Positions 1 through 57,180 of a stretch of DNA of 57,180 bases are shown in pieces; position 1 is the first letter of the stretch; the number at the start of each line of letters is the position of its first letter. The notes beneath the pieces were generated by a model. It was not told the DNA's origin, did no database searches, and saw only the letters and a list, made by a program, of their open reading frames with translations. Both the position numbers and the translations under genes were made by a program. Source of the stretch: a virus; the IMG/VR virus record IMGVR_UViG_3300032282_004138, positions 1 through 57,180 of that record, one strand, 5' to 3'.

Positions 1-166
1 ATGGGTCTTGCATTGAAATAGCGAGAGCAATTTGTTCAGAATCAAACTCAGGTTCTAACATTCCTAATACTGTGGTAACAGATTTAAAAACTTCACCTGT
101 TAACTTGTGATGGTATTTATGTTCAACAGGTTCTAAATATACAACACTATTTCTTTTACTTGCCAT
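1..166 (-). CDS. PD-(D/E)XK-type nuclease, N-terminal fragment (cut by window edge)
   Basis: I read this frame directly from the minus strand. It starts with ATG at 166 and stays open to the window edge, giving 55 residues. The fragment begins MASKRNSVVYLEPVEHKYHH and continues with a SVTTVLGMLEPEFD stretch. A short strand motif ending in HKY, then a Gly-Glu turn and an SVTT-x-L segment, is the usual N-terminus of phage PD-(D/E)XK exonuclease-like proteins. The catalytic residues would lie beyond the edge, so this is family resemblance only. It is the last gene of the primase/resolvase run and follows a 66-aa gene after a 12-base gap, which fits a DNA-processing role. Confidence 0.5.
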   Translation of the reverse strand, partial: MASKRNSVVYLEPVEHKYHHKLTGEVFKSVTTVLGMLEPEFDSEQIALAISMQDP

Positions 167-178
167 ATAATCTACTGT

Positions 179-379
179 TTAAAATATTTCTAATAACTTT
201 TCTAAGACATACTTCTTTTTATTTTCCCTAATAATTTCACATACTTTGGTTGAAAACTCGTCTTCAATAATTAAAGCATCTGGTTTTTTTATAAAATCAA
301 TTAAAGATTCAAGTCCATCTTCTCTAAGGATTGTTCTTATAATTTCTTCGTTAACATATCTTTTATCAAAACCTGTCAT
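179..379 (-). CDS. Small hypothetical protein (66 aa)
   Basis: I do not recognise this protein. It is 66 residues, charged and probably all-helical, with Lys- and Glu-rich segments near the C-terminus (ENKKKYVLEKLLEIF). Its ATG overlaps the TGA stop of the primase gene by four bases (ATGA at 376-379). That arrangement suggests translational coupling to the primase and supports it being a real gene. No motif, signal peptide or membrane segment is visible. A role alongside primase in replication is a context-based guess only. Confidence 0.6.
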   Translation of the reverse strand: MTGFDKRYVNEEIIRTILREDGLESLIDFIKKPDALIIEDEFSTKVCEIIRENKKKYVLEKLLEIF

Positions 380-1350
380 ATTGAACTTTCTTTTAATTTA
401 AATGAACCTCGTAAAACATCAACCACACCTTCTCTATTAAAATCTTCGTTAACCTGTGAAATGTCGTAGCCATCTTTCATCTTAATTATTCTTACTTTAC
501 CATATAGTCTACCAACATTTAATTGTGAGTAGATTTGTCTTGCTCTATCCCAAGCATCATCGTCTAACAAAACAACAACCCAACTATTGGCCTTTTTCAT
601 TAAAGCATCATACAATTTTGGATGCAAGTCTTTTCCCAACATCGGGATTGAATTGTAAACAACTATATGGTCAAAAGGTCCTTCAACAATATATATGGTC
701 GAATCCCAATTAACTAACTGTTCATTAAAAATAACTTCTTCTCTTGGTAAATCAGGATTTTTATATTTTGGTTTTTTTCTTGGTGACCAAGCACGACCTG
801 TAAAATAATTTAATTTACCGTCTTTATCATAAGATGGGACAATAATTCTATAAGCATATTCACCATCAGTAGTATAACCCATTTTGTGTTTATAGATAAT
901 ATCAGGTTGTAGGTTTCTTTGTTTGGTTAAATAATTCCAAGCTTCTTTGTAAGGTAAACTGTTAGGATTGGTTCCCTCAAAAGGTATATATTCTTCGGGT
1001 AGATGTATTTCTCTAACCTCTTGGACTACTTTAGTTGTTGATTTAACTTCACTCAATTGAATTCCTAATTGTTTCAGTTTCTTTTTGTGGTCTTTACGAC
1101 CAAACTTAGTAATTAGTTTACCAATTGAGCCGTGGGTATTATGTGTTCCACCACAACTCCAACAATGATAAACACCTTTAGATAAGTTAACTTCAAAGTT
1201 ACCTTTACCATCACCTTCAGGCATATCTTTTTCCGCAGAACAAACAGGACAATCAAAAGAAAATTGACTTTTAGTCAGATTTTCTTTTCTAGGATTACCT
1301 AAAATCTCAATTACAATATCTAATAATAAGGAATTTTCTATTTGTCCCAT
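376..1350 (-). CDS. DNA primase, DnaG-like (CHC2-type zinc finger plus TOPRIM)
   Basis: The 324-aa protein begins with a zinc-ribbon pattern, CPVC at residues 34-37 and CWSC at 63-66, as in the DNA-binding domain of DnaG and phage primases. The TOPRIM core follows: YIVEGPFD at about 220-227, with the conserved Glu at 223, and the acidic LLDDD cluster at about 261-265. TOPRIM primases use these acidic residues to bind metal and make RNA primers on the lagging strand. It is much shorter than cellular DnaG (about 600 aa) and lacks an obvious C-terminal helicase-binding domain, which is common in phage versions. A replicative helicase is encoded about 28 kb away at 29462-30874. The start is ATG with no Shine-Dalgarno, and the upstream sequence is A/T-rich. 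Confidence 0.88.
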   Translation of the reverse strand: MGQIENSLLLDIVIEILGNPRKENLTKSQFSFDCPVCSAEKDMPEGDGKGNFEVNLSKGVYHCWSCGGTHNTHGSIGKLITKFGRKDHKKKLKQLGIQLSEVKSTTKVVQEVREIHLPEEYIPFEGTNPNSLPYKEAWNYLTKQRNLQPDIIYKHKMGYTTDGEYAYRIIVPSYDKDGKLNYFTGRAWSPRKKPKYKNPDLPREEVIFNEQLVNWDSTIYIVEGPFDHIVVYNSIPMLGKDLHPKLYDALMKKANSWVVVLLDDDAWDRARQIYSQLNVGRLYGKVRIIKMKDGYDISQVNEDFNREGVVDVLRGSFKLKESSI

Positions 1351-1389
1351 GATATGGGAAAATATAATAAAAATTAATGACTTAGTAAA

Positions 1390-2007
1390 TTACTTCCAAA
1401 TACCTTCTTTACGCATATGACCTAAAACACAAGTGTAAGCATCAGTCATATCAAAGTTTTCTTTTTTAAGTTTCATATTCTTGTCATATTCCCAAACAAT
1501 TTGTGGTTCGCGGTCAGCAACCTTGTCCCAAATAATTTGTTTTTTATCAATCTCCCAAGTATATCCTCCAAAAAGAACTGGTTTTTTAGTTTTTAAATCT
1601 TTTTCTTTATAGGCCTCACCTTTTTTATCGTGAGTTCTAATCGCCATTAATTCAGGGTATGCGTAAGCACGAGAATCGTATGAAGTGATAAATTCAGGTA
1701 CAACACCTAAAACATCATCAACAACTTTTGAAATCATACCGTTGAATCTAAGAAGAGTTCCAACCGTATAAACGTTGTTTGAATTTAAAAGTGGTTCTTC
1801 GATAACAACCTTTTCAATATCAAGGTCCATGTATCTTGTTAATAATTTTTCGAAAGCATCAACTTTTTTAAAAAGTTCTTCCAATTTATTCTCAGGTAAT
1901 GGTTTAATTTTTGGAGTGATGTGTGTTAACTCCAATAATTTACCGTCTTCCTCGAATAAAGCCATGCCGATTGTTTTTGTCGACACATCTAAGCCTAAAA
2001 TTCTCAT
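1390..2007 (-). CDS. RuvC-like Holliday junction resolvase / RNase H-fold endonuclease
   Basis: This 205-aa protein has the RuvC/RNase H-fold signature. Strand 1 is MRILGLDVSTKTIG with the first catalytic Asp at residue 7. A second acidic motif, VVIEEP, carries Glu70/71. The C-terminal DMTDAY carries Asp186 and Asp189. These four acidic positions bind the two metal ions in RuvC-type junction resolvases. In phages such enzymes cleave branched DNA before packaging and during recombination-dependent replication. T4 uses an unrelated fold (endonuclease VII) for that job. It sits immediately upstream of the primase (39-base gap). The substrate is inferred; other RNase H-fold nucleases share these motifs. 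Confidence 0.85.
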   Translation of the reverse strand: MRILGLDVSTKTIGMALFEEDGKLLELTHITPKIKPLPENKLEELFKKVDAFEKLLTRYMDLDIEKVVIEEPLLNSNNVYTVGTLLRFNGMISKVVDDVLGVVPEFITSYDSRAYAYPELMAIRTHDKKGEAYKEKDLKTKKPVLFGGYTWEIDKKQIIWDKVADREPQIVWEYDKNMKLKKENFDMTDAYTCVLGHMRKEGIWK

Positions 2008-2028
2008 AAAACATTTTTTATATTTTTA

Positions 2029-3222
2029 TTATAACGGACTTACTCCGTTCCAACTTAACGTACCAGTTTGTGGTGTTATAGGTTCTGAAAGTGGTAATTC
2101 TAAATCAAAAATCAAATAACCGTCTTGGTTTTTAATTAAAGCTTCGTCAGGTTTAACCACAGCTAAACATTCACCAGCTGGACCATGTAACGTAATCGTA
2201 GATGTTGCGATACCACAATCTTGTCCTTGTCCAATATATGAACTGTTAGGTGAAGATACCCATACATTAGGTTGAGCAACTATTTTAACTTTTAAAATTT
2301 CAGCTAAATCCATATCAGAAGCGTTAAAAGCTGTTTGTCCACTTGTGAACGTACCACCTGTGATAGATGTTGGGTCTCCACTTATTGTTGACCATTTAAA
2401 TCCTTTAACTAAATCAGGGTCAAAAATAAATCCAAAACCATAATTTAAAAACATTGCTCCAACAATTTTATCATATCCACCAACACCTGTATATTGTGTA
2501 TTACCAGGTTCAAAACTAATAAGTCTAGCACCGTTAGCAAATTTGTTAGGTTGAGCGTATAAATAATCCCAAGTTAAACTTGATCCTGTTGCTCCTGTAA
2601 ACGTGTTATAAACATTGTTACTCATTAAATAAACAACACCACTATCAAAGAATTTATAACTTGAGTCTGGGTTAGGGTTTTTACCTGGAGCGTATTGGTA
2701 TCCTATACCAAAATTATTTGTATACTCAGGTGATGCCTCACTTTTATACTCATCAGCTTGTACACCAGAACATAAAGAGTATGGATTTTTCTTTAAAATG
2801 TCGGGATTATAGATAAAAGAACTATATAATGTTGTTGCCGTTAATCCTGATGTCATACCAGTGTATGAAGAATTTAACGGTACATAAAGAGCGTTATTTT
2901 GTCCGTAAATTTGTACTCTATAATTTGAATTTGATATTGAAAATCCTACTGCTCCTGTATTATAAAAAGCTTCAGGTAAACTTTCCAAAGCGGTACCAAT
3001 TAACCCACCGTTAGCATACGGTTGGTTAGTGACGTTATAGTCGGTTTCAGTTCTCATATCAAAAAATCCCCACAAATGTGATAATGAACTATTTAAAAAA
3101 TTAGCGTCATTAAAGGCAGGTATTTTATAATACTTGATCTCATCACCAATAGCCATTGTGTAAACACTAGATATGTCTACTTCTTCTGATGTATATACGT
3201 TTTCTACTTTTTGTAAAGCCAT
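2029..3222 (-). CDS. Hypothetical virion/tail appendage protein (397 aa)
   Basis: I do not recognise the family. The protein is 397 aa, rich in Gly, Ser, Thr, Asn and Tyr, with few charged residues. That composition is typical of beta-rich phage fibre or baseplate decoration proteins. It starts MALQKVENVYTSEEVDISSV and ends in a short beta-rich tail (GTLSWNGVSPL). It is the last gene of the appendage operon, separated from the next upstream gene by two bases, and only 21 bases precede the RuvC-like gene. No peptidase, depolymerase or chaperone motif is visible. A virion structural role is inferred from composition and location. Confidence 0.6.
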   Translation of the reverse strand: MALQKVENVYTSEEVDISSVYTMAIGDEIKYYKIPAFNDANFLNSSLSHLWGFFDMRTETDYNVTNQPYANGGLIGTALESLPEAFYNTGAVGFSISNSNYRVQIYGQNNALYVPLNSSYTGMTSGLTATTLYSSFIYNPDILKKNPYSLCSGVQADEYKSEASPEYTNNFGIGYQYAPGKNPNPDSSYKFFDSGVVYLMSNNVYNTFTGATGSSLTWDYLYAQPNKFANGARLISFEPGNTQYTGVGGYDKIVGAMFLNYGFGFIFDPDLVKGFKWSTISGDPTSITGGTFTSGQTAFNASDMDLAEILKVKIVAQPNVWVSSPNSSYIGQGQDCGIATSTITLHGPAGECLAVVKPDEALIKNQDGYLIFDLELPLSEPITPQTGTLSWNGVSPL

Positions 3223-3224
3223 GA

Positions 3225-3443
3225 TTAAACTGTTGTAAATATTCTATTATTAAAATATAAATTATCTAAACTCCAAAAATCTATATTGACATAGGTAACA
3301 ACACCAGTTTCATTTTTATAAATGAAATTTTTATTATTAGCCGTATAAAAATAATCGTTATTTGAGATAGTTGGACTTGTAATATTGTCTGGATATCTAT
3401 AGTTGATAAAATCTGGCCCGTATGTTGGTAAAATTTTTGACAT
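3225..3443 (-). CDS. Small hypothetical structural-operon protein (72 aa)
   Basis: This is an unrecognised 72-residue protein rich in Tyr, Asn and Phe (for example NNDYFYTANNKNFIY). The aromatic/Asn-rich composition matches its larger neighbours and is unlike the lysine-rich replication genes. It sits one or two bases from both neighbours in the operon, which supports its being translated. It could be a small fibre-associated or baseplate protein. No conserved domain is visible. Confidence 0.55.
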   Translation of the reverse strand: MSKILPTYGPDFINYRYPDNITSPTISNNDYFYTANNKNFIYKNETGVVTYVNIDFWSLDNLYFNNRIFTTV

Positions 3444-3444
3444 G

Positions 3445-4563
3445 TTATACTAATTCTATTGGATTTGCTGTACTGTTTGTATCGTAAATAAAGTTTAACC
3501 TTACATTACCCCCAAACTTATCTGTTATATAATTTATATCTTGATTGGTTGCTATAACATTCATGTTAACTGGTATGGTATAGTTATTATTTGTTTTATC
3601 GTATATACCATAAGTTTTCATAAATAAAGTTGCTTGATTTATTAAACCTGTTAACAATGTTTCAGAATTACCGTTAACATTAACCATTGCTAAAGCGTAA
3701 CCAATGAAACCCGCTTTTGTTGGGTATGCCGTATTTTGTGGTAAGTAATAAGTATTAGAACCAACTACCGCTGCTGGGTATACAGTTTTATAATTAGCTA
3801 AATCAGAAGTTTCAACTTCTGATGTTGTTAAGAAAGTAGTATTGTTAACCCAATAACCAAATTTATTTGCTACTAAACTAAATCTACCTGCTGTACCATC
3901 AACAGCCATACCATTGACAGAGTATGTTGAGAAGGACACTGCAAAAGGTGAACCAAATCTTATTGTACTATTATCTACCATTCCTCTAACCCCACCATCT
4001 TTTAAACCTACGTATCTTGGTGAAATTTTATTTAAGTTCATTAAATCAAATTCTGTTTTTGGTGCCCAGCTAATATTTAAATCGGTTAAATATTTTGTAT
4101 TGTCATAATTTTTTGTTGATAGATTTAATGTCTGTACTGTTGCTGTTACATAATCCCACAAATCTAAAGTTAATCCCCCCATATTAAAATCATAAGTAGA
4201 AGATGTTAACTGTTGTAACCAAGGGTATATGTTAATGTTTATATTTAAATTTGGTTGGTTGAAATTTCCGTATGAACAATCTTCGTTTACAAAACTAAAT
4301 TGTAACCTACTTAAAGCGTTTTGAATTTCTTGTTGTGTAGGTTTAGTCGCAAAAACTCCAGTATACTCAGCAAAGGCGCATTGTGATGTAGTTATGGTGG
4401 TGTGTTTACCTATAACAGGTGGCACCAAACTTTCTGTTGCCGAAACTAAATAGTTATGACAGTTATCATTTATATTATAATAAACAATATTGTCTACTAA
4501 ACCTGATGCCATCAAAGTTTTATAACCAGTCGGTGTTAATGTTGTTTGTAATGTTGTTGCCAT
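3445..4563 (-). CDS. Tail appendage protein with shared N-terminal module (372 aa)
   Basis: The first 45 residues (LTPTGYKTLMASGLVDNIVYY) follow the same pattern as the starts of the next two upstream genes: Thr-x-x-Gly, a Leu, Gly-Leu, then an Ile/Phe-aromatic strand and an Asp followed by Asn-Tyr. I interpret this as a common attachment domain, similar in layout to the N-terminal domains that fix fibres to a baseplate. The remaining roughly 320 residues are Asn/Thr/Tyr-rich, probably beta-structured and unrecognised. The start codon overlaps the upstream stop as TAATG at 4563, so translation is probably coupled. It is probably a fibre or baseplate appendage subunit. Confidence 0.65.
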   Translation of the reverse strand: MATTLQTTLTPTGYKTLMASGLVDNIVYYNINDNCHNYLVSATESLVPPVIGKHTTITTSQCAFAEYTGVFATKPTQQEIQNALSRLQFSFVNEDCSYGNFNQPNLNININIYPWLQQLTSSTYDFNMGGLTLDLWDYVTATVQTLNLSTKNYDNTKYLTDLNISWAPKTEFDLMNLNKISPRYVGLKDGGVRGMVDNSTIRFGSPFAVSFSTYSVNGMAVDGTAGRFSLVANKFGYWVNNTTFLTTSEVETSDLANYKTVYPAAVVGSNTYYLPQNTAYPTKAGFIGYALAMVNVNGNSETLLTGLINQATLFMKTYGIYDKTNNNYTIPVNMNVIATNQDINYITDKFGGNVRLNFIYDTNSTANPIELV

Positions 4564-4790
4564 TATGTTAAATTGTCTCTAAAAGTTATACTATCTGGTA
4601 CTACACTATTTTTACTACCACTTATGTCCACCATCAAATTAGGAATAACATTTACCATGTAATTAACTTCTTGATCGTAAAGAGTATAATAAAGAATTTG
4701 TTTTTCTAAACCCTTTGTAGCCAAAGTTTTCTGTCCTAATTGTGTAAGAACAAATTTTAATTTATCTGTATCACCACCAGCAAAAGCCAT
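4563..4790 (-). CDS. Mini-protein consisting of the shared attachment module (75 aa)
   Basis: The 75-residue product is little more than the N-terminal module seen at the start of the two flanking genes: KFVLTQLGQKTLATKGL, then QILYYTLYDQEVNYMV. The family pattern (Thr-x-x-Gly, Gly-Leu, aromatic strand, Asp, Glu, Asn-Tyr) is intact, and the large beta domain of its neighbours is missing. Both ends are TAATG fusions (4563 and 4790), which places it firmly in the operon. It could be a stand-alone adaptor or a gene that lost its distal domain. No frameshift remnant was found downstream that would prove truncation. Confidence 0.6.
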   Translation of the reverse strand: MAFAGGDTDKLKFVLTQLGQKTLATKGLEKQILYYTLYDQEVNYMVNVIPNLMVDISGSKNSVVPDSITFRDNLT

Positions 4791-6856
4791 TATAGATCAA
4801 ATGCTATTTCAATTATTATTGTCGCGTTAGACACTTTCTCAATTGGTAAATTCATCTTACCAATGGCAACTAAGTTTTTATTTACATCGTAAATACCAAC
4901 TTCATTGATGTGAACTTTTTGGTTTGAATTAGCCCAAGTAGGATTAATACTCCAATTGAACATTGTAGGAGGTACTGTGAACACAAATTTAGTTCTATAC
5001 TTATCAGTTACACCAACCGCCTCAATATTACCAAAGAAGAATCTCTCATCTCCAAATTGTAATTTTTCTGATTCAGCAGTTTGTGGTATTGTAATAAAAT
5101 CATTTAAGTTATAGTTTGTACCACCCATATACATTGTATCTGTGATAGTAAATGTGGTTGCTTCAAGGTTGATAGGGTCAATTCTATTACCAACAGTGTG
5201 ACCTACAATATCAGAAGTAAAATCCATCAACGTCCATTGAGTTGGATCTGGGTAAGTACCTAATGGTTGTCTTTGAGCTAATAAATAAAATTTATCAGCG
5301 TACCAACCTGTACCACCAGTAACACTCATATACGGTAATTGACCAATTGGGAACTGTACTTCTACTGCTTGAGTTAAAGTCGGTGGACAATTCTCGGCAG
5401 GAAAATTAACACAAACAATATTTTGACAGTGTAATCCTGAAGTATAACCTGAAGTACTTTCCAATAAATAAGTTAAATAAAGATTTTCTGTAGCATCAAT
5501 AACACCATCATTGTTACTAATTGTATTAGTTTGTAATGTAGGTAACGTCCAATTTCTGTTTGCTTTATAAGATAAAGCTGCCACTAACTCTTGGTCATCG
5601 ATTGTAAACATATGGAATTCAGGGTAAATTCTACCAACACCGTTACCATAACTGTCTACTAATGATGTATAACCAATGGTTGTATTAGAACCTGAAAGTG
5701 TTACATATTGTGTAGTCCCTGAACTTGTTGCACTAAAGACATAACCAATTGTAGAACCAGTTGTTGCTCTATGCCACATTAAAGTCGGCATTATTAGTTT
5801 TGGTGATGCAGGTACTGTTGTATCTACATAAAACTTTTGTCCATACTTTAATTCATTTTGATTATCACAAGTTTCTTTATTTGTGTAATGTATAATACTA
5901 ATAGAAGGTACTAAATAACAAGCCGTGTTTGCACTATGTGTTAAAGGAATCTCTGATGTATAACCAAAATATTCTTTACTACCTACATAACTTTCAGAAC
6001 CATAACTGTTAAAAGTTTCGTAAGATGCTGGATTAACTCCCGGGATTGGGTATGACCACACATTGTTCATGTTCCACACACATCCACCACTGAAGAAACC
6101 ACCATCACTAAATAAACTATTAGAACTACTTCCGTTTATTGTAGCACCTGTACCAAGTGGGTAAAAAGTTGTCCAACAATAATTAGAACCAGTGTAAGAA
6201 GGGAAACTAGCAAAATCCCTATCAATCTCAACTATTAAATCATTACCAGCTAAAGTACCAGAAACAATACTTTGTACTTTATACCATAGATAAGGTACAG
6301 GTGTATTCAATTCTACTACTGCCTGATTTTGTGTAACAGTTAATTCGTCATTACTCATTTTAACCATCATCAAATCACCTACTTGTGGTTCGTATGTATT
6401 GGAACCGTATGTTGGTGCTTGTGAGATGGGTAACGTAGTACCACCAGTAAGACCGGCTAAGTTTATAATTGTATCAGCTTGTAAAACGTGACAGATTGTA
6501 TCTGTGTAAGCCGTATATTCAATAGTTGTTCCAGTACCATATTCAAAAAATCCAATTCTAGGTGCTGTAGTTAAAGTTTCTAAAATTACAGGACTTAATG
6601 TCGGAATTGACAGGTAAGAATTTGTTGCGTTAGCCGTAGGTAATAACGGTGTTTTTAAATCAGGGTTTTCTGCTTTAGCTCTTATGATGTTTTCTAATGT
6701 AATATCATAAGATGGACCCAAGGTTGTGTAATCAATTTCTGAGTCACCTAATCTAAATGTGTCAAAGGTTAAAAGACCTAATGAAAGTAATTTTCTACCT
6801 TCATTTGTCATTCTAGCACTTATTACGATGTTACTGTTTTTATCTATATAACTCAC
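4790..6856 (-). CDS. Large tail appendage/fibre protein with shared N-terminal module (688 aa, GTG start)
   Basis: This 688-aa protein opens with SARMTNEGRKLLSLGLLTFD and then FRLGDSEIDY, the third and clearest copy of the attachment-like module shared with the two downstream genes. The rest is Gly/Thr/Ser/Tyr-rich and probably beta-structured, consistent with a fibre or baseplate periphery protein. The start codon is GTG (6854-6856), with the frame reading Val-Ser-Tyr-Ile-Asp. A GATATTTATA element lies 15 bases upstream, so this gene may begin a transcription unit that includes the smaller genes down to 2029. No enzymatic motif was recognised. Confidence 0.7.
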   Translation of the reverse strand: MSYIDKNSNIVISARMTNEGRKLLSLGLLTFDTFRLGDSEIDYTTLGPSYDITLENIIRAKAENPDLKTPLLPTANATNSYLSIPTLSPVILETLTTAPRIGFFEYGTGTTIEYTAYTDTICHVLQADTIINLAGLTGGTTLPISQAPTYGSNTYEPQVGDLMMVKMSNDELTVTQNQAVVELNTPVPYLWYKVQSIVSGTLAGNDLIVEIDRDFASFPSYTGSNYCWTTFYPLGTGATINGSSSNSLFSDGGFFSGGCVWNMNNVWSYPIPGVNPASYETFNSYGSESYVGSKEYFGYTSEIPLTHSANTACYLVPSISIIHYTNKETCDNQNELKYGQKFYVDTTVPASPKLIMPTLMWHRATTGSTIGYVFSATSSGTTQYVTLSGSNTTIGYTSLVDSYGNGVGRIYPEFHMFTIDDQELVAALSYKANRNWTLPTLQTNTISNNDGVIDATENLYLTYLLESTSGYTSGLHCQNIVCVNFPAENCPPTLTQAVEVQFPIGQLPYMSVTGGTGWYADKFYLLAQRQPLGTYPDPTQWTLMDFTSDIVGHTVGNRIDPINLEATTFTITDTMYMGGTNYNLNDFITIPQTAESEKLQFGDERFFFGNIEAVGVTDKYRTKFVFTVPPTMFNWSINPTWANSNQKVHINEVGIYDVNKNLVAIGKMNLPIEKVSNATIIIEIAFDL

Positions 6857-6871
6857 TTTTTACTTTTATTT

Positions 6872-6881
6872 TATAAATATC
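6872..6881 (-). promoter_or_regulatory. GATATTTATA element, copy 1
   Basis: The minus strand reads GATATTTATA here, ending 15 bases before the GTG start at 6856. The same ten bases occur before five other genes (one with a single mismatch), always in this orientation. The element lies in a 52-base gap between two large tail genes. I interpret it as a phage promoter or leader element; the sequence alone does not separate those. Confidence 0.55.
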
Positions 6882-6908
6882 GTTATGTTATTTTTTTAAC
6901 TATTTTTA

Positions 6909-9900
6909 TTAAGCAGATCTAAAGAAATAGTTTTTTTTCAATTTATTAATTGCCGTTTTACCAGGTATGATACCAAAGTAATAATAAGGTACGTTAGCTC
7001 TAACATTAGGGTTGTTTCTACTACCTCTGTTAATGTATCTATCCCACCCATCATTATCGGCCTCATCAATATCAGGGCTACTAACACCAGCAGTATTAGT
7101 ATTAATCCAATTATTAGCTGGTTGACCGTAACAGTTTGATGGGTTATTACCACAAGGACTAAATCTACTACCTGTTAATTTATTTACAAGGAATCCTCCA
7201 TAAGCTGGTGGGTCATTAACTAAATCAGCGTATGGGGTTGTAGTACCACCTGGTGGGTTAAACTCATCATTATTGTCAACTTCTTGGTCTACATGGATTT
7301 TAGAAATTTCTTTCATGAAAAAAGTTGGGTTATCTTTTAATTCAAATTCATGACAAGGATATCCGTCTATTAAACCACTACCATAAAATAGTTGTCTTGG
7401 GTTACAATTGTTTTGTTTAAGTAAATAAAATAATACTTCTTGTGGACTTTGATATGAGGTTTCTTGTAAATAAGATACCCAAAAACCTGGATCCCAACCG
7501 TTCTCATAAAAAGTACCAGTATAAAAATTAGGGTTTTGTGCGTAAGTGTGTAAAGCTTGTCCTGCTTGTGATGCCGTACTAATTTCTTCTATAGCCTCTT
7601 CACACATTTCAATTCTACCTACCGAAACAATTTTAGTTGACATTAATGCATTACAATAAATTATATCGTTAACATCCGCGGCTCCATTATGGGTTTTACC
7701 GTTAGAGTCTGGTACTAGTGAAGCGTTTTGTGCTCCCACATGATAAGCACCTAAAACATCACCACTTCCATTATAATAAGCATATAAACAAGCTGCACAA
7801 TAAGGTGATAAAGGTCCGGTAGCTAAACAAGCTGCTACACAAGGTCCAAGAAGTCCTGTACCAGCGGAAGGATCTGTACCTTCATTAGGTCCTCTAAGTA
7901 AACATTTTGTACATTCACCAACAAGAGTTGCTGTATTAAAATTAGCTTTAGTATCTAAACAACAATTGTTATTACCATAGTATTTACCTCTTAGTTGGTC
8001 AGCACCAGGTCCACAAAATTTTTCTTTAGAACCACTTTTATTCTTTTTGTATTTAAATTGGAATAGATAAGCTGTACCAAAAACCCAAGCGTCATTAAAA
8101 TTTCTTCTAATAACGTTTCTTTGTTCAGCGGCTCTTAATTTAACACAACACTTCCAATTAATTAAATCTTGTAAACAAATATTATCGGCAGTGTTTATAC
8201 CTGTAGTTTCTACTTTAAAACAGAAATTACATGAAGAACAAGGATTACCACTTGGGCAGTTACAAGCGAAAGTACTTCCACCACAACTATTAGGGTTACA
8301 ACTAGCCCATGTACCACCAGTAGAAGGCACATCATATCCCTCCCCATTTGGGGCATCTTCACATGGAAGTGTAAATTGTGGTATTAACCCACCCAACCAA
8401 GCGAATGGACATATCTGATAACAAAAATCTAATACTGTTATATTAAACCCTATGTTAACCTTAACAACCGTAGTACCCCAACTAATAACAAGTCTTGCAC
8501 AAAATTGAATGCATATACTGACCAATATAATCAGTAGTTTTAAAATAAAGGCAACTACGTCAATAAAAAATGCTATTATGTAATAAACAATATCAAACTT
8601 CCACACCGCATTAGTAAATGGAAATAAATTAGTTTCAGCACTAACATCGGTATTTTTAACACCTAAGAAACTAAATCTGTTGGCACCTAATTTATATTTT
8701 TTGATATAATGGGCAATAGTATATAACTGTTTCCATTCAAAAGTGTGGAAATCTAAAAATATTCTAGCGTTTGGGTATATGGTTGTATCGTATTCTGTTA
8801 TATCGTCGGTCCATCTTTGGTCTTGTGTACCGTTAGCTTGAGCTATATTAGCGGTATCTACCATACCTTGCGTTCCACCAAAATCAACTCCTAAACTTGG
8901 GAAAAATATTGTGGCAGTTCTATACTTAGGGTTTTCGTTTGGCTCGGTAAATTTCATTTTGAGTCTGTACATCCCTTTTGTTGCAATACCAATAGAAGGA
9001 TCAGCCGAAGGTACCAAATTACCGAACTCGTCGGTAATTACATGAGCCAAATTCATTGGTACAGGAAAAGTGAATGTACCGTCTGCGTCTATTAAATCAC
9101 CACCATTTATACTCCATTTCTCTAAACTCGCAGGTGTAATATTACCATTGTTGTACCAATCAAGTGGGTCGTAATCTTTAACCCTTATCATGTCGATACG
9201 TCCTTCTCCTGTTTTAAGATTATCTTCTTCACCCATATCATTTTTTGGGTTACACCCTTTATTAATACTCGCCTTACCTGAATCAGTAAAAATAGAACCA
9301 AAAAATAAAGCTGTTGTTCTAATTTCAAAGTTGGTGTCAAAGTCTACTCTCGTAATACCTATTTCACAATTTTCTGTATCACCCCAAAATGGAATAATAT
9401 CTACACCTATGTTACCAGATTTTATTTGTGGTAAAGAATCTAAGTTTGTAGCCGTTTTAAATTCCGCATTAGAATCAAAAAGTTTTTCAGGATAACCGTT
9501 TGCTATCATATCATACGGTCTAACACTTGCTGCACCAGCATCACTTAAGTCAATGTCCATATGTATGGTGTACTGACCTACGGGTGCCCCAAAAATCATA
9601 AAATCACCCGCATTATTTGTTTTTGTAGTATATTTGTAATACTTGTCAAAAACTTCTAAAACAGTGTCGTTATCTAAAACTTCTTGTTTTGTAGGAAAAG
9701 TACCCACAGGTTTGTTTAAAAAACAAGTTGTTTTTGATAATAAAAGGTTATAACGAATATTATCTTTCTTTTGATATGGTGTCTTAAAAGGGTATAAATC
9801 TTTTATTAAAGTATTTTTTTGGTCTTCGTCAGTAATCGGGATGAAAACTGAAATTTTAGCGTTAGGTAAACCAAAACCTTTGTTTGCTATAACTCTACCA

Positions 9901-10058
9901 ACAACTACACCATAGTTAGAACAAAAAGTTTGGTATAAATCTTCTTGGCTAATTTTAAGACTCATGATTTCAAGGAAATCAAAGTCCTGTTCCAATTTGA
10001 CTCTAATATTACTACTATTACCTGGAGTTGTTCTTATTCTAATTGATTCGTTCGCCAT
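6909..10058 (-). CDS. Large virion protein with carboxypeptidase-regulatory-like N-terminus, hydrophobic segment and Cys-rich region (1049 aa)
   Basis: Residues about 50-165 resemble a carboxypeptidase-regulatory or CNA-B-like beta-sandwich: GVVVGRVIANKGFGLPNAKI, then a GDFMIFGAPVGQYTI strand pair. At about 483-530 there is a long hydrophobic run (IVYYIIAFFIDVVAFILKLL and onward) able to span a membrane once or twice. Directly after it comes a cysteine-dense region (about 540-640, with CNPNSC, CNCPSGNPCSSC and CNFC). Such a segment is unusual in a soluble virion protein and suggests contact with the host envelope. The start is coupled to the upstream gene by TAATG at 10058. Its place in the baseplate/appendage operon supports a structural role; the exact function is unknown. 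Confidence 0.7.
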   Translation of the reverse strand: MANESIRIRTTPGNSSNIRVKLEQDFDFLEIMSLKISQEDLYQTFCSNYGVVVGRVIANKGFGLPNAKISVFIPITDEDQKNTLIKDLYPFKTPYQKKDNIRYNLLLSKTTCFLNKPVGTFPTKQEVLDNDTVLEVFDKYYKYTTKTNNAGDFMIFGAPVGQYTIHMDIDLSDAGAASVRPYDMIANGYPEKLFDSNAEFKTATNLDSLPQIKSGNIGVDIIPFWGDTENCEIGITRVDFDTNFEIRTTALFFGSIFTDSGKASINKGCNPKNDMGEEDNLKTGEGRIDMIRVKDYDPLDWYNNGNITPASLEKWSINGGDLIDADGTFTFPVPMNLAHVITDEFGNLVPSADPSIGIATKGMYRLKMKFTEPNENPKYRTATIFFPSLGVDFGGTQGMVDTANIAQANGTQDQRWTDDITEYDTTIYPNARIFLDFHTFEWKQLYTIAHYIKKYKLGANRFSFLGVKNTDVSAETNLFPFTNAVWKFDIVYYIIAFFIDVVAFILKLLIILVSICIQFCARLVISWGTTVVKVNIGFNITVLDFCYQICPFAWLGGLIPQFTLPCEDAPNGEGYDVPSTGGTWASCNPNSCGGSTFACNCPSGNPCSSCNFCFKVETTGINTADNICLQDLINWKCCVKLRAAEQRNVIRRNFNDAWVFGTAYLFQFKYKKNKSGSKEKFCGPGADQLRGKYYGNNNCCLDTKANFNTATLVGECTKCLLRGPNEGTDPSAGTGLLGPCVAACLATGPLSPYCAACLYAYYNGSGDVLGAYHVGAQNASLVPDSNGKTHNGAADVNDIIYCNALMSTKIVSVGRIEMCEEAIEEISTASQAGQALHTYAQNPNFYTGTFYENGWDPGFWVSYLQETSYQSPQEVLFYLLKQNNCNPRQLFYGSGLIDGYPCHEFELKDNPTFFMKEISKIHVDQEVDNNDEFNPPGGTTTPYADLVNDPPAYGGFLVNKLTGSRFSPCGNNPSNCYGQPANNWINTNTAGVSSPDIDEADNDGWDRYINRGSRNNPNVRANVPYYYFGIIPGKTAINKLKKNYFFRSA

Positions 10059-12580
10059 TAATATGTATTATTAATATAATTATCTTTCGTATCGAAATAA
10101 CCTTCTGAGTACGAACAAGTAATAACTTTGTTATTGAAGTAACCTAAATAAGTTGCTTCAAAAGTTACTCTAAATCTAAAACTAACATTTAATGGTAAAC
10201 TTTTAAAAGTTACCGCGTAGTTAGATGTTGTTGGTGTGAAGTTAACTATCTGTTGATTTGTTAAATTACCTGTATCGTCGTTAAAAGCTTGTACAATAAA
10301 TCTACCAGTGACTGTGTCATTAGTAAAGTTTGGTGGTACACTCCACTGTACAGTGAATTGATTAGTTTTTAAACTACCGTAATTATTGTTATTTAAACCT
10401 TTATCTTTACTAACAGCTAAGATAGAAATAACATCTCCTACATTAATTTGTGTATTATTTTTATCAAAAATAATTCTATAATCTGAAGACGTACTGATAA
10501 AATATTGGAAGTCTTGTGCTAACTTAACTCCGTTAATAGACATAATAATACTATAACTAGAGTCTATAGGTAAACTTGTAAAAAATTCGTAATTACCTGT
10601 TGTAGGGTTATAATTTAAAGTTTGGTCTCCAGCTGCTCTAGCTGTAGGTGTTGTAGTACTTGTAAACCCATCAACTTTAATGGTATCCATAAAATAAATG
10701 CCATAATCAGATATCCATGATTGTGGTACACCTCCTATGTATGTTGCTACCAACCAATCTGTAGGTAAAATCTCATTATAAAGTTCTATTGTTGGCGGAA
10801 CTCCAAAACCACCTACATTTATTAATCTATAATCACCAACACCAGATGGTCCTGTCGCAGTTAATTGTACACCATTTAATATTAACATAACGGTACCATT
10901 TGATGGTACAGAACTTAAAATAAAATAGTTTAAAGTACCATTAATTGATTGGGATCCTCTCGCCCCTGAAATACCATTAACATATAAGTTATCTGTAATT
11001 AAAGTATAATTCGGTCTACCTTCAGTACCAGGTGGGTACAAACTAGGTGTAGGAGGATTAACTATTGTCATAAAGTAGTAATCAGTACTACTTTGAAAAG
11101 TATTGTATTGTACGGTATCAGTCCAACTGTCAAAAGTTACACCTGGGTTACATTCTTTACTTGTAAAAGTAAAATAAGGTCTAATCAAATATTCACCCCA
11201 AGTTTTTTGTAGTGTACCTTCTGAAAACGTTTTGATGATAGATGTTGGTGTTATGTAAACAACTTGTTGGTTAGTGTATTTTGTTGCATAAACTGTGTTA
11301 TTTAAGTAATTATATAACACAAAACGTGGTTCGTCATTTAATGTGAAAAATTTCTCAATTTCATTCGTAATACAATCTAACCTATAAATTTTACCGTTAC
11401 CTCCAATAGTTGAATAAAAAATATTATTATTTATAGAATCAAAATCTATTGCGTATGGGTTTTGTGTGGGTGTTGTTAAAGTTGTTGTTACAGTATTTGT
11501 TAAACAATCTACTATTATTATACTGTCATTTGCATAATCAGTCACATAAACAGTATTATTTATTGAATTGTAAGTTGCCTTTACAAGGGTTGGTGATGTA
11601 GCTCCTGTAATACTTATTGTAGTTGACAATGTGTTTGTGCTACAATCTACAACAAAAATTTCTTCTGTAAGATTACATAAAGTGTACATTGTATTGTCAA
11701 CATTGTTATACACAATATCGAGACCAACAGAGGGTAAAGTCACAGGGGCTGCCAATGCGAAAGTATTACAATCTACTGTTATAATTTTAAACGCGTTATT
11801 TGTTATATACATTTTTTGGTTAGCACTATTATAAGCTATCCCAAGATAAGCACCTACACCAAAAGATATTGGTGTTAAATAAGTGTTTGTATTACAATCT
11901 AAAATTTGGACTACGTTAGCTGTGTAAACTAAAACATAAAGTCTATTGTTAATAGGGTCATAAGCAGAGGCTCCGGGTGTGTACCCACCAAATATTGTAT
12001 TAATAACTTTGTTGGTTTTGGCATCTATTACTGAAATACTTGCTGAAGTCCTATTAGAAACATAAATTAAATTATCTTTAGTATTTAATGACATCCAATA
12101 CGGTAAATTACCAACGTCAATCGGGTTTGTTTGTAATACATTAGGTTCTGATTTTGTTATACCACTAAAACTATAACAATCGGCCACTATTTCAGTACCA
12201 CTAATTAAACCACCTGTCGCTTTTATTGGTACCCATTTATCTTTTGGGAAAACTTTTAAACAAAAATTACCATCATAATCTACATAATCGGTACCACCTG
12301 TTACAACAAACTTTACATTAATATCACCTGTATAATCTAAATTATAAATTCCTGTAGTACCTGTAGTACAACCTGTAATTGTTGCTGTCAAACCAGACAT
12401 TAATTTTATAGCACCTGTAACATAATATTCAGGGCTTAGGAAGATTTCTTGGCAAAGATTAATCTCAGGGTTTAAGTTATAAACATTACTTAAACCATTA
12501 TCACGTAAGAATTTTTGATTTATTAAATCTTGTTGACTTACGTCTTTACTATTTTCTTTATTTATACACAAAAATCCCAT
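10058..12580 (-). CDS. Tail appendage protein with seven-bladed YVTN-type beta-propeller (840 aa)
   Basis: Residues about 165-470 contain seven successive repeats of about 40-45 aa following the pattern N-N-x-[ILVM]-Y-[VA]-[ST], then a Val-Asp, then Thr-N. Examples are NRLYVLVYTANVVQILDCNT and NTVYVTDYANDSIIIVDCLT. This is the YVTN/NHL type of beta-propeller, found mostly in surface and secreted proteins. After it come two related beta domains with a LILNGVQL / MSINGVKL motif (about 600-780) and a final fibronectin-III-like domain. The modular layout fits a receptor- or glycan-binding tail protein. Both ends are TAATG fusions with neighbours. Binding function is inferred. Confidence 0.75.
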   Translation of the reverse strand: MGFLCINKENSKDVSQQDLINQKFLRDNGLSNVYNLNPEINLCQEIFLSPEYYVTGAIKLMSGLTATITGCTTGTTGIYNLDYTGDINVKFVVTGGTDYVDYDGNFCLKVFPKDKWVPIKATGGLISGTEIVADCYSFSGITKSEPNVLQTNPIDVGNLPYWMSLNTKDNLIYVSNRTSASISVIDAKTNKVINTIFGGYTPGASAYDPINNRLYVLVYTANVVQILDCNTNTYLTPISFGVGAYLGIAYNSANQKMYITNNAFKIITVDCNTFALAAPVTLPSVGLDIVYNNVDNTMYTLCNLTEEIFVVDCSTNTLSTTISITGATSPTLVKATYNSINNTVYVTDYANDSIIIVDCLTNTVTTTLTTPTQNPYAIDFDSINNNIFYSTIGGNGKIYRLDCITNEIEKFFTLNDEPRFVLYNYLNNTVYATKYTNQQVVYITPTSIIKTFSEGTLQKTWGEYLIRPYFTFTSKECNPGVTFDSWTDTVQYNTFQSSTDYYFMTIVNPPTPSLYPPGTEGRPNYTLITDNLYVNGISGARGSQSINGTLNYFILSSVPSNGTVMLILNGVQLTATGPSGVGDYRLINVGGFGVPPTIELYNEILPTDWLVATYIGGVPQSWISDYGIYFMDTIKVDGFTSTTTPTARAAGDQTLNYNPTTGNYEFFTSLPIDSSYSIIMSINGVKLAQDFQYFISTSSDYRIIFDKNNTQINVGDVISILAVSKDKGLNNNNYGSLKTNQFTVQWSVPPNFTNDTVTGRFIVQAFNDDTGNLTNQQIVNFTPTTSNYAVTFKSLPLNVSFRFRVTFEATYLGYFNNKVITCSYSEGYFDTKDNYINNTY

Positions 12581-15500
12581 TATACTACTGTTGTTACTGT
12601 TGTTTGAGAAGTAAACCTACTTCTATATGATGTAATGTCAATACTTGCTTGAGCCACCGTTCTTAAAATAGGGGTTGTGGTTGTTAAACCCGGATCAAGC
12701 ACTGGTGTTACTAAAGGTGTTGTTGTTACGGTTGTTGCTTGTGGAACTGTACCTGTTCCTACCTGTGAAGCTATAGGTGTTGGTACTATTACTGCTGTAG
12801 ATGTTCTAGGTGGTGAAGGGTAAAATCCTGCAGGTACTTGTTCATAACTTACCTCCGATTCAACCAATTCAAAATCATAATCACAAGGATTTATAATAGT
12901 ACAAATTTCATTACACCATCTTTCACCCGCAACCCAAATTGCTGTCGCTGGAATAAATTGTTCCATAAATGGAATCCAGAAACTTTGGAATTGTTTTTTG
13001 TAATTCTCTAACTCGTAAAGACTTAAATATGTTACAGTATTAACTGTCGTTGCTGAAACAATTGATGATGAACAAAAAGTGGTTGCACTAAAGACTAAAC
13101 CAGTACAAGCAAATACTGTATAGGGGGTTACCGTTGAGCAAACGTCTACTGAGGTATTAGCACTAACAATAATTGTTGTTATGGTGGTACTGTTACAGTC
13201 TATATAGTCTACCGAACAATCACCACCTGTATTATTAATATTATATGATATACAGTTTGTTTGATAACAAACACTTGTACCTGCAGATAACGTATAACCA
13301 CTAGGACATGCTAATGTTGTTCCACTAATTGGGCAATCAGCACACATATCATAAGTTAGCCAAAGTTCTTTAGAGTTTAAAACTAAATTACTATGTTTTT
13401 CGTACACACTTGATTGTTTAAAATAATTTGTGTACCTCCAAGGAATGTCTGCATCTAAACTTGGTGCAAAGGTTCTATTAATTGTACCTTCACCGTTTAA
13501 CATACCAAAACTACCGTCAGCTCTTTCTATATTATCGTATTCAGATATACCCACTGAAGGTAAACCTGGATTGTAAACCCAAGATTTTTTATTATCTATT
13601 ACTCTTGTTAAGTTAAACCCAGGGCATTGAATATCGTTAACAATTAGGGCTGGTTCTTGTTTAGAACAGTTAACTCTAATATCGTCAACAAAAATATCGT
13701 AATCACAACAACAATTTAGTCCTTGATAAATCTCAAGATTAACACCAAAATTTAACGTTAAACCCGATGTTGGTAGGGTTGCTTTAATTTGAACCCATCT
13801 ATCAAAATAATCTGTAACTGAATTGTAATTTATATTCTGTATTAAGAAAGAATTTAAAATAGGGTCAGTTAAACTTATTCCCGCTATAATAGGGTTATTA
13901 ATGTTGTAACAACAAACAGTAGGTGTAACTGTTGGTACGTCTACAGCTATAGCCGTTGAAGATATAGTACCTCCTACGGTTGAATTTACTGCTCCAGTGT
14001 TTGGCGTTAAGGTTATGTCACAAAACTGACCATCTATAACAATAATGTCGGTATCAGGTGGATCAGGTATTGGTTGGCATGGGTTATTAGGTTTACCAAA
14101 ATAAACCCACATAGATATTTCTAAATCATTACCACATGGAGGTACCTCCATCATTTTATCATTAAGAGAAAAAGTGATAGGTAAACAATCATCTCTTTTT
14201 GTTGCTAAACAATAAGGTGCTTGCCACTCCCATGGTAAATTATAATCTTTAATTAATCTATTACAACAAGCCTCACTTAGTGGTGTACTATTTGAAGTAA
14301 GTTGTACTGTTTGTATTGGATTGTTGAAAAAATCAAAAGTATTAACAGTTTTGACTTGTGTAATATCAATCTCACATTGATCTACCACAGGTTTACACAT
14401 ACAATTACCGTTTATCGTTAAGGTTGGTGTTGGTGTTGGGGTAATAATTGTTTCAACGTTCCCTACTGTTCTTAAAAGCGTTGTACCCACTTGTTGTCCA
14501 CCTAAACCCACAGTACCGATCCCGATAGTACCTGTTCCACCTGTATTTAGTCCAACAGTGGTACCTACTTGAGTGCCTATTGTACCTGTTCCAAGTCCAC
14601 CTGTATTTAGTCCACCACCAGTATTACCACCAGATGATGTTACAATACTATCCCAAAATCCTCCATACTGGTCACAAATACCTTTAGTTACTAATATTGG
14701 TGTGTTTGTTACAGTACCAAAATTAACATAGAACCCACCTGTAGTAGCCAAAGCATTAGATAAGATTAATCTAGCCTCAGTTAAATCCGCTATACTATTA
14801 TTATTAGAATCAGCGGTACTATTAATCGCTAATAAAATAAAATTAATTTGTTGTGAAGTTAAACCTAAAGAAGGCCCTATTGTTTGAAAATTTGCTGTGA
14901 AAAAACTATATCCAACAGGTGTTGAAATAAGGTTTAAAAAATCACTTAATGTTGATATACATCTCGGTACATAATTTTCTACTATTGTTTTTTTACAAAA
15001 ACAAATACCGTCGATGAATGTACCTTGATTAGCCTCACAACAAGCCTGATTTAAAGGTTCACCATTTGTAGAGTCTACATATATTGTTTGCCCACTATTA
15101 GTAATTAAATTTACTATTTGTTGCCATAATATTGGTGAGGCGGTTTGTAAACCTTGACCGTTATGGTTAGCTATGTAAGTATTGTTCCAATTGTTAAAAC
15201 TTATGGTACCATCAGTACCATCACAACTAACACAAACACTTGTAGGACAAATTAATTTTGGTGTATAATAACATGCTATTCCGTCCCATGTATAAATACT
15301 TGTTGAATTTATATTTTGGTCTATTATGGCTGCATTACAACAAGAGGGGTCATTTACTCCTATTACCTCACCATCCATAGCAATGGAAAAAGGACCTGGA
15401 CAATTATTTGTTGGTCCACCCTTAAAAACACTACTAGCATTTATAACAATATCTGTTGTGATACTATTAAAATCTATAATAGTAGTTGTATTACTTTGGT

Positions 15501-15699
15501 ATGTGCAACAGTTATTACAATCAACATTAGCTGTTGGATCGTAATTAAAGGCTAAAGTATCACGGCAACCTACAACGGTAGGTGTTCCGTAAATACAACA
15601 ACCTACACAAGACTCCGTAGCTGTAGGGTCATAATTATTAGCTAATTGGTCCATACAACCTACCTTAGAAACCCCACCTTGTAATACTATTTGTGCCAT
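12580..15699 (-). CDS. Modular adhesin-like tail protein with NYDPTA and Cys-Cys repeats (1039 aa)
   Basis: The N-terminus has two tandem copies of a GCxDxxAxNYDPTA repeat (about 14-35 and 44-66), each closed by a CC-x-Y. Similar repeats are common in Bacteroidota surface proteins. Downstream come several Cys-Cys modules, for example LNQACCEANQGTF and LSEACCNRLI, each followed by aromatic residues and another Cys. A low-complexity Gly-Thr linker lies at about 355-410 and ends in VGTTLLRTV. The C-terminus is Thr/Val/Pro-rich. No catalytic motif is visible. A TAATG junction at 12580 couples it to the propeller protein. It is probably a disulfide- or metal-stabilised appendage used for host contact. 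Confidence 0.72.
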   Translation of the reverse strand: MAQIVLQGGVSKVGCMDQLANNYDPTATESCVGCCIYGTPTVVGCRDTLAFNYDPTANVDCNNCCTYQSNTTTIIDFNSITTDIVINASSVFKGGPTNNCPGPFSIAMDGEVIGVNDPSCCNAAIIDQNINSTSIYTWDGIACYYTPKLICPTSVCVSCDGTDGTISFNNWNNTYIANHNGQGLQTASPILWQQIVNLITNSGQTIYVDSTNGEPLNQACCEANQGTFIDGICFCKKTIVENYVPRCISTLSDFLNLISTPVGYSFFTANFQTIGPSLGLTSQQINFILLAINSTADSNNNSIADLTEARLILSNALATTGGFYVNFGTVTNTPILVTKGICDQYGGFWDSIVTSSGGNTGGGLNTGGLGTGTIGTQVGTTVGLNTGGTGTIGIGTVGLGGQQVGTTLLRTVGNVETIITPTPTPTLTINGNCMCKPVVDQCEIDITQVKTVNTFDFFNNPIQTVQLTSNSTPLSEACCNRLIKDYNLPWEWQAPYCLATKRDDCLPITFSLNDKMMEVPPCGNDLEISMWVYFGKPNNPCQPIPDPPDTDIIVIDGQFCDITLTPNTGAVNSTVGGTISSTAIAVDVPTVTPTVCCYNINNPIIAGISLTDPILNSFLIQNINYNSVTDYFDRWVQIKATLPTSGLTLNFGVNLEIYQGLNCCCDYDIFVDDIRVNCSKQEPALIVNDIQCPGFNLTRVIDNKKSWVYNPGLPSVGISEYDNIERADGSFGMLNGEGTINRTFAPSLDADIPWRYTNYFKQSSVYEKHSNLVLNSKELWLTYDMCADCPISGTTLACPSGYTLSAGTSVCYQTNCISYNINNTGGDCSVDYIDCNSTTITTIIVSANTSVDVCSTVTPYTVFACTGLVFSATTFCSSSIVSATTVNTVTYLSLYELENYKKQFQSFWIPFMEQFIPATAIWVAGERWCNEICTIINPCDYDFELVESEVSYEQVPAGFYPSPPRTSTAVIVPTPIASQVGTGTVPQATTVTTTPLVTPVLDPGLTTTTPILRTVAQASIDITSYRSRFTSQTTVTTVV

Positions 15700-15710
15700 T
15701 ACCTATAATT

Positions 15711-15742
15711 ATTTTTTAATTTATTTTTTAATTCTTTTTTTA
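15711..15742 (-). repeat. Three phased A-tracts upstream of the 1039-aa gene
   Basis: In the 59-base gap before the ATG at 15699, the minus strand has three A6-7 tracts in an ATTAAAAAA context, spaced about 12 bases apart (T-runs on the plus strand at 15712-15717, 15724-15729 and 15735-15741). Phased A-tracts can bend DNA or act as an upstream promoter element. They could equally be an A-rich translation leader. No GATATTTATA element is present here. Confidence 0.4.
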
Positions 15743-15758
15743 ATCTATTTTCATAAAT

Positions 15759-18700
15759 TTATGGTATGATAGTACCTACAGTACAATAAACTACAGGTGT
15801 TCCATTAATATTTTGATACAAAATTCCATTATATTCAAAGAATGGGCTTGTTAAAAAAGTTGTTAAACCAGAATCTGTATACACTTTTGGTGTTGTTGCC
15901 GGTGTGTAACCACTAGGTACGTATACTTGATATTGATTCCCTTGAAGATATGTGTTGGTGGTTATCCCATTATTGTAGGCTCCACAAACATTAACTAAAT
16001 TTCCTGAAATAACGGTTGCTGCGGACGAAAGATTACCAGTTTTTACTATGTAAATTGTTGGAACTGGTGTTGGGGTGCATTTGTTTAATGATGTGTTCCA
16101 AGTAAATCCGTAATCAATACAACATTGTTGTGATAAATCAACGTTGGCTGATGTAGAAGAAATTTCTTGAATAAACGAACCTAACTCGTTAGTAACCTGA
16201 ATTAAATTATTAGGACAAGATGAACAATAAGAGTATGACTGAGCCGTTGTGTAACCTGGCATATCTAAGAATGTTGTTGTTGTACCGTTTATTGTTAATG
16301 ATACGTTATTGTTACCCGTAGAAACTGGGGATACCCAATACTGAGTGCTTTGATTACAACAAGCCTGTGTTACTAAACTATTATTTACTGTATTAAACCA
16401 AACATGAGTATTAGGTGAAACTTGTGGAGTACCACAAGGATTTGTAGAAGGTATTATACATTTGTTACTATCACCTATTAAACTCCATGTACCACCTCTT
16501 AACTCACAACAAGCCTTATTACTTATTTCTTTATCATTACTATCTAATAATAAACAACCATATGTATTAAAAAATGGTGTATATATGTTTGAGATGAAAG
16601 ATTCTGGTGTTATCATAAATGGACCTGAAGTACCCCAACCTAAACTTATTGCTAATTGTGTGATTTGTGTTGTTGTTAATGTTGCCAAATAATCGTTAAC
16701 ATTACATATTGTTTGTATAGTATTTTGTGGGGGACACCAATAACAAACATAATTAGGTATCGGAGTTACTGTTTGACTTCCATCCACACTTCTAAGTAAG
16801 GTTGTACCGACTGGAGTTCCTCCGACAGTCCCAGTCCCAGTCCCAGTCCCAGTCCCAGTTCCTGTACCAGTACCTTGTGGTATAACACATTTTTTAATAT
16901 TACCATCCCAAGCAACATCAAAACCTAATATAGCCTTTGAACAACAAGCTTGAGATACGGTAAGGTTGGTCGCTCCATCTAAAACAACATTATTAGTGTC
17001 TACTAATGTATTTGATGCGGATGGACAAACCGGTGGGTTAACCGTTATAGGTAACCAATAATTTTGACAACAATTTTGTGCGGTAAGATATACTGTATTA
17101 TTTGTATCAATATAAACAACACCGTCAGGGCCAAAACTTAATTGATACACCCCACAAGGATCACAAACGTTTTTGTTACCAGCGGTGAAACTAATTTTCA
17201 TTGAATATGTGTCGCCACTAGGTACACCGTAATTTGGGGCGTTGTTACCTCCTACATAAGTTAAACCGGCTGAATTGACAACGGCGTTATTTACAGAGCC
17301 ATTATTTAAAACATTCGCGTATCCAGTACCATAATAAGGTACGGGTAACCCGTTTTGGTCGAAGATAAAAGTACCTTCGTTGTAGTTATTAAAATAATTT
17401 TCATTAACAGTAATAAGTGTAGAACCTGTTAATAAATCATTAAAATTTGGTACGAAACATTCAAATTGTGTAAAATAGCTTTTACCAAAATCATAAGGGC
17501 CAATATGTGGGTTGTTACCTATAGCTGATGTATTACCACCGTTATACCAAAAACCATCCATTTGAAAATAATTGTCTAAATTTTCTGGTAAAATCCTAGG
17601 AAAACCATAAGCATCCATAGGGTAGTTAGCTAAACTAACTGTTTGGTCGGCTAAACCGGAAACTTCAAATATTTTAACTAATTGATTATAAGTTTCATTA
17701 ACATTTAATTTGTTTTCAGCCAAGTATACGTACTCATCTAATGTAATCATACAACCTGGTATGTTAAATAAATTAAAGAAAAACTCTATAACCTTTCTAG
17801 TACCCTTTGATTTCCATAACCACCAAGCGTTTATAACTAATCTCCTCCAAAGTTCTATATCTAATTCTTTAGCCGACAAACTTCTTGAATACCCACTGAA
17901 TGGTGTTTGAAAAGAAGGTTTTGTTTGTTCTAATAAATCAAAATTGTCTGTGGTGACAGTTAATAAAACGTCAAAACCTAAAGTTTTAGCCATCATTTTT
18001 ATTAACTCATCGGAGGTATTATCAAGTTTATTGTATGTTACTACATTAGCAAAAGAAATACCATCAATATATTTTTTAACTTCATCATATTCTCTACCAT
18101 ATATTCGTAAAAGTTTTGAAACTTTCATCCCATATATCTCATCACCAATTGCGTTTGCGGTACCACCGTTTGTATCAAATTCGTGAATAGATTCTGATAC
18201 AAATCTTCTTGACATTAAGTCGGTTTTATATTTATCAAAATTGTTTGCCGCGTCTAAAAGAGTTTGTATGTAATTAGCGTAATCACGAGTGTTAATATCA
18301 AGATTATAACTATCACTAACAGGCCATGTAAAACTTTCAGATGTATAATAAAAAACGCCTTCAGATTCTCTTGGTACATCAAATTTTGCTGTATATATTG
18401 GTGTTACTAGTCTATTTAATAAAACTTTTTCAAAATCACTTAATTGTTCAAAAAATAATTGTACCTCGTTAGCGTTAGGTTTTAAGTGATACGTAATTTG
18501 ACCAAAAGTTGAGGCGGTTAAAGATGGGAATGGGTTACCTTTAGTTTGTATAGAAATATATTGGTAGTTATCTGTAGATCCTGTGTAACCTATAACAGGT
18601 ACTTCTTGATTAGTACTAACATTCCATATAACGTATTTGTTATAATCTCTTGAAAGGTTGTATATTTCACCTGCAGGTAAATCAATAAAATTTGTGTTAT

Positions 18701-19214
18701 AATCAACATTTAATTGAAAATTATTAATTATGACACTTTTAGGTATTAAAAAATTAGCTATATCATTACCACTATCATAACTGAAAGAAAGTACTGTATT
18801 AACAATAGTGTTTGTATTAAAGTACGGGTCTAAATAAACAGACCCTTTCCAATTTTGGATGATATCTTCTAACGTTACCCTTGTAAATTCATAAAAACTA
18901 CCGAAATAAACATACCTATTAATATTAAAAGGGTTGAAGTTTAATCTAATAAAAATATCATTAGATAATAATATATCCGATTCTGTTTGTGTTAAATTTA
19001 AATTTTCTAAAGAGTAATAGTCCGACCACTGTCCACCTAACGTAAAATTAACGTTTAATCTAGGATCTAAATTAGTTGTAATCTCAAAATTACCAAAAGT
19101 GAAAAGAGAGGACCCGTTGGTAAACTGTAACCCAACTAAATTTGGCGCAAAGTCACCCTCACGTCTTTTATACGCATCGGTTAATGAACGGGGTGTTACT
19201 CTAACATTTCCCAT
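15759..19214 (-). CDS. Baseplate wedge/tail protein I-like protein fused to Cys-Cys modules (1151 aa)
   Basis: Residues about 450-490 (ELWRRLVINAWWLWKSKGTR, then VIEFFFNLFNIPG) match the core of P2 gpI-type tail proteins, where a Trp-x-x-KGT motif precedes a helix and Phe-Gly turn. This suggests a baseplate wedge component that carries the distal fibres. From about 690 on, the protein changes character. It contains a (Gly-Thr)n linker with VGTTLLRSV and at least five Cys-Cys modules such as VSQACCSKAI, SNKACCELRGG and LSQQCCIDYGF. These are the same module types as in the next downstream protein. The gene begins with a TAATG junction at 19214. The fusion of a wedge-like core with adhesin-like modules is the unusual feature. 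Confidence 0.7.
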   Translation of the reverse strand: MGNVRVTPRSLTDAYKRREGDFAPNLVGLQFTNGSSLFTFGNFEITTNLDPRLNVNFTLGGQWSDYYSLENLNLTQTESDILLSNDIFIRLNFNPFNINRYVYFGSFYEFTRVTLEDIIQNWKGSVYLDPYFNTNTIVNTVLSFSYDSGNDIANFLIPKSVIINNFQLNVDYNTNFIDLPAGEIYNLSRDYNKYVIWNVSTNQEVPVIGYTGSTDNYQYISIQTKGNPFPSLTASTFGQITYHLKPNANEVQLFFEQLSDFEKVLLNRLVTPIYTAKFDVPRESEGVFYYTSESFTWPVSDSYNLDINTRDYANYIQTLLDAANNFDKYKTDLMSRRFVSESIHEFDTNGGTANAIGDEIYGMKVSKLLRIYGREYDEVKKYIDGISFANVVTYNKLDNTSDELIKMMAKTLGFDVLLTVTTDNFDLLEQTKPSFQTPFSGYSRSLSAKELDIELWRRLVINAWWLWKSKGTRKVIEFFFNLFNIPGCMITLDEYVYLAENKLNVNETYNQLVKIFEVSGLADQTVSLANYPMDAYGFPRILPENLDNYFQMDGFWYNGGNTSAIGNNPHIGPYDFGKSYFTQFECFVPNFNDLLTGSTLITVNENYFNNYNEGTFIFDQNGLPVPYYGTGYANVLNNGSVNNAVVNSAGLTYVGGNNAPNYGVPSGDTYSMKISFTAGNKNVCDPCGVYQLSFGPDGVVYIDTNNTVYLTAQNCCQNYWLPITVNPPVCPSASNTLVDTNNVVLDGATNLTVSQACCSKAILGFDVAWDGNIKKCVIPQGTGTGTGTGTGTGTGTVGGTPVGTTLLRSVDGSQTVTPIPNYVCYWCPPQNTIQTICNVNDYLATLTTTQITQLAISLGWGTSGPFMITPESFISNIYTPFFNTYGCLLLDSNDKEISNKACCELRGGTWSLIGDSNKCIIPSTNPCGTPQVSPNTHVWFNTVNNSLVTQACCNQSTQYWVSPVSTGNNNVSLTINGTTTTFLDMPGYTTAQSYSYCSSCPNNLIQVTNELGSFIQEISSTSANVDLSQQCCIDYGFTWNTSLNKCTPTPVPTIYIVKTGNLSSAATVISGNLVNVCGAYNNGITTNTYLQGNQYQVYVPSGYTPATTPKVYTDSGLTTFLTSPFFEYNGILYQNINGTPVVYCTVGTIIP
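16827..16874. repeat. Hexanucleotide tandem repeat encoding a Gly-Thr linker
   Basis: The plus strand has five exact copies of AGTCCC (16827-16856) followed by three degenerate copies to 16874. On the coding minus strand this encodes alternating Gly and Thr inside the 1151-aa tail protein. Since the unit is six bases, gain or loss of copies would keep the reading frame and only change linker length. Confidence 0.85.
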
Positions 19215-20110
19215 TATAATGTTGGAACGTTAGTAATTGTATTGAAGTCTTTAGTGAAATCAATATTATTAACCAATTGGCGAACTTCGTGTAAAGGTTC
19301 TCCTGTAAATTGGTCTTGAATTTCGTATAGATTGTATTGTTTATAGATACGATTAGCGAAATCATAAATAGTGTACTTACCATCGGCAATAGATTTAATT
19401 TGGTTGCCGTAAATACCGTAAGCCAATGTTTCGATATCGTATTCAACCATATCTATTTCCAATATGATTGGATTAAAAAATGTGTTTGTAATAGATATTT
19501 CTTGAGCTGGACTACCGATATCAGGAAATTGATTTGGTCTAACATTTGGTGCCGAACTTGGTGTCAAAGTACAAAATACTAAATTAGATGTGTCATTAAA
19601 TCTATATCTAACAGCCTTTTGTGTTGTATTTGATAAATTAGCATTTACAGGTTCAGTCCTATTGGCTGATGTTATAACCCTAAAAAAATTAGGTATTCTT
19701 TGTCCCACATTGTTATAGTATTCAACACGATACCCAATCAAACTGGAAGCGTCTTGGATTCCTAAAGTGTTCATATCTAAAACAATACCTTTAATATCAG
19801 GAAAAGCAGCTAACACGCCACAATCAGTTATTTTAGTTCTAATCTCTTTTGGTCTTATGATAATATTGTAAATACCTTTTGCTGAAAAGTTAGCTACTGG
19901 TAGTTGTAAATTATAAAGACCGTCAAATAAAGGTACACCATTAGTTACAGGTGTTGGGTGATTAAATCTTGTTATTACTTGACTTGGTGTTAATTTTTGT
20001 AATGGTAGGGTTGGTGCAACATCTCTTGATGGAGTATATGTAAAATATATTTCCATATCATCTACCGTTACTGTCGCTGGTCTAACTATACCGTAATTTC
20101 CTGTTGCCAT
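19214..20110 (-). CDS. Hypothetical baseplate-operon structural protein (298 aa)
   Basis: I do not recognise the family. The 298-aa protein is mixed alpha/beta with little low-complexity sequence, unlike its adhesin-like neighbours. It begins MATGNYGIVRPATVTVDDME and has a C-terminal segment (YGIYGNQIKSIADGKYTIYD) that looks like a compact folded domain. It lies directly before the tail protein I-like gene and is joined to it by TAATG at 19214, with a three-base gap to the upstream gene. That placement suggests a baseplate wedge or connector subunit. No enzymatic residues stand out. Confidence 0.6.
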   Translation of the reverse strand: MATGNYGIVRPATVTVDDMEIYFTYTPSRDVAPTLPLQKLTPSQVITRFNHPTPVTNGVPLFDGLYNLQLPVANFSAKGIYNIIIRPKEIRTKITDCGVLAAFPDIKGIVLDMNTLGIQDASSLIGYRVEYYNNVGQRIPNFFRVITSANRTEPVNANLSNTTQKAVRYRFNDTSNLVFCTLTPSSAPNVRPNQFPDIGSPAQEISITNTFFNPIILEIDMVEYDIETLAYGIYGNQIKSIADGKYTIYDFANRIYKQYNLYEIQDQFTGEPLHEVRQLVNNIDFTKDFNTITNVPTL

Positions 20111-20113
20111 ATT

Positions 20114-20554
20114 TTATGTTGTTTGTGTAACGTTATAATATCCGTTTCTATATTCTATTAATCCTTGTAATGTTGTTATCTCCGACAACCTAGATTGTCT
20201 CTCAAAGATAGCTACATTCATTCTTTCTATAAATAGCTCGTTATTAACTTTTGGTGGGAAAACTAATCCCATTTTAGCTTCTTCTTTTATATCAAAAGTA
20301 TTTTGTTTGTTTGGAAAAACAATATAAGGTTCAAAGTCATAACCTGAATAGTATGTAAAAAAAGTTGTCACTAAACTAGGTAGTTGTGTAACATAGTTTA
20401 CACTATCAATTGTATATGAAACCGAAGTTATTCCAGTTAAATTTGTTGGATCGTAGGTGATATTTGTCACCCCATTGACACCAATTTGATATGGGTTTGT
20501 GAGACTATATGTTCTTACTAAATCTAATTTATTTGAAGTAAATCCTGTTATCAT
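20114..20554 (-). CDS. Hypothetical baseplate-operon protein (146 aa)
   Basis: This unrecognised 146-aa protein has a Thr/Tyr-rich beta-like first half and a helical, charged C-terminal half (NNELFIERMNVAIFERQSRL). It sits between the SprB-repeat protein (one-base gap) and the 298-aa protein (three-base gap), so it is almost certainly co-transcribed with tail genes. It could be an adaptor linking the repeat protein to the baseplate. That is inference from position only. Confidence 0.58.
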   Translation of the reverse strand: MITGFTSNKLDLVRTYSLTNPYQIGVNGVTNITYDPTNLTGITSVSYTIDSVNYVTQLPSLVTTFFTYYSGYDFEPYIVFPNKQNTFDIKEEAKMGLVFPPKVNNELFIERMNVAIFERQSRLSEITTLQGLIEYRNGYYNVTQTT

Positions 20555-20555
20555 A

Positions 20556-22490
20556 TTATACGTTCATTGATGAAGTTATTGTACAACCGTTAGCGTCTAC
20601 CACTTTAACAGTTAAGAATTGATATCCTACTCCTCCCATGTAAGTACAGAAAGGATTAGATACAATACCGTTACCCCAAGCAACGTTTGCCGGAGTCATA
20701 GTCCACGTTATATTATATGGTGTTACCCCACCATTAACACCTACTATAGCCTGTAAACAAGGTCCAACATTGAGACCTGTACAAGCCGGTGTACATCCTG
20801 ACATAATATTGATTATATCAATATTAGTTGTATATGGAGCTAAAGGTCCACTAGTAATTGTGTTACTACCAACAAAGCTTAATGGCATTGGTGGTTGTGT
20901 TAATGTGACAGTTGTTGTTGCAGAACAGTTTAGATAGAAAGGAACTGGTCCTCCAGCGGTCGCTGAATCGACAACAGTTATGGTATGATTACCCGCGTTT
21001 ACGTTTGTTAATGTTACAGTTCCAGGTCCAACAGCAGTTGTTTTTAATACACCATCAACATAATACTTCATACTATTAGATGGTACAGAATATGTGGTTG
21101 CATCTGATGTATAACTAGATGTAACGGTAATAGCTGTTGTAGCACTAAAACAACGTATATTGTAACCATTGAATGTAGGTGGTGTTGCCACACTTACACC
21201 TAATAAAGGTCTTTGTTTTATAGTAACAGTTTGTGTAGGTCCTGTACAATTAATATTATCATGTATTGTCATTGTATAAGTACCAGTAGGTAAATTATTT
21301 AAAGTAATAGGTCCGGTCAATGTTTGAGTAGAACCAGGATAGCCTCCACTTGATGAAGAAATGTTAACCGTATAAGGTGAAACTCCCCCGCTTGGTGTCA
21401 ATGTGATAATACCTGTTGAACTATCGTAACAACCTGAGTCTTTATATGTTACACCTAAATTAACTGCGATTGGTTGTGTTATAGATACAGGTAAATTTAT
21501 AATGTTACCAACATTGTCTGATATTTGTACATTATAACAAGGTGATGAACCAGGACAAGCCAATAAATTATTAAATGTTGCTCCAGCGGTACTACCAGTG
21601 ATTGTTTGTGGTGTTGGTCCTGTTAAAATATAATTATATCCATTAGGGTGTACACCTCCAGATGCCGCAACACTAATAGAACCTGTATTACCACCTGCAC
21701 AACTAACATTAGTTGTTGTTAATACACTACCTGAAATTGGTTGTGGTTCTGTTATAGTAAATAATCCCGAAACAACAGTACTACTAGCGTCAATAACTTG
21801 TACATTGTAAGTACCGGCACAAAGATTTGTAACACTTGTTGTTGATGAGTTTGTTCCCGGTAACACATTACTTGTATTACCTGAATACCATAGGTATGTA
21901 TAAGGTGGTTGACCCCCTTGGATTGTCACATTTGCACTACCATTACACCCACCAGGTGTTGTTACATTAGTTTGTGAATTATTAGAATTTAATGACAAAT
22001 TTAAGCTTTGAGGTTGTTGTAGATAATAAGTACCATAACTAATGTCACAATTACTATCTGTTATTTTTACCGTATATAGTCCAGCGGCAAGGTTATTCAT
22101 ACCAGCTGTTAAATTGGTTGATGTGAAACCTCCAGGTCCAGTCCATTGAACAGTTGTTGGGCTAGCTACAAAAGCACACCCAGAAACATTTGCCGTTAAA
22201 GTACCGTTATTAGCATTAAAATAAGTTATAGGTGTGGATGTAAAATTAATAGTACAGTTATTTAAAATTAAACAAGGTTTTTGATAAGCGGTTCCCGTGT
22301 TACCTGTTAAATCCCAAACACCAGATAAATTAACAATTTCATAAACTGGATTGTCAGTATCAGTATATATACCAATATCTTCAAAATTTTGTGTCAATAA
22401 AAATGGGAAATATAAAGTGGTAGCAGTAACAACTAAATTTTCAGTTCTACCAAAATCTTCATAACCAACTTTTCTTTTATATATTTCCAT
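20556..22490 (-). CDS. Tail protein with SprB-type adhesin repeats (644 aa)
   Basis: After about 95 residues of unique sequence the protein is built of roughly six repeats of about 85 aa. Each runs Cys, a Gly-Ser/Thr-rich strand, GGxxPYTYxW or similar, a Leu-x-x-GTY strand and a Val-x-Asp before the next Cys. The clearest copies include GGQPPYTYLW with CAGTYNVQVIDA, and GGVSPYTVNI with LPTGTYTMTIHD. This matches the SprB repeat family, named for the Flavobacterium gliding adhesin and widespread in Bacteroidota. In a phage baseplate operon it is probably a fibre or adsorption protein. The gene starts with a TAATG junction at 22490. Later repeats are degenerate. No signal peptide or type IX secretion tail is visible, so it is not a host surface gene in transit. 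Confidence 0.78.
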   Translation of the reverse strand: MEIYKRKVGYEDFGRTENLVVTATTLYFPFLLTQNFEDIGIYTDTDNPVYEIVNLSGVWDLTGNTGTAYQKPCLILNNCTINFTSTPITYFNANNGTLTANVSGCAFVASPTTVQWTGPGGFTSTNLTAGMNNLAAGLYTVKITDSNCDISYGTYYLQQPQSLNLSLNSNNSQTNVTTPGGCNGSANVTIQGGQPPYTYLWYSGNTSNVLPGTNSSTTSVTNLCAGTYNVQVIDASSTVVSGLFTITEPQPISGSVLTTTNVSCAGGNTGSISVAASGGVHPNGYNYILTGPTPQTITGSTAGATFNNLLACPGSSPCYNVQISDNVGNIINLPVSITQPIAVNLGVTYKDSGCYDSSTGIITLTPSGGVSPYTVNISSSSGGYPGSTQTLTGPITLNNLPTGTYTMTIHDNINCTGPTQTVTIKQRPLLGVSVATPPTFNGYNIRCFSATTAITVTSSYTSDATTYSVPSNSMKYYVDGVLKTTAVGPGTVTLTNVNAGNHTITVVDSATAGGPVPFYLNCSATTTVTLTQPPMPLSFVGSNTITSGPLAPYTTNIDIINIMSGCTPACTGLNVGPCLQAIVGVNGGVTPYNITWTMTPANVAWGNGIVSNPFCTYMGGVGYQFLTVKVVDANGCTITSSMNV

Positions 22491-23317
22491 TATTGCATAA
22501 CAAGTTCAGATAGTGTTATTATCGTAGGTGTATTAGAACCAAAAGGTACTATGGGGTTAAAATTAAAATTACCGTTATTTAATTTAGGGTTTAATATATT
22601 AATACCACTTGTACGCCAATCTCTATTACTAGGGTTACTATAATCTGTCGGGGTTAAAGGTACTGTGGGTGAAGGAATTGGTGGTGCAGGGATGTTTATA
22701 AATTTAACTACTTTACCAGTTTTAGCATTAAAAAATCTAGCATCCATATAAACGGTTCTATTAGTATTATTTTTTACAAAAAAATCATCATTTCTTAACC
22801 AATATAATCTATTGAAAGGTATGACAGGTTTTTCAGTGGCATAAACATTTAAATCTTCAGTAAAAATTAAGTTATTTGTGTCACCACTATTTGTATCATA
22901 AAAATATAGTCTAAAAAAACTCTTTTTAAACCCATTTCTATTTTTATTTATATCTAAACTTGTAAAAGTTTGTGGGGTGTAAGATAAACTATAAGACGAA
23001 GTGGTATCATCCCAAAACCTAAATTGTAACAATAAACCCTGATTATTATTAACCAAAGGGTTATTGTAAATATATTTTGTTGTTTCAGCATCAAATGTGG
23101 GGTTGATGGCCTTTTCTCTTTCGGCTAAAACAATATCCATTAAATCTTCGCCGTAATCTACAGGGTAAAATTCAGTTACAATAGGTACTTGTATAAATTT
23201 ACTAGCAGTAGTTGCACTAATAGATACCGTTTGAGCAACGTTAGTTACACCACTAACCGTTATTGTTTGTGCAGTTATTGTTTTAAAATCGTTCCTTATC
23301 TGATATTTTATTAACAT
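22490..23317 (-). CDS. Hypothetical baseplate-operon protein (275 aa)
   Basis: This is an unrecognised 275-aa protein with beta-rich, aromatic and Asn-rich sequence (RLYWLRNDDFFVKNNTNRTV) and a proline cluster at about 225-240 (PAPPIPSPTVPLTP). Its first seven bases overlap the end of the upstream 625-aa gene (23311-23317), and its end forms a TAATG with the SprB-repeat gene. The tight packing supports expression with the tail genes. It may be a connector between the wedge proteins and the repeat-bearing fibre. No domain assignment is possible by eye. Confidence 0.6.
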   Translation of the reverse strand: MLIKYQIRNDFKTITAQTITVSGVTNVAQTVSISATTASKFIQVPIVTEFYPVDYGEDLMDIVLAEREKAINPTFDAETTKYIYNNPLVNNNQGLLLQFRFWDDTTSSYSLSYTPQTFTSLDINKNRNGFKKSFFRLYFYDTNSGDTNNLIFTEDLNVYATEKPVIPFNRLYWLRNDDFFVKNNTNRTVYMDARFFNAKTGKVVKFINIPAPPIPSPTVPLTPTDYSNPSNRDWRTSGINILNPKLNNGNFNFNPIVPFGSNTPTIITLSELVMQ

Positions 23318-25188
23318 TCTTCTTTTATACTTTTTATATATCTTGCTGCTGATTGGTCTATTAAATCTGTAGGTTTTTGTCTCCTTACATATAAATTATA
23401 ATTAAAATAAATATAATGAGCCGTATTAAGAAAAGGGTAATCAACACCATTGTACCCCTCCTCAAAATAACCTTCAGTTAATAAATCTCTCCAAGCTATA
23501 GAACCGTCTGGGTATGTCTCATAATTTGTCGGTATATCTACTATAATTTCATTAGGTCCTGCCGTTTCTATATTTAAAGAATATTTTCTTAATTCTAATT
23601 TTTTAAACGGTTTATAATAATAACCCTCACCATCAGGGTTGGTATTAATACCAAATCTGTGTACAACTTCTGAAACTGTTCTTTCTAATAGTTCAGCTGA
23701 ATTATAATCAACAAAATCACCAACATATTTACTACCAGGTGTAGACACAATATCACCGTTAGAATTTACGCTCTCTACTCTTGATGTAGCTTTTTCAACA
23801 CTACCTATGCCAGTAGAATTATATTGTGATATTAATTCTATCGCACCACCACCTAAATAATTAGTGTTTATGGATTGATAATTATAATCCCAATCGGATG
23901 TTACATTTGACCATATATAAGGGTTTTTACCGGCTCTTTTTACTATAGTATAATATACTTCGGTTACAGGACCGTTTCTGTTGGTTACTAAATTTTTAAT
24001 ATCAATATCTTGATCGAATTGAAATAACCATGTGTCGTTGACAGAACCAATTGTAACATCGGAAGTATCAGGGTAAATATTGGAACTGTAGGAACAAGGG
24101 TATACACTGTATTCGTTTGAAGTTATAACCTCAAATTTTCTAACGTAATATTCTGATGGGGTACCGTCTAATTTTCTAAATGTTGGGTAAGGTGTTGAGT
24201 AATTAAAATTTGTGCCTTTAGTTACGGGTGATAATGAAGGACTAGTTCTAATAATAAACTGTGTTGAACCTGTACCACCAATAACATTATAAACTCTCCA
24301 TACACCATTTAATGAACCTGAAGCACCCATTCTTATATCGACAAAATCGTTGACTAATAGATTGTGTGGTGTAGGTGTTTTTATTCTAGCATATATTGGT
24401 TCATTTATTGCAAAAGAACCTGTCGTACTTCCACTTATATCAGTGGCAGTTGATAGTATAAAATTTGATGGTGAATTAAAACTTGTGTCGTCAGCAGAAG
24501 GTTGATACATTCTAACAAAATTACCTGTACCTAAAGGTATCATGGTTGGATCTATTATAACATCTAAAGTTAAATCCTTTTTAAGGTTATTTCCATCAAT
24601 GCCTAAGTTTTTAATTTTATAAACACCTTGTAAAGAATTATATGAAATATAACTATATAAATAAACATAATCATTTTCGGTTAAGTTATGATTTTGTACA
24701 CCACTTATTGTTAAATAATTATCATTATTTATAAGTGTGGTACCTAAATTTAAATACTGTAAACCACGATATGCTTGTGAACTTGCAACAACAGTACCAC
24801 CTGTTACTCTTGATGTTATATTAAAATTAAAATCTGAATCAGAAGGGTATGTTATTTGCATAACCCAATTACTTGGTGCAACAGGTGGGTTACCATAAAA
24901 CATTGGGCTCCATGCTGAATCATTATATTTTCCGTTTACATATGCAGTTGAGTTGGGTGACAAAACATTAGATGTATAAAGATTGAATTTCCCACTGAAC
25001 CTATATTTTTTAGAAGCTTCTCTTTCGTCTAAAAAAACTTGGTATTGGTTGACTATATCTATAATATCGTATTCAGTCAGGGGTTTAGTCTTTTCCTCCA
25101 ACCCTAACTGTATATTAGTATTAGTGTTTTGTGCTAGTTTATACCTAGCACTACCAATTAAATTTGTAAAACTATTTATATCCATCAT
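23311..25188 (-). CDS. Baseplate wedge-associated structural protein (625 aa), unrecognised
   Basis: This gene follows gp6 directly (TAATGATG at 25188), the position held by gp7/gp8 in T4. The 625-aa protein is beta-rich (Tyr, Asn, Ser, Thr) with a helical N-terminus containing YDIIDIVNQYQVFLDEREAS and a C-terminus with paired aromatic strands. I see no motif that ties it to T4 gp7 or gp8, so that equivalence is positional only. It could also be a structural spacer specific to this phage group. The start uses the first of two ATG codons; either could be correct. Confidence 0.62.
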   Translation of the reverse strand: MMDINSFTNLIGSARYKLAQNTNTNIQLGLEEKTKPLTEYDIIDIVNQYQVFLDEREASKKYRFSGKFNLYTSNVLSPNSTAYVNGKYNDSAWSPMFYGNPPVAPSNWVMQITYPSDSDFNFNITSRVTGGTVVASSQAYRGLQYLNLGTTLINNDNYLTISGVQNHNLTENDYVYLYSYISYNSLQGVYKIKNLGIDGNNLKKDLTLDVIIDPTMIPLGTGNFVRMYQPSADDTSFNSPSNFILSTATDISGSTTGSFAINEPIYARIKTPTPHNLLVNDFVDIRMGASGSLNGVWRVYNVIGGTGSTQFIIRTSPSLSPVTKGTNFNYSTPYPTFRKLDGTPSEYYVRKFEVITSNEYSVYPCSYSSNIYPDTSDVTIGSVNDTWLFQFDQDIDIKNLVTNRNGPVTEVYYTIVKRAGKNPYIWSNVTSDWDYNYQSINTNYLGGGAIELISQYNSTGIGSVEKATSRVESVNSNGDIVSTPGSKYVGDFVDYNSAELLERTVSEVVHRFGINTNPDGEGYYYKPFKKLELRKYSLNIETAGPNEIIVDIPTNYETYPDGSIAWRDLLTEGYFEEGYNGVDYPFLNTAHYIYFNYNLYVRRQKPTDLIDQSAARYIKSIKEEC

Positions 25189-27005
25189 TAAGATTTAGTT
25201 CTAACTTTAATATCACTACTTGGGAATTTAATTTCAAACATTGTGTCATACTCAGCAAACAACACATAATCAGATGTTAAATCAATTTCTCTTGTGATTT
25301 GGTCTGTATAAGCTTGTGATGTTGCATTAGCGGAATAGTTACCACCAACTTTATTAAAAATTTTAATATCAACAACGTTTAAGACACCTGCAACATTATT
25401 GACCGCCTCGACTAATTGAGCCATGAATATGTTTTGTCCCATTTGCCATTTTTTAATATCAAAATAGTCCTTAACCGTATTAATAGTATTATTAACAATT
25501 TCTCCTTGGTTGAATGCTTTATCTGTATATAAATCTATTTGAAATGCTAGATTAATTATTTTACCATCTCTAATTAAAACATAATCATTTATCATTCTAT
25601 AATCAGCTAACCATGTGGCCATATTTTCTTTTAAAGTGTTTGTTGATGAATTGTCTAACTTACCTGTGGAATCTAAACCTAAAATAGCAAACTCAACTTT
25701 GTTTTGATTCTCAGCAACTTGCATCCTAAAAGGAACACCAAATTTTCCTGGCATTTTAAAAATAGTTGCTACATAATCCTTAATAGTTACAGCTCTATTT
25801 TGTGACGCAAAATTATATTTTGTCATATATCTAACTTCTTCTATAGAAGGATCATCAGCACCACCAAAAGCTGGAACAGGATTATTAACTCTTAATGAAT
25901 TTCTAACCGCCTGATTATTTGTGGCTGTAGGTCCATTTATGACCATTTCAGTAAATCCAATTGAGTTTATAGTGTTAGACCCAATATTTGCTCCAGCTCC
26001 ACCACCAACACGATATCTAATAAATAAAGTTGTGTTAGGTTTAGGTATCTCACCCAAAGCCGTACTATTAAAAAAGTTAGCTATTTGTAAGATGTATTGG
26101 TCATTTGTATAACTTTGTAAATATTGTTTGTCAGAAAAACCAGAACCAAAGGTCATTTTACAAAAACCCGTATCTGTATATTCTTTAATAAACTTTCTTG
26201 TAACAGGCATCCATTTACCCGGCATTATACCACTGTTGTCTGTACTTCTTGTTGGGTCATCAATAAAAATTTTATCTTCCGCTAAAGAGTCTACTTCATA
26301 CCATCTTATATTAGGGTTAACAAATTCCGATGTTGTTGGGTTTGTATTGAATGTGGTGCCGTCTTTTGTTATAACCTGTTCAACTGAAACTACGTTGTTG
26401 TCTGGTAGGATAACTTCTAAAAAAGGTATCGAATCGTTTGGGCCTAAAACTTTTTTAAATACTTTTGTCACCCCATTACTAACAATTTCTCTTTTAACTA
26501 AAGTATAATTTGTAATTTGGTTATTAGCGTTTATAACAGGGATAATTAATCTGTTAGGTATACCTCCTGCGGAGTATGGTGAAGAAAAATCAATATCGTC
26601 TAAAGTTTCAAATGTTTGGCCTCCACCAACAACTTGAGCTCCAAATTTAATTATAGGTGCGTATCTAATATCAAATGTATCACCAAACACTGGGACAGTA
26701 ACAGAAAAATCCACTAAAGTGATAGAAGAACGTTTACCAGGTACTTTTAAACCTAAAGTTCTAGCTATATTCATAATAGACCTTCTTTCTTGAGCGTAGT
26801 CTATTTGAGTTTCGGTAAACATTCTATCAGTGTGGTACGATAACATGTCAGCCGTAGCAGCATTTAATTCAATTAACATTGTACCAATAGAAGCATCATT
26901 AAAGTCTTGATACAATTCTGGGTAAAAATGTTTTACATAATTTATTAATTCAGTTCTTACATCTAAGAAATTTCTCGCGAAGTAATTTATTTTTTTTTCT
27001 GCCAT
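25188..27005 (-). CDS. 6: Baseplate wedge protein gp6-like (baseplate J family)
   Basis: The 605-aa product is close to the length of T4 gp6 (about 660 aa). It begins with the conserved N-terminal region containing INYFARNFLDVRTELINYVK and DASIGTMLIELNAATADMLS, the helix pair that starts gp6/J-type wedge proteins. Another recognisable element is the central VRYMTKYNFASQNRAVTIKD, the counterpart of the J-family sequence that precedes the C-terminal dimerisation region. gp6 proteins form the inner ring of the baseplate and change conformation when the sheath contracts. It lies next to gp25 (four-base gap), the same neighbour as in T4. Confidence 0.88.
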   Translation of the reverse strand: MAEKKINYFARNFLDVRTELINYVKHFYPELYQDFNDASIGTMLIELNAATADMLSYHTDRMFTETQIDYAQERRSIMNIARTLGLKVPGKRSSITLVDFSVTVPVFGDTFDIRYAPIIKFGAQVVGGGQTFETLDDIDFSSPYSAGGIPNRLIIPVINANNQITNYTLVKREIVSNGVTKVFKKVLGPNDSIPFLEVILPDNNVVSVEQVITKDGTTFNTNPTTSEFVNPNIRWYEVDSLAEDKIFIDDPTRSTDNSGIMPGKWMPVTRKFIKEYTDTGFCKMTFGSGFSDKQYLQSYTNDQYILQIANFFNSTALGEIPKPNTTLFIRYRVGGGAGANIGSNTINSIGFTEMVINGPTATNNQAVRNSLRVNNPVPAFGGADDPSIEEVRYMTKYNFASQNRAVTIKDYVATIFKMPGKFGVPFRMQVAENQNKVEFAILGLDSTGKLDNSSTNTLKENMATWLADYRMINDYVLIRDGKIINLAFQIDLYTDKAFNQGEIVNNTINTVKDYFDIKKWQMGQNIFMAQLVEAVNNVAGVLNVVDIKIFNKVGGNYSANATSQAYTDQITREIDLTSDYVLFAEYDTMFEIKFPSSDIKVRTKS

Positions 27006-27009
27006 AATT

Positions 27010-27396
27010 TTATAATTCTAGTACTACAAAGTCTGATGATTGTAACGCTGAAATAGTTACAACATAATCAATTTTAACGACTGTAGTGTGTATGTTATCC
27101 TCTGAGGGTGTAACTGTTAATTGGGTAACTTGTAAATTGGGTATAAATTCTTTGATTGCATTATTTATTTCTGTTCTGATAGCATTAGCGGATATCTCGT
27201 CGTTTGGTTCAAAAAGATATTGTCTTAGATTGGCCCCAAAACTTGGTAGGTACAATCTTTCTCCTTTGTTTGTTAATAATAAATGAACTAAATCTGATTT
27301 TATTGCCTGTTTGGCATCGGTATTCATTTTCAAAAACTTACCATCTGGGTCGTCTTGAAATGGAAATTGAATATTTATGTAATTTTTTTGTGCCAT
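27010..27396 (-). CDS. 25: Baseplate wedge protein gp25-like
   Basis: At 128 aa this matches the length of T4 gp25 (132 aa) and TssE/gpW-type wedge proteins. Diagnostic sequence includes HLLLTNKGERLYLPSFGANL followed by an LFEPND turn and a helix, with a beta-rich C-terminus. In the family the GER and EP residues help tie the wedge to the sheath initiator. It starts the gp25-gp6 operon and has a GATATTTATA element only six bases upstream of its ATG. The strong RNR-side terminator just before that element isolates it transcriptionally from the replication block. Confidence 0.9.
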   Translation of the reverse strand: MAQKNYINIQFPFQDDPDGKFLKMNTDAKQAIKSDLVHLLLTNKGERLYLPSFGANLRQYLFEPNDEISANAIRTEINNAIKEFIPNLQVTQLTVTPSEDNIHTTVVKIDYVVTISALQSSDFVVLEL

Positions 27397-27402
27397 TGTA
27401 TC

Positions 27403-27412
27403 TATAAATATC
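27403..27412 (-). promoter_or_regulatory. GATATTTATA element, copy 2
   Basis: The minus strand reads GATATTTATA here, ending six bases before the gp25 ATG. A rho-independent terminator lies about 60 bases upstream at 27470-27493, so a new transcript must begin in this gap if gp25 is to be expressed independently. The very short distance to the start codon would give a nearly leaderless mRNA if this is a -10 element. Confidence 0.6.
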
Positions 27413-27469
27413 TATCCATGAAATTTACCACCAAAAAATAAAATCTAAAGTGTAAAGTTTATTGCATTA

Positions 27470-27493
27470 AAAAACCCTCCGAAGAGGGTTTTT
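27470..27493 (-). terminator. Rho-independent terminator with UUCG loop after the RNR gene
   Basis: On the minus strand an AAACCCTC / GAGGGTTT stem (27472-27479 with 27484-27491, extendable by two A-T pairs) closes a TTCG tetraloop and is followed by a T-run. C(UUCG)G is an exceptionally stable loop. It ends the replication/RNR transcription unit. The flanking A-run on the other side means it may also work on the plus strand. Confidence 0.85.
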
Positions 27494-27496
27494 ATT

Positions 27497-27580
27497 TTAT
27501 CCATTTTTTTTACGTATTTCGTACAAAGCCAACAATACTTGTTGTGTTAAAGTTATGTCAGGCCCCCATTTAATTTCCAT
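27497..27580 (-). CDS. Possible 27-residue small protein
   Basis: Between the RNR stop and the terminator there is a minus-strand ATG frame of 27 codons, MEIKWGPDITLTQQVLLALY followed by EIRKKNG, ending in TAA. It starts six bases after the RNR stop codon and ends just before the terminator hairpin, so it would be on the same transcript. The amphipathic helical C-terminal half looks protein-like. There is no independent support, and it could be an untranslated trailer. Confidence 0.38.
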   Translation of the reverse strand: MEIKWGPDITLTQQVLLALYEIRKKNG

Positions 27581-27586
27581 ACGTAA

Positions 27587-29446
27587 TTATTTAATTTCAC
27601 AAGCTCCGTTTGAACAGGCCAATTCACCACTTAAATTAGTATCGTCATCTAATTCAATGATTTTTGTTAAATCAACATCTTTCAAACTTTTCATTAAGTT
27701 ATCGTATGTTTCTTTTGTACAATCTTCAAAAGGTGCTTGAGTGTAAGTTCCACCGTCATAAGGTAATACCGAAAGACCATTATAAGAATCTTTATTTTCC
27801 CACATCCAATCACCAACTAATTCCCATTCATTTTCTTTAACCGAAATTGTTGCTGATACGTTATGTGTGTTTGAACCACCTCTATGCCCTGCTTTAACCC
27901 ATTCTGTAGAAACTTTTTTTACACGTTCCAATAATTGGAATACTGATTCTGTTCTCATAATAGCTCCTTCAGGTGCCTTTTGTGGAATAGAAATTACTGC
28001 TGTATCATGTGGACGGAAATATTCATCTTCAACTAATTCAGGGTGATAGATTGAAAGGTATGTGTAAATGGCCTCATTCTTACCAACACGAATACGACGA
28101 ATGTAATAGTCATTATGCCAAGCGTGAATACCTGATGAAGTTCCTAAAACTAATGAAGAAGTTCCTGAAGGTTTAACCGTAGAAGTTCTTGCTGCTTTGT
28201 TAATACCTAATAAACCAGCTACTCTTTCGTTTTCTTCTTTTACCGCTTTAGCTCCTTTTTTCATGTCATAACCTAATACAACACCAGACCCAATACCAGT
28301 CATTCCTACACCAATTAAGGCATCTTTTTCAGTTGTACGTTTCCATACATCACGAAGATAATGAAAGTCTGTATAACCTGCCTGAAGAGTTCCAATGAAA
28401 GATGCTGCTTTAACTCTTTCTTCAAAATCTTCTTGGGAAGTAATATCAGATGCATTAACTTCACAAAGATTACAGAATTGGTATGGTCTTAACCCAATTT
28501 CACAACAAGGATTAGTTCCCCAATCTTTATCATTAGAAAGGTAAATACCAGGTTCACCAGCTCCAGATAATTCAATACGTTTCCATAAATCCATAAAGTA
28601 TTCTTTAGTAACTTTATGTCTCATTAATACGGCTGAGTTATTAGCTCTACCTCTTTGTGCATTTAATTCCCACCAATTTCCTGATTTACAAGAAATCATT
28701 TCATCATCGTCAGCAGAAAACAAGCTAATAAGAGCTGCTCTACGAATACCACCTGCAAGTACTGCATCTGCGATATAACAAACAATGTCATGTACTTCAA
28801 TCGGTTTAAGTTTGTCACCATCTTCTTTGTTATCTAATACTTTTTTAATGTTATGTAAACAATCTTTTAAAGGTTGAGGTCCTGGGGCTTTACCACCTGA
28901 AGTAACTAAACGAGCTCCTTTTGGACGAATATCGGAAAAATCAAAAATAGGTGTTGATGACTTGGCTCCAAAATAAGACTCTAATAATACTTTGATTGAA
29001 TCAGCCCATCCTTCGATAGAGTCACCAATTAAATATCTTCTTGTTCTATTTGAACTTGGTTTTTTGATTTCAGGTAATTTTTCTACGTGGTGTTTTTGAA
29101 CTGAGTATCCAACTCCAGTCCCACCTAACAATAAGAACATTGCTTCAGAAAAAGAATCTACGTGGTCAATTGGCATATAAGCGCAATTGTAAATTCTGTT
29201 TGGAGAAATTTCGATGGGTTTACCACCAAACTGTAAACTTCTCATTGAAGGTAAAACTTTCTTGTCATAAACAAGTTTGTAAACCTTTTCAATTTCTTCT
29301 TTTAATTGTGGGAATTTCTTTTGGTGCATCTCTTTGTTTCTTGTCACCAATTCTTCCCATGTTTCCCTACGATTTAATTCGGGGATATATTTTGCGTACT
29401 TCATATAGACAGTAATGTCCGAAAGTAATTTACTCGACAATTCCAT
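27587..29446 (-). CDS. nrdJ: Adenosylcobalamin-dependent (class II) ribonucleotide reductase
   Basis: The 619-aa protein carries all active-site positions of monomeric class II reductases (Lactobacillus leichmannii RTPR type). NCAY at 87-90 gives the first redox Cys (88). NPCCEI at 312-317 gives the radical Cys314 and Glu316. FCNL gives the partner Cys325, spaced 11 residues from Cys314 as in RTPR. A C-terminal CSNGAC pair (611/616) shuttles reducing equivalents. It converts ribonucleotides to deoxyribonucleotides using vitamin B12 and works without oxygen. It is shorter than RTPR (about 740 aa), so part of the allosteric region is probably reduced. No NrdA/NrdB or thioredoxin gene is in the window. 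It lies at the end of the replication operon. Confidence 0.92.
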   Translation of the reverse strand: MELSSKLLSDITVYMKYAKYIPELNRRETWEELVTRNKEMHQKKFPQLKEEIEKVYKLVYDKKVLPSMRSLQFGGKPIEISPNRIYNCAYMPIDHVDSFSEAMFLLLGGTGVGYSVQKHHVEKLPEIKKPSSNRTRRYLIGDSIEGWADSIKVLLESYFGAKSSTPIFDFSDIRPKGARLVTSGGKAPGPQPLKDCLHNIKKVLDNKEDGDKLKPIEVHDIVCYIADAVLAGGIRRAALISLFSADDDEMISCKSGNWWELNAQRGRANNSAVLMRHKVTKEYFMDLWKRIELSGAGEPGIYLSNDKDWGTNPCCEIGLRPYQFCNLCEVNASDITSQEDFEERVKAASFIGTLQAGYTDFHYLRDVWKRTTEKDALIGVGMTGIGSGVVLGYDMKKGAKAVKEENERVAGLLGINKAARTSTVKPSGTSSLVLGTSSGIHAWHNDYYIRRIRVGKNEAIYTYLSIYHPELVEDEYFRPHDTAVISIPQKAPEGAIMRTESVFQLLERVKKVSTEWVKAGHRGGSNTHNVSATISVKENEWELVGDWMWENKDSYNGLSVLPYDGGTYTQAPFEDCTKETYDNLMKSLKDVDLTKIIELDDDTNLSGELACSNGACEIK

Positions 29447-29461
29447 GTTTAAAAATTTTTA

Positions 29462-30874
29462 TTAATTATTATTTTGTTTTAGTAACTCTTTTGCTCTTTG
29501 TATTCTTTCTCGGGTGTGAGATTCTTTCTTAACTTCTTGGTTTTTTTCATATCCTAAAAAGGTTTGAGGCGTTTCTGTGTCTATATGAACTTTTCCGTTA
29601 TCGAAAGTACAATCTTCGAATACAACCCCGTCACGTCCAAAACGTGATTTTAAAACAGCTATTGTAGCTCTTCCTGATTCTTTTTGTGGTAAGGTTCTCG
29701 CTATCGACATAATAAAATGTCCTATTTGAGCTTTCTTAATTGAACCTCCCATTTGGTCTCCTGTTACAACGTCAGCACTGATTGAACTTCTATTACCTTG
29801 AACGGCTGTCCATCCTACCAAACTAAACTCACTTAACATTGATTCAAAACCTCTCATTACATTACCCTCACCAGACCATTCATCACTATATTGTCTTGTG
29901 GATTCAACACAATCAATATAATCTAAAACAATCATGTCAGGTTTAAATCCTGTAGAAATTTCATGTCTAACGAAAGATTTTATTGTTTGCATAGTTACAC
30001 CCTCTGAAGAAAACTTCCTGATTCTTAAATCATTTGTTCTGTTTGAAGTTACTTCTTTGTGTTTTGCTAAAACATCTTCTTTTCTTTCTGCTAAATCATT
30101 TAAATCAATACCTGACCAACACGCTAAATGTTTTCTTTTAATAACATCAGGCATGTCCTCGAAAACAATTTGTAAAACATTATACCCCTGATTGTAAGCT
30201 GAATTGGCTATTTTGGTTAAAATTGTTGTTTTACCAACACCATAAGGTGCTAATATAACTCCAAGTTCACCCCTTGATAAACCCCCATCGGTTAAATTGT
30301 CTATACCATTTATTCCCGTAGGAATTGGGTGTCTAAAGTTTTTTTCTAATACAGATTCAATATTTTCTGTAATAGAAGTACCATCATCTTTTTCAGCTCC
30401 AACAGATAAGGCCTCTCTCAAAATTTCAGCACAAGTTTCGTAATTATCAAACTCACCGTTGTCAACAATCTTGTTGATTTTTTCATTAGCCTTTTTGAGT
30501 TCTTGTTGTCTACAAAAATTTAATGCTTTACTTTGAACAAATTCCCAGTCTTCAACAGACATTTCACGGATTTCTTTTAACATTTCGAATACGTAATCCT
30601 GTGTTACTTTATCTTTGATTTCCATTCTTAAGATGGTCTCTAAAGTATCCATAGCAGGAATTTTTTCGTATTTCTCATAGTAGTCCTTAATTTGGGCTAC
30701 TATGAGACGAAAATATTCATTGTCAAAGTACTTTGCGTGTACTATGTCTATTATTCTATCTGAAAATTTTTTATTAGCTGGGTGTAAGATTTGGTTTATT
30801 AGTTCTGTTTGAAATTTATATCCTAAATAACCTAATGTAACATTTTTACCCATTTTCTTTTGTTGTATACTCAT
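29462..30874 (-). CDS. Replicative DNA helicase, DnaB/T4 gp41 family
   Basis: This 470-aa protein has the RecA-like helicase core after a helical N-terminal domain. Walker A is APYGVGKT at 209-216. Walker B is DMIVLDYID. A later segment has the VQGNRS polar motif and a GGSIKKAQIGHFIMSIART stretch, matching motif H4 and the arginine-finger region of DnaB-type hexamers. Such helicases unwind DNA 5' to 3' ahead of the fork and recruit primase. The length matches T4 gp41 (475 aa). It is separated from RNR by 15 bases. The start ATG overlaps a CTATTTATG sequence resembling, but not identical to, the GATATTTATA element. Confidence 0.9.
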   Translation of the reverse strand: MSIQQKKMGKNVTLGYLGYKFQTELINQILHPANKKFSDRIIDIVHAKYFDNEYFRLIVAQIKDYYEKYEKIPAMDTLETILRMEIKDKVTQDYVFEMLKEIREMSVEDWEFVQSKALNFCRQQELKKANEKINKIVDNGEFDNYETCAEILREALSVGAEKDDGTSITENIESVLEKNFRHPIPTGINGIDNLTDGGLSRGELGVILAPYGVGKTTILTKIANSAYNQGYNVLQIVFEDMPDVIKRKHLACWSGIDLNDLAERKEDVLAKHKEVTSNRTNDLRIRKFSSEGVTMQTIKSFVRHEISTGFKPDMIVLDYIDCVESTRQYSDEWSGEGNVMRGFESMLSEFSLVGWTAVQGNRSSISADVVTGDQMGGSIKKAQIGHFIMSIARTLPQKESGRATIAVLKSRFGRDGVVFEDCTFDNGKVHIDTETPQTFLGYEKNQEVKKESHTRERIQRAKELLKQNNN

Positions 30875-30886
30875 AAATAGTTTTCA

Positions 30887-31321
30887 TTATTTTGTTGTCG
30901 TGTATTCCACAGTAAAATTTTCTTGACCCAAAGTGTATTGAATTTGGGAGATAATTTTAGGAATTAAATCACGAATATCAACACTATAACGAACTCTTTG
31001 TGGATAAACATTTCCAGTAAACCTTCTGGTACCAATTACTCTTTCATCAATTCTAATTTCAAAGTCAAAAATATCTTCTTTGTCATATATTGGTGTTTTG
31101 TTTATCTGTTCTTCAGTTTGTTTCTCATACGCATTGTATTGACTCCACAAGAATTCAAGAGATTTTATTTTTAATCGTCTCTGAATCATTTCAACACAAT
31201 CATTTACACATTCAATAACTTCTAATGAAGCTACAGTTTTTGGGTTGAAGTTTTTAACTGCGAAATATCTTTGACAGATTATGTTTCCGTTAATACGTAA
31301 GATGAATTCGAATTTTTTCAT
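30887..31321 (-). CDS. Hypothetical protein with internal duplication (144 aa)
   Basis: I do not recognise the family, but the protein looks like two copies of a domain of about 50 aa. FEFILRINGNIICQRYF (residues 4-20) aligns with FDFEIRIDERVIGTRRF further on, and in both halves a Pro, a Val-rich strand and a C-terminal helix ending in Gln-rich residues follow. It lies between the helicase and the FEN nuclease and overlaps the latter's stop by four bases (ATGA at 31318-31321). A replication accessory role, such as a helicase-loading or DNA-binding factor, is possible but not shown. Confidence 0.6.
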   Translation of the reverse strand: MKKFEFILRINGNIICQRYFAVKNFNPKTVASLEVIECVNDCVEMIQRRLKIKSLEFLWSQYNAYEKQTEEQINKTPIYDKEDIFDFEIRIDERVIGTRRFTGNVYPQRVRYSVDIRDLIPKIISQIQYTLGQENFTVEYTTTK

Positions 31322-32340
31322 ACTTTTGAATTTTTATAATTTGTTTTTTCTTTTTTACTTAATTTAATAAATGGGTCTAAAAAATTTACGTACCCGTTTT
31401 CTCCACCAGGGATAGCATACATGATTCCATCCTCAAACATCATTTTTAAAACGTTTTTATAGTCCCTACCTTCGGGGTTTAAAGGTAAGTTTACAAGATT
31501 CAGAACTTCTTCTTTGGCTTCATCTGTTAAAAGTGGCTGGTGTAAATCAATAATGATTTTATTTATCTCGTAAACATTACCTTTATGTGTCCCTCTGGTT
31601 TTTCCTTCGATTATAGAATCGAATACTTTTAATTGTTTTTCTTCTTTTAAAACTTTAGACTTTTCAATAATATCTTCCAAAGAAATTTTTCTATCTTTTA
31701 TTTCAGGAAAATGTGTGATAAGAGTATTTTCAGTTACACCATCGATACCTTTTATATTATCTGTGGAACAACCTTCAATAATTTTAACTAATCCAGCGTT
31801 TTCATAATAATGTTGGAAGTACCAAGAGTAGTTTCCAATACCAACTAAAACTTTTTTATCCGCTAGATATAAAGTAACATCTTCAGAAATAAGTTGACAT
31901 AAATCCCTGTCATTAGTGTATATAATAACTTCTTCATTCTTTTTTTTGTTTAAAGCATAGAATGAAAGTAAATCATCTGATTCACAATCAGGGTGTTCGT
32001 ATTGTCTTAGGAATAAGTCTTCAGCGTAAGCCTTAACTTTTAATTTTTGAATTTCGTAGTTTTCGTCAAAGAATTTTGGTCTATTACCTTTATAGTCAGG
32101 ATAATAATCAAGTCTTAAATAACCACCTCTTTCACCATCCCACATGATAATAACCTTATCAACTGATAATTCAACAATAAGTTTTCTTAATGTGGTGTAA
32201 AATTGGAAGATTCCTCCGATATGAACTTCTTTGTAGAAAACGTTCTTGGCTCCGTTGTAAGAGCGTTTCATAAGAACGTTTCCATCAATAAGAAGTGTTT
32301 TGGTTTTTTCTTTTTTTCTAGTTACCTTCAGGCCCGTCAT
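31318..32340 (-). CDS. 5'-3' exonuclease / FEN-type nuclease (RNase H of T4-like phages)
   Basis: The protein has the PIN/FEN fold signatures. TLLIDGN near the start carries the first metal-binding Asp, IIMWDGERGGYLRLDYYPDY resembles the arch region, and CESDDLL and YTNDRDLCQL provide the remaining acidic sites. The GIDGVTENT segment corresponds to the helix-hairpin-helix DNA-binding loop. Enzymes of this family remove RNA primers and 5' flaps during lagging-strand maturation. I chose the ATG at 32340, which leaves a shorter overlap with the upstream gene. An in-frame ATG at 32367 adds nine residues (MLNPLILWV) that read as shadow sequence of the neighbour. Length is about 340 aa, against 305 aa for T4 Rnh. 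Confidence 0.85.
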   Translation of the reverse strand: MTGLKVTRKKEKTKTLLIDGNVLMKRSYNGAKNVFYKEVHIGGIFQFYTTLRKLIVELSVDKVIIMWDGERGGYLRLDYYPDYKGNRPKFFDENYEIQKLKVKAYAEDLFLRQYEHPDCESDDLLSFYALNKKKNEEVIIYTNDRDLCQLISEDVTLYLADKKVLVGIGNYSWYFQHYYENAGLVKIIEGCSTDNIKGIDGVTENTLITHFPEIKDRKISLEDIIEKSKVLKEEKQLKVFDSIIEGKTRGTHKGNVYEINKIIIDLHQPLLTDEAKEEVLNLVNLPLNPEGRDYKNVLKMMFEDGIMYAIPGGENGYVNFLDPFIKLSKKEKTNYKNSKV

Positions 32341-32563
32341 TACCCATAAAATTAAAGGGTTTAACAATCTTTTTTTCTTCTTGATTTTCAGGTTCTAGTA
32401 CACCTACTTGGGTTAGAAAATTAATATACTCATTGGCTATGGTTTCACCACCTAAGTATCTTTCAAGACCTTGCTGTATGAGGTAAAAACAACTCATTTG
32501 TCCACTATCAGCGGTTAAAGCCTCTTTATTTAATTCTACTAATCTTTCGTAGTTAACTTTCAT
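32318..32563 (-). CDS. Small hypothetical replication-operon protein (81 aa)
   Basis: This unrecognised 81-aa protein is mostly helical, with CFYLIQQGLERYLGGETIAN in the middle and a Lys/Gly-rich end. It lies one base from the uvsX stop and overlaps the FEN gene start by 23 bases. Its place between recombinase and nuclease genes suggests a replication or recombination accessory role, but I see no motif to support one. Confidence 0.6.
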   Translation of the reverse strand: MKVNYERLVELNKEALTADSGQMSCFYLIQQGLERYLGGETIANEYINFLTQVGVLEPENQEEKKIVKPFNFMGNDGPEGN

Positions 32564-32564
32564 A

Positions 32565-33599
32565 TTATTCTAATCCTTCTAAATCAATATCTGTTTGTGA
32601 GCCTTCTAAAGCAAAGTCTTCACCTTCTTGAACTTCTAATCCATTTTTAATGAACATGTCAGTCCAAAATTCGGAATATTCTTTTTTGTAAGCCTCTTCA
32701 GCTTCTTTTGTGTCTTCAATAAAACCATGTGGTGTTACAATTACTTTACCATCTTCGTAACCGATACCGTTTACGTGGTTTTTAAGAATCGAGATTTTAG
32801 TACGAGTAGCGAACTTAATCTTTCTACCGTTCTTGGTTGCCATAATCTTATTTGTTCCAGCACCTTTTTGATTACCGTAAAGGAAAATCAAAGTACTGTT
32901 AAGATAGATAGCCTCACCACCTTTCATCTTAATTTTTGGTTGACCCATTGGAGAGTCAGGTAATTCAACCCAAGGTTGGTTAACGAAGACAATAGTATTT
33001 GTATACTTACTTGTTTCTTTTCTTGAGGATGTAATTCTACCGTTTAATCCCATACCAATTTTATCGGCTAATACAGATGCGTTATGCATCTTACCACCCT
33101 TACCGTCAAAGGTCATTTTACATGGAATGGAACCAACAGAATCCCAAAAGAATACGATGTTATAAGGAACGTCACCTTTTGCTTGTGCATCCAATACTTC
33201 ATTGATATAATCTGTGATTTGTTCAATATAATCAAAATCATCACGGAAAAGGAAAAATCCGTCCCACTCACCTGGGTTAACTTCTTTAGCGTCTAACCCC
33301 ATTAATTGAGCGTGGCCAAAACTCCATTTCTTTTCAGTAATAATAAAAATCGGTAGAATACCATTTTCTTGACACCAAATAGCAGATTTTAATAAACCTG
33401 TGGTTTTTCCAGTGTCGGAATGTCCCAAGAAAACATTTAAATGTCCAAGAGCAGGACCAGGAACACCTGTTGCTTTTTGGAAGGCCTCACCCAAGTCGAT
33501 AAATTTGTCGGCTTTGTATTTAGTTTTAGTACTAAACTTATCCTTCAAACTATCAAGTGAGAATTCTTTTTTACCTATTGCTTTCTTTGTTGTAGACAT
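32565..33599 (-). CDS. uvsX: UvsX/RecA-like recombinase
   Basis: The 344-aa protein has a RecA-type ATPase core. Walker A is GHSDTGKT at about 59-66. The Walker B region is NIVFFWDSVGSIP, and FVNQPW corresponds to the DNA-binding loop region. It pairs single strands with homologous duplex during recombination-dependent replication and repair. The length is close to T4 UvsX (391 aa) and RecA. It is followed by gp32 (ten-base gap on its upstream side), a partner in presynaptic filament formation. The acidic C-terminus (DFALEGSQTDIDLEGLE) resembles the regulatory acidic tails of RecA-family proteins. Confidence 0.88.
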   Translation of the reverse strand: MSTTKKAIGKKEFSLDSLKDKFSTKTKYKADKFIDLGEAFQKATGVPGPALGHLNVFLGHSDTGKTTGLLKSAIWCQENGILPIFIITEKKWSFGHAQLMGLDAKEVNPGEWDGFFLFRDDFDYIEQITDYINEVLDAQAKGDVPYNIVFFWDSVGSIPCKMTFDGKGGKMHNASVLADKIGMGLNGRITSSRKETSKYTNTIVFVNQPWVELPDSPMGQPKIKMKGGEAIYLNSTLIFLYGNQKGAGTNKIMATKNGRKIKFATRTKISILKNHVNGIGYEDGKVIVTPHGFIEDTKEAEEAYKKEYSEFWTDMFIKNGLEVQEGEDFALEGSQTDIDLEGLE

Positions 33600-33609
33600 A
33601 TTTTTTTAA

Positions 33610-34443
33610 TTAAAATGGCATTTCATCATCGTCATCAGCCTCATCCTCAACGACTGGAGCTTTATACTTAGCACTTGTTGTAGGTGTATCTTTCTTAACA
33701 GTTTCTTCACCTTTAGCAACAAACTTTTCTAATTTTTTATCCCAAACAGGATTTTCACCGTTAGCGATAATTTCAAGATACTCAACAGGGGATGCTTTGT
33801 AAATTTCTTTCCAAGACATTGTGTCTTTTACCCAAGCCTTAGCTTTTTCTTTGTTTTCTGTTAACATTGAAGGGTCTTCTGCCATAATAGAAGTAATCTT
33901 GGTGTTGTTCTTATCACCACGACCCAACATAAGTGTAAGGTCACGACCTTCTCTACCATCTGCAAGATTTCCTTTTTTAGTAAACAAAGGAATCATTTTA
34001 TCCAATTCACCCTCACCTTTGTAGTTGTGACGGAAACGCCAGATTTTAACACCGTCTTCTTCTTTAGAACGGTCAATTACACGAACAAGATAAAACTTAC
34101 CAGCCTTGTAGGTCTTAGCAATTTTCTTATCTTCTTCACTACCTGTTGCTTTTAAAGCTTTTTCAACTTCACACAATGGACAGGTATCACCATCATTGTG
34201 TTCTCTGCAATAGAGTTTTCTCCATTGTCCATTAACCTGCATTACGTGGAAATATCCTTCCTCAAAAGGTGATGCACCTTCTTTGGTCGGCATTAAACGA
34301 ATGGTTACTTCACCATTCTTTTCTCCATCTTCTAAACGTGGGTTAAAGTACTTTGAGAAATCTTTTTCTTCAAAAGATTTTCCTCCACCAGAGTTTTTGT
34401 TTTTTTCATACTGCGACATAATCGCATCTAATACATTACTCAT
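33610..34443 (-). CDS. 32: Single-stranded DNA-binding protein, T4 gp32-like
   Basis: This 277-aa protein has the layout of gp32. A basic N-terminal segment is followed by an OB-like core with a zinc site, Cys79-x2-His82-x5-Cys88-x2-Cys91, embedded in YCREHNDGDTCPLC. The C-terminus is strongly acidic (EDEADDDDEMPF), the usual tail for binding partner proteins. gp32 coats single strands at the fork and in recombination and interacts with UvsX and helicase loaders, whose genes are next door. T4 gp32 is 301 aa. A short inverted repeat (34474-34490) lies 30 bases upstream of the ATG and could take part in autoregulation, which is known for T4 gp32. Confidence 0.88.
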   Translation of the reverse strand: MSNVLDAIMSQYEKNKNSGGGKSFEEKDFSKYFNPRLEDGEKNGEVTIRLMPTKEGASPFEEGYFHVMQVNGQWRKLYCREHNDGDTCPLCEVEKALKATGSEEDKKIAKTYKAGKFYLVRVIDRSKEEDGVKIWRFRHNYKGEGELDKMIPLFTKKGNLADGREGRDLTLMLGRGDKNNTKITSIMAEDPSMLTENKEKAKAWVKDTMSWKEIYKASPVEYLEIIANGENPVWDKKLEKFVAKGEETVKKDTPTTSAKYKAPVVEDEADDDDEMPF

Positions 34444-34473
34444 TTTGTTTTTGTTTAAATTGTTTAACTTAAA

Positions 34474-34490
34474 ATACTTGAATTAAGTAT
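34474..34490 (-). promoter_or_regulatory. Inverted repeat upstream of gp32
   Basis: On the plus strand ATACTT and AAGTAT flank a five-base GAATT centre (17 bases in all), 30 bases before the gp32 ATG. A second oddity lies closer to the gene: TTGTTTAA appears twice nine bases apart (34451-34467). Either could be an operator or an RNA site for gp32 autoregulation. This rests only on symmetry and position. Confidence 0.4.
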
Positions 34491-34514
34491 ACTAAAGAAT
34501 TTGGTGTTAGTAAA

Positions 34515-34540
34515 CAAAAAAGGGGGTTAGGCCCCCCTCT
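34515..34540 (-). terminator. Rho-independent terminator upstream of the gp32 operon
   Basis: An AGGGGG / CCCCCT stem (34521-34526 with 34533-34538) closes a six-base loop and is followed on the minus strand by a T-run (A-tract at 34516-34521 on the plus strand). It ends the transcript of the acidic 255-aa gene. gp32 transcription must therefore restart in the 70 bases downstream. Confidence 0.8.
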
Positions 34541-34577
34541 TTATTTTTTTATTTTTATTATTAAATTTTCTCTTTTT

Positions 34578-35345
34578 TTAAGGAACAAATGATTTTTTAA
34601 TATCAACAGTACTAAAATCTTTAGCTTCATTTGGATCTAATTTCCAAACTTTAACTTGTCCGTCTTGACTCTCAGCGTCAGGTGTTCCACCGTTAATCTC
34701 GTAATTAGCTTTTATTTTCTCATCATTCCAATAATCAGTAAGTTTTACGTTAAAAGGATATGAATCTAAAGAACGTAATTCTAATTTTTCTTTTGGTTTT
34801 TGTGACTGGATATCTTTCTTAATGGATTGGATTTCGTTTGATACTGTATCTATTTTAGAAAGAGATGATTGTAATGCCTCAAATTTAGTCATTAAATCTT
34901 GAATCATGTTTTTACCTTCTTCAGCAGCTGTTACAGCTTTTTCAGCGTAACCTTTAGCATCATCAGCTCTCTTTACAATATCGGTAACATCAATTTCTTC
35001 TGTATCAGAATCTTCTTCAGATTCAATATCATCAGCCGCACTAAATTCATCAGCAGTTCCAAATTCATCTATTTCTTCTTCACCACCCTCTTCTGCCTCT
35101 TCGTCACCAAAACCTTCAGTTTCTTCACCACCTTCTTCAGTACCAAAATCAAAGTCTGGGTTATCCCCACCTTCTTCAGTTTCAGTTTCTTCTGTATCGG
35201 TTTCTTCTTCGTCAGCATAATCGGTATTTTCCTCATCTATGGTGTATGTATGTCTTCTTACTTCAGTTAAGGTAGTTGTACCTTTAGTTGGATCGTAACC
35301 AAGAAGTTCTCTATGTCTTTTTAAATCTTCGCTTAATTTATTCAT
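34578..35345 (-). CDS. Acidic low-complexity/coiled-coil protein (255 aa)
   Basis: The family is not recognised. Residues about 38-120 are an extremely acidic Glu/Asp/Thr/Gly tract (TEEGGEETEGFGDEEAEEGG), probably disordered. A helical coiled-coil segment at about 122-185 (KRADDAKGYAEKAVTAAEEG, then SLSKIDTVSNEIQSIKKDI) follows, then a small mixed C-terminal domain. Acidic, helical proteins of this type include prohead core or scaffold proteins and DNA mimics; neither can be assigned. It stands alone between a terminator (34515-34540) and the upstream 65-aa gene. Confidence 0.62.
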   Translation of the reverse strand: MNKLSEDLKRHRELLGYDPTKGTTTLTEVRRHTYTIDEENTDYADEEETDTEETETEEGGDNPDFDFGTEEGGEETEGFGDEEAEEGGEEEIDEFGTADEFSAADDIESEEDSDTEEIDVTDIVKRADDAKGYAEKAVTAAEEGKNMIQDLMTKFEALQSSLSKIDTVSNEIQSIKKDIQSQKPKEKLELRSLDSYPFNVKLTDYWNDEKIKANYEINGGTPDAESQDGQVKVWKLDPNEAKDFSTVDIKKSFVP

Positions 35346-35384
35346 ATGTGTTTATTTTATCTTTTATATAAGTTTTTCTATCCA

Positions 35385-35582
35385 CTATCTTTGTGTATAT
35401 TCACTTAATAATTGACGACCATCGTTTGTGATGATTTTCTTATTTTCTCTTTTAACAATTTCTTCAGGGTTGTTCATTAAACATTCCTCATCTTGACACC
35501 CTTGTTTGTTGTTTGATAAAAAAGAATCAAGTTTTGACTTAATTTCTTTTTCAGATTTTTGTTTATTTCTATCTGTAATCAT
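35385..35582 (-). CDS. Small hypothetical charged protein (65 aa)
   Basis: This 65-residue, Lys/Glu/Asn-rich protein contains NNKQGCQDEECLMNNPEEIV, with two cysteines four residues apart. It is not recognised. The ATG lies 14 bases downstream of a GATATTTATA element, which supports independent expression and a genuine gene. Confidence 0.58.
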   Translation of the reverse strand: MITDRNKQKSEKEIKSKLDSFLSNNKQGCQDEECLMNNPEEIVKRENKKIITNDGRQLLSEYTQR

Positions 35583-35596
35583 AACTTCTTTTTATT

Positions 35597-35606
35597 TATA
35601 AATATC
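35597..35606 (-). promoter_or_regulatory. GATATTTATA element, copy 3
   Basis: The minus strand reads GATATTTATA, ending 14 bases before the ATG of the 65-aa gene. It overlaps the TGA stop of the upstream gene at 35605. The adjacent bases also give a TATAAATA on the same strand (35593-35600), the T4 late-promoter consensus, so this copy offers two possible -10 elements. Confidence 0.55.
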
Positions 35607-36012
35607 AAGATTCAGATAAAAATACTCTTTCAATTGTGTTAATCTCAAGAACTTCACCTTTTAATAAAATAATTTTGTTTTTAAACTTTTCCCAATCTAT
35701 CTTATACTCTTTATAATTTACATTACCACCTAAACCACTTTCCTGTTCAATTAATTTATTTAAGGCATTAATAGTAAAAATAGTATCACCTTTTTTATGT
35801 ACTTGTATTGTCTTTGGGAGTTCTTTTTTAATGTCGATTTTATTATCGATATCCATATGGAGTTTGTATGTTAAAAGAAAGTCACCATTTTCCATTTTAA
35901 AGAAAAAAACGTTTTCTTTTTTAACCCCAAATTTGTTTTGTATTTTGCGTAGAAAATTTTCTAAATAATCCTCTTTAAGAAACGAGGCTAAAAGTAGTAT
36001 TTTTTGTTGCAT
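35605..36012 (-). CDS. Hypothetical protein (135 aa)
   Basis: This unrecognised protein has an N-terminal alpha/beta segment (MQQKILLLASFLKEDYLENF) and Lys/Ile/Asn-rich sequence throughout. The start overlaps the upstream 205-aa gene by 38 bases. The first Met is the only one near the N-terminus, so I keep it. No catalytic or binding motif is visible. Confidence 0.58.
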   Translation of the reverse strand: MQQKILLLASFLKEDYLENFLRKIQNKFGVKKENVFFFKMENGDFLLTYKLHMDIDNKIDIKKELPKTIQVHKKGDTIFTINALNKLIEQESGLGGNVNYKEYKIDWEKFKNKIILLKGEVLEINTIERVFLSES

Positions 36013-36592
36013 CTTTATATATTAAGTATGGCAAATATTTTATATCCAAATATTTGAGTTCATTCTTAAAGTTTTTTAACTCCCAACTACAGTCAGAAAA
36101 GTTAGTTGTTTCTTTTAACGTACTCAAAATTATTTTTCTATCAAAACCTATGAAATCTAATTGTTCAAGGTCGATAGAATAAATAACAAAGTTGTGATAT
36201 ACATACACAACTTTATTTACATATAAATATGTAAAACCACCTGCAACGTTTTTAATTTTTTCAATTAGACCTTCATTACTATTTATTTTATAGATTATTG
36301 GGTCTATATTAAAAAATTTTATTTTCTTAATATAATCGTTATAGGATTTATTAATATATTTTTTTAAATCTGTTTCAAAAATACTTCTTTTTTCAGTTGG
36401 TGAGAACGTCCAATAAAGGTTATCTTTAATCTTCTTTCTTAATATAGAAGCCTCAGGGTATAAACTTTTCGTTAGTTCCCAACCAATAATTAAAGTTGGT
36501 AGGTCATTTGTTGGCACGTCTTTATAAGAATTAAAATTATTTGGTATTCCTGTTAATTCTTCGTTAGAAATTATATTGCCGACAATAATCAT
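35975..36592 (-). CDS. Hypothetical protein (205 aa)
   Basis: This 205-aa protein is rich in Lys, Ile, Asn, Tyr and Phe. It contains GWELTKSLYPEASILRKKIK and a Tyr/Val beta segment (TYLYVNKVVYVYHNFVIYSI). I do not recognise it. Its ATG at 36592 faces away from the plus-strand DUF6011-like gene, with only 34 bases between the two starts, so both promoters must overlap. It leads a three-gene run of small minus-strand genes. Confidence 0.58.
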   Translation of the reverse strand: MIIVGNIISNEELTGIPNNFNSYKDVPTNDLPTLIIGWELTKSLYPEASILRKKIKDNLYWTFSPTEKRSIFETDLKKYINKSYNDYIKKIKFFNIDPIIYKINSNEGLIEKIKNVAGGFTYLYVNKVVYVYHNFVIYSIDLEQLDFIGFDRKIILSTLKETTNFSDCSWELKNFKNELKYLDIKYLPYLIYKDATKNTTFSLVS

Positions 36593-36605
36593 TTTTGTAT
36601 CTTTG
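36575..36605 (+). promoter_or_regulatory. Bacteroidota-like promoter for the DUF6011-like gene
   Basis: TATCTTTG at 36598-36605 fits the TAnnTTTG -7 box of the primary sigma factor in Bacteroidota. ATTG at 36575-36578 gives a -33-like box at 19 bases spacing. The start codon follows 21 bases after the box. This is a consensus match only. Confidence 0.5.
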
Positions 36606-36626
36606 TTTTAAATATAAGAGATAAAA

Positions 36627-37082
36627 ATGAAAAAAGAAACCAATCACGAACTTACTTCTGAAAGCTTAAAAGATTTTATCTTTGCTGGCACAGCTATCTT
36701 TACTGTTGTAAATGAAAAAACAGGTAATCGTTTTACTTACCGTGTTCGTAAGGCTGGTTGGGGTACCCTTAACGTTAAATCGGATATTTTTTATGTTTCA
36801 GTATTAACGGGTTCTGATAATAACTCTTGTTATACTTTTTTGGGTAGTTACTTTGGTGGTAAAAATCAAATGTACCGTCACTCTCAAAAAAGTAAGATTG
36901 GTGGTTCTTCTGTTTCTAATAAAGTAATCGAATGGTTTTTTCAAAATTATTTTAAAAACCCAAATGTTTACACAACAGTTAAAGTTTACCATTCAGGTAA
37001 ATGTGGTAAGTGTGGAAAAAAATTGACCACCCCTGAGTCAATCAAGAGTGGTCTAGGTCCTTACTGTGGTAAAAGAAATTAA
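36627..37082 (+). CDS. DUF6011-like protein with C-terminal zinc ribbon (151 aa)
   Basis: One of only two clear plus-strand genes. The N-terminal part has the pattern RFTYRVRKAG, FYVSVLTGSDNN, YTFLGSYFGG seen in phage DUF6011-type proteins. The C-terminal CGKCGKKLTTPESIKSGLGP with a final Cys forms a treble-clef or ribbon-like zinc site (three visible Cys). The function of this family is unknown. Its stop codon overlaps the stop of the convergent 2341-aa gene in a shared TTAA (37079-37082). Confidence 0.75.
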   Translation: MKKETNHELTSESLKDFIFAGTAIFTVVNEKTGNRFTYRVRKAGWGTLNVKSDIFYVSVLTGSDNNSCYTFLGSYFGGKNQMYRHSQKSKIGGSSVSNKVIEWFFQNYFKNPNVYTTVKVYHSGKCGKCGKKLTTPESIKSGLGPYCGKRN

Positions 37083-40000
37083 ACCGGTGTAACTTTTATG
37101 TTAAATGATATTTCTCCTTTATTAGTATGAAAACTTATTTTTTTATTATAAAAACCTGTAACGGATGGTGTATTAAATTTCACAATTGTTGATTTACCAA
37201 ATAATATTGGTTTTTTATTGTCATTTACTAAAGTAATTTCATTTCCCCCAGCATCTGTAACACCATCACCACAACTAATATTTGCGATTATTAAAGGTGT
37301 GGTATCATTATTTAAAAGAGTTATGTTAATAGGGGCTTTACTTCCTTTTGCAATTGTAGCATTTATTTCAGTTAAAGTAGTGCCACCACCAGAATTAAAT
37401 ATAATTTTACCTGAAACTGGTTGACCGGCTTTTACTGCTATAGGTGTGGTTGCTGCTCCGGCCGGAGCAGCCGGTGTTTCACTAGCACTCTTATCTTCTG
37501 CTGGAGCTGAAAGTGCATCTTCTGTACCCGTAATACAAGATCCACCTATACCTGTATTATTAGGGCTTTTATTTAAGAACGGGGTTGGGTTTATATCTGT
37601 ACCTCCTGATGTACCTGCCTCTCCACTTGGAGCAAAAATAAATCCGTTAGCTTTATCACTTCTATGTACTTCATAGTGTAAATGTAGTCCAGTGTTATAA
37701 TTACGTGTACCGTCATCTTTACAACAATTTGGCCAAACAGCTTCACCTACTTTATCACCTTTTTTAACAATAGCATTTTCAGCCACAGATGGGTTACAAT
37801 GTCCGTAAACTGTAAAATAAAAATATCCGTCTGAAAAAGGTTTATTACCATTATCAAGTCCGTGTCTTATAATAATAACACCTCCATTTGGTGGTGCTCC
37901 AAACCCACCACCACTTCCGGCTCTTATTACAGTACCGTCATAGGCCGCAAATACAGGTACTGGTCCAGCTGGTTTAGATGTACCAGCAGTAACACCCTCT
38001 TCTCCGTTTGCAACAGCAGTATTGTTAGGTACTACACCAAATCCAATGTCAACAGCGTTGTGAAAGTCTCCTTTTCCTCCTTTTTTTCTAAATCCATATT
38101 GACTGTTAATTCTTGGTACGTTATCACAAGAAACTGGGTTAGCAAATAACTGTAAAATAGTGTTATCTATTACAGGTGCTTTTTCAGCCGGATAACCACC
38201 TGAATTAGCGGTACCACCGATAATATTTGTAATAGATCCTGCACCACTAATAGTTGTAATTGACCCTGTACCAGTACCTTTAACACCTTTAAAAGAAATA
38301 TTCATAGCCAAAGCTACATCAGTAACTACAGGCACAGTTGCTTTTGGTTGTCTTACACCTTTAAATGTTGTTGTAGAATTATTAGGTTTAAAATTGTGTC
38401 TAACTTCAGTTATTAGGTAAGCTCCATTAAACATAGGTACACCAATTAAATCAAAATAAGTCATTGGCTGAATCATCATGTTACCTAAAGATTCAATTGT
38501 ACAAGTATAAGAACGTGTTAAATAAGCTGCATTTAAGTTTTGTCCTTTTGAAGTTTGATCATTACCACCTTGTTGTGATAACTTATCAATAACCAATAAT
38601 GATTCTGCAGTTTCACTAAACTCTGATTGGTCTAATTGAATATTTTTAAAATGGTTTTGGTTTTCAAGACCGTATACAACTCTAAATGCCGTATAACCGT
38701 TACTACCTTTATCACCCCTACTATCAGTTATTTTAGGGTCAGCTATTTCACTAGGTAAATTTCCGTCACTAAAAGAAAAACCGTCGTCTTCAATATTGTC
38801 TAAAACTTCTTGGTCGATTGGACAATTTGCTGTGAATTTAAATTTTAATTGTCTAGATCCACCACCCACATACATACATAAAAATAATGGACCACAACTA
38901 ATATCCTTAACATCTAATAAAGAAGGTCTAAACATATCTTTTAAATCTTCTCCACTAACACCCTTACCTGTTAAATTAACGTAAGTAGGTAAGGGGAAGA
39001 ATAAATATTCATTATCTACTAATAAATCTGAAATGTATTGATATAAACTTATTTTAAGATTATCTCGTAGTTCATTTAATTTTGTAATATCAATAACAGC
39101 CAAATCACCTATATCACCCATAACCCTATTTACATATTGGAAGTGTGCTGCTAAAGTTGTTCTTTTTCCGGTACCAGTACCGTTATTACCACAAGAACCT
39201 CTACCGTCAGAAGCATTGGTTATGTTAAAAAACAATCGTCCTTTGTCAGAAGATGAAATCCATTTATCGGTTAAAGATTTAAAAACTCTATATAAACCTA
39301 ACTTTGTATCATCATCATCTAATATTGTATCACCTAAACCACCATTTTCATTTTTACCTTGGTCTTCTAATTCTTTTTTTCTTTTTTCTTTGGCTTCTTT
39401 ATAAGTGGCTAAAAAATTTTTTAAATATTTATTAAACTGTCCTTCACTCACAACAAACCCATCTTCATAAAATTGATTGGTTGGGTCATTATTTACCCCT
39501 CCGGTTTTACCATATCCATACCATATCTTTGGTGTAGAATTTAAAATCCAATATTGTTTATTAAGTAAATCGGTTAATGGTTGTTGGTCCGGTTTTAAAG
39601 CCAAAACATACGCACCGTCAAATTTAGGATTATTTAAAAAATCTTGTTGAAATGCTGGTGAATCTGTATTATTTTTACCACCCTGATAACTATATGAAGT
39701 TGTTAATGAACCATTTGTTTTAAAATTAACTGGATCTACTATCGGTAGTATTGTATTTTTCCATTCTGAAGTTGCCCAATCTTCAAATTTATCCACAATC
39801 ATATCTTTTACATCATCATTTAAGTATTGTATAATCATACCTAAATTACCGTCTTCATATTTTGACCTGTGAGAATATTCATCTATAGCGTTGCCACTAT
39901 CATTAATACCCACAGTTGCAGCAGGGTCTATCGTACCCTCATAATATTCACCACCTGTGAAAGTCTCAGGCATTATTGTGATATAATCTTGTTTTCCAAT

Positions 40001-43000
40001 CCAATTGTCTGTCACCATAGTAAATGCAGAACCCTCACCGTTTGTTGAGTCATACCATGTATTTGGTGAGATGTATGGTATATGATGTGGTGCTATATAA
40101 GTTTGTGGCCAAGAATATTTATCTAAAGGATCTAAAGTAGTTTCATTAATTAGATATTTACCTATACCACCCACACTATTACTGTATAAATTATAATACC
40201 CAAAAACAATCGTATCATCACCTTCATTTATTTCACCACCACCTGGGTAAGAGAAATATGATCCTTCAGTATAATATTGATAACTAGCGGAAAATACTGA
40301 TTTATATTTAAAAGGGTTTGCTGTTATATTATAAATTTTGTTTAAATAATTGTTGTTAACATTATTTCTAAAATCATAATCACTGTCATCAACTCGGAAT
40401 CGAAGCTTTGAGTCAAAAGAATTAAAACCTGGTTGTACTAAAGGATCTTTTCCGTTAGGGGTTTGACCTTGGTTACATTTTATACATGTTAATGGTTTTT
40501 TCCAATCCCCTTTTTGGGAACCTGTAAATTCTCTCCATCTCCAAAGTTGAGCTCCTAAAGTTAATAACCAAGCTTTTGGTACTTTGGCTATACCTCCTGA
40601 ATTGTTAAAAGCTTTTAAAGCCCATATAATACTGTCAGTACCAATAGTTGCGTTAGCGGGGTTTCCGTAAGCTAAATAACCGTTACTGTCCGTTAATCTA
40701 GTAATTAACGGTGTTGTTTTTATCGAATGTAAAAATAAATAAGCTAAATTTTTAGCTTCATCATCTGGGTTTAATCCTCCGGTTTCGTTTAGGCCATAAC
40801 CACTTCTTCGTCCCCTAAAACTATTTACATTATCTAACCAAAGAGGTGTGGTAACTAATGGTGTCCCAACACCACCATCACCGACTAAACTTTGTTTTGG
40901 GTTAATAGCTGGTGTTAATTCAATATTATCAGACCCAGATGTACCACCCTCGGGTAATTTTATTTTTTGGTCAGTAAGTGTAAAAAATTCACTATTCCAT
41001 ACTTTTTGGTATTTAGTAGATGCGACATCATAAGCTGCGGTTGTAGTTAAAAAACTAATTAGGTTTGGTGTTTTATCAGTAGCAATATAGTCGTTCCAAA
41101 AAGTAATCATACCCATATTTGATACAAATGAGCCTCCAGGGCTTATAGCACCAGCATTGTAACCATTATCACCATGAGAAGCGGTTGTCCACCAATTACT
41201 AAATTTTGGGTCATTTTTAGAAAAAACCATAGCCAAAGTTGTGTAAAACTGTAAGGTATCAAAAGATATTATCTGTTGATTTTTTTCCCACCCAACTAAC
41301 TTATCTGGAAAGTTAGGTTTACCTGGTTGATAGGAATTACTACCAAAAACAATATCATTAGTCTCAGCTATAAGTTTATCATGATATGTGTCGACTACTG
41401 TTGTAAAATCCGGATTACTTAAAGTAATTTTTTTATTTATGACAGTAGTGTCAATTTCTGGATCAATTATTTTAATTAAATACTTTGAATCCATGTTAAA
41501 AGGGTTGGGTTTAACTGTTATATTCCCTGCCTTTGTTGTTTTTATTACTATACCATCATCTGTTGTTTTAAAAACGTAGTATTTATCTGTAGCCACATAC
41601 CCTGGATCAGTTAAAGAAGTGAATTCAGTAGTATCTAATTTCCCTATTGAAGTTGCAACAACACCTTCTTTCCATACTTTACCTTCCCCTAAAGCAGTTT
41701 TTATTCTTTTAATAAAAGCGTCTTCACTTAAACCGTTAGAAATGTAACCGTCTAACGCTTTTTGATTATCCATAGCATTAACTAAATTCCATGCATCAAC
41801 TTTAGCTATTTGTGCTAAAAAATTATCGTTTACATCAATATTCTTAGAGTTAAGTGGGGTCCAATTTGAATTACCTATTTTTGGTATTTTTATACTGTCT
41901 GGTGTTAATCTTATTGGTTGAAATAAAGTATGATCTAAACTTAAAAATAACCTTTCACCAACTACTAAATCTATATCTGGTGTAGCGGTTAATCCGAAAT
42001 ATTTTATGGGTGATGTACTACCGTCTTCCCAATATTGAGATTCTAAAGGGTTTATCGGTACAAAATTATCGTATCCAGGTTTACCTTCTGTTTTTTCATT
42101 TAAAACATCAATATCATCTTGGAATTCTAAAAATGCTTTGATAAAATCTTCAACAAATATAACTTCAGGCCATGTAGGGAATTTAGAACCGGGATAAACC
42201 TCCTTAGTACCTTGTTGTGCACTGGCTCCACCGATAGATTTTTTTTGAACAAAAGTTTTTTCTAAGTAAGTTGGCCAAGGATATACTTTTTTACCACCAT
42301 CAGGCTTTTTAGCATTAGAAGATAGTATTTCAGACGTTCCTTGGGACGGTGTTGTATATATTTTTAAATCTTCTTTGTTATGGAATTCTTCTGCTCTAAT
42401 AGCCACGTTTAAAAGTATTTCCATAAAAGCGTCTGTATTACATAAAAGAACTGTAAATATATTTCTAATTGTTGGTTTAAACCCTATACTTTCAGTTACA
42501 ATATCATTAACCGCATTTATGACTTCTCTTCTTTTTACTGTTAAAATACCTGTTTCAGAATTATTTAATAAATCTAATTCTCTTCTAATATCAGCAATTA
42601 TATAACCCAAGTCCAACACCCCACTTAAAGTACCTGATTGTCTTGCTTGTTCGTTAGTAACTTCAGCACCTTCGTTTTCTATTGGTGGGTAATCCAGTAA
42701 ATTAAGAAGGCCTATCATCCAAGGTTGTTTATTTAACTCAGTATCGTTATATAAAGGATATGTTTTTTGTACAGTATTAAATTGTGTGGGGTCACTAACT
42801 AAACATTTTATTGGTTTACCTTGAGCTTGGGTGTATTCATAAACACTTTGTGTACCTATTTTTCTATCAGGACCTAAAATATTTATAATAACATTAGCTA
42901 AAAGACCTTTTGTACCATCAGTACTGTCTGTTTTATTAAAATAATTATATAAAATACCACCGTCTTTTTTGGTTAAATTAAAGGCTTGTTCAGAGGTTGT

Positions 43001-44104
43001 AGTATAAAACCTTAGCGGTTGTCCACTAACACTTAAGTCAGTAGATAAAGTGCTTTCTCGTTGGGATGGTAATGCCGTTTCTAGTTCAGAAACTAAATTT
43101 GTAACTAAATTTAAGTAGTCTCTGTAAGCGGATTCTAACTCTATTAATTGACTTAGTTCTTCGTATTCAGTACTGCCTACAATTTTAGGTTTTTGATCTA
43201 ATTCAAAAGTTTTTAATGAATTTAATAAATCATATATTGTTGTACATTTTCTTTTTGTTTGGGATTTTACGTTACCACACCAAGGACTTCCTGTTGTTCC
43301 GGGGTCACCGTCAATAACTAAATTATTAGCCTCATAAAATTCTTTTGTTATCTTATATTTTTCTTCTAATATTTGTTGTGGGTGATACGTATCTTCTTTT
43401 AATTTTTGAGAGGCTTGTACGTAACTAACAATAGTATCCGAAAGAAAAGCAAATGTATAACCAATAAATTCAGCTCTACATTCCATATTACCAGTGTCAG
43501 AATTAAACTTAGTATTAAATTTAACTAAATTTAAATAATAATTTACGGCTTTACCGTAATAGCCCTTCACTGTTAATTCAAAAATAGGGTATGGTAAATT
43601 AAAAAATAATCCGTATGGTGAACAAGAACCTTGTTCAAATAAAGTAGCACCACGAATGTCAACAAAATCTATTACAACTTTAGGCGCTGTTTGACTTTTA
43701 ATTTCAATATCAATATTAGTTATCCCAAAACCTTCGTAATCTACACCTAATTTATCATTAGGACTTCTCCAACCACCAATTTCTGTCCAATCAGTTGTTA
43801 ATGTAGGTTTTGTTTTAAATAAAGTATTACCCGGTATTGATTCTACCGCAACATGTGGTACAGTAAACTTAATATCATTTCTAACGGTTGTGGTTGGTTT
43901 TACTCCCTCGTTTGTTGATGTTAAAATGGTTTTACTTTTTTGTCTAGCGGTTAAACTAACATAAATAAAAAGGTCTTCATGTGGCACGGTTTCACCAATT
44001 GGATTTGGTTCTAAAATTCTAACTCCGTTAGTGTCATTTAATGTTGGTTGTCCTGTTTTAGGGTCAACAAAATAAGGTGTAAATTCACTTCTTGTATAAG
44101 ACAT
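37079..44104 (-). CDS. Giant baseplate hub protein with M23 peptidase and DUF1573-like C-terminus (2341 aa)
   Basis: The N-terminal region (about 85-240), with IDIEIKSQTAPKVVIDFVDI and PYPIFELTVKGYYGKAVNY, and a later stretch near 1850-1910 (MIQPMTYFDLIGVPMFNGAY, then LITEVRH) resemble hub proteins of the gp27/gpD type. The C-terminus adds an M23 metallopeptidase (about 2000-2170). HNAVDIG supplies His and Asp zinc ligands, and HLHYEV supplies the HxH motif, so it should cut peptidoglycan cross-bridges at entry. The last 105 residues resemble DUF1573 (PLIIANISCGDG, GFYNKKISFHTN), a domain common in Bacteroidota. It follows the gp53-like gene by two bases. At 2341 aa it is far larger than T4 gp27 or gp5 and may combine both. 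Confidence 0.82.
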   Translation of the reverse strand: MSYTRSEFTPYFVDPKTGQPTLNDTNGVRILEPNPIGETVPHEDLFIYVSLTARQKSKTILTSTNEGVKPTTTVRNDIKFTVPHVAVESIPGNTLFKTKPTLTTDWTEIGGWRSPNDKLGVDYEGFGITNIDIEIKSQTAPKVVIDFVDIRGATLFEQGSCSPYGLFFNLPYPIFELTVKGYYGKAVNYYLNLVKFNTKFNSDTGNMECRAEFIGYTFAFLSDTIVSYVQASQKLKEDTYHPQQILEEKYKITKEFYEANNLVIDGDPGTTGSPWCGNVKSQTKRKCTTIYDLLNSLKTFELDQKPKIVGSTEYEELSQLIELESAYRDYLNLVTNLVSELETALPSQRESTLSTDLSVSGQPLRFYTTTSEQAFNLTKKDGGILYNYFNKTDSTDGTKGLLANVIINILGPDRKIGTQSVYEYTQAQGKPIKCLVSDPTQFNTVQKTYPLYNDTELNKQPWMIGLLNLLDYPPIENEGAEVTNEQARQSGTLSGVLDLGYIIADIRRELDLLNNSETGILTVKRREVINAVNDIVTESIGFKPTIRNIFTVLLCNTDAFMEILLNVAIRAEEFHNKEDLKIYTTPSQGTSEILSSNAKKPDGGKKVYPWPTYLEKTFVQKKSIGGASAQQGTKEVYPGSKFPTWPEVIFVEDFIKAFLEFQDDIDVLNEKTEGKPGYDNFVPINPLESQYWEDGSTSPIKYFGLTATPDIDLVVGERLFLSLDHTLFQPIRLTPDSIKIPKIGNSNWTPLNSKNIDVNDNFLAQIAKVDAWNLVNAMDNQKALDGYISNGLSEDAFIKRIKTALGEGKVWKEGVVATSIGKLDTTEFTSLTDPGYVATDKYYVFKTTDDGIVIKTTKAGNITVKPNPFNMDSKYLIKIIDPEIDTTVINKKITLSNPDFTTVVDTYHDKLIAETNDIVFGSNSYQPGKPNFPDKLVGWEKNQQIISFDTLQFYTTLAMVFSKNDPKFSNWWTTASHGDNGYNAGAISPGGSFVSNMGMITFWNDYIATDKTPNLISFLTTTAAYDVASTKYQKVWNSEFFTLTDQKIKLPEGGTSGSDNIELTPAINPKQSLVGDGGVGTPLVTTPLWLDNVNSFRGRRSGYGLNETGGLNPDDEAKNLAYLFLHSIKTTPLITRLTDSNGYLAYGNPANATIGTDSIIWALKAFNNSGGIAKVPKAWLLTLGAQLWRWREFTGSQKGDWKKPLTCIKCNQGQTPNGKDPLVQPGFNSFDSKLRFRVDDSDYDFRNNVNNNYLNKIYNITANPFKYKSVFSASYQYYTEGSYFSYPGGGEINEGDDTIVFGYYNLYSNSVGGIGKYLINETTLDPLDKYSWPQTYIAPHHIPYISPNTWYDSTNGEGSAFTMVTDNWIGKQDYITIMPETFTGGEYYEGTIDPAATVGINDSGNAIDEYSHRSKYEDGNLGMIIQYLNDDVKDMIVDKFEDWATSEWKNTILPIVDPVNFKTNGSLTTSYSYQGGKNNTDSPAFQQDFLNNPKFDGAYVLALKPDQQPLTDLLNKQYWILNSTPKIWYGYGKTGGVNNDPTNQFYEDGFVVSEGQFNKYLKNFLATYKEAKEKRKKELEDQGKNENGGLGDTILDDDDTKLGLYRVFKSLTDKWISSSDKGRLFFNITNASDGRGSCGNNGTGTGKRTTLAAHFQYVNRVMGDIGDLAVIDITKLNELRDNLKISLYQYISDLLVDNEYLFFPLPTYVNLTGKGVSGEDLKDMFRPSLLDVKDISCGPLFLCMYVGGGSRQLKFKFTANCPIDQEVLDNIEDDGFSFSDGNLPSEIADPKITDSRGDKGSNGYTAFRVVYGLENQNHFKNIQLDQSEFSETAESLLVIDKLSQQGGNDQTSKGQNLNAAYLTRSYTCTIESLGNMMIQPMTYFDLIGVPMFNGAYLITEVRHNFKPNNSTTTFKGVRQPKATVPVVTDVALAMNISFKGVKGTGTGSITTISGAGSITNIIGGTANSGGYPAEKAPVIDNTILQLFANPVSCDNVPRINSQYGFRKKGGKGDFHNAVDIGFGVVPNNTAVANGEEGVTAGTSKPAGPVPVFAAYDGTVIRAGSGGGFGAPPNGGVIIIRHGLDNGNKPFSDGYFYFTVYGHCNPSVAENAIVKKGDKVGEAVWPNCCKDDGTRNYNTGLHLHYEVHRSDKANGFIFAPSGEAGTSGGTDINPTPFLNKSPNNTGIGGSCITGTEDALSAPAEDKSASETPAAPAGAATTPIAVKAGQPVSGKIIFNSGGGTTLTEINATIAKGSKAPINITLLNNDTTPLIIANISCGDGVTDAGGNEITLVNDNKKPILFGKSTIVKFNTPSVTGFYNKKISFHTNKGEISFNIKVTPV

Positions 44105-44106
44105 TA

Positions 44107-44436
44107 TTAATCATCAATTTTATATAAAATATTATAGTTACTTACTCCTTGTTGATAATCTTGTAAGGCACTAATTAATGGGTATGGTACTCTAACTATA
44201 GCTCCATCGGGAATATCAAATTCCAATCCACCGTATTGTGGATTTGCTTGCATTATTAACCAACCGTAGTATGGTGTACCATAATAGGTGTTTGAAACAA
44301 TGTCAAGTCTTGTTCTATTACTTTTATATTGGATTGTAATGTCTGTTGTTCTATTATTTATTTTAATAAAAGGTAATACTTTTATTTGGTTATTAACCCT
44401 AAAATCTTGATATCTATCGTAATATTGTCTTGCCAT
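44107..44436 (-). CDS. gp53-like / LysM baseplate protein (109 aa)
   Basis: The 109-aa protein has a LysM-like core. LDIVSNTYYGTPYYGWLIMQ is followed by ANPQ, FDIPDGAIVRVP, the pattern found in T4 gp53 and P2 gpX-type tail proteins. T4 gp53 is longer (196 aa). These proteins stabilise the hub-wedge contact or bind peptidoglycan. It is packed between two very large tail genes with gaps of two and three bases. Confidence 0.75.
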   Translation of the reverse strand: MARQYYDRYQDFRVNNQIKVLPFIKINNRTTDITIQYKSNRTRLDIVSNTYYGTPYYGWLIMQANPQYGGLEFDIPDGAIVRVPYPLISALQDYQQGVSNYNILYKIDD

Positions 44437-44439
44437 TTA

Positions 44440-47400
44440 TTATATTTTTACCACATTAGTTGTATTATAAGTTTTCTTTTGTCCATTAGGGAAGTTTTCT
44501 TTTTCACAAACACTAATTATGTAAGTACAATTAACGTTTGGTTCAGCGTTACCTGTAACGGTAGAATCGAACAGTGTACACCCTTTACCAGGACAATCAT
44601 CGAATGTTTGTATTATCGCATCATGTACCATAGTGTTGGTGATGTTGTCTTGATTAAAATTACCACCGTAAGCGTTACCAAGTACTGAAACAGTACCAGT
44701 ATTATCCGTAACATCAACTTCAACCCCAAGTAGAGTCCATTTTGAATCGTTTACTTGAAGTTGGACTCCACTATTATTTTTACTAATGGTTAATATACTG
44801 TCAGAAGGGTTTTCCGTACCGCTTGTTGTCGGTGGTTTACTATCACCTTCTGTAGCTTTAGTAGTTGAGTCCCCTCCAGGAGGTGTTTGTTGTATTTGAT
44901 TTTGTACGTCATTATTTTGTTCGGCCTTTTTAGGGTCAGTTGTTGTATTAGTAGATTTATCATCTTTATTTACAGCATCTGATGCAGCTTTAATTCCAGA
45001 AATTTCACCCATTTTTCGTTCTTCTTCTTTAGGTGATGCAAAAGCTCCATATATAAATTTCAATCTATTACCTGTGGTTTCTTCTAAAGGTACACTAGCT
45101 GGGTTATAAACACTTGTGTTAGCAAAGAAGTTATATGAAACAGCATTTTGTAACTGTTTAATAGGCCCACCTAATGAACTTCCACCGATAAATTTAAATC
45201 CTAAACTAACTTTAGCCAACATAGGTTGTACACCAATACCTTCAGGATTTAAATCCCACACTAAAGGTTCATAGGTGATGTTAAGACTATCTATCACAAT
45301 TTTAGTGTGATAAAAATCACCGATTCTTAAAACACAAATAGGTGGTCTACCAAACACCATGTTTTGTGGACTACTTGGATCAATAATTTGAGGCCCTTGT
45401 CTTGTACATTGTTGTAAGAATGTTAATCTTGAATTAAATCCTTCGGGTGTAATTGCGTGAAAGGCTGGATGGAAATATTTAATTTTGTCTGCAAATGATT
45501 GGTACACAAAAGGTTGTGTTCTCTTCATATCTTCAAAATATTCACATTCAGTAACAAAAGTTTTAGAAAGTATTTCAGCAGTTTTTTCTCTATTTTGACG
45601 GTCTGCTATTTGTTTTTGTTTAGCCAATTCTTTTTCTTTAGTTTGAACTTCAAGTAATAATTTAGTTTGGATGTCTAAATTTGGTACTAATGTGATTAAA
45701 GAAAATCTAAGGTTTTTAGATACGGCTGAATTTGCCTGTCCATCTTGTAACGCAGAACATGGATTACCGTCATCACATGGGTTATTACATTTTGTTATTT
45801 GGCTATTAGCTTTATCTATTATGGCCTTAACTTTAGGGTCAGTAAGTGCTATTTGATTTATGTCTTCAGTAGGTTGTCCTAGTGCTATTAAAGCGTTTTT
45901 AACTAAAGAATTAAACTGGTCTTTGGTAAGTCCTAAATCTTTCCCACTACTTTCCAATGCATCACCTATTGAAAAAGGTTTGCCTTCTACCTTCCATCTT
46001 ATATCTTGTGGGTATTCAGTTTCTTTAGGGTATGAAGGGTAATCCTTATTACCTTGAATGTTTGGAGCGTCTTTACCTTCTTCAATTTTAGTCATTAAAT
46101 CTAAAAGGTATTTTTTAGTATTGTTAGCCCTATCTGTACCCAATTTTTTATTAAAATTACTATCAGGATTATTAGGTGATGTATAGCCTAAAATCTGTAT
46201 CTGATAGTTTTTACCGTCTTCCGATACTAAAAATTCTGCTAATTTTTGTAAATCTGATTTTTTATCTTTATTTAAGTAACCATAACCATTAGTACCTGCA
46301 GGACCACAAGGATATGTGGTTGCGTCAGTATTCCATTCATTTTGGTTAACGTTAACAAGACTAGGTACTGTAACTTCGTATTTTTCTAAATCTAATTCTC
46401 TACCTATTGTGTCTGTACTTCTTCTACAGTTATCAAAATAAAGTCTAATGTTATTAGATGGTGGTGCTCCAGGGGTACAAGGTGTGATTGTAGGTATAAT
46501 AGGGTCTGGTAGTTCTTTTGATAAGTCATCGTTTTCAGGTAGATAATCAGCAAATAAATTTTTTAATGTACCATTATCACAACCAGCAAAATAAGAATTA
46601 TAACCCTCATCACCAAGTACATTTCCTTGAAATTTTTTTCTTAGTTGGTCTAAGGCAGCTGAATGGTCAACAACTATTGTCCAATCCAATGTACCACTAC
46701 GTTCAGTATGGTTATAAGTATATATAGGTTCACCTCTACCAATAAAATTTGTTGAGTCCCAATTAACAGAGGTGCTTTCACTAAAATTAATATCATATGG
46801 TGGGAACCACATTATTCTACCGTAGTTAGGGCCTATTTCACATTTCGGTAAATAAATAAATTGTGGAGCATCTTTCCAAGCTAAGTTTTCAATGGAAAAC
46901 ATATATGGAATTACTTGACCTTTTAATTTATTACTTTCTTTTATAATTCCTCTAGCCGTATCCAAACTATTCCACGCTATTTTTGGCATTCCGGTAAAAT
47001 CACCACCATGATTACCATCATAGTTCATAGTTAAAGTATCGGTTTTAATCTGGTTTCTCCACCAATTACCGTCACTTCTAACTAAATTATCCCATGTATG
47101 ATATTTTCTACGTGAAGTCCAAGAACGACAATAACTATCACCACCACTATTATTTGTAAAATCATAATTTCTAGCAACGTTACCTTTTGAAGGTCTGCTT
47201 GGTTTTTGTGTTGGTGACGATGCTCCTGTTTGATGAACACCATTTTTTAATCCTAGGGGACCTGTTGTATCGTTACCTTCTGAATCAAAATAACCTATAT
47301 ATCCTGCAGCTGACCTTAATTTTGATTTATTAACTAAATCTTGTGTATATTTTAAAAGTCCTCTTTTAAACGTATTCTCATTAGTAGCTCTCCAATCAAA

Positions 47401-49134
47401 TCTTTCGTTTGTAACTGTTGGGAGTGTAACACCTTGTTCAACAGGTGTACCATTATATGTTGTTAAGTTTTGTTCTTTATCTTCATATACAGGAACATCT
47501 CCACTAAAATTTCCTTGAGATCCAGTATCACGCCCAACAAAAGAATCCTGTTCAAATCTACCATAAAAACTACCGTATTGGTCACTTATAGGATCTGTAG
47601 CCGATAAATCTTCAGTCGGTCTTAAACTTTCTGCATTGTCAGGTTTTGATTTTGATAGTGCGTTTTTAACCGCCCTATTTATTGATTCTATAGCTGAAGA
47701 ATTTCTTTGTCCAGTATTTTGTGTATCTTCGTTGTAATATAAATAATTTTGTGTATTAGGGGCTTGTCCAGCACCTAATTTTTCTTTAGTTATTTTACCA
47801 AGACTTGTAGTTGGTGGGTTACTAGGTGATTCTAATTTTGGCCCGTACTTGTTTATGTAAAGTGCGTTATATAATAATGATTTTTGACCACTTCCTGTGT
47901 AATTTAAAATATCGTTTGTTACGTCAATAGCTAATCCCCAAGAAGAAGAGAAGGTAGGGTTTTCACTGTACTCACCAAAAGCACCGTCAGGTATAATACT
48001 TGTGGGTAAATTAAAACCAGCCAGGTCTGCAGCAAATTGTGCAGCTTTACCAAGTCCTGATTTAGGTACGGTAATACTATAATTTTGTTCAATTAAATTT
48101 CCACCACTTAATAAACTAAAAGGGCTAACATTTAATGCCCCAATTGTACTATCAGTAAAATTTAATTTAATCCTATTTAATAATTCTTGACCTCTTCTTT
48201 TTCTTCCTATTTCATCTAATTGTGAAATATTTTGACCGTCAGGTTTATAATTAATACCTGAACCTACAGTACTAAAAGGTATTGCACCAACACCTAAAGT
48301 TCTACTAAATAGTTGATCCCTAAAATCACCTTGAACACCTGTACTGTATTGAATTAGTCCCGTATTTGGGTTTACCACCTCATCTTGGTCATATGAATAG
48401 GCAAGCATTTGGTTAGGTCCCCATTTATTGTTTTGAGTTAGAAACAGTTTTTTCCTAATCTCATTAGCCGTTTCTATTGTATTACCAGGGTAAACCCATT
48501 CTTCAACATTACCCGCGAAACCTAATCTTAATGTTTGTGGGACACCGTATGAAGTATCATAGTCACCGGCCCATTGATTATAAACAGCAGCAAATTCTAC
48601 TGGGTACCAAGTTAATAAATCTGTTGCGGTAGGATTTCTATCTAAGTTGTCATATCTTGGTGTTGTAAAATTATTTATAGTTGATGATATTTGTGCCGCG
48701 TCTTCGGGACCTGGTAAATCTATATTAGCTGTTGTTGGGTTAAATAACGATGTAACATCTTGACCTAACCCTGCTTGTATAGGTGTTGTTTGTCCTAATA
48801 TATTTTGAACTTGTGGATCTAGGGTCGGTAGATTATTTGTTAAATTTACCTGTCTAGGGTTCGTTAAATTATTATAAACGGAAGGGTTTTGAGCAACGTC
48901 TTGTAAATTAGGAACGTCTACAACATTAGGTAAAGATTGACTTACGTCATACTCAGTGGCTCTATCTTGCCAAGGATTACCACCTAATACTCCACTAATA
49001 ACCGAATTAGCAACAGGTAAGTTATGAGTAAATAAAAAAGTACGAAAATTAGTATCCGTTATTGGACCTAAGTTAGTACTTTGAAAATAATCAATGTTGT
49101 AGTTATACGGGTTTATTGCTGGGTTTGAAGACAT
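44440..49134 (-). CDS. Giant baseplate/tail-tube-associated protein with OmpA-like domain (1564 aa)
   Basis: Two regions look like tube/baseplate proteins. Around 750-840, FPPYDINFSESTSVNWDSTN leads into GRGEPIYTYNHTER. At about 1260-1340, VLRIGDFYHTKIVIDSLNIT is followed by the GVQPMLAKVSLGFKF strand pair. Such Gly-Arg and Tyr-rich strand pairs are typical of tail-tube initiators and eCIS-type LysM/tube proteins. Between them, residues about 895-1020 form an OmpA/MotB-like domain. It opens with IRLYFDN and continues with LAEFLVSEDGKNYQIQILGY and a final RANNTKKYLLDL helix; this family binds peptidoglycan. Low-complexity Asn/Thr/Pro linkers sit near the C-terminus. It precedes the LysM gene by three bases. 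The precise place in the baseplate is inferred. Confidence 0.72.
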   Translation of the reverse strand: MSSNPAINPYNYNIDYFQSTNLGPITDTNFRTFLFTHNLPVANSVISGVLGGNPWQDRATEYDVSQSLPNVVDVPNLQDVAQNPSVYNNLTNPRQVNLTNNLPTLDPQVQNILGQTTPIQAGLGQDVTSLFNPTTANIDLPGPEDAAQISSTINNFTTPRYDNLDRNPTATDLLTWYPVEFAAVYNQWAGDYDTSYGVPQTLRLGFAGNVEEWVYPGNTIETANEIRKKLFLTQNNKWGPNQMLAYSYDQDEVVNPNTGLIQYSTGVQGDFRDQLFSRTLGVGAIPFSTVGSGINYKPDGQNISQLDEIGRKRRGQELLNRIKLNFTDSTIGALNVSPFSLLSGGNLIEQNYSITVPKSGLGKAAQFAADLAGFNLPTSIIPDGAFGEYSENPTFSSSWGLAIDVTNDILNYTGSGQKSLLYNALYINKYGPKLESPSNPPTTSLGKITKEKLGAGQAPNTQNYLYYNEDTQNTGQRNSSAIESINRAVKNALSKSKPDNAESLRPTEDLSATDPISDQYGSFYGRFEQDSFVGRDTGSQGNFSGDVPVYEDKEQNLTTYNGTPVEQGVTLPTVTNERFDWRATNENTFKRGLLKYTQDLVNKSKLRSAAGYIGYFDSEGNDTTGPLGLKNGVHQTGASSPTQKPSRPSKGNVARNYDFTNNSGGDSYCRSWTSRRKYHTWDNLVRSDGNWWRNQIKTDTLTMNYDGNHGGDFTGMPKIAWNSLDTARGIIKESNKLKGQVIPYMFSIENLAWKDAPQFIYLPKCEIGPNYGRIMWFPPYDINFSESTSVNWDSTNFIGRGEPIYTYNHTERSGTLDWTIVVDHSAALDQLRKKFQGNVLGDEGYNSYFAGCDNGTLKNLFADYLPENDDLSKELPDPIIPTITPCTPGAPPSNNIRLYFDNCRRSTDTIGRELDLEKYEVTVPSLVNVNQNEWNTDATTYPCGPAGTNGYGYLNKDKKSDLQKLAEFLVSEDGKNYQIQILGYTSPNNPDSNFNKKLGTDRANNTKKYLLDLMTKIEEGKDAPNIQGNKDYPSYPKETEYPQDIRWKVEGKPFSIGDALESSGKDLGLTKDQFNSLVKNALIALGQPTEDINQIALTDPKVKAIIDKANSQITKCNNPCDDGNPCSALQDGQANSAVSKNLRFSLITLVPNLDIQTKLLLEVQTKEKELAKQKQIADRQNREKTAEILSKTFVTECEYFEDMKRTQPFVYQSFADKIKYFHPAFHAITPEGFNSRLTFLQQCTRQGPQIIDPSSPQNMVFGRPPICVLRIGDFYHTKIVIDSLNITYEPLVWDLNPEGIGVQPMLAKVSLGFKFIGGSSLGGPIKQLQNAVSYNFFANTSVYNPASVPLEETTGNRLKFIYGAFASPKEEERKMGEISGIKAASDAVNKDDKSTNTTTDPKKAEQNNDVQNQIQQTPPGGDSTTKATEGDSKPPTTSGTENPSDSILTISKNNSGVQLQVNDSKWTLLGVEVDVTDNTGTVSVLGNAYGGNFNQDNITNTMVHDAIIQTFDDCPGKGCTLFDSTVTGNAEPNVNCTYIISVCEKENFPNGQKKTYNTTNVVKI

Positions 49135-49149
49135 ATTAAAATCTTTTCT

Positions 49150-49159
49150 TATAAATATT
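49150..49159 (-). promoter_or_regulatory. GATATTTATA-like element, copy 4 (AATATTTATA)
   Basis: The minus strand reads AATATTTATA, a one-base variant of the element, ending 15 bases before the ATG of the 1564-aa gene. It lies in the only substantial gap of the tail core, next to a group of palindromes. Confidence 0.5.
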
Positions 49160-49166
49160 TACTTGT

Positions 49167-49243
49167 TAGAATTTTCTAGCTAATATTAGCGCGGATCCTA
49201 TAAAGCTTAAATAGTATATAAGCTGCTTAAATAATAAAGCTTA
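49167..49243. repeat. Cluster of palindromes between tape measure and 1564-aa gene
   Basis: This 77-base stretch holds TAGAA/TTCTA arms (49167-49178), the perfect 12-base palindrome GCTAATATTAGC (49179-49190), GGATCC (49193-49198), AGCTTA/TAAGCT arms (49204-49224), and TAAGC/GCTTA (49219-49229) with another AAGCTT near 49237. AAAGCTTA occurs twice. No T-run follows, so it does not look like a standard terminator. It could be a protein-binding or RNA-processing site. Confidence 0.5.
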
Positions 49244-49247
49244 GTAA

Positions 49248-52013
49248 TTATTTCTTACCACCCCTCTTATCAGATTCGGTAGCGTCAGCAATTAATTCTT
49301 TTAATTTTGAAACGAATATTGGGTCACTTACCCAATCAGTATTTGATTTACCTCCTGCTTGTCCTGTTAATTGAATAGAACCATCTATAGTTAAAGATTC
49401 ATCAAATTTAATTGTTGGTGAGGCTCCTATTAAAGCCATCCACATCGATAAATCTTTCAATGCTTCTAATTTATTTTCATCAACAGAGTTTATAGCATTA
49501 ATAGTTTTTGTAATACCTTCAGCCCCACCTGTTGATTGAAGAGCTGACGCTGTTTCTGTTAACATGGAAGTGACACCACCTAACATTAGTAAACCAGGTA
49601 AAGCAAGAAGTGACGCTGCACCTAAAGCGATTAATGAAATGGTTAAAATACCTATTCCTGCTGCCATAGCCAAAAACCCCAAACCAGCCTCTAACAATTG
49701 TCCACCTCCTATGACACTAAATAAATTAGTGAAGGAACCTACCAAAGTGGATAAACCTAAAGAAGCTATGTATATAGCCCCACCTATCATTAACATTGCC
49801 GCACCGAGAGCCAAAACTAAAGCCACACCTGCCCAACCAACTCCTGTAAGTGATAAAGCCGAGAAGGCAATCAATACACCAATAAGACCTAAAAACCCGA
49901 CAATTAAATTAGCTAACGGTACTTGACCCATTAAAAATAACCCCGCACCTAATAATACTACGGCACCACCTAAAGCTACCATAGCAGCTATTCCCGGCCA
50001 AACCGAAGTACCAAAAGAACTTAATGTAGGTTGTAAAAATTTTAAAGCCAATCCAAAACCTATCATTGCTATACCACCCTTTACCAATGAAGACCATTCT
50101 ACTTGATTAAAATTTATTAAAGCCTCCGATAAAATCCAAAGAGCTCCAGCCATAGCTAAAATTTGAGCGGCTGAACCTAATGATTTCATCATACTACCCA
50201 TCCCTGAAGCTTTTGCTGCCTGACCTTGCATTGCTGTTTGTGCTCCTGTCATACCCCCAGTTCCTCCTCCACCAATACCGGCACCTGATGTTGCTTTAAA
50301 AGCCGCACCCGCCGTACGACCAAATATTACTCCCGCAGCTATCTGACTTGCAACCCAATAACCAACAAAAGCCGTTGCAGCAATACCTAAAGCTAATTTC
50401 CAATGTTCCCCAATCCATTTTAATTTTTCCCACAAACCAACAAAGAAATTTTTTATACCATCTATAAAACCTGAAATATCGAAATTAGTAAAAAAGTTTT
50501 TTAAGGATTCAGCCCAACCTGTTGTTTTTTCAGTTAATATATCAATTAAAGGTTGTAAATTTTCCTCTAAAGCGTGAAACAAGGGATATACAGCAACCAT
50601 CAATTGATTTAAAAAATTTTGAAGTCGTTCCATGATACCTGTCGCTTGTGACGCGGCGTCTTTTGCATTTTTTTTATCATTTAAAACTTTCTGCATCTCA
50701 TCTTTACCTAATGATGACAAATCTTTCATAATTGCTTTACCATCAGAACCAACACCAATTTGAATCTGTGCTTTACCATCAACCATTTGGGCCATCATCG
50801 CCACAGCATCTTGTTCCTCTGGTTTAAGTCCTTTTCCACCTAATAAACCTTTAAACATATTTATTTTAGCGGTTTGTTTTGCGGTACCTACTAAACTCTC
50901 CATTGATTGACCTGTAGCTTCTGCAGCCACACGTAATCTATCCATTTCCATAGCACTAACTTCAAACTCACCTGATTGTTTATTGAAAACAGCTGATTGT
51001 GATGCGGCTTGGGCAATATCTTCGGCAAATTTTTCTGGGTTATTACGAGCTTTATACATTAATTGAAATGGGTCACCTAATCCCGCTAAACTACCACCTA
51101 ATGTTTGTAATTGAGCTGCCATATCGATAGCACCTTCAGGTGAGAAAGCCTTTGCAGATGCTGACGCAACTTCATTCATGTCAATTTTATACTTCTCACT
51201 TAATTGGGTCATTTTTTGTAAACCCTTGATACCATTTTTGAAATTTAATTTATTTAATAACCCGATATTCTGTTCAAACTTTTTAATTACTTTACCGGCA
51301 TTTAAACCCATAGCGGCAGATTCAGAGTACATATCATATATCATTCCCGCTGACTGTTCAGCACCAAGTCCAAAAGCGTCCATTTGAGCTGTTAGACCAG
51401 CCATACCTTGCATACCAAGACCAGTAGCTTTACCAATCATAGACATATTTTTTAAAGCGGATTGGGTTAAAATAACAGAACGTCCTAGTTCTTCAGAATA
51501 TGCTTGTTGAGCCTCAAGTGCGTCAGTAACACTAACACCATATCTGGCCATTTGTACGGCAGATTGCTCAATGTTACTTTGTAACATATTCATGTTATTA
51601 GAACTTAAACCTATGTTTGCTGCAACATCTCTTGTTTTTTGACTGAATTCTAAGTAACCTGTTAAAGCTTGACCTAAATAACTTACAAGACCACTAAGAC
51701 CTGCTCGAACAACCCCACCAAGAGAAGCCATTTCTTTATTAATAGCTTTTATTTGGTCACGTTCTTTTTTTAATTCTTCTACTTGTTGACTTATGGCGGC
51801 AGCTCTTTCTTTGTCTGCAGTAAGCATCTCCTTCTCCAAATCTTTAATTTTGGAGGTAAGTTTTTTCATTTCTAAATAATTGGCAGCTATAGTCTTAGTA
51901 TATTGTCCAGCATTTTGTAAACTTTTACCAGCTTCTTTTTGTGCATCCCTAATTTGTTCTTGGAGTTTTAAATACTCCTTTTCTTCTTCTATGTTTCTAC
52001 CAAGATTTGCCAT
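49248..52013 (-). CDS. Tail tape measure protein (921 aa)
   Basis: This 921-aa protein has the classic layout of tape measure proteins. The N-terminal coiled coil (about 7-95) is followed by helical Ala/Met/Gln-rich sequence (LGMQGMAGLTAQMDAFGLGA). From about 540 on come several hydrophobic stretches, for example LALGIAATAFVGYWVASQIA and ALVLALGAAMLMIGGAIYIA. Tape measures set tail length and insert into the host membrane during DNA delivery. Gene order (gp26-like chaperone, one gene, tape measure) and the TAATG junction at 52013 support the assignment. Confidence 0.85.
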   Translation of the reverse strand: MANLGRNIEEEKEYLKLQEQIRDAQKEAGKSLQNAGQYTKTIAANYLEMKKLTSKIKDLEKEMLTADKERAAAISQQVEELKKERDQIKAINKEMASLGGVVRAGLSGLVSYLGQALTGYLEFSQKTRDVAANIGLSSNNMNMLQSNIEQSAVQMARYGVSVTDALEAQQAYSEELGRSVILTQSALKNMSMIGKATGLGMQGMAGLTAQMDAFGLGAEQSAGMIYDMYSESAAMGLNAGKVIKKFEQNIGLLNKLNFKNGIKGLQKMTQLSEKYKIDMNEVASASAKAFSPEGAIDMAAQLQTLGGSLAGLGDPFQLMYKARNNPEKFAEDIAQAASQSAVFNKQSGEFEVSAMEMDRLRVAAEATGQSMESLVGTAKQTAKINMFKGLLGGKGLKPEEQDAVAMMAQMVDGKAQIQIGVGSDGKAIMKDLSSLGKDEMQKVLNDKKNAKDAASQATGIMERLQNFLNQLMVAVYPLFHALEENLQPLIDILTEKTTGWAESLKNFFTNFDISGFIDGIKNFFVGLWEKLKWIGEHWKLALGIAATAFVGYWVASQIAAGVIFGRTAGAAFKATSGAGIGGGGTGGMTGAQTAMQGQAAKASGMGSMMKSLGSAAQILAMAGALWILSEALINFNQVEWSSLVKGGIAMIGFGLALKFLQPTLSSFGTSVWPGIAAMVALGGAVVLLGAGLFLMGQVPLANLIVGFLGLIGVLIAFSALSLTGVGWAGVALVLALGAAMLMIGGAIYIASLGLSTLVGSFTNLFSVIGGGQLLEAGLGFLAMAAGIGILTISLIALGAASLLALPGLLMLGGVTSMLTETASALQSTGGAEGITKTINAINSVDENKLEALKDLSMWMALIGASPTIKFDESLTIDGSIQLTGQAGGKSNTDWVSDPIFVSKLKELIADATESDKRGGKK

Positions 52014-53734
52014 TAACTAATTTGTATTAAAGCTTTTGTAGATTTATCAAAAATATCCTCACCACCTGCTTTTGGACCTATTTCTATTTTTGTCGGTTTA
52101 TGTAGATTAGCACCTTGGGTAACTTTACAAACCAAAGCTTTACCACTAAACTCGATAACAAAAACAGTATTGTCGGTAATTTTTTTACTTTTTCTAATTT
52201 TTGAATCTCCTTTATAACCCTCACCCTTTAAAATATTTCTTAATGTTTTAAAAACAGTCTGTTGTTCAGCAGTTAAATTAGAGTCATCCAATTGTAAATT
52301 AACGTTAGCACTAATACCTTCATTTGGTAATGAGTTTACAAGACCGTCCCATTTCTGATTACCTTGACCACCTTTTACTTTGTTTGTGTAAGATTTTTCA
52401 TCTTCACCTCTTTTAGCGGCAGCTTTAGGACCCAACTCAATACTTTGTAAATAAATTTTACCTTCGTCTTGATTTTCTTCACCACCTTTTTTTTCTTGAC
52501 CTTCTTCACCATCCTCTTCTTTAATAAGAACAACACCGTTTGCTATAAGGTTAATGTATGATTCCATTGTATTTATGTTAGCTTTAGGCGTATTTTTAAC
52601 TTTAACTTCTTTTTGCTTTTCTTCAGGTTTTTTACCTCCTTTAGTCATCTCAGGTAATTTAGATAAGGCCTTTAGAAAATTAGCAAAACTACCTAACAAT
52701 TTTTTCCAAAGCTGTTTTCTTGTTTGTTTATCTGAAATATGTGATTTACCTTTTGTTGCGATTAAAAAAAGTTCTTTATAAAAATTTTTAATAACCTCAA
52801 AAGTTTTAGATTGTTTACCACTTTTAGCAACTTTAGCAAATAAAGAAAAAACCTCAACCATAAAATTTTGAAGGTTTAGTTTAATTTTTAAAAATTTTCT
52901 TTTCAAACCTGACATTGATTCAGGAGCTTCTAACAAACCATTACTTCTTAAATCTTTTAAAGTAACTAAAAGAGGTTTTTGATTAATTTTAATAGATTTA
53001 GTTGTATTAATTATAGCATCTAAAAATATTGTTTGAAACTCTTCGTCATCTTTATATTGTTTAATTACAGAAAAAAACTTGGCTTTATCTTTAATATCTG
53101 AAAGTTTTAAATTAACTTCCTTTAAATCTTTACCGTTATAATAATTAACTTCCTTTTCACTTTTTTCTTGATTTTCTTTCTCCTCACCTTCTTTCTCCTC
53201 ACCTTCACTCTCTTCATTTTCCCCACCTTCTTCTAGTCCTACTTTCTTTTTTATAACGCTTGCAATACCGTCAGGAAAACTAACAGTATAAAATTTACCT
53301 TTTCTACCGTCTTCAGAAACTAAAGCTCTAATAGGTTTTTTAGTACCAGGTAGTTTTGTTACTATTTCTTCTTCATTTGTAAAAACCATTTTAAAAACTT
53401 CTTCTTCCCATTTAACTTCTAAAGTCAAAGGTTCCACCTCTACTACTTTAGCTAAAGTATTAAATTGTATTGGTTTTGGTAAAGAAAGTTCTTCTTGTAC
53501 ATCAGGTACTTGTAATAAAAAATTAAATTTAAAAGGTTCGATACTTAACTGTTCTACTGTATTAACACCGGCTAATTCAGGAATTGCGTAAATACCCAAT
53601 TTTTGAAGTCTAGATTTCGCCTTTTCTAAATTAGCACCTGCAGAAGCTATTTTAGCAGCATCTTTATCACCAGAAACAGGTGCCTCTTTTAATAAAGTTT
53701 GGAATTTATTTTTATCTAATAAAATTGTAGACAT
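52013..53734 (-). CDS. Hypothetical tail-operon protein with acidic linkers (573 aa)
   Basis: I do not recognise this 573-aa protein. It has a structured N-terminal segment (IEPFKFNFLLQVPDVQEELS), a highly acidic linker (about 172-195), a Lys-rich helical middle (about 205-390) and a second acidic linker (about 400-425) before a mixed C-terminal domain (TVFVIEFSGKALVCKVTQGA). It lies between the tail chaperone and the tape measure and is coupled to the latter by TAATG at 52013. A GATATTTATA element lies 16 bases upstream of its start, immediately after a terminator. It could assist tail assembly or belong to the tail tip; neither is proven. Confidence 0.65.
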   Translation of the reverse strand: MSTILLDKNKFQTLLKEAPVSGDKDAAKIASAGANLEKAKSRLQKLGIYAIPELAGVNTVEQLSIEPFKFNFLLQVPDVQEELSLPKPIQFNTLAKVVEVEPLTLEVKWEEEVFKMVFTNEEEIVTKLPGTKKPIRALVSEDGRKGKFYTVSFPDGIASVIKKKVGLEEGGENEESEGEEKEGEEKENQEKSEKEVNYYNGKDLKEVNLKLSDIKDKAKFFSVIKQYKDDEEFQTIFLDAIINTTKSIKINQKPLLVTLKDLRSNGLLEAPESMSGLKRKFLKIKLNLQNFMVEVFSLFAKVAKSGKQSKTFEVIKNFYKELFLIATKGKSHISDKQTRKQLWKKLLGSFANFLKALSKLPEMTKGGKKPEEKQKEVKVKNTPKANINTMESYINLIANGVVLIKEEDGEEGQEKKGGEENQDEGKIYLQSIELGPKAAAKRGEDEKSYTNKVKGGQGNQKWDGLVNSLPNEGISANVNLQLDDSNLTAEQQTVFKTLRNILKGEGYKGDSKIRKSKKITDNTVFVIEFSGKALVCKVTQGANLHKPTKIEIGPKAGGEDIFDKSTKALIQIS

Positions 53735-53750
53735 TACAAATTGTTTATTT

Positions 53751-53760
53751 TATAAATATC
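53751..53760 (-). promoter_or_regulatory. GATATTTATA element, copy 5
   Basis: The minus strand reads GATATTTATA, ending 16 bases before the ATG at 53734. Only 11 bases upstream is the terminator hairpin of the tail chaperone unit (53772-53794). This strongly suggests that a new transcript, carrying the tape measure genes, starts here. Confidence 0.6.
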
Positions 53761-53771
53761 AACCAAATAAA

Positions 53772-53794
53772 AAATGGGGCTATTAACCCCATTT
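53772..53794 (-). terminator. Rho-independent terminator after the tail chaperone genes
   Basis: An eight-base AAATGGGG / CCCCATTT stem (53772-53779 with 53787-53794) closes a seven-base loop and is followed on the minus strand by TTTTATTT. It ends the gp26-like/frameshift-extension unit and separates it from the tape measure unit. Confidence 0.8.
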
Positions 53795-53797
53795 AAA

Positions 53798-53986
53798 TTA
53801 TTTTCTTTTTGATTTTGCTTTATCATATTCTTTCTTTTGTTCCTCTAATTCTTTTTGCCATAAATCAAGATAAATTCTTCTTTCCCACACAGGCATATTT
53901 TGAACTGATTCATAAGAAAATTTCATATGTTTTACCATATAATAAATTTCTCTTTTAAGACCTAAATTATAATCTGACGTTAGGCC
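53798..53986 (-). CDS. Frameshift extension of the tail assembly chaperone (gp26-like partner)
   Basis: A second open frame continues from the end of the gp26-like gene in the +1 (equivalently -2) frame. It encodes 62 residues, including KREIYYMVKHMKFSYESVQN and MPVWERRIYLDLWQKELEEQ. The stop is at 53798-53800. If translated alone it would start at the ATG at 53938 (46 aa). The pattern of a helix, then a Met-Pro-Val-x-x-Arg-Arg turn and a charged C-terminal helix resembles the small partner encoded before tape measure genes in many T4-like phages. That partner is often produced by programmed frameshifting. It lies just upstream of the terminator. Whether it is fused or separate cannot be told from sequence alone. 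Confidence 0.65.
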   Translation of the reverse strand, partial: GLTSDYNLGLKREIYYMVKHMKFSYESVQNMPVWERRIYLDLWQKELEEQKKEYDKAKSKRK

Positions 53987-54737
53987 AAAAAAAGTTGAGT
54001 CCGAGGGTAATTGGAGCTTGAAAGTTGCCTGTCGGACCCTCCACGTCCGCAGTCATATCAATACCAGGTTCAATAGAATCTGAATATTCTCTGAATTTAA
54101 GAGAATCATAAGCAGGCATTACATTAATAAATTGTTGAATAAAATTAATATCACGATTACCGTCGATTTCTTTAATTTGTGCTTGTAATCTATAAGTTAA
54201 TGTGTTTGAAATTTGTGACTTTGTAGCTTTTTCATATTTTTCTGAACGAGAAACGATAGACTTTTCATCAGCAACAGTTAAAAGTTTAAATTTAACTTTT
54301 CTTTTACTTTTTGGTAATAAAAAAGAAAATTCACCTTTTTCATCTGGTTGAACATCTTCAGGTAACTCTTTTGTTTTTAAAGCCGATAAATCAATCTCAG
54401 TTTCAAATTCAACACCACTACTTGGGTCAGTTAATTTAACAGGATACATTTCACCGTAACCTGTAGCACGTAACCAAATCATAATGGCATTTCTATCACC
54501 TACTAATAATTGGTCAAAAGGTACTGGTGATTCTTTAACTTTTCTTTCTAATAATATATCAAGAACTTTCCCACTCTTAATCAAGTTTGGTGATGTAAGA
54601 ATGTTTTCGTCCATTGCTGTCATATATTCTACTTTTACGTTACCTTGTTGACCAGGGTATAAAAGACCTCTTGAAGGCAAAGGAATGACATCAAATGGGG
54701 CTTGAAATTGAACTTCTTGTGTTTGTTGTTTTGACAT
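53967..54737 (-). CDS. Tail assembly chaperone / baseplate hub subunit gp26-like (256 aa)
   Basis: The 256-aa protein has the motif order of the T4 gp26 family. FDVIPLPSRGLLYPGQQGNV comes near the start, then VEYMTAMDENILTS, a GDRNAIMIWLRATGYGEMY segment at about 100, and a long Lys-rich C-terminal half. Members act in tail assembly, and many are extended by a frameshift. Near its 3' end (F249-F250) it has an unbroken run of seven U residues, and reading into the other frame gives the 62-aa extension. It is divergent from the plus-strand peptidase gene (160-base gap). A weak TAAGTTTT box lies upstream. Confidence 0.82.
   Translation of the reverse strand: MSKQQTQEVQFQAPFDVIPLPSRGLLYPGQQGNVKVEYMTAMDENILTSPNLIKSGKVLDILLERKVKESPVPFDQLLVGDRNAIMIWLRATGYGEMYPVKLTDPSSGVEFETEIDLSALKTKELPEDVQPDEKGEFSFLLPKSKRKVKFKLLTVADEKSIVSRSEKYEKATKSQISNTLTYRLQAQIKEIDGNRDINFIQQFINVMPAYDSLKFREYSDSIEPGIDMTADVEGPTGNFQAPITLGLNFFWPNVRL
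53987..53993 (-). other. Seven-U slippery run, candidate programmed frameshift site
   Basis: The coding strand has CAAC followed by T7 and GG, read in frame as AAC TTT TTT TGG in the gp26-like gene. Shifting by +1 (or -2, re-pairing UUU on UUU) enters the 62-aa extension frame with no stop codon. No zero-frame stop occurs until 53967. Position near the chaperone 3' end matches frameshift sites in other tail chaperones. Direction and efficiency are unknown. Confidence 0.55.
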
Positions 54738-54830
54738 TTTAAAAAACTTTTTTTAAATTTGTTATTCTAATTAACCTTAAAACTTATTCTGTAATAGTAA
54801 AGATTATACAAATAAATAGATTTATTTTAA

Positions 54831-54866
54831 TTTTTCCTTATAATAATTTTATTATCTAAGGAAAAA
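54831..54866. repeat. 10-base inverted repeat in a divergent intergenic region
   Basis: TTTTTCCTTA (54831-54840) and TAAGGAAAAA (54857-54866) are perfect reverse complements across 16 bases of AT-rich spacer. They lie between divergently oriented genes, so a terminator role is unlikely. The right arm ends four bases before the TATATTTG box of the plus-strand gene, suggesting an operator. Confidence 0.6.
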
Positions 54867-54870
54867 CACC

Positions 54871-54878
54871 TATATTTG
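54871..54878 (+). promoter_or_regulatory. TAnnTTTG box for the peptidase gene
   Basis: TATATTTG fits the Bacteroidota -7 box, lying 19 bases before the ATG at 54898. The -33 position holds only TTTT (54847-54850, 20-base spacing), so the match is incomplete. The adjacent inverted repeat may take part in its control. Confidence 0.45.
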
Positions 54879-54897
54879 TATATTAATAATATAAATT

Positions 54898-55899
54898 ATG
54901 AAAATGACACAAGATAAATTAACTCGATTAACTGAAGTTCTTTCGGTACCGACACACTCTCGTAATGAAAAACTTATGATTGAGTATTTACAAAAAGTTC
55001 TAACCGAAAAAGGTTTTGAACATTATACCGATTCACATGGTAACATTTATGTTACAAAAGGTGATAGTAAAAATTTTCCTTGTTTTATCGCACACACCGA
55101 TACCGTTCACGAAGTTAACATGAATATGGTTGTTGTACAAACAGAAAGTACCGAAGACGGTGTTATTCTTACAGGAATGGACAAAGTTACAAAAAAGGCG
55201 TCGGGTATCGGTGGCGATGACAAATGTGGTGTTTTCTTAGCCCTTGAAATGTTGGATACATTACCAAATGTTAAAGCAGCTTTCTTTGTGTCTGAAGAAA
55301 TAGGTTGTAAAGGTAGTATGTACGCTGACCCTAAATTCTTTGAAAATATCGGTTACGTTATTCAATACGATTCTCCAGGTGGAGCATCAATGAGTTTAAC
55401 TTTGATGGGTCGTTATTTGTTCAACCAAAAATCACAATTTGCTGATAAAGTAACAGGTTTGATTAAAGAACACGGTATCACTGATTGGGCATATCACCCA
55501 TATACCGATGTTTGGCAAATCATGGAAAAATTCAATATCGCTTGTTTGAACTTAGCGGCAGGTTACTACCGTTACCACACTGATAACGAATATGTTATTG
55601 TAGATGATGTTCAAAACGGATTTGAACTTGGATTGAAACTTGTTGAAGAATTGGGCGAAAACAAATACGAAAACCCAAAAGAAAATAAAAATTACGGTAA
55701 CGTAAGTACTTATTGGAAAGGTGGTTCTTCTTATACTCCAGCACAAAAACCGACTAAAACACTTTTAGTTGAAGATGAAGAAGACGAAGATGATTTTTTT
55801 AATAGTGGTGAGTATGTTTGTACTGACCGTAAAAGAGAAAAGGATTATGGATACTACAGTAGGAGTTGGAATGAGTGGGATGAGGATTATGATTGGTAA
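54898..55899 (+). CDS. Zinc metallopeptidase, M20/M28-like (333 aa) with acidic C-terminal tail
   Basis: The catalytic layout of a di-zinc aminopeptidase or deacylase is complete. IAHTDTVH supplies His66 and Asp68, GIGGDDKCG the bridging Asp107, FVSEEIG the Glu133/Glu134 pair, QYDSPGG Asp158, and YYRYHTDNEYV His227. Overall length and motif spacing resemble peptidase T/M20-type enzymes. The substrate is unknown; small peptides or acylated amino compounds are possible. The last 60 or so residues are unusual for the family: an acidic segment (VEDEEDEDDFFNSGEY) and an aromatic/acidic end. It is on the plus strand, with its own promoter-like box and terminator, apart from the tail operons. Confidence 0.82.
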   Translation: MKMTQDKLTRLTEVLSVPTHSRNEKLMIEYLQKVLTEKGFEHYTDSHGNIYVTKGDSKNFPCFIAHTDTVHEVNMNMVVVQTESTEDGVILTGMDKVTKKASGIGGDDKCGVFLALEMLDTLPNVKAAFFVSEEIGCKGSMYADPKFFENIGYVIQYDSPGGASMSLTLMGRYLFNQKSQFADKVTGLIKEHGITDWAYHPYTDVWQIMEKFNIACLNLAAGYYRYHTDNEYVIVDDVQNGFELGLKLVEELGENKYENPKENKNYGNVSTYWKGGSSYTPAQKPTKTLLVEDEEDEDDFFNSGEYVCTDRKREKDYGYYSRSWNEWDEDYDW

Positions 55900-55904
55900 A
55901 AAAT

Positions 55905-55930
55905 AAAGGGGGACTTAACGGTCCCTTTTT
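55905..55930. terminator. Bidirectional terminator between convergent genes
   Basis: A GGGAC / GTCCC core (55910-55914 with 55921-55925) is extended by G-U and A-T pairs to about ten pairs and is followed by a T-run on the plus strand and preceded by an A-run. It separates the plus-strand peptidase from the convergent minus-strand 161-aa gene and should serve both. Confidence 0.8.
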
Positions 55931-55932
55931 TG

Positions 55933-56418
55933 TTAATCAGGTTCTTTTAACCTAACATCGTATTCAACACCACCTTGGTCATAATAAGAAATCTCAACTT
56001 CTTGTAACATGGCCGGATAATCTTGTCCAAAGACATAATCGGACATATCTTTTGGTGTACCGTAGTTATCATCTTCGTCATATGACGACATACTTAAACC
56101 AATACTTTTAGCTATTTCATTAACATCTTTCCATCTAGTATAATCACGATCGTCTAATAGTTTGATGTAAAATTTACAAACATTCATAAACCGCTCAAAT
56201 GATGTATTATCATCTGATTTAAAACGAAATTCTTCTCTAAGATAAACTCCGTGGGGCATATAATCCCAAAGGGTCTTCACAATAAATACGTTGGCAATTT
56301 TTGGCCTATTCATTGGGTTTAATGCAACCTCAAATGGCAAGTCAACACCACTAAACTGATTAGATAAATCATCCAACCAATCAGATTCTCTTAGTATTCT
56401 TTTTATTAACGGTTTCAT
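55933..56418 (-). CDS. Hypothetical protein with shared N-terminal LIK-IL peptide (161 aa)
   Basis: The protein begins MKPLIKRILRESDW, almost the same basic amphipathic peptide as the next upstream gene (MKNLIKKILKEE). The remainder is acidic and aromatic (YFD-, WKDVNEIAKSIGLSMSSYD) and not recognised. The gene overlaps the upstream one by 38 bases. The shared N-terminus on otherwise unrelated proteins suggests a targeting or docking function, for example to a membrane or virion component. That is inference. Confidence 0.6.
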   Translation of the reverse strand: MKPLIKRILRESDWLDDLSNQFSGVDLPFEVALNPMNRPKIANVFIVKTLWDYMPHGVYLREEFRFKSDDNTSFERFMNVCKFYIKLLDDRDYTRWKDVNEIAKSIGLSMSSYDEDDNYGTPKDMSDYVFGQDYPAMLQEVEISYYDQGGVEYDVRLKEPD

Positions 56419-56857
56419 TTAACTGACTTTCTAATTCTTCTATTCTTGCTTTTAATTCTTCTATTTCTGATTCAGAATCTGCTCGACCTCTTTCGTAACC
56501 TTCTTCTTCACCTTCTTCTTTCGCCTCTCTAACATCGTTTCGGTGATCCTCATAATAAACATAATCATCACAACAACCATCACAGTCACAAGATTCTTGA
56601 CCTCTTTCAACACCTCTTTCATAAAGACTACTAGCTTCATCATAGATAAGTTCACCAATTTCTTGTAACTTATCAATATCTTTAATTCCTGCCTCAACCA
56701 ACATATCATATAGTCGTTCACCTTCAAAAGAATACTCATATTCAGCAGCATTAAACTTTTTACGAATTTGTTTTTCAACTTCCTTGGTATCAAAACCACG
56801 AACCCATTCAAATTCGTCTTGTTCTTCTTTTAATATTTTTTTAATTAGATTTTTCAT
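56381..56857 (-). CDS. Acidic coiled-coil protein with shared N-terminal peptide and Cys cluster (158 aa)
   Basis: The sequence begins MKNLIKKILKEEQDEFEW, continues with helical sequence, and then has a compact cysteine cluster, ESCDCDGCCDD, at about 88-98. The C-terminal third is a Glu-rich coiled coil (SEIEELKARIEELESQL). The Cys cluster could bind metal. No family is recognised. It starts six bases downstream of a GATATTTATA element. Confidence 0.6.
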   Translation of the reverse strand: MKNLIKKILKEEQDEFEWVRGFDTKEVEKQIRKKFNAAEYEYSFEGERLYDMLVEAGIKDIDKLQEIGELIYDEASSLYERGVERGQESCDCDGCCDDYVYYEDHRNDVREAKEEGEEEGYERGRADSESEIEELKARIEELESQLNETVNKKNTKRI

Positions 56858-56862
56858 CTTAA

Positions 56863-57180
56863 TTATAAATATCCAGATAATTTGGATTTTACCAAATCAG
56901 AGTTATCATTTATATCTTTTTCCCAAAATCTTAATAAGGGGATGTTGTTTTTAGTGCACCAATCAGTTTTAATTTTATCCTTCTCTATATTTTTAAATTG
57001 TGATTCATATACAGGTTTTGGGTGTTTACCTTCAGGATTACAGTGCCAAAAATCACCATCAACTTCTATTAAAATATTATGTTTGGGTATATAGAAATCG
57101 TAATAAGCCTTTATCTCCCTTACATAGTACTGTCTAACATATTCTACATTTGGAGGAATTAAGTTTAAAAATTTTTCTTC
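56863..57180 (-). CDS. Vsr/DUF559-like endonuclease, C-terminal fragment (cut by window edge)
   Basis: Reading the minus strand inward from the right edge gives 105 residues and a TAA stop at 56863-56865. YYDFYIPKHNILIEVDGDFW carries the PD-(D/E)XK layout (Asp, then Glu-x-Asp), followed by WHCNP. Further on, WCTKNNIPLLRFWEKDI matches the later part of Vsr, DUF559 and some phage homing endonucleases. The start lies outside the window. It could be a mobile homing endonuclease or a repair enzyme; the sequence does not decide. Confidence 0.7.
   Translation of the reverse strand, partial: EEKFLNLIPPNVEYVRQYYVREIKAYYDFYIPKHNILIEVDGDFWHCNPEGKHPKPVYESQFKNIEKDKIKTDWCTKNNIPLLRFWEKDINDNSDLVKSKLSGYL
56864..56873 (-). 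promoter_or_regulatory. GATATTTATA element, copy 6
   Basis: The minus strand reads GATATTTATA here, ending six bases before the ATG of the 158-aa gene. It overlaps the last codons and stop of the nuclease fragment (TAT TTA TAA), so coding constraint contributes to the match in this copy. Confidence 0.5.

Follow-up and report, generated by a model that had tools for sequence, protein, structure and literature searches.

A baseplate-cluster gene with a constant head and six SprB-type repeats in a group of uncultured, probably Bacteroidota-infecting phages

The SprB protein of Flavobacterium johnsoniae is a giant adhesin of 6497 amino acids (aa) (PMC9870892), and among T9SS-secreted proteins at large the repeat type named after it is enriched, for example beside polymorphic toxins (PMC7073777). 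On the viral side, gut phages that infect Bacteroidota have Ig-like proteins which, when displayed, mediate adhesion (PMC13370021). Phage proteins with SprB repeats have been noted before: proteins of uncultured Caudovirales in UniProt (A0A6J5LD72 and A0A6J5LDA4) already bear the annotation "SprB repeat", and such proteins, together with phage Ig-like proteins, are matched in a viral library by the protein described below. In the papers searched we found no discussion of phage SprB repeats, nor any analysis of the N-terminal head, the synteny or the exchange of repeats that are the subject of this work.

The window, by which we mean the whole stretch of DNA analysed, comprises the 57,180 bases of a virus record in IMG/VR. 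The open reading frame at 20556..22490 on its (-) strand starts with ATG, has syntenic orthologues in related phages, and encodes a protein of 644 aa (hereafter the slot protein) that consists of a head and six SprB/Ig-like repeats. The similarity to SprB that a preliminary description had read from the sequence is confirmed by an HMM search, in which Pfam PF13573 matches the protein in 4 significant stretches (E 3.3e-19; 68.7 bits, cut-off 28), and six-frame scans found no SprB match elsewhere in the window and none in 14 control genomes. An HMM of 84 positions, built from phage repeats and covering the full repeat, turns the "roughly six" repeats of that description into exactly six, which occupy aa 77-644 and lie on the (-) strand (viz. 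repeat 1, aa 77-161, 22008..22262; repeat 2, aa 165-250, 21741..21998; repeat 3, aa 251-341, 21468..21740; repeat 4, aa 341-428, 21207..21470; the divergent repeat 5, aa 435-534, 20889..21188; and repeat 6, aa 546-644, 20559..20855). Residues 1-76 are not repeats. The Cys residues said to bound the repeats are only in part a feature of the family, a few being invariant across orthologues and many not conserved. Weak Pfam matches to Por_Secre_tail, CBM77, Y_Y_Y and fn3_3 all fall under the cut-off, and a search of the PDB with the slot protein sequence returned nothing.

An AlphaFold2 model of the slot protein (11 orthologues) has a mean pLDDT of 73.5. The larger part of repeats 3-5, all-beta, lies at about 85-93, and the head is predicted poorly. 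In Foldseek the model matches GhpA, the grappling hook protein of Aureispira, first (9flw, E 6.4e-14); Ig chains, titin and DSCAM among them, come next. The GhpA match has TM-scores of 0.2-0.4, low as a flexible chain would lead one to expect, and an identity of 14-19%. These matches support an Ig-like fold for the modelled repeats and nothing beyond it; with strands throughout the model, the all-beta Ig-like fold that had been anticipated is supported.

The slot gene is part of a baseplate cluster of the T4-like kind, so that its earlier assignment to a baseplate operon stands. The cluster contains, on the (-) strand, genes for a gp25-like baseplate wedge subunit (27010..27396; phrog_261, E 2.8e-24) and a T4 gp6-like wedge protein (25188..27005; phrog_219, E 1.1e-14), the latter 28% identical to its counterpart in Flavobacterium phage immuto and 30% to that in Microcystis phage Mel-JY01; a baseplate hub gene (phrog_150) is found at 53967-54737. 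Between the wedge genes and the slot gene are two genes recognised as conserved by synteny, B625 (23311..25188, (-)) and C275 (22490..23317, (-)), C275 being the upstream neighbour of the slot. Downstream, starting one base past the slot stop, is the gene for the 146-aa protein D146 (20114..20554, (-)), followed by those for E298 (19214..20110, (-)), a highly conserved cluster protein that we used as phylogenetic marker, and F1151 (15759..19214, (-)), a large protein with a variable C-terminus and with no match in Pfam and nothing significant in PHROG. I1049 (6909..10058, (-)) is a further cluster protein, free of SprB in the window. From its position in this cluster we infer that the slot protein sits on the tail. 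Elsewhere in the window, positions 27587-29446 encode a ribonucleotide reductase with class II (B12-dependent) domains, which is 94-99.5% identical among phages whose slot proteins are only 42-50% identical. Positions 37079-44104 encode a protein of 2341 aa, a candidate tape-measure protein or tail lysin, in which a peptidase/endolysin-like domain lies near residues 1994-2153.

With E298 as bait, at least 587 relatives were found in IMG/VR among the 599 pattern matches listed, and 80 of them were kept for comparison. E298 was found in 0 of 50,697 phage records, and since it is absent there, no isolate of the group is among those records; isolates with a homologue of E298 or I1049 were likewise not found in them. 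Conserved in at least 587 stretches of IMG/VR, E298 is the marker of a large, uncultured group of myovirus-like phages. Gene order is kept across this group, and the slot is the place between C275 and D146. The clade labels used here come from a quick E298 tree with SH-aLRT support only, and the slot states come from ATG-only ORF calls and contig fragments, 9 of the 69 rows being unscorable.

In clade A, in which E298 is 73-90% identical, the slot protein consists of the head and SprB repeats, and almost every full-length orthologue has six of them; the exceptions are L022, with five repeats, and L029 and L030, with three and a different C-terminus. Clade B slot proteins have the same head, but the bodies joined to it, which reach about 960 aa, show no match to SprB, and in one case (L034, 82 aa) there is little beyond the head. 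The clade B bodies of L035 (5659-8562), L038, L039, L041, L042 and L048 share a long Cys-containing region with the motifs SAQPV.. and YYGPFYDP.NPTYNGYGLAFSKAN, which in the two bodies scanned gave no Pfam match over the cut-off and weak EF-hand scores only. In clade C the head is joined directly to D146, and it is the I1049 homologue that bears SprB repeats, on its C-terminal side, an extension that all 24 scored clade C records have and none of the 3 other scored records has. L051 has a slot with head and SprB repeats, and L044 has such a slot plus the I1049 extension. The slot states cluster on the E298 tree, where they require 5 changes, and the I1049 extension requires 1; the tree is unrooted and gives these changes no direction of gain or loss of repeats in either slot. 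The gene is thus a syntenic slot in which the head persists and the body changes across the group. A further record, IMGVR_UViG_3300034198_015644 (G048; L090), holds 24 SprB matches in frames of 4836, 4115, 1545 and 629 aa.

The head (aa 1-60; 22311..22490, (-)), presumably the virion anchor, was followed through the group with an HMM trained on clade A heads alone. This HMM matches the clade B slot proteins, whose bodies are without SprB, the N-terminus of most D146 fusions in clade C (with E from 1e-5 to 3e-12), and stand-alone heads of 71-82 aa (viz. L034, 82 aa; L066, 75 aa; L082, 71 aa). A constant head with a variable body is how an anchored display module is built. The joining of head and D146 in clade C, read as gene fusions usually are, would mean that the two touch in the virion, which suggests that the head docks on D146, its presumed partner; in a low-confidence model of the head-D146 fusion (pLDDT 49) docking is not visible.

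The preliminary description had offered two origins for the repeats, capture from the host or long shared ancestry, and the position-wise inheritance of the repeats speaks for long residence in phages and against a recent capture. Repeats 1-5 of the window each have their best match in the same-position repeat of other phages (49-63%), as compared with about 30-40% identity to their neighbours in the array and about 33-38% to the best bacterial matches; repeat 6 behaves similarly with a mixed result, position labels shifting where a repeat was missed. In the repeat tree, positions 1, 2 and 3 form one group each (SH-aLRT 90, 98 and 93, respectively) and position 4 nearly does so. Because the repeats are inherited by position, the array is old in clade A. 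Recent capture from a host is rejected on this inheritance together with the low identity to bacteria, and the GC3 of the slot gene (0.155) is low like that of the rest of the window (0.166-0.224). A tree of phage and bacterial repeats together has too few columns to order which came first. A different case is seen in LR756502.1, an uncultured phage of 642 kb. There a 1670-aa ORF (L014 9118-14130, at about 514.4-519.4 kb) combines 13 SprB repeats with PKD_4 and with CHU_C, a signal for type IX secretion (E 5.1e-14), and its repeats are nearest to bacterial ones. It amounts to a whole secreted protein of host type within a phage genome and, unlike the slot protein of the window, looks like a captured host cargo gene.

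The bacterial contigs found to carry the array are all from Bacteroidota, which bears out the kinship expected for the repeats, and the host of the phage is probably a member of this phylum. The support is indirect, and the wedge protein, at 28% and 30% identity, points to a Flavobacterium phage and to a Microcystis phage alike. E298 was found in 0 of 396 Bacteroidota genomes, an uninformative outcome that a lytic phage would lead one to expect.

Within clade A, repeat-sized blocks have been exchanged. The sister phages L009 and L019 are 96-100% identical in nucleotides in all parts except repeat 4 (83%), where dS is 0.39 as against 0-0.14 elsewhere, and between L006 and L009 repeats 2 and 3 have dS of 0.51 and 0.67, as against 0.17-0.26 elsewhere. 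Since synonymous sites differ too, repeat-sized blocks have been replaced by recombination and not altered by rapid selection. Positive selection on the repeats was considered and is not seen, pairwise dN/dS in the repeats being 0-0.53. The slot protein as a whole is 41-50% identical to orthologues from phages whose E298 is 81-87% and wedge protein 75-85% identical, and against L004 and L009 it is the most divergent conserved cluster gene (42-50%; E298 86-87%).

Our favoured reading, to which we give a probability of about 0.6, is that the slot protein is an anchored, exchangeable Ig-like adhesion or spacer arm on the baseplate of a phage that probably infects Bacteroidota. The head of about 60 aa would plug into the baseplate, most likely against D146, and carry the six Ig-like SprB beads as an outstretched chain; these would contact the polysaccharide-rich surface of a Bacteroidota host, and their reversible adhesion would help the true receptor-binding fibres to engage. 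We infer the place on the virion, the adhesive role and the glycan ligand alike, and the adhesive role in particular is suggested by likeness to the Ig-like proteins of gut phages, an analogy and not a proof. Several points count against this arm. The SprB array is dispensable, clade B using other bodies or the head alone. The slot is not alone in diverging fast, since B625, C275 and F1151 are divergent as well (53-65% identity), and the repeats bear no sign of positive selection. Ig-like domains are also reportedly common on phages and are not known to have an essential role there (Fraser et al. 2006).

The same dispensability would suit a passive spacer or decoration, in which the beads would only set the length or solubility of a protrusion from the baseplate, or stabilise it, with no specific ligand; the unrelated bodies or empty heads of clade B, the purifying selection in the repeats and the generic nature of the Ig chains matched by the fold all agree with it. 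However, the bead number in clade A hardly departs from six, every position is separately conserved, and the swapping of repeat-sized blocks among sister phages is unneeded for a pure spacer, so that we regard this explanation as rather unlikely. A decoration of another kind is raised by the match of repeats 2-3 to phrog_2973 (E 1.2e-10), "Hoc-like head decoration", from which the slot protein would be a capsid decoration encoded in the baseplate cluster and no part of the tail. The match arises because the repeats are Ig-like, and it spans these repeats only; the head is fused to the baseplate-cluster protein D146 in clade C, and synteny with the wedge genes is retained, all of which makes a Hoc-like role most improbable.

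The preliminary description had further connected the repeats with the gliding adhesin of the host, whose sugars they might share, which they might mimic or with which they might interact at adsorption; as a mimic they would copy SprB to bind the same sugars or to interact with SprB filaments. Membership of the same repeat family and the restriction of bacterial relatives to Bacteroidota are in its favour, yet SprB repeats serve as building blocks in T9SS-secreted proteins of Bacteroidota generally and not in gliding adhesins alone (PMC7073777), and the best bacterial repeats are no closer than about 33-38%. No type IX sorting domain in the slot protein scores over the cut-off (Por_Secre_tail reaches 20.8 bits against 27 and lies inside a repeat at 124-147, and CHU_C does not match), no typical hydrophobic leader of a signal peptide is visible by eye in residues 1-30, and SprB has no match in immuto, the nearest of the phages whose host is a Flavobacterium. 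The link with gliding or adhesin mimicry is thus not supported, and we consider it very unlikely. A bolder variant, for which we see an even slimmer chance, is that the beads engage SprB-type fibres of the host, bead to bead or by way of a glycan common to both. The phage would then ride the moving adhesin or use it as a first receptor, and the replacement of repeats would track variants of the host adhesin.

If the slot protein is an anchored adhesion or spacer arm, the head would be a reusable anchor by which a widespread group of uncultured phages mounts, swaps and removes adhesion-type bodies, and a repeat of Bacteroidota surface adhesins would be tied to phage baseplates. Head and repeats offer a handle for guesses at the phylum of the host and for the search for adsorption modules among phages without isolates, and whether phages and hosts use the same adhesive beads becomes testable.

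Among known systems, the slot protein shares with the PF13573 SprB family a repeat sequence over the cut-off, the tandem arrangement and the Bacteroidota relatives, and it differs from SprB of F. johnsoniae in having six repeats, no T9SS sorting domain and a phage-specific head. GhpA of Aureispira (PDB 9flw, 9fly, 9flu) is the best fold match and a similar chain of Ig-like beads; however, GhpA belongs to a cell-surface device of a bacterium of the Bacteroidota, whereas the slot protein is viral. The Ig-like virion proteins of phages (Hoc, and the BACON/PKD adhesins; PMC13370021) have in common with it the tandem Ig-like domains, the structural context, the modularity and a probable part in adhesion. 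The slot protein is set apart from them by SprB repeats, a baseplate slot and a reusable head, and in the group described here such repeats are carried by two unrelated proteins of the same cluster.
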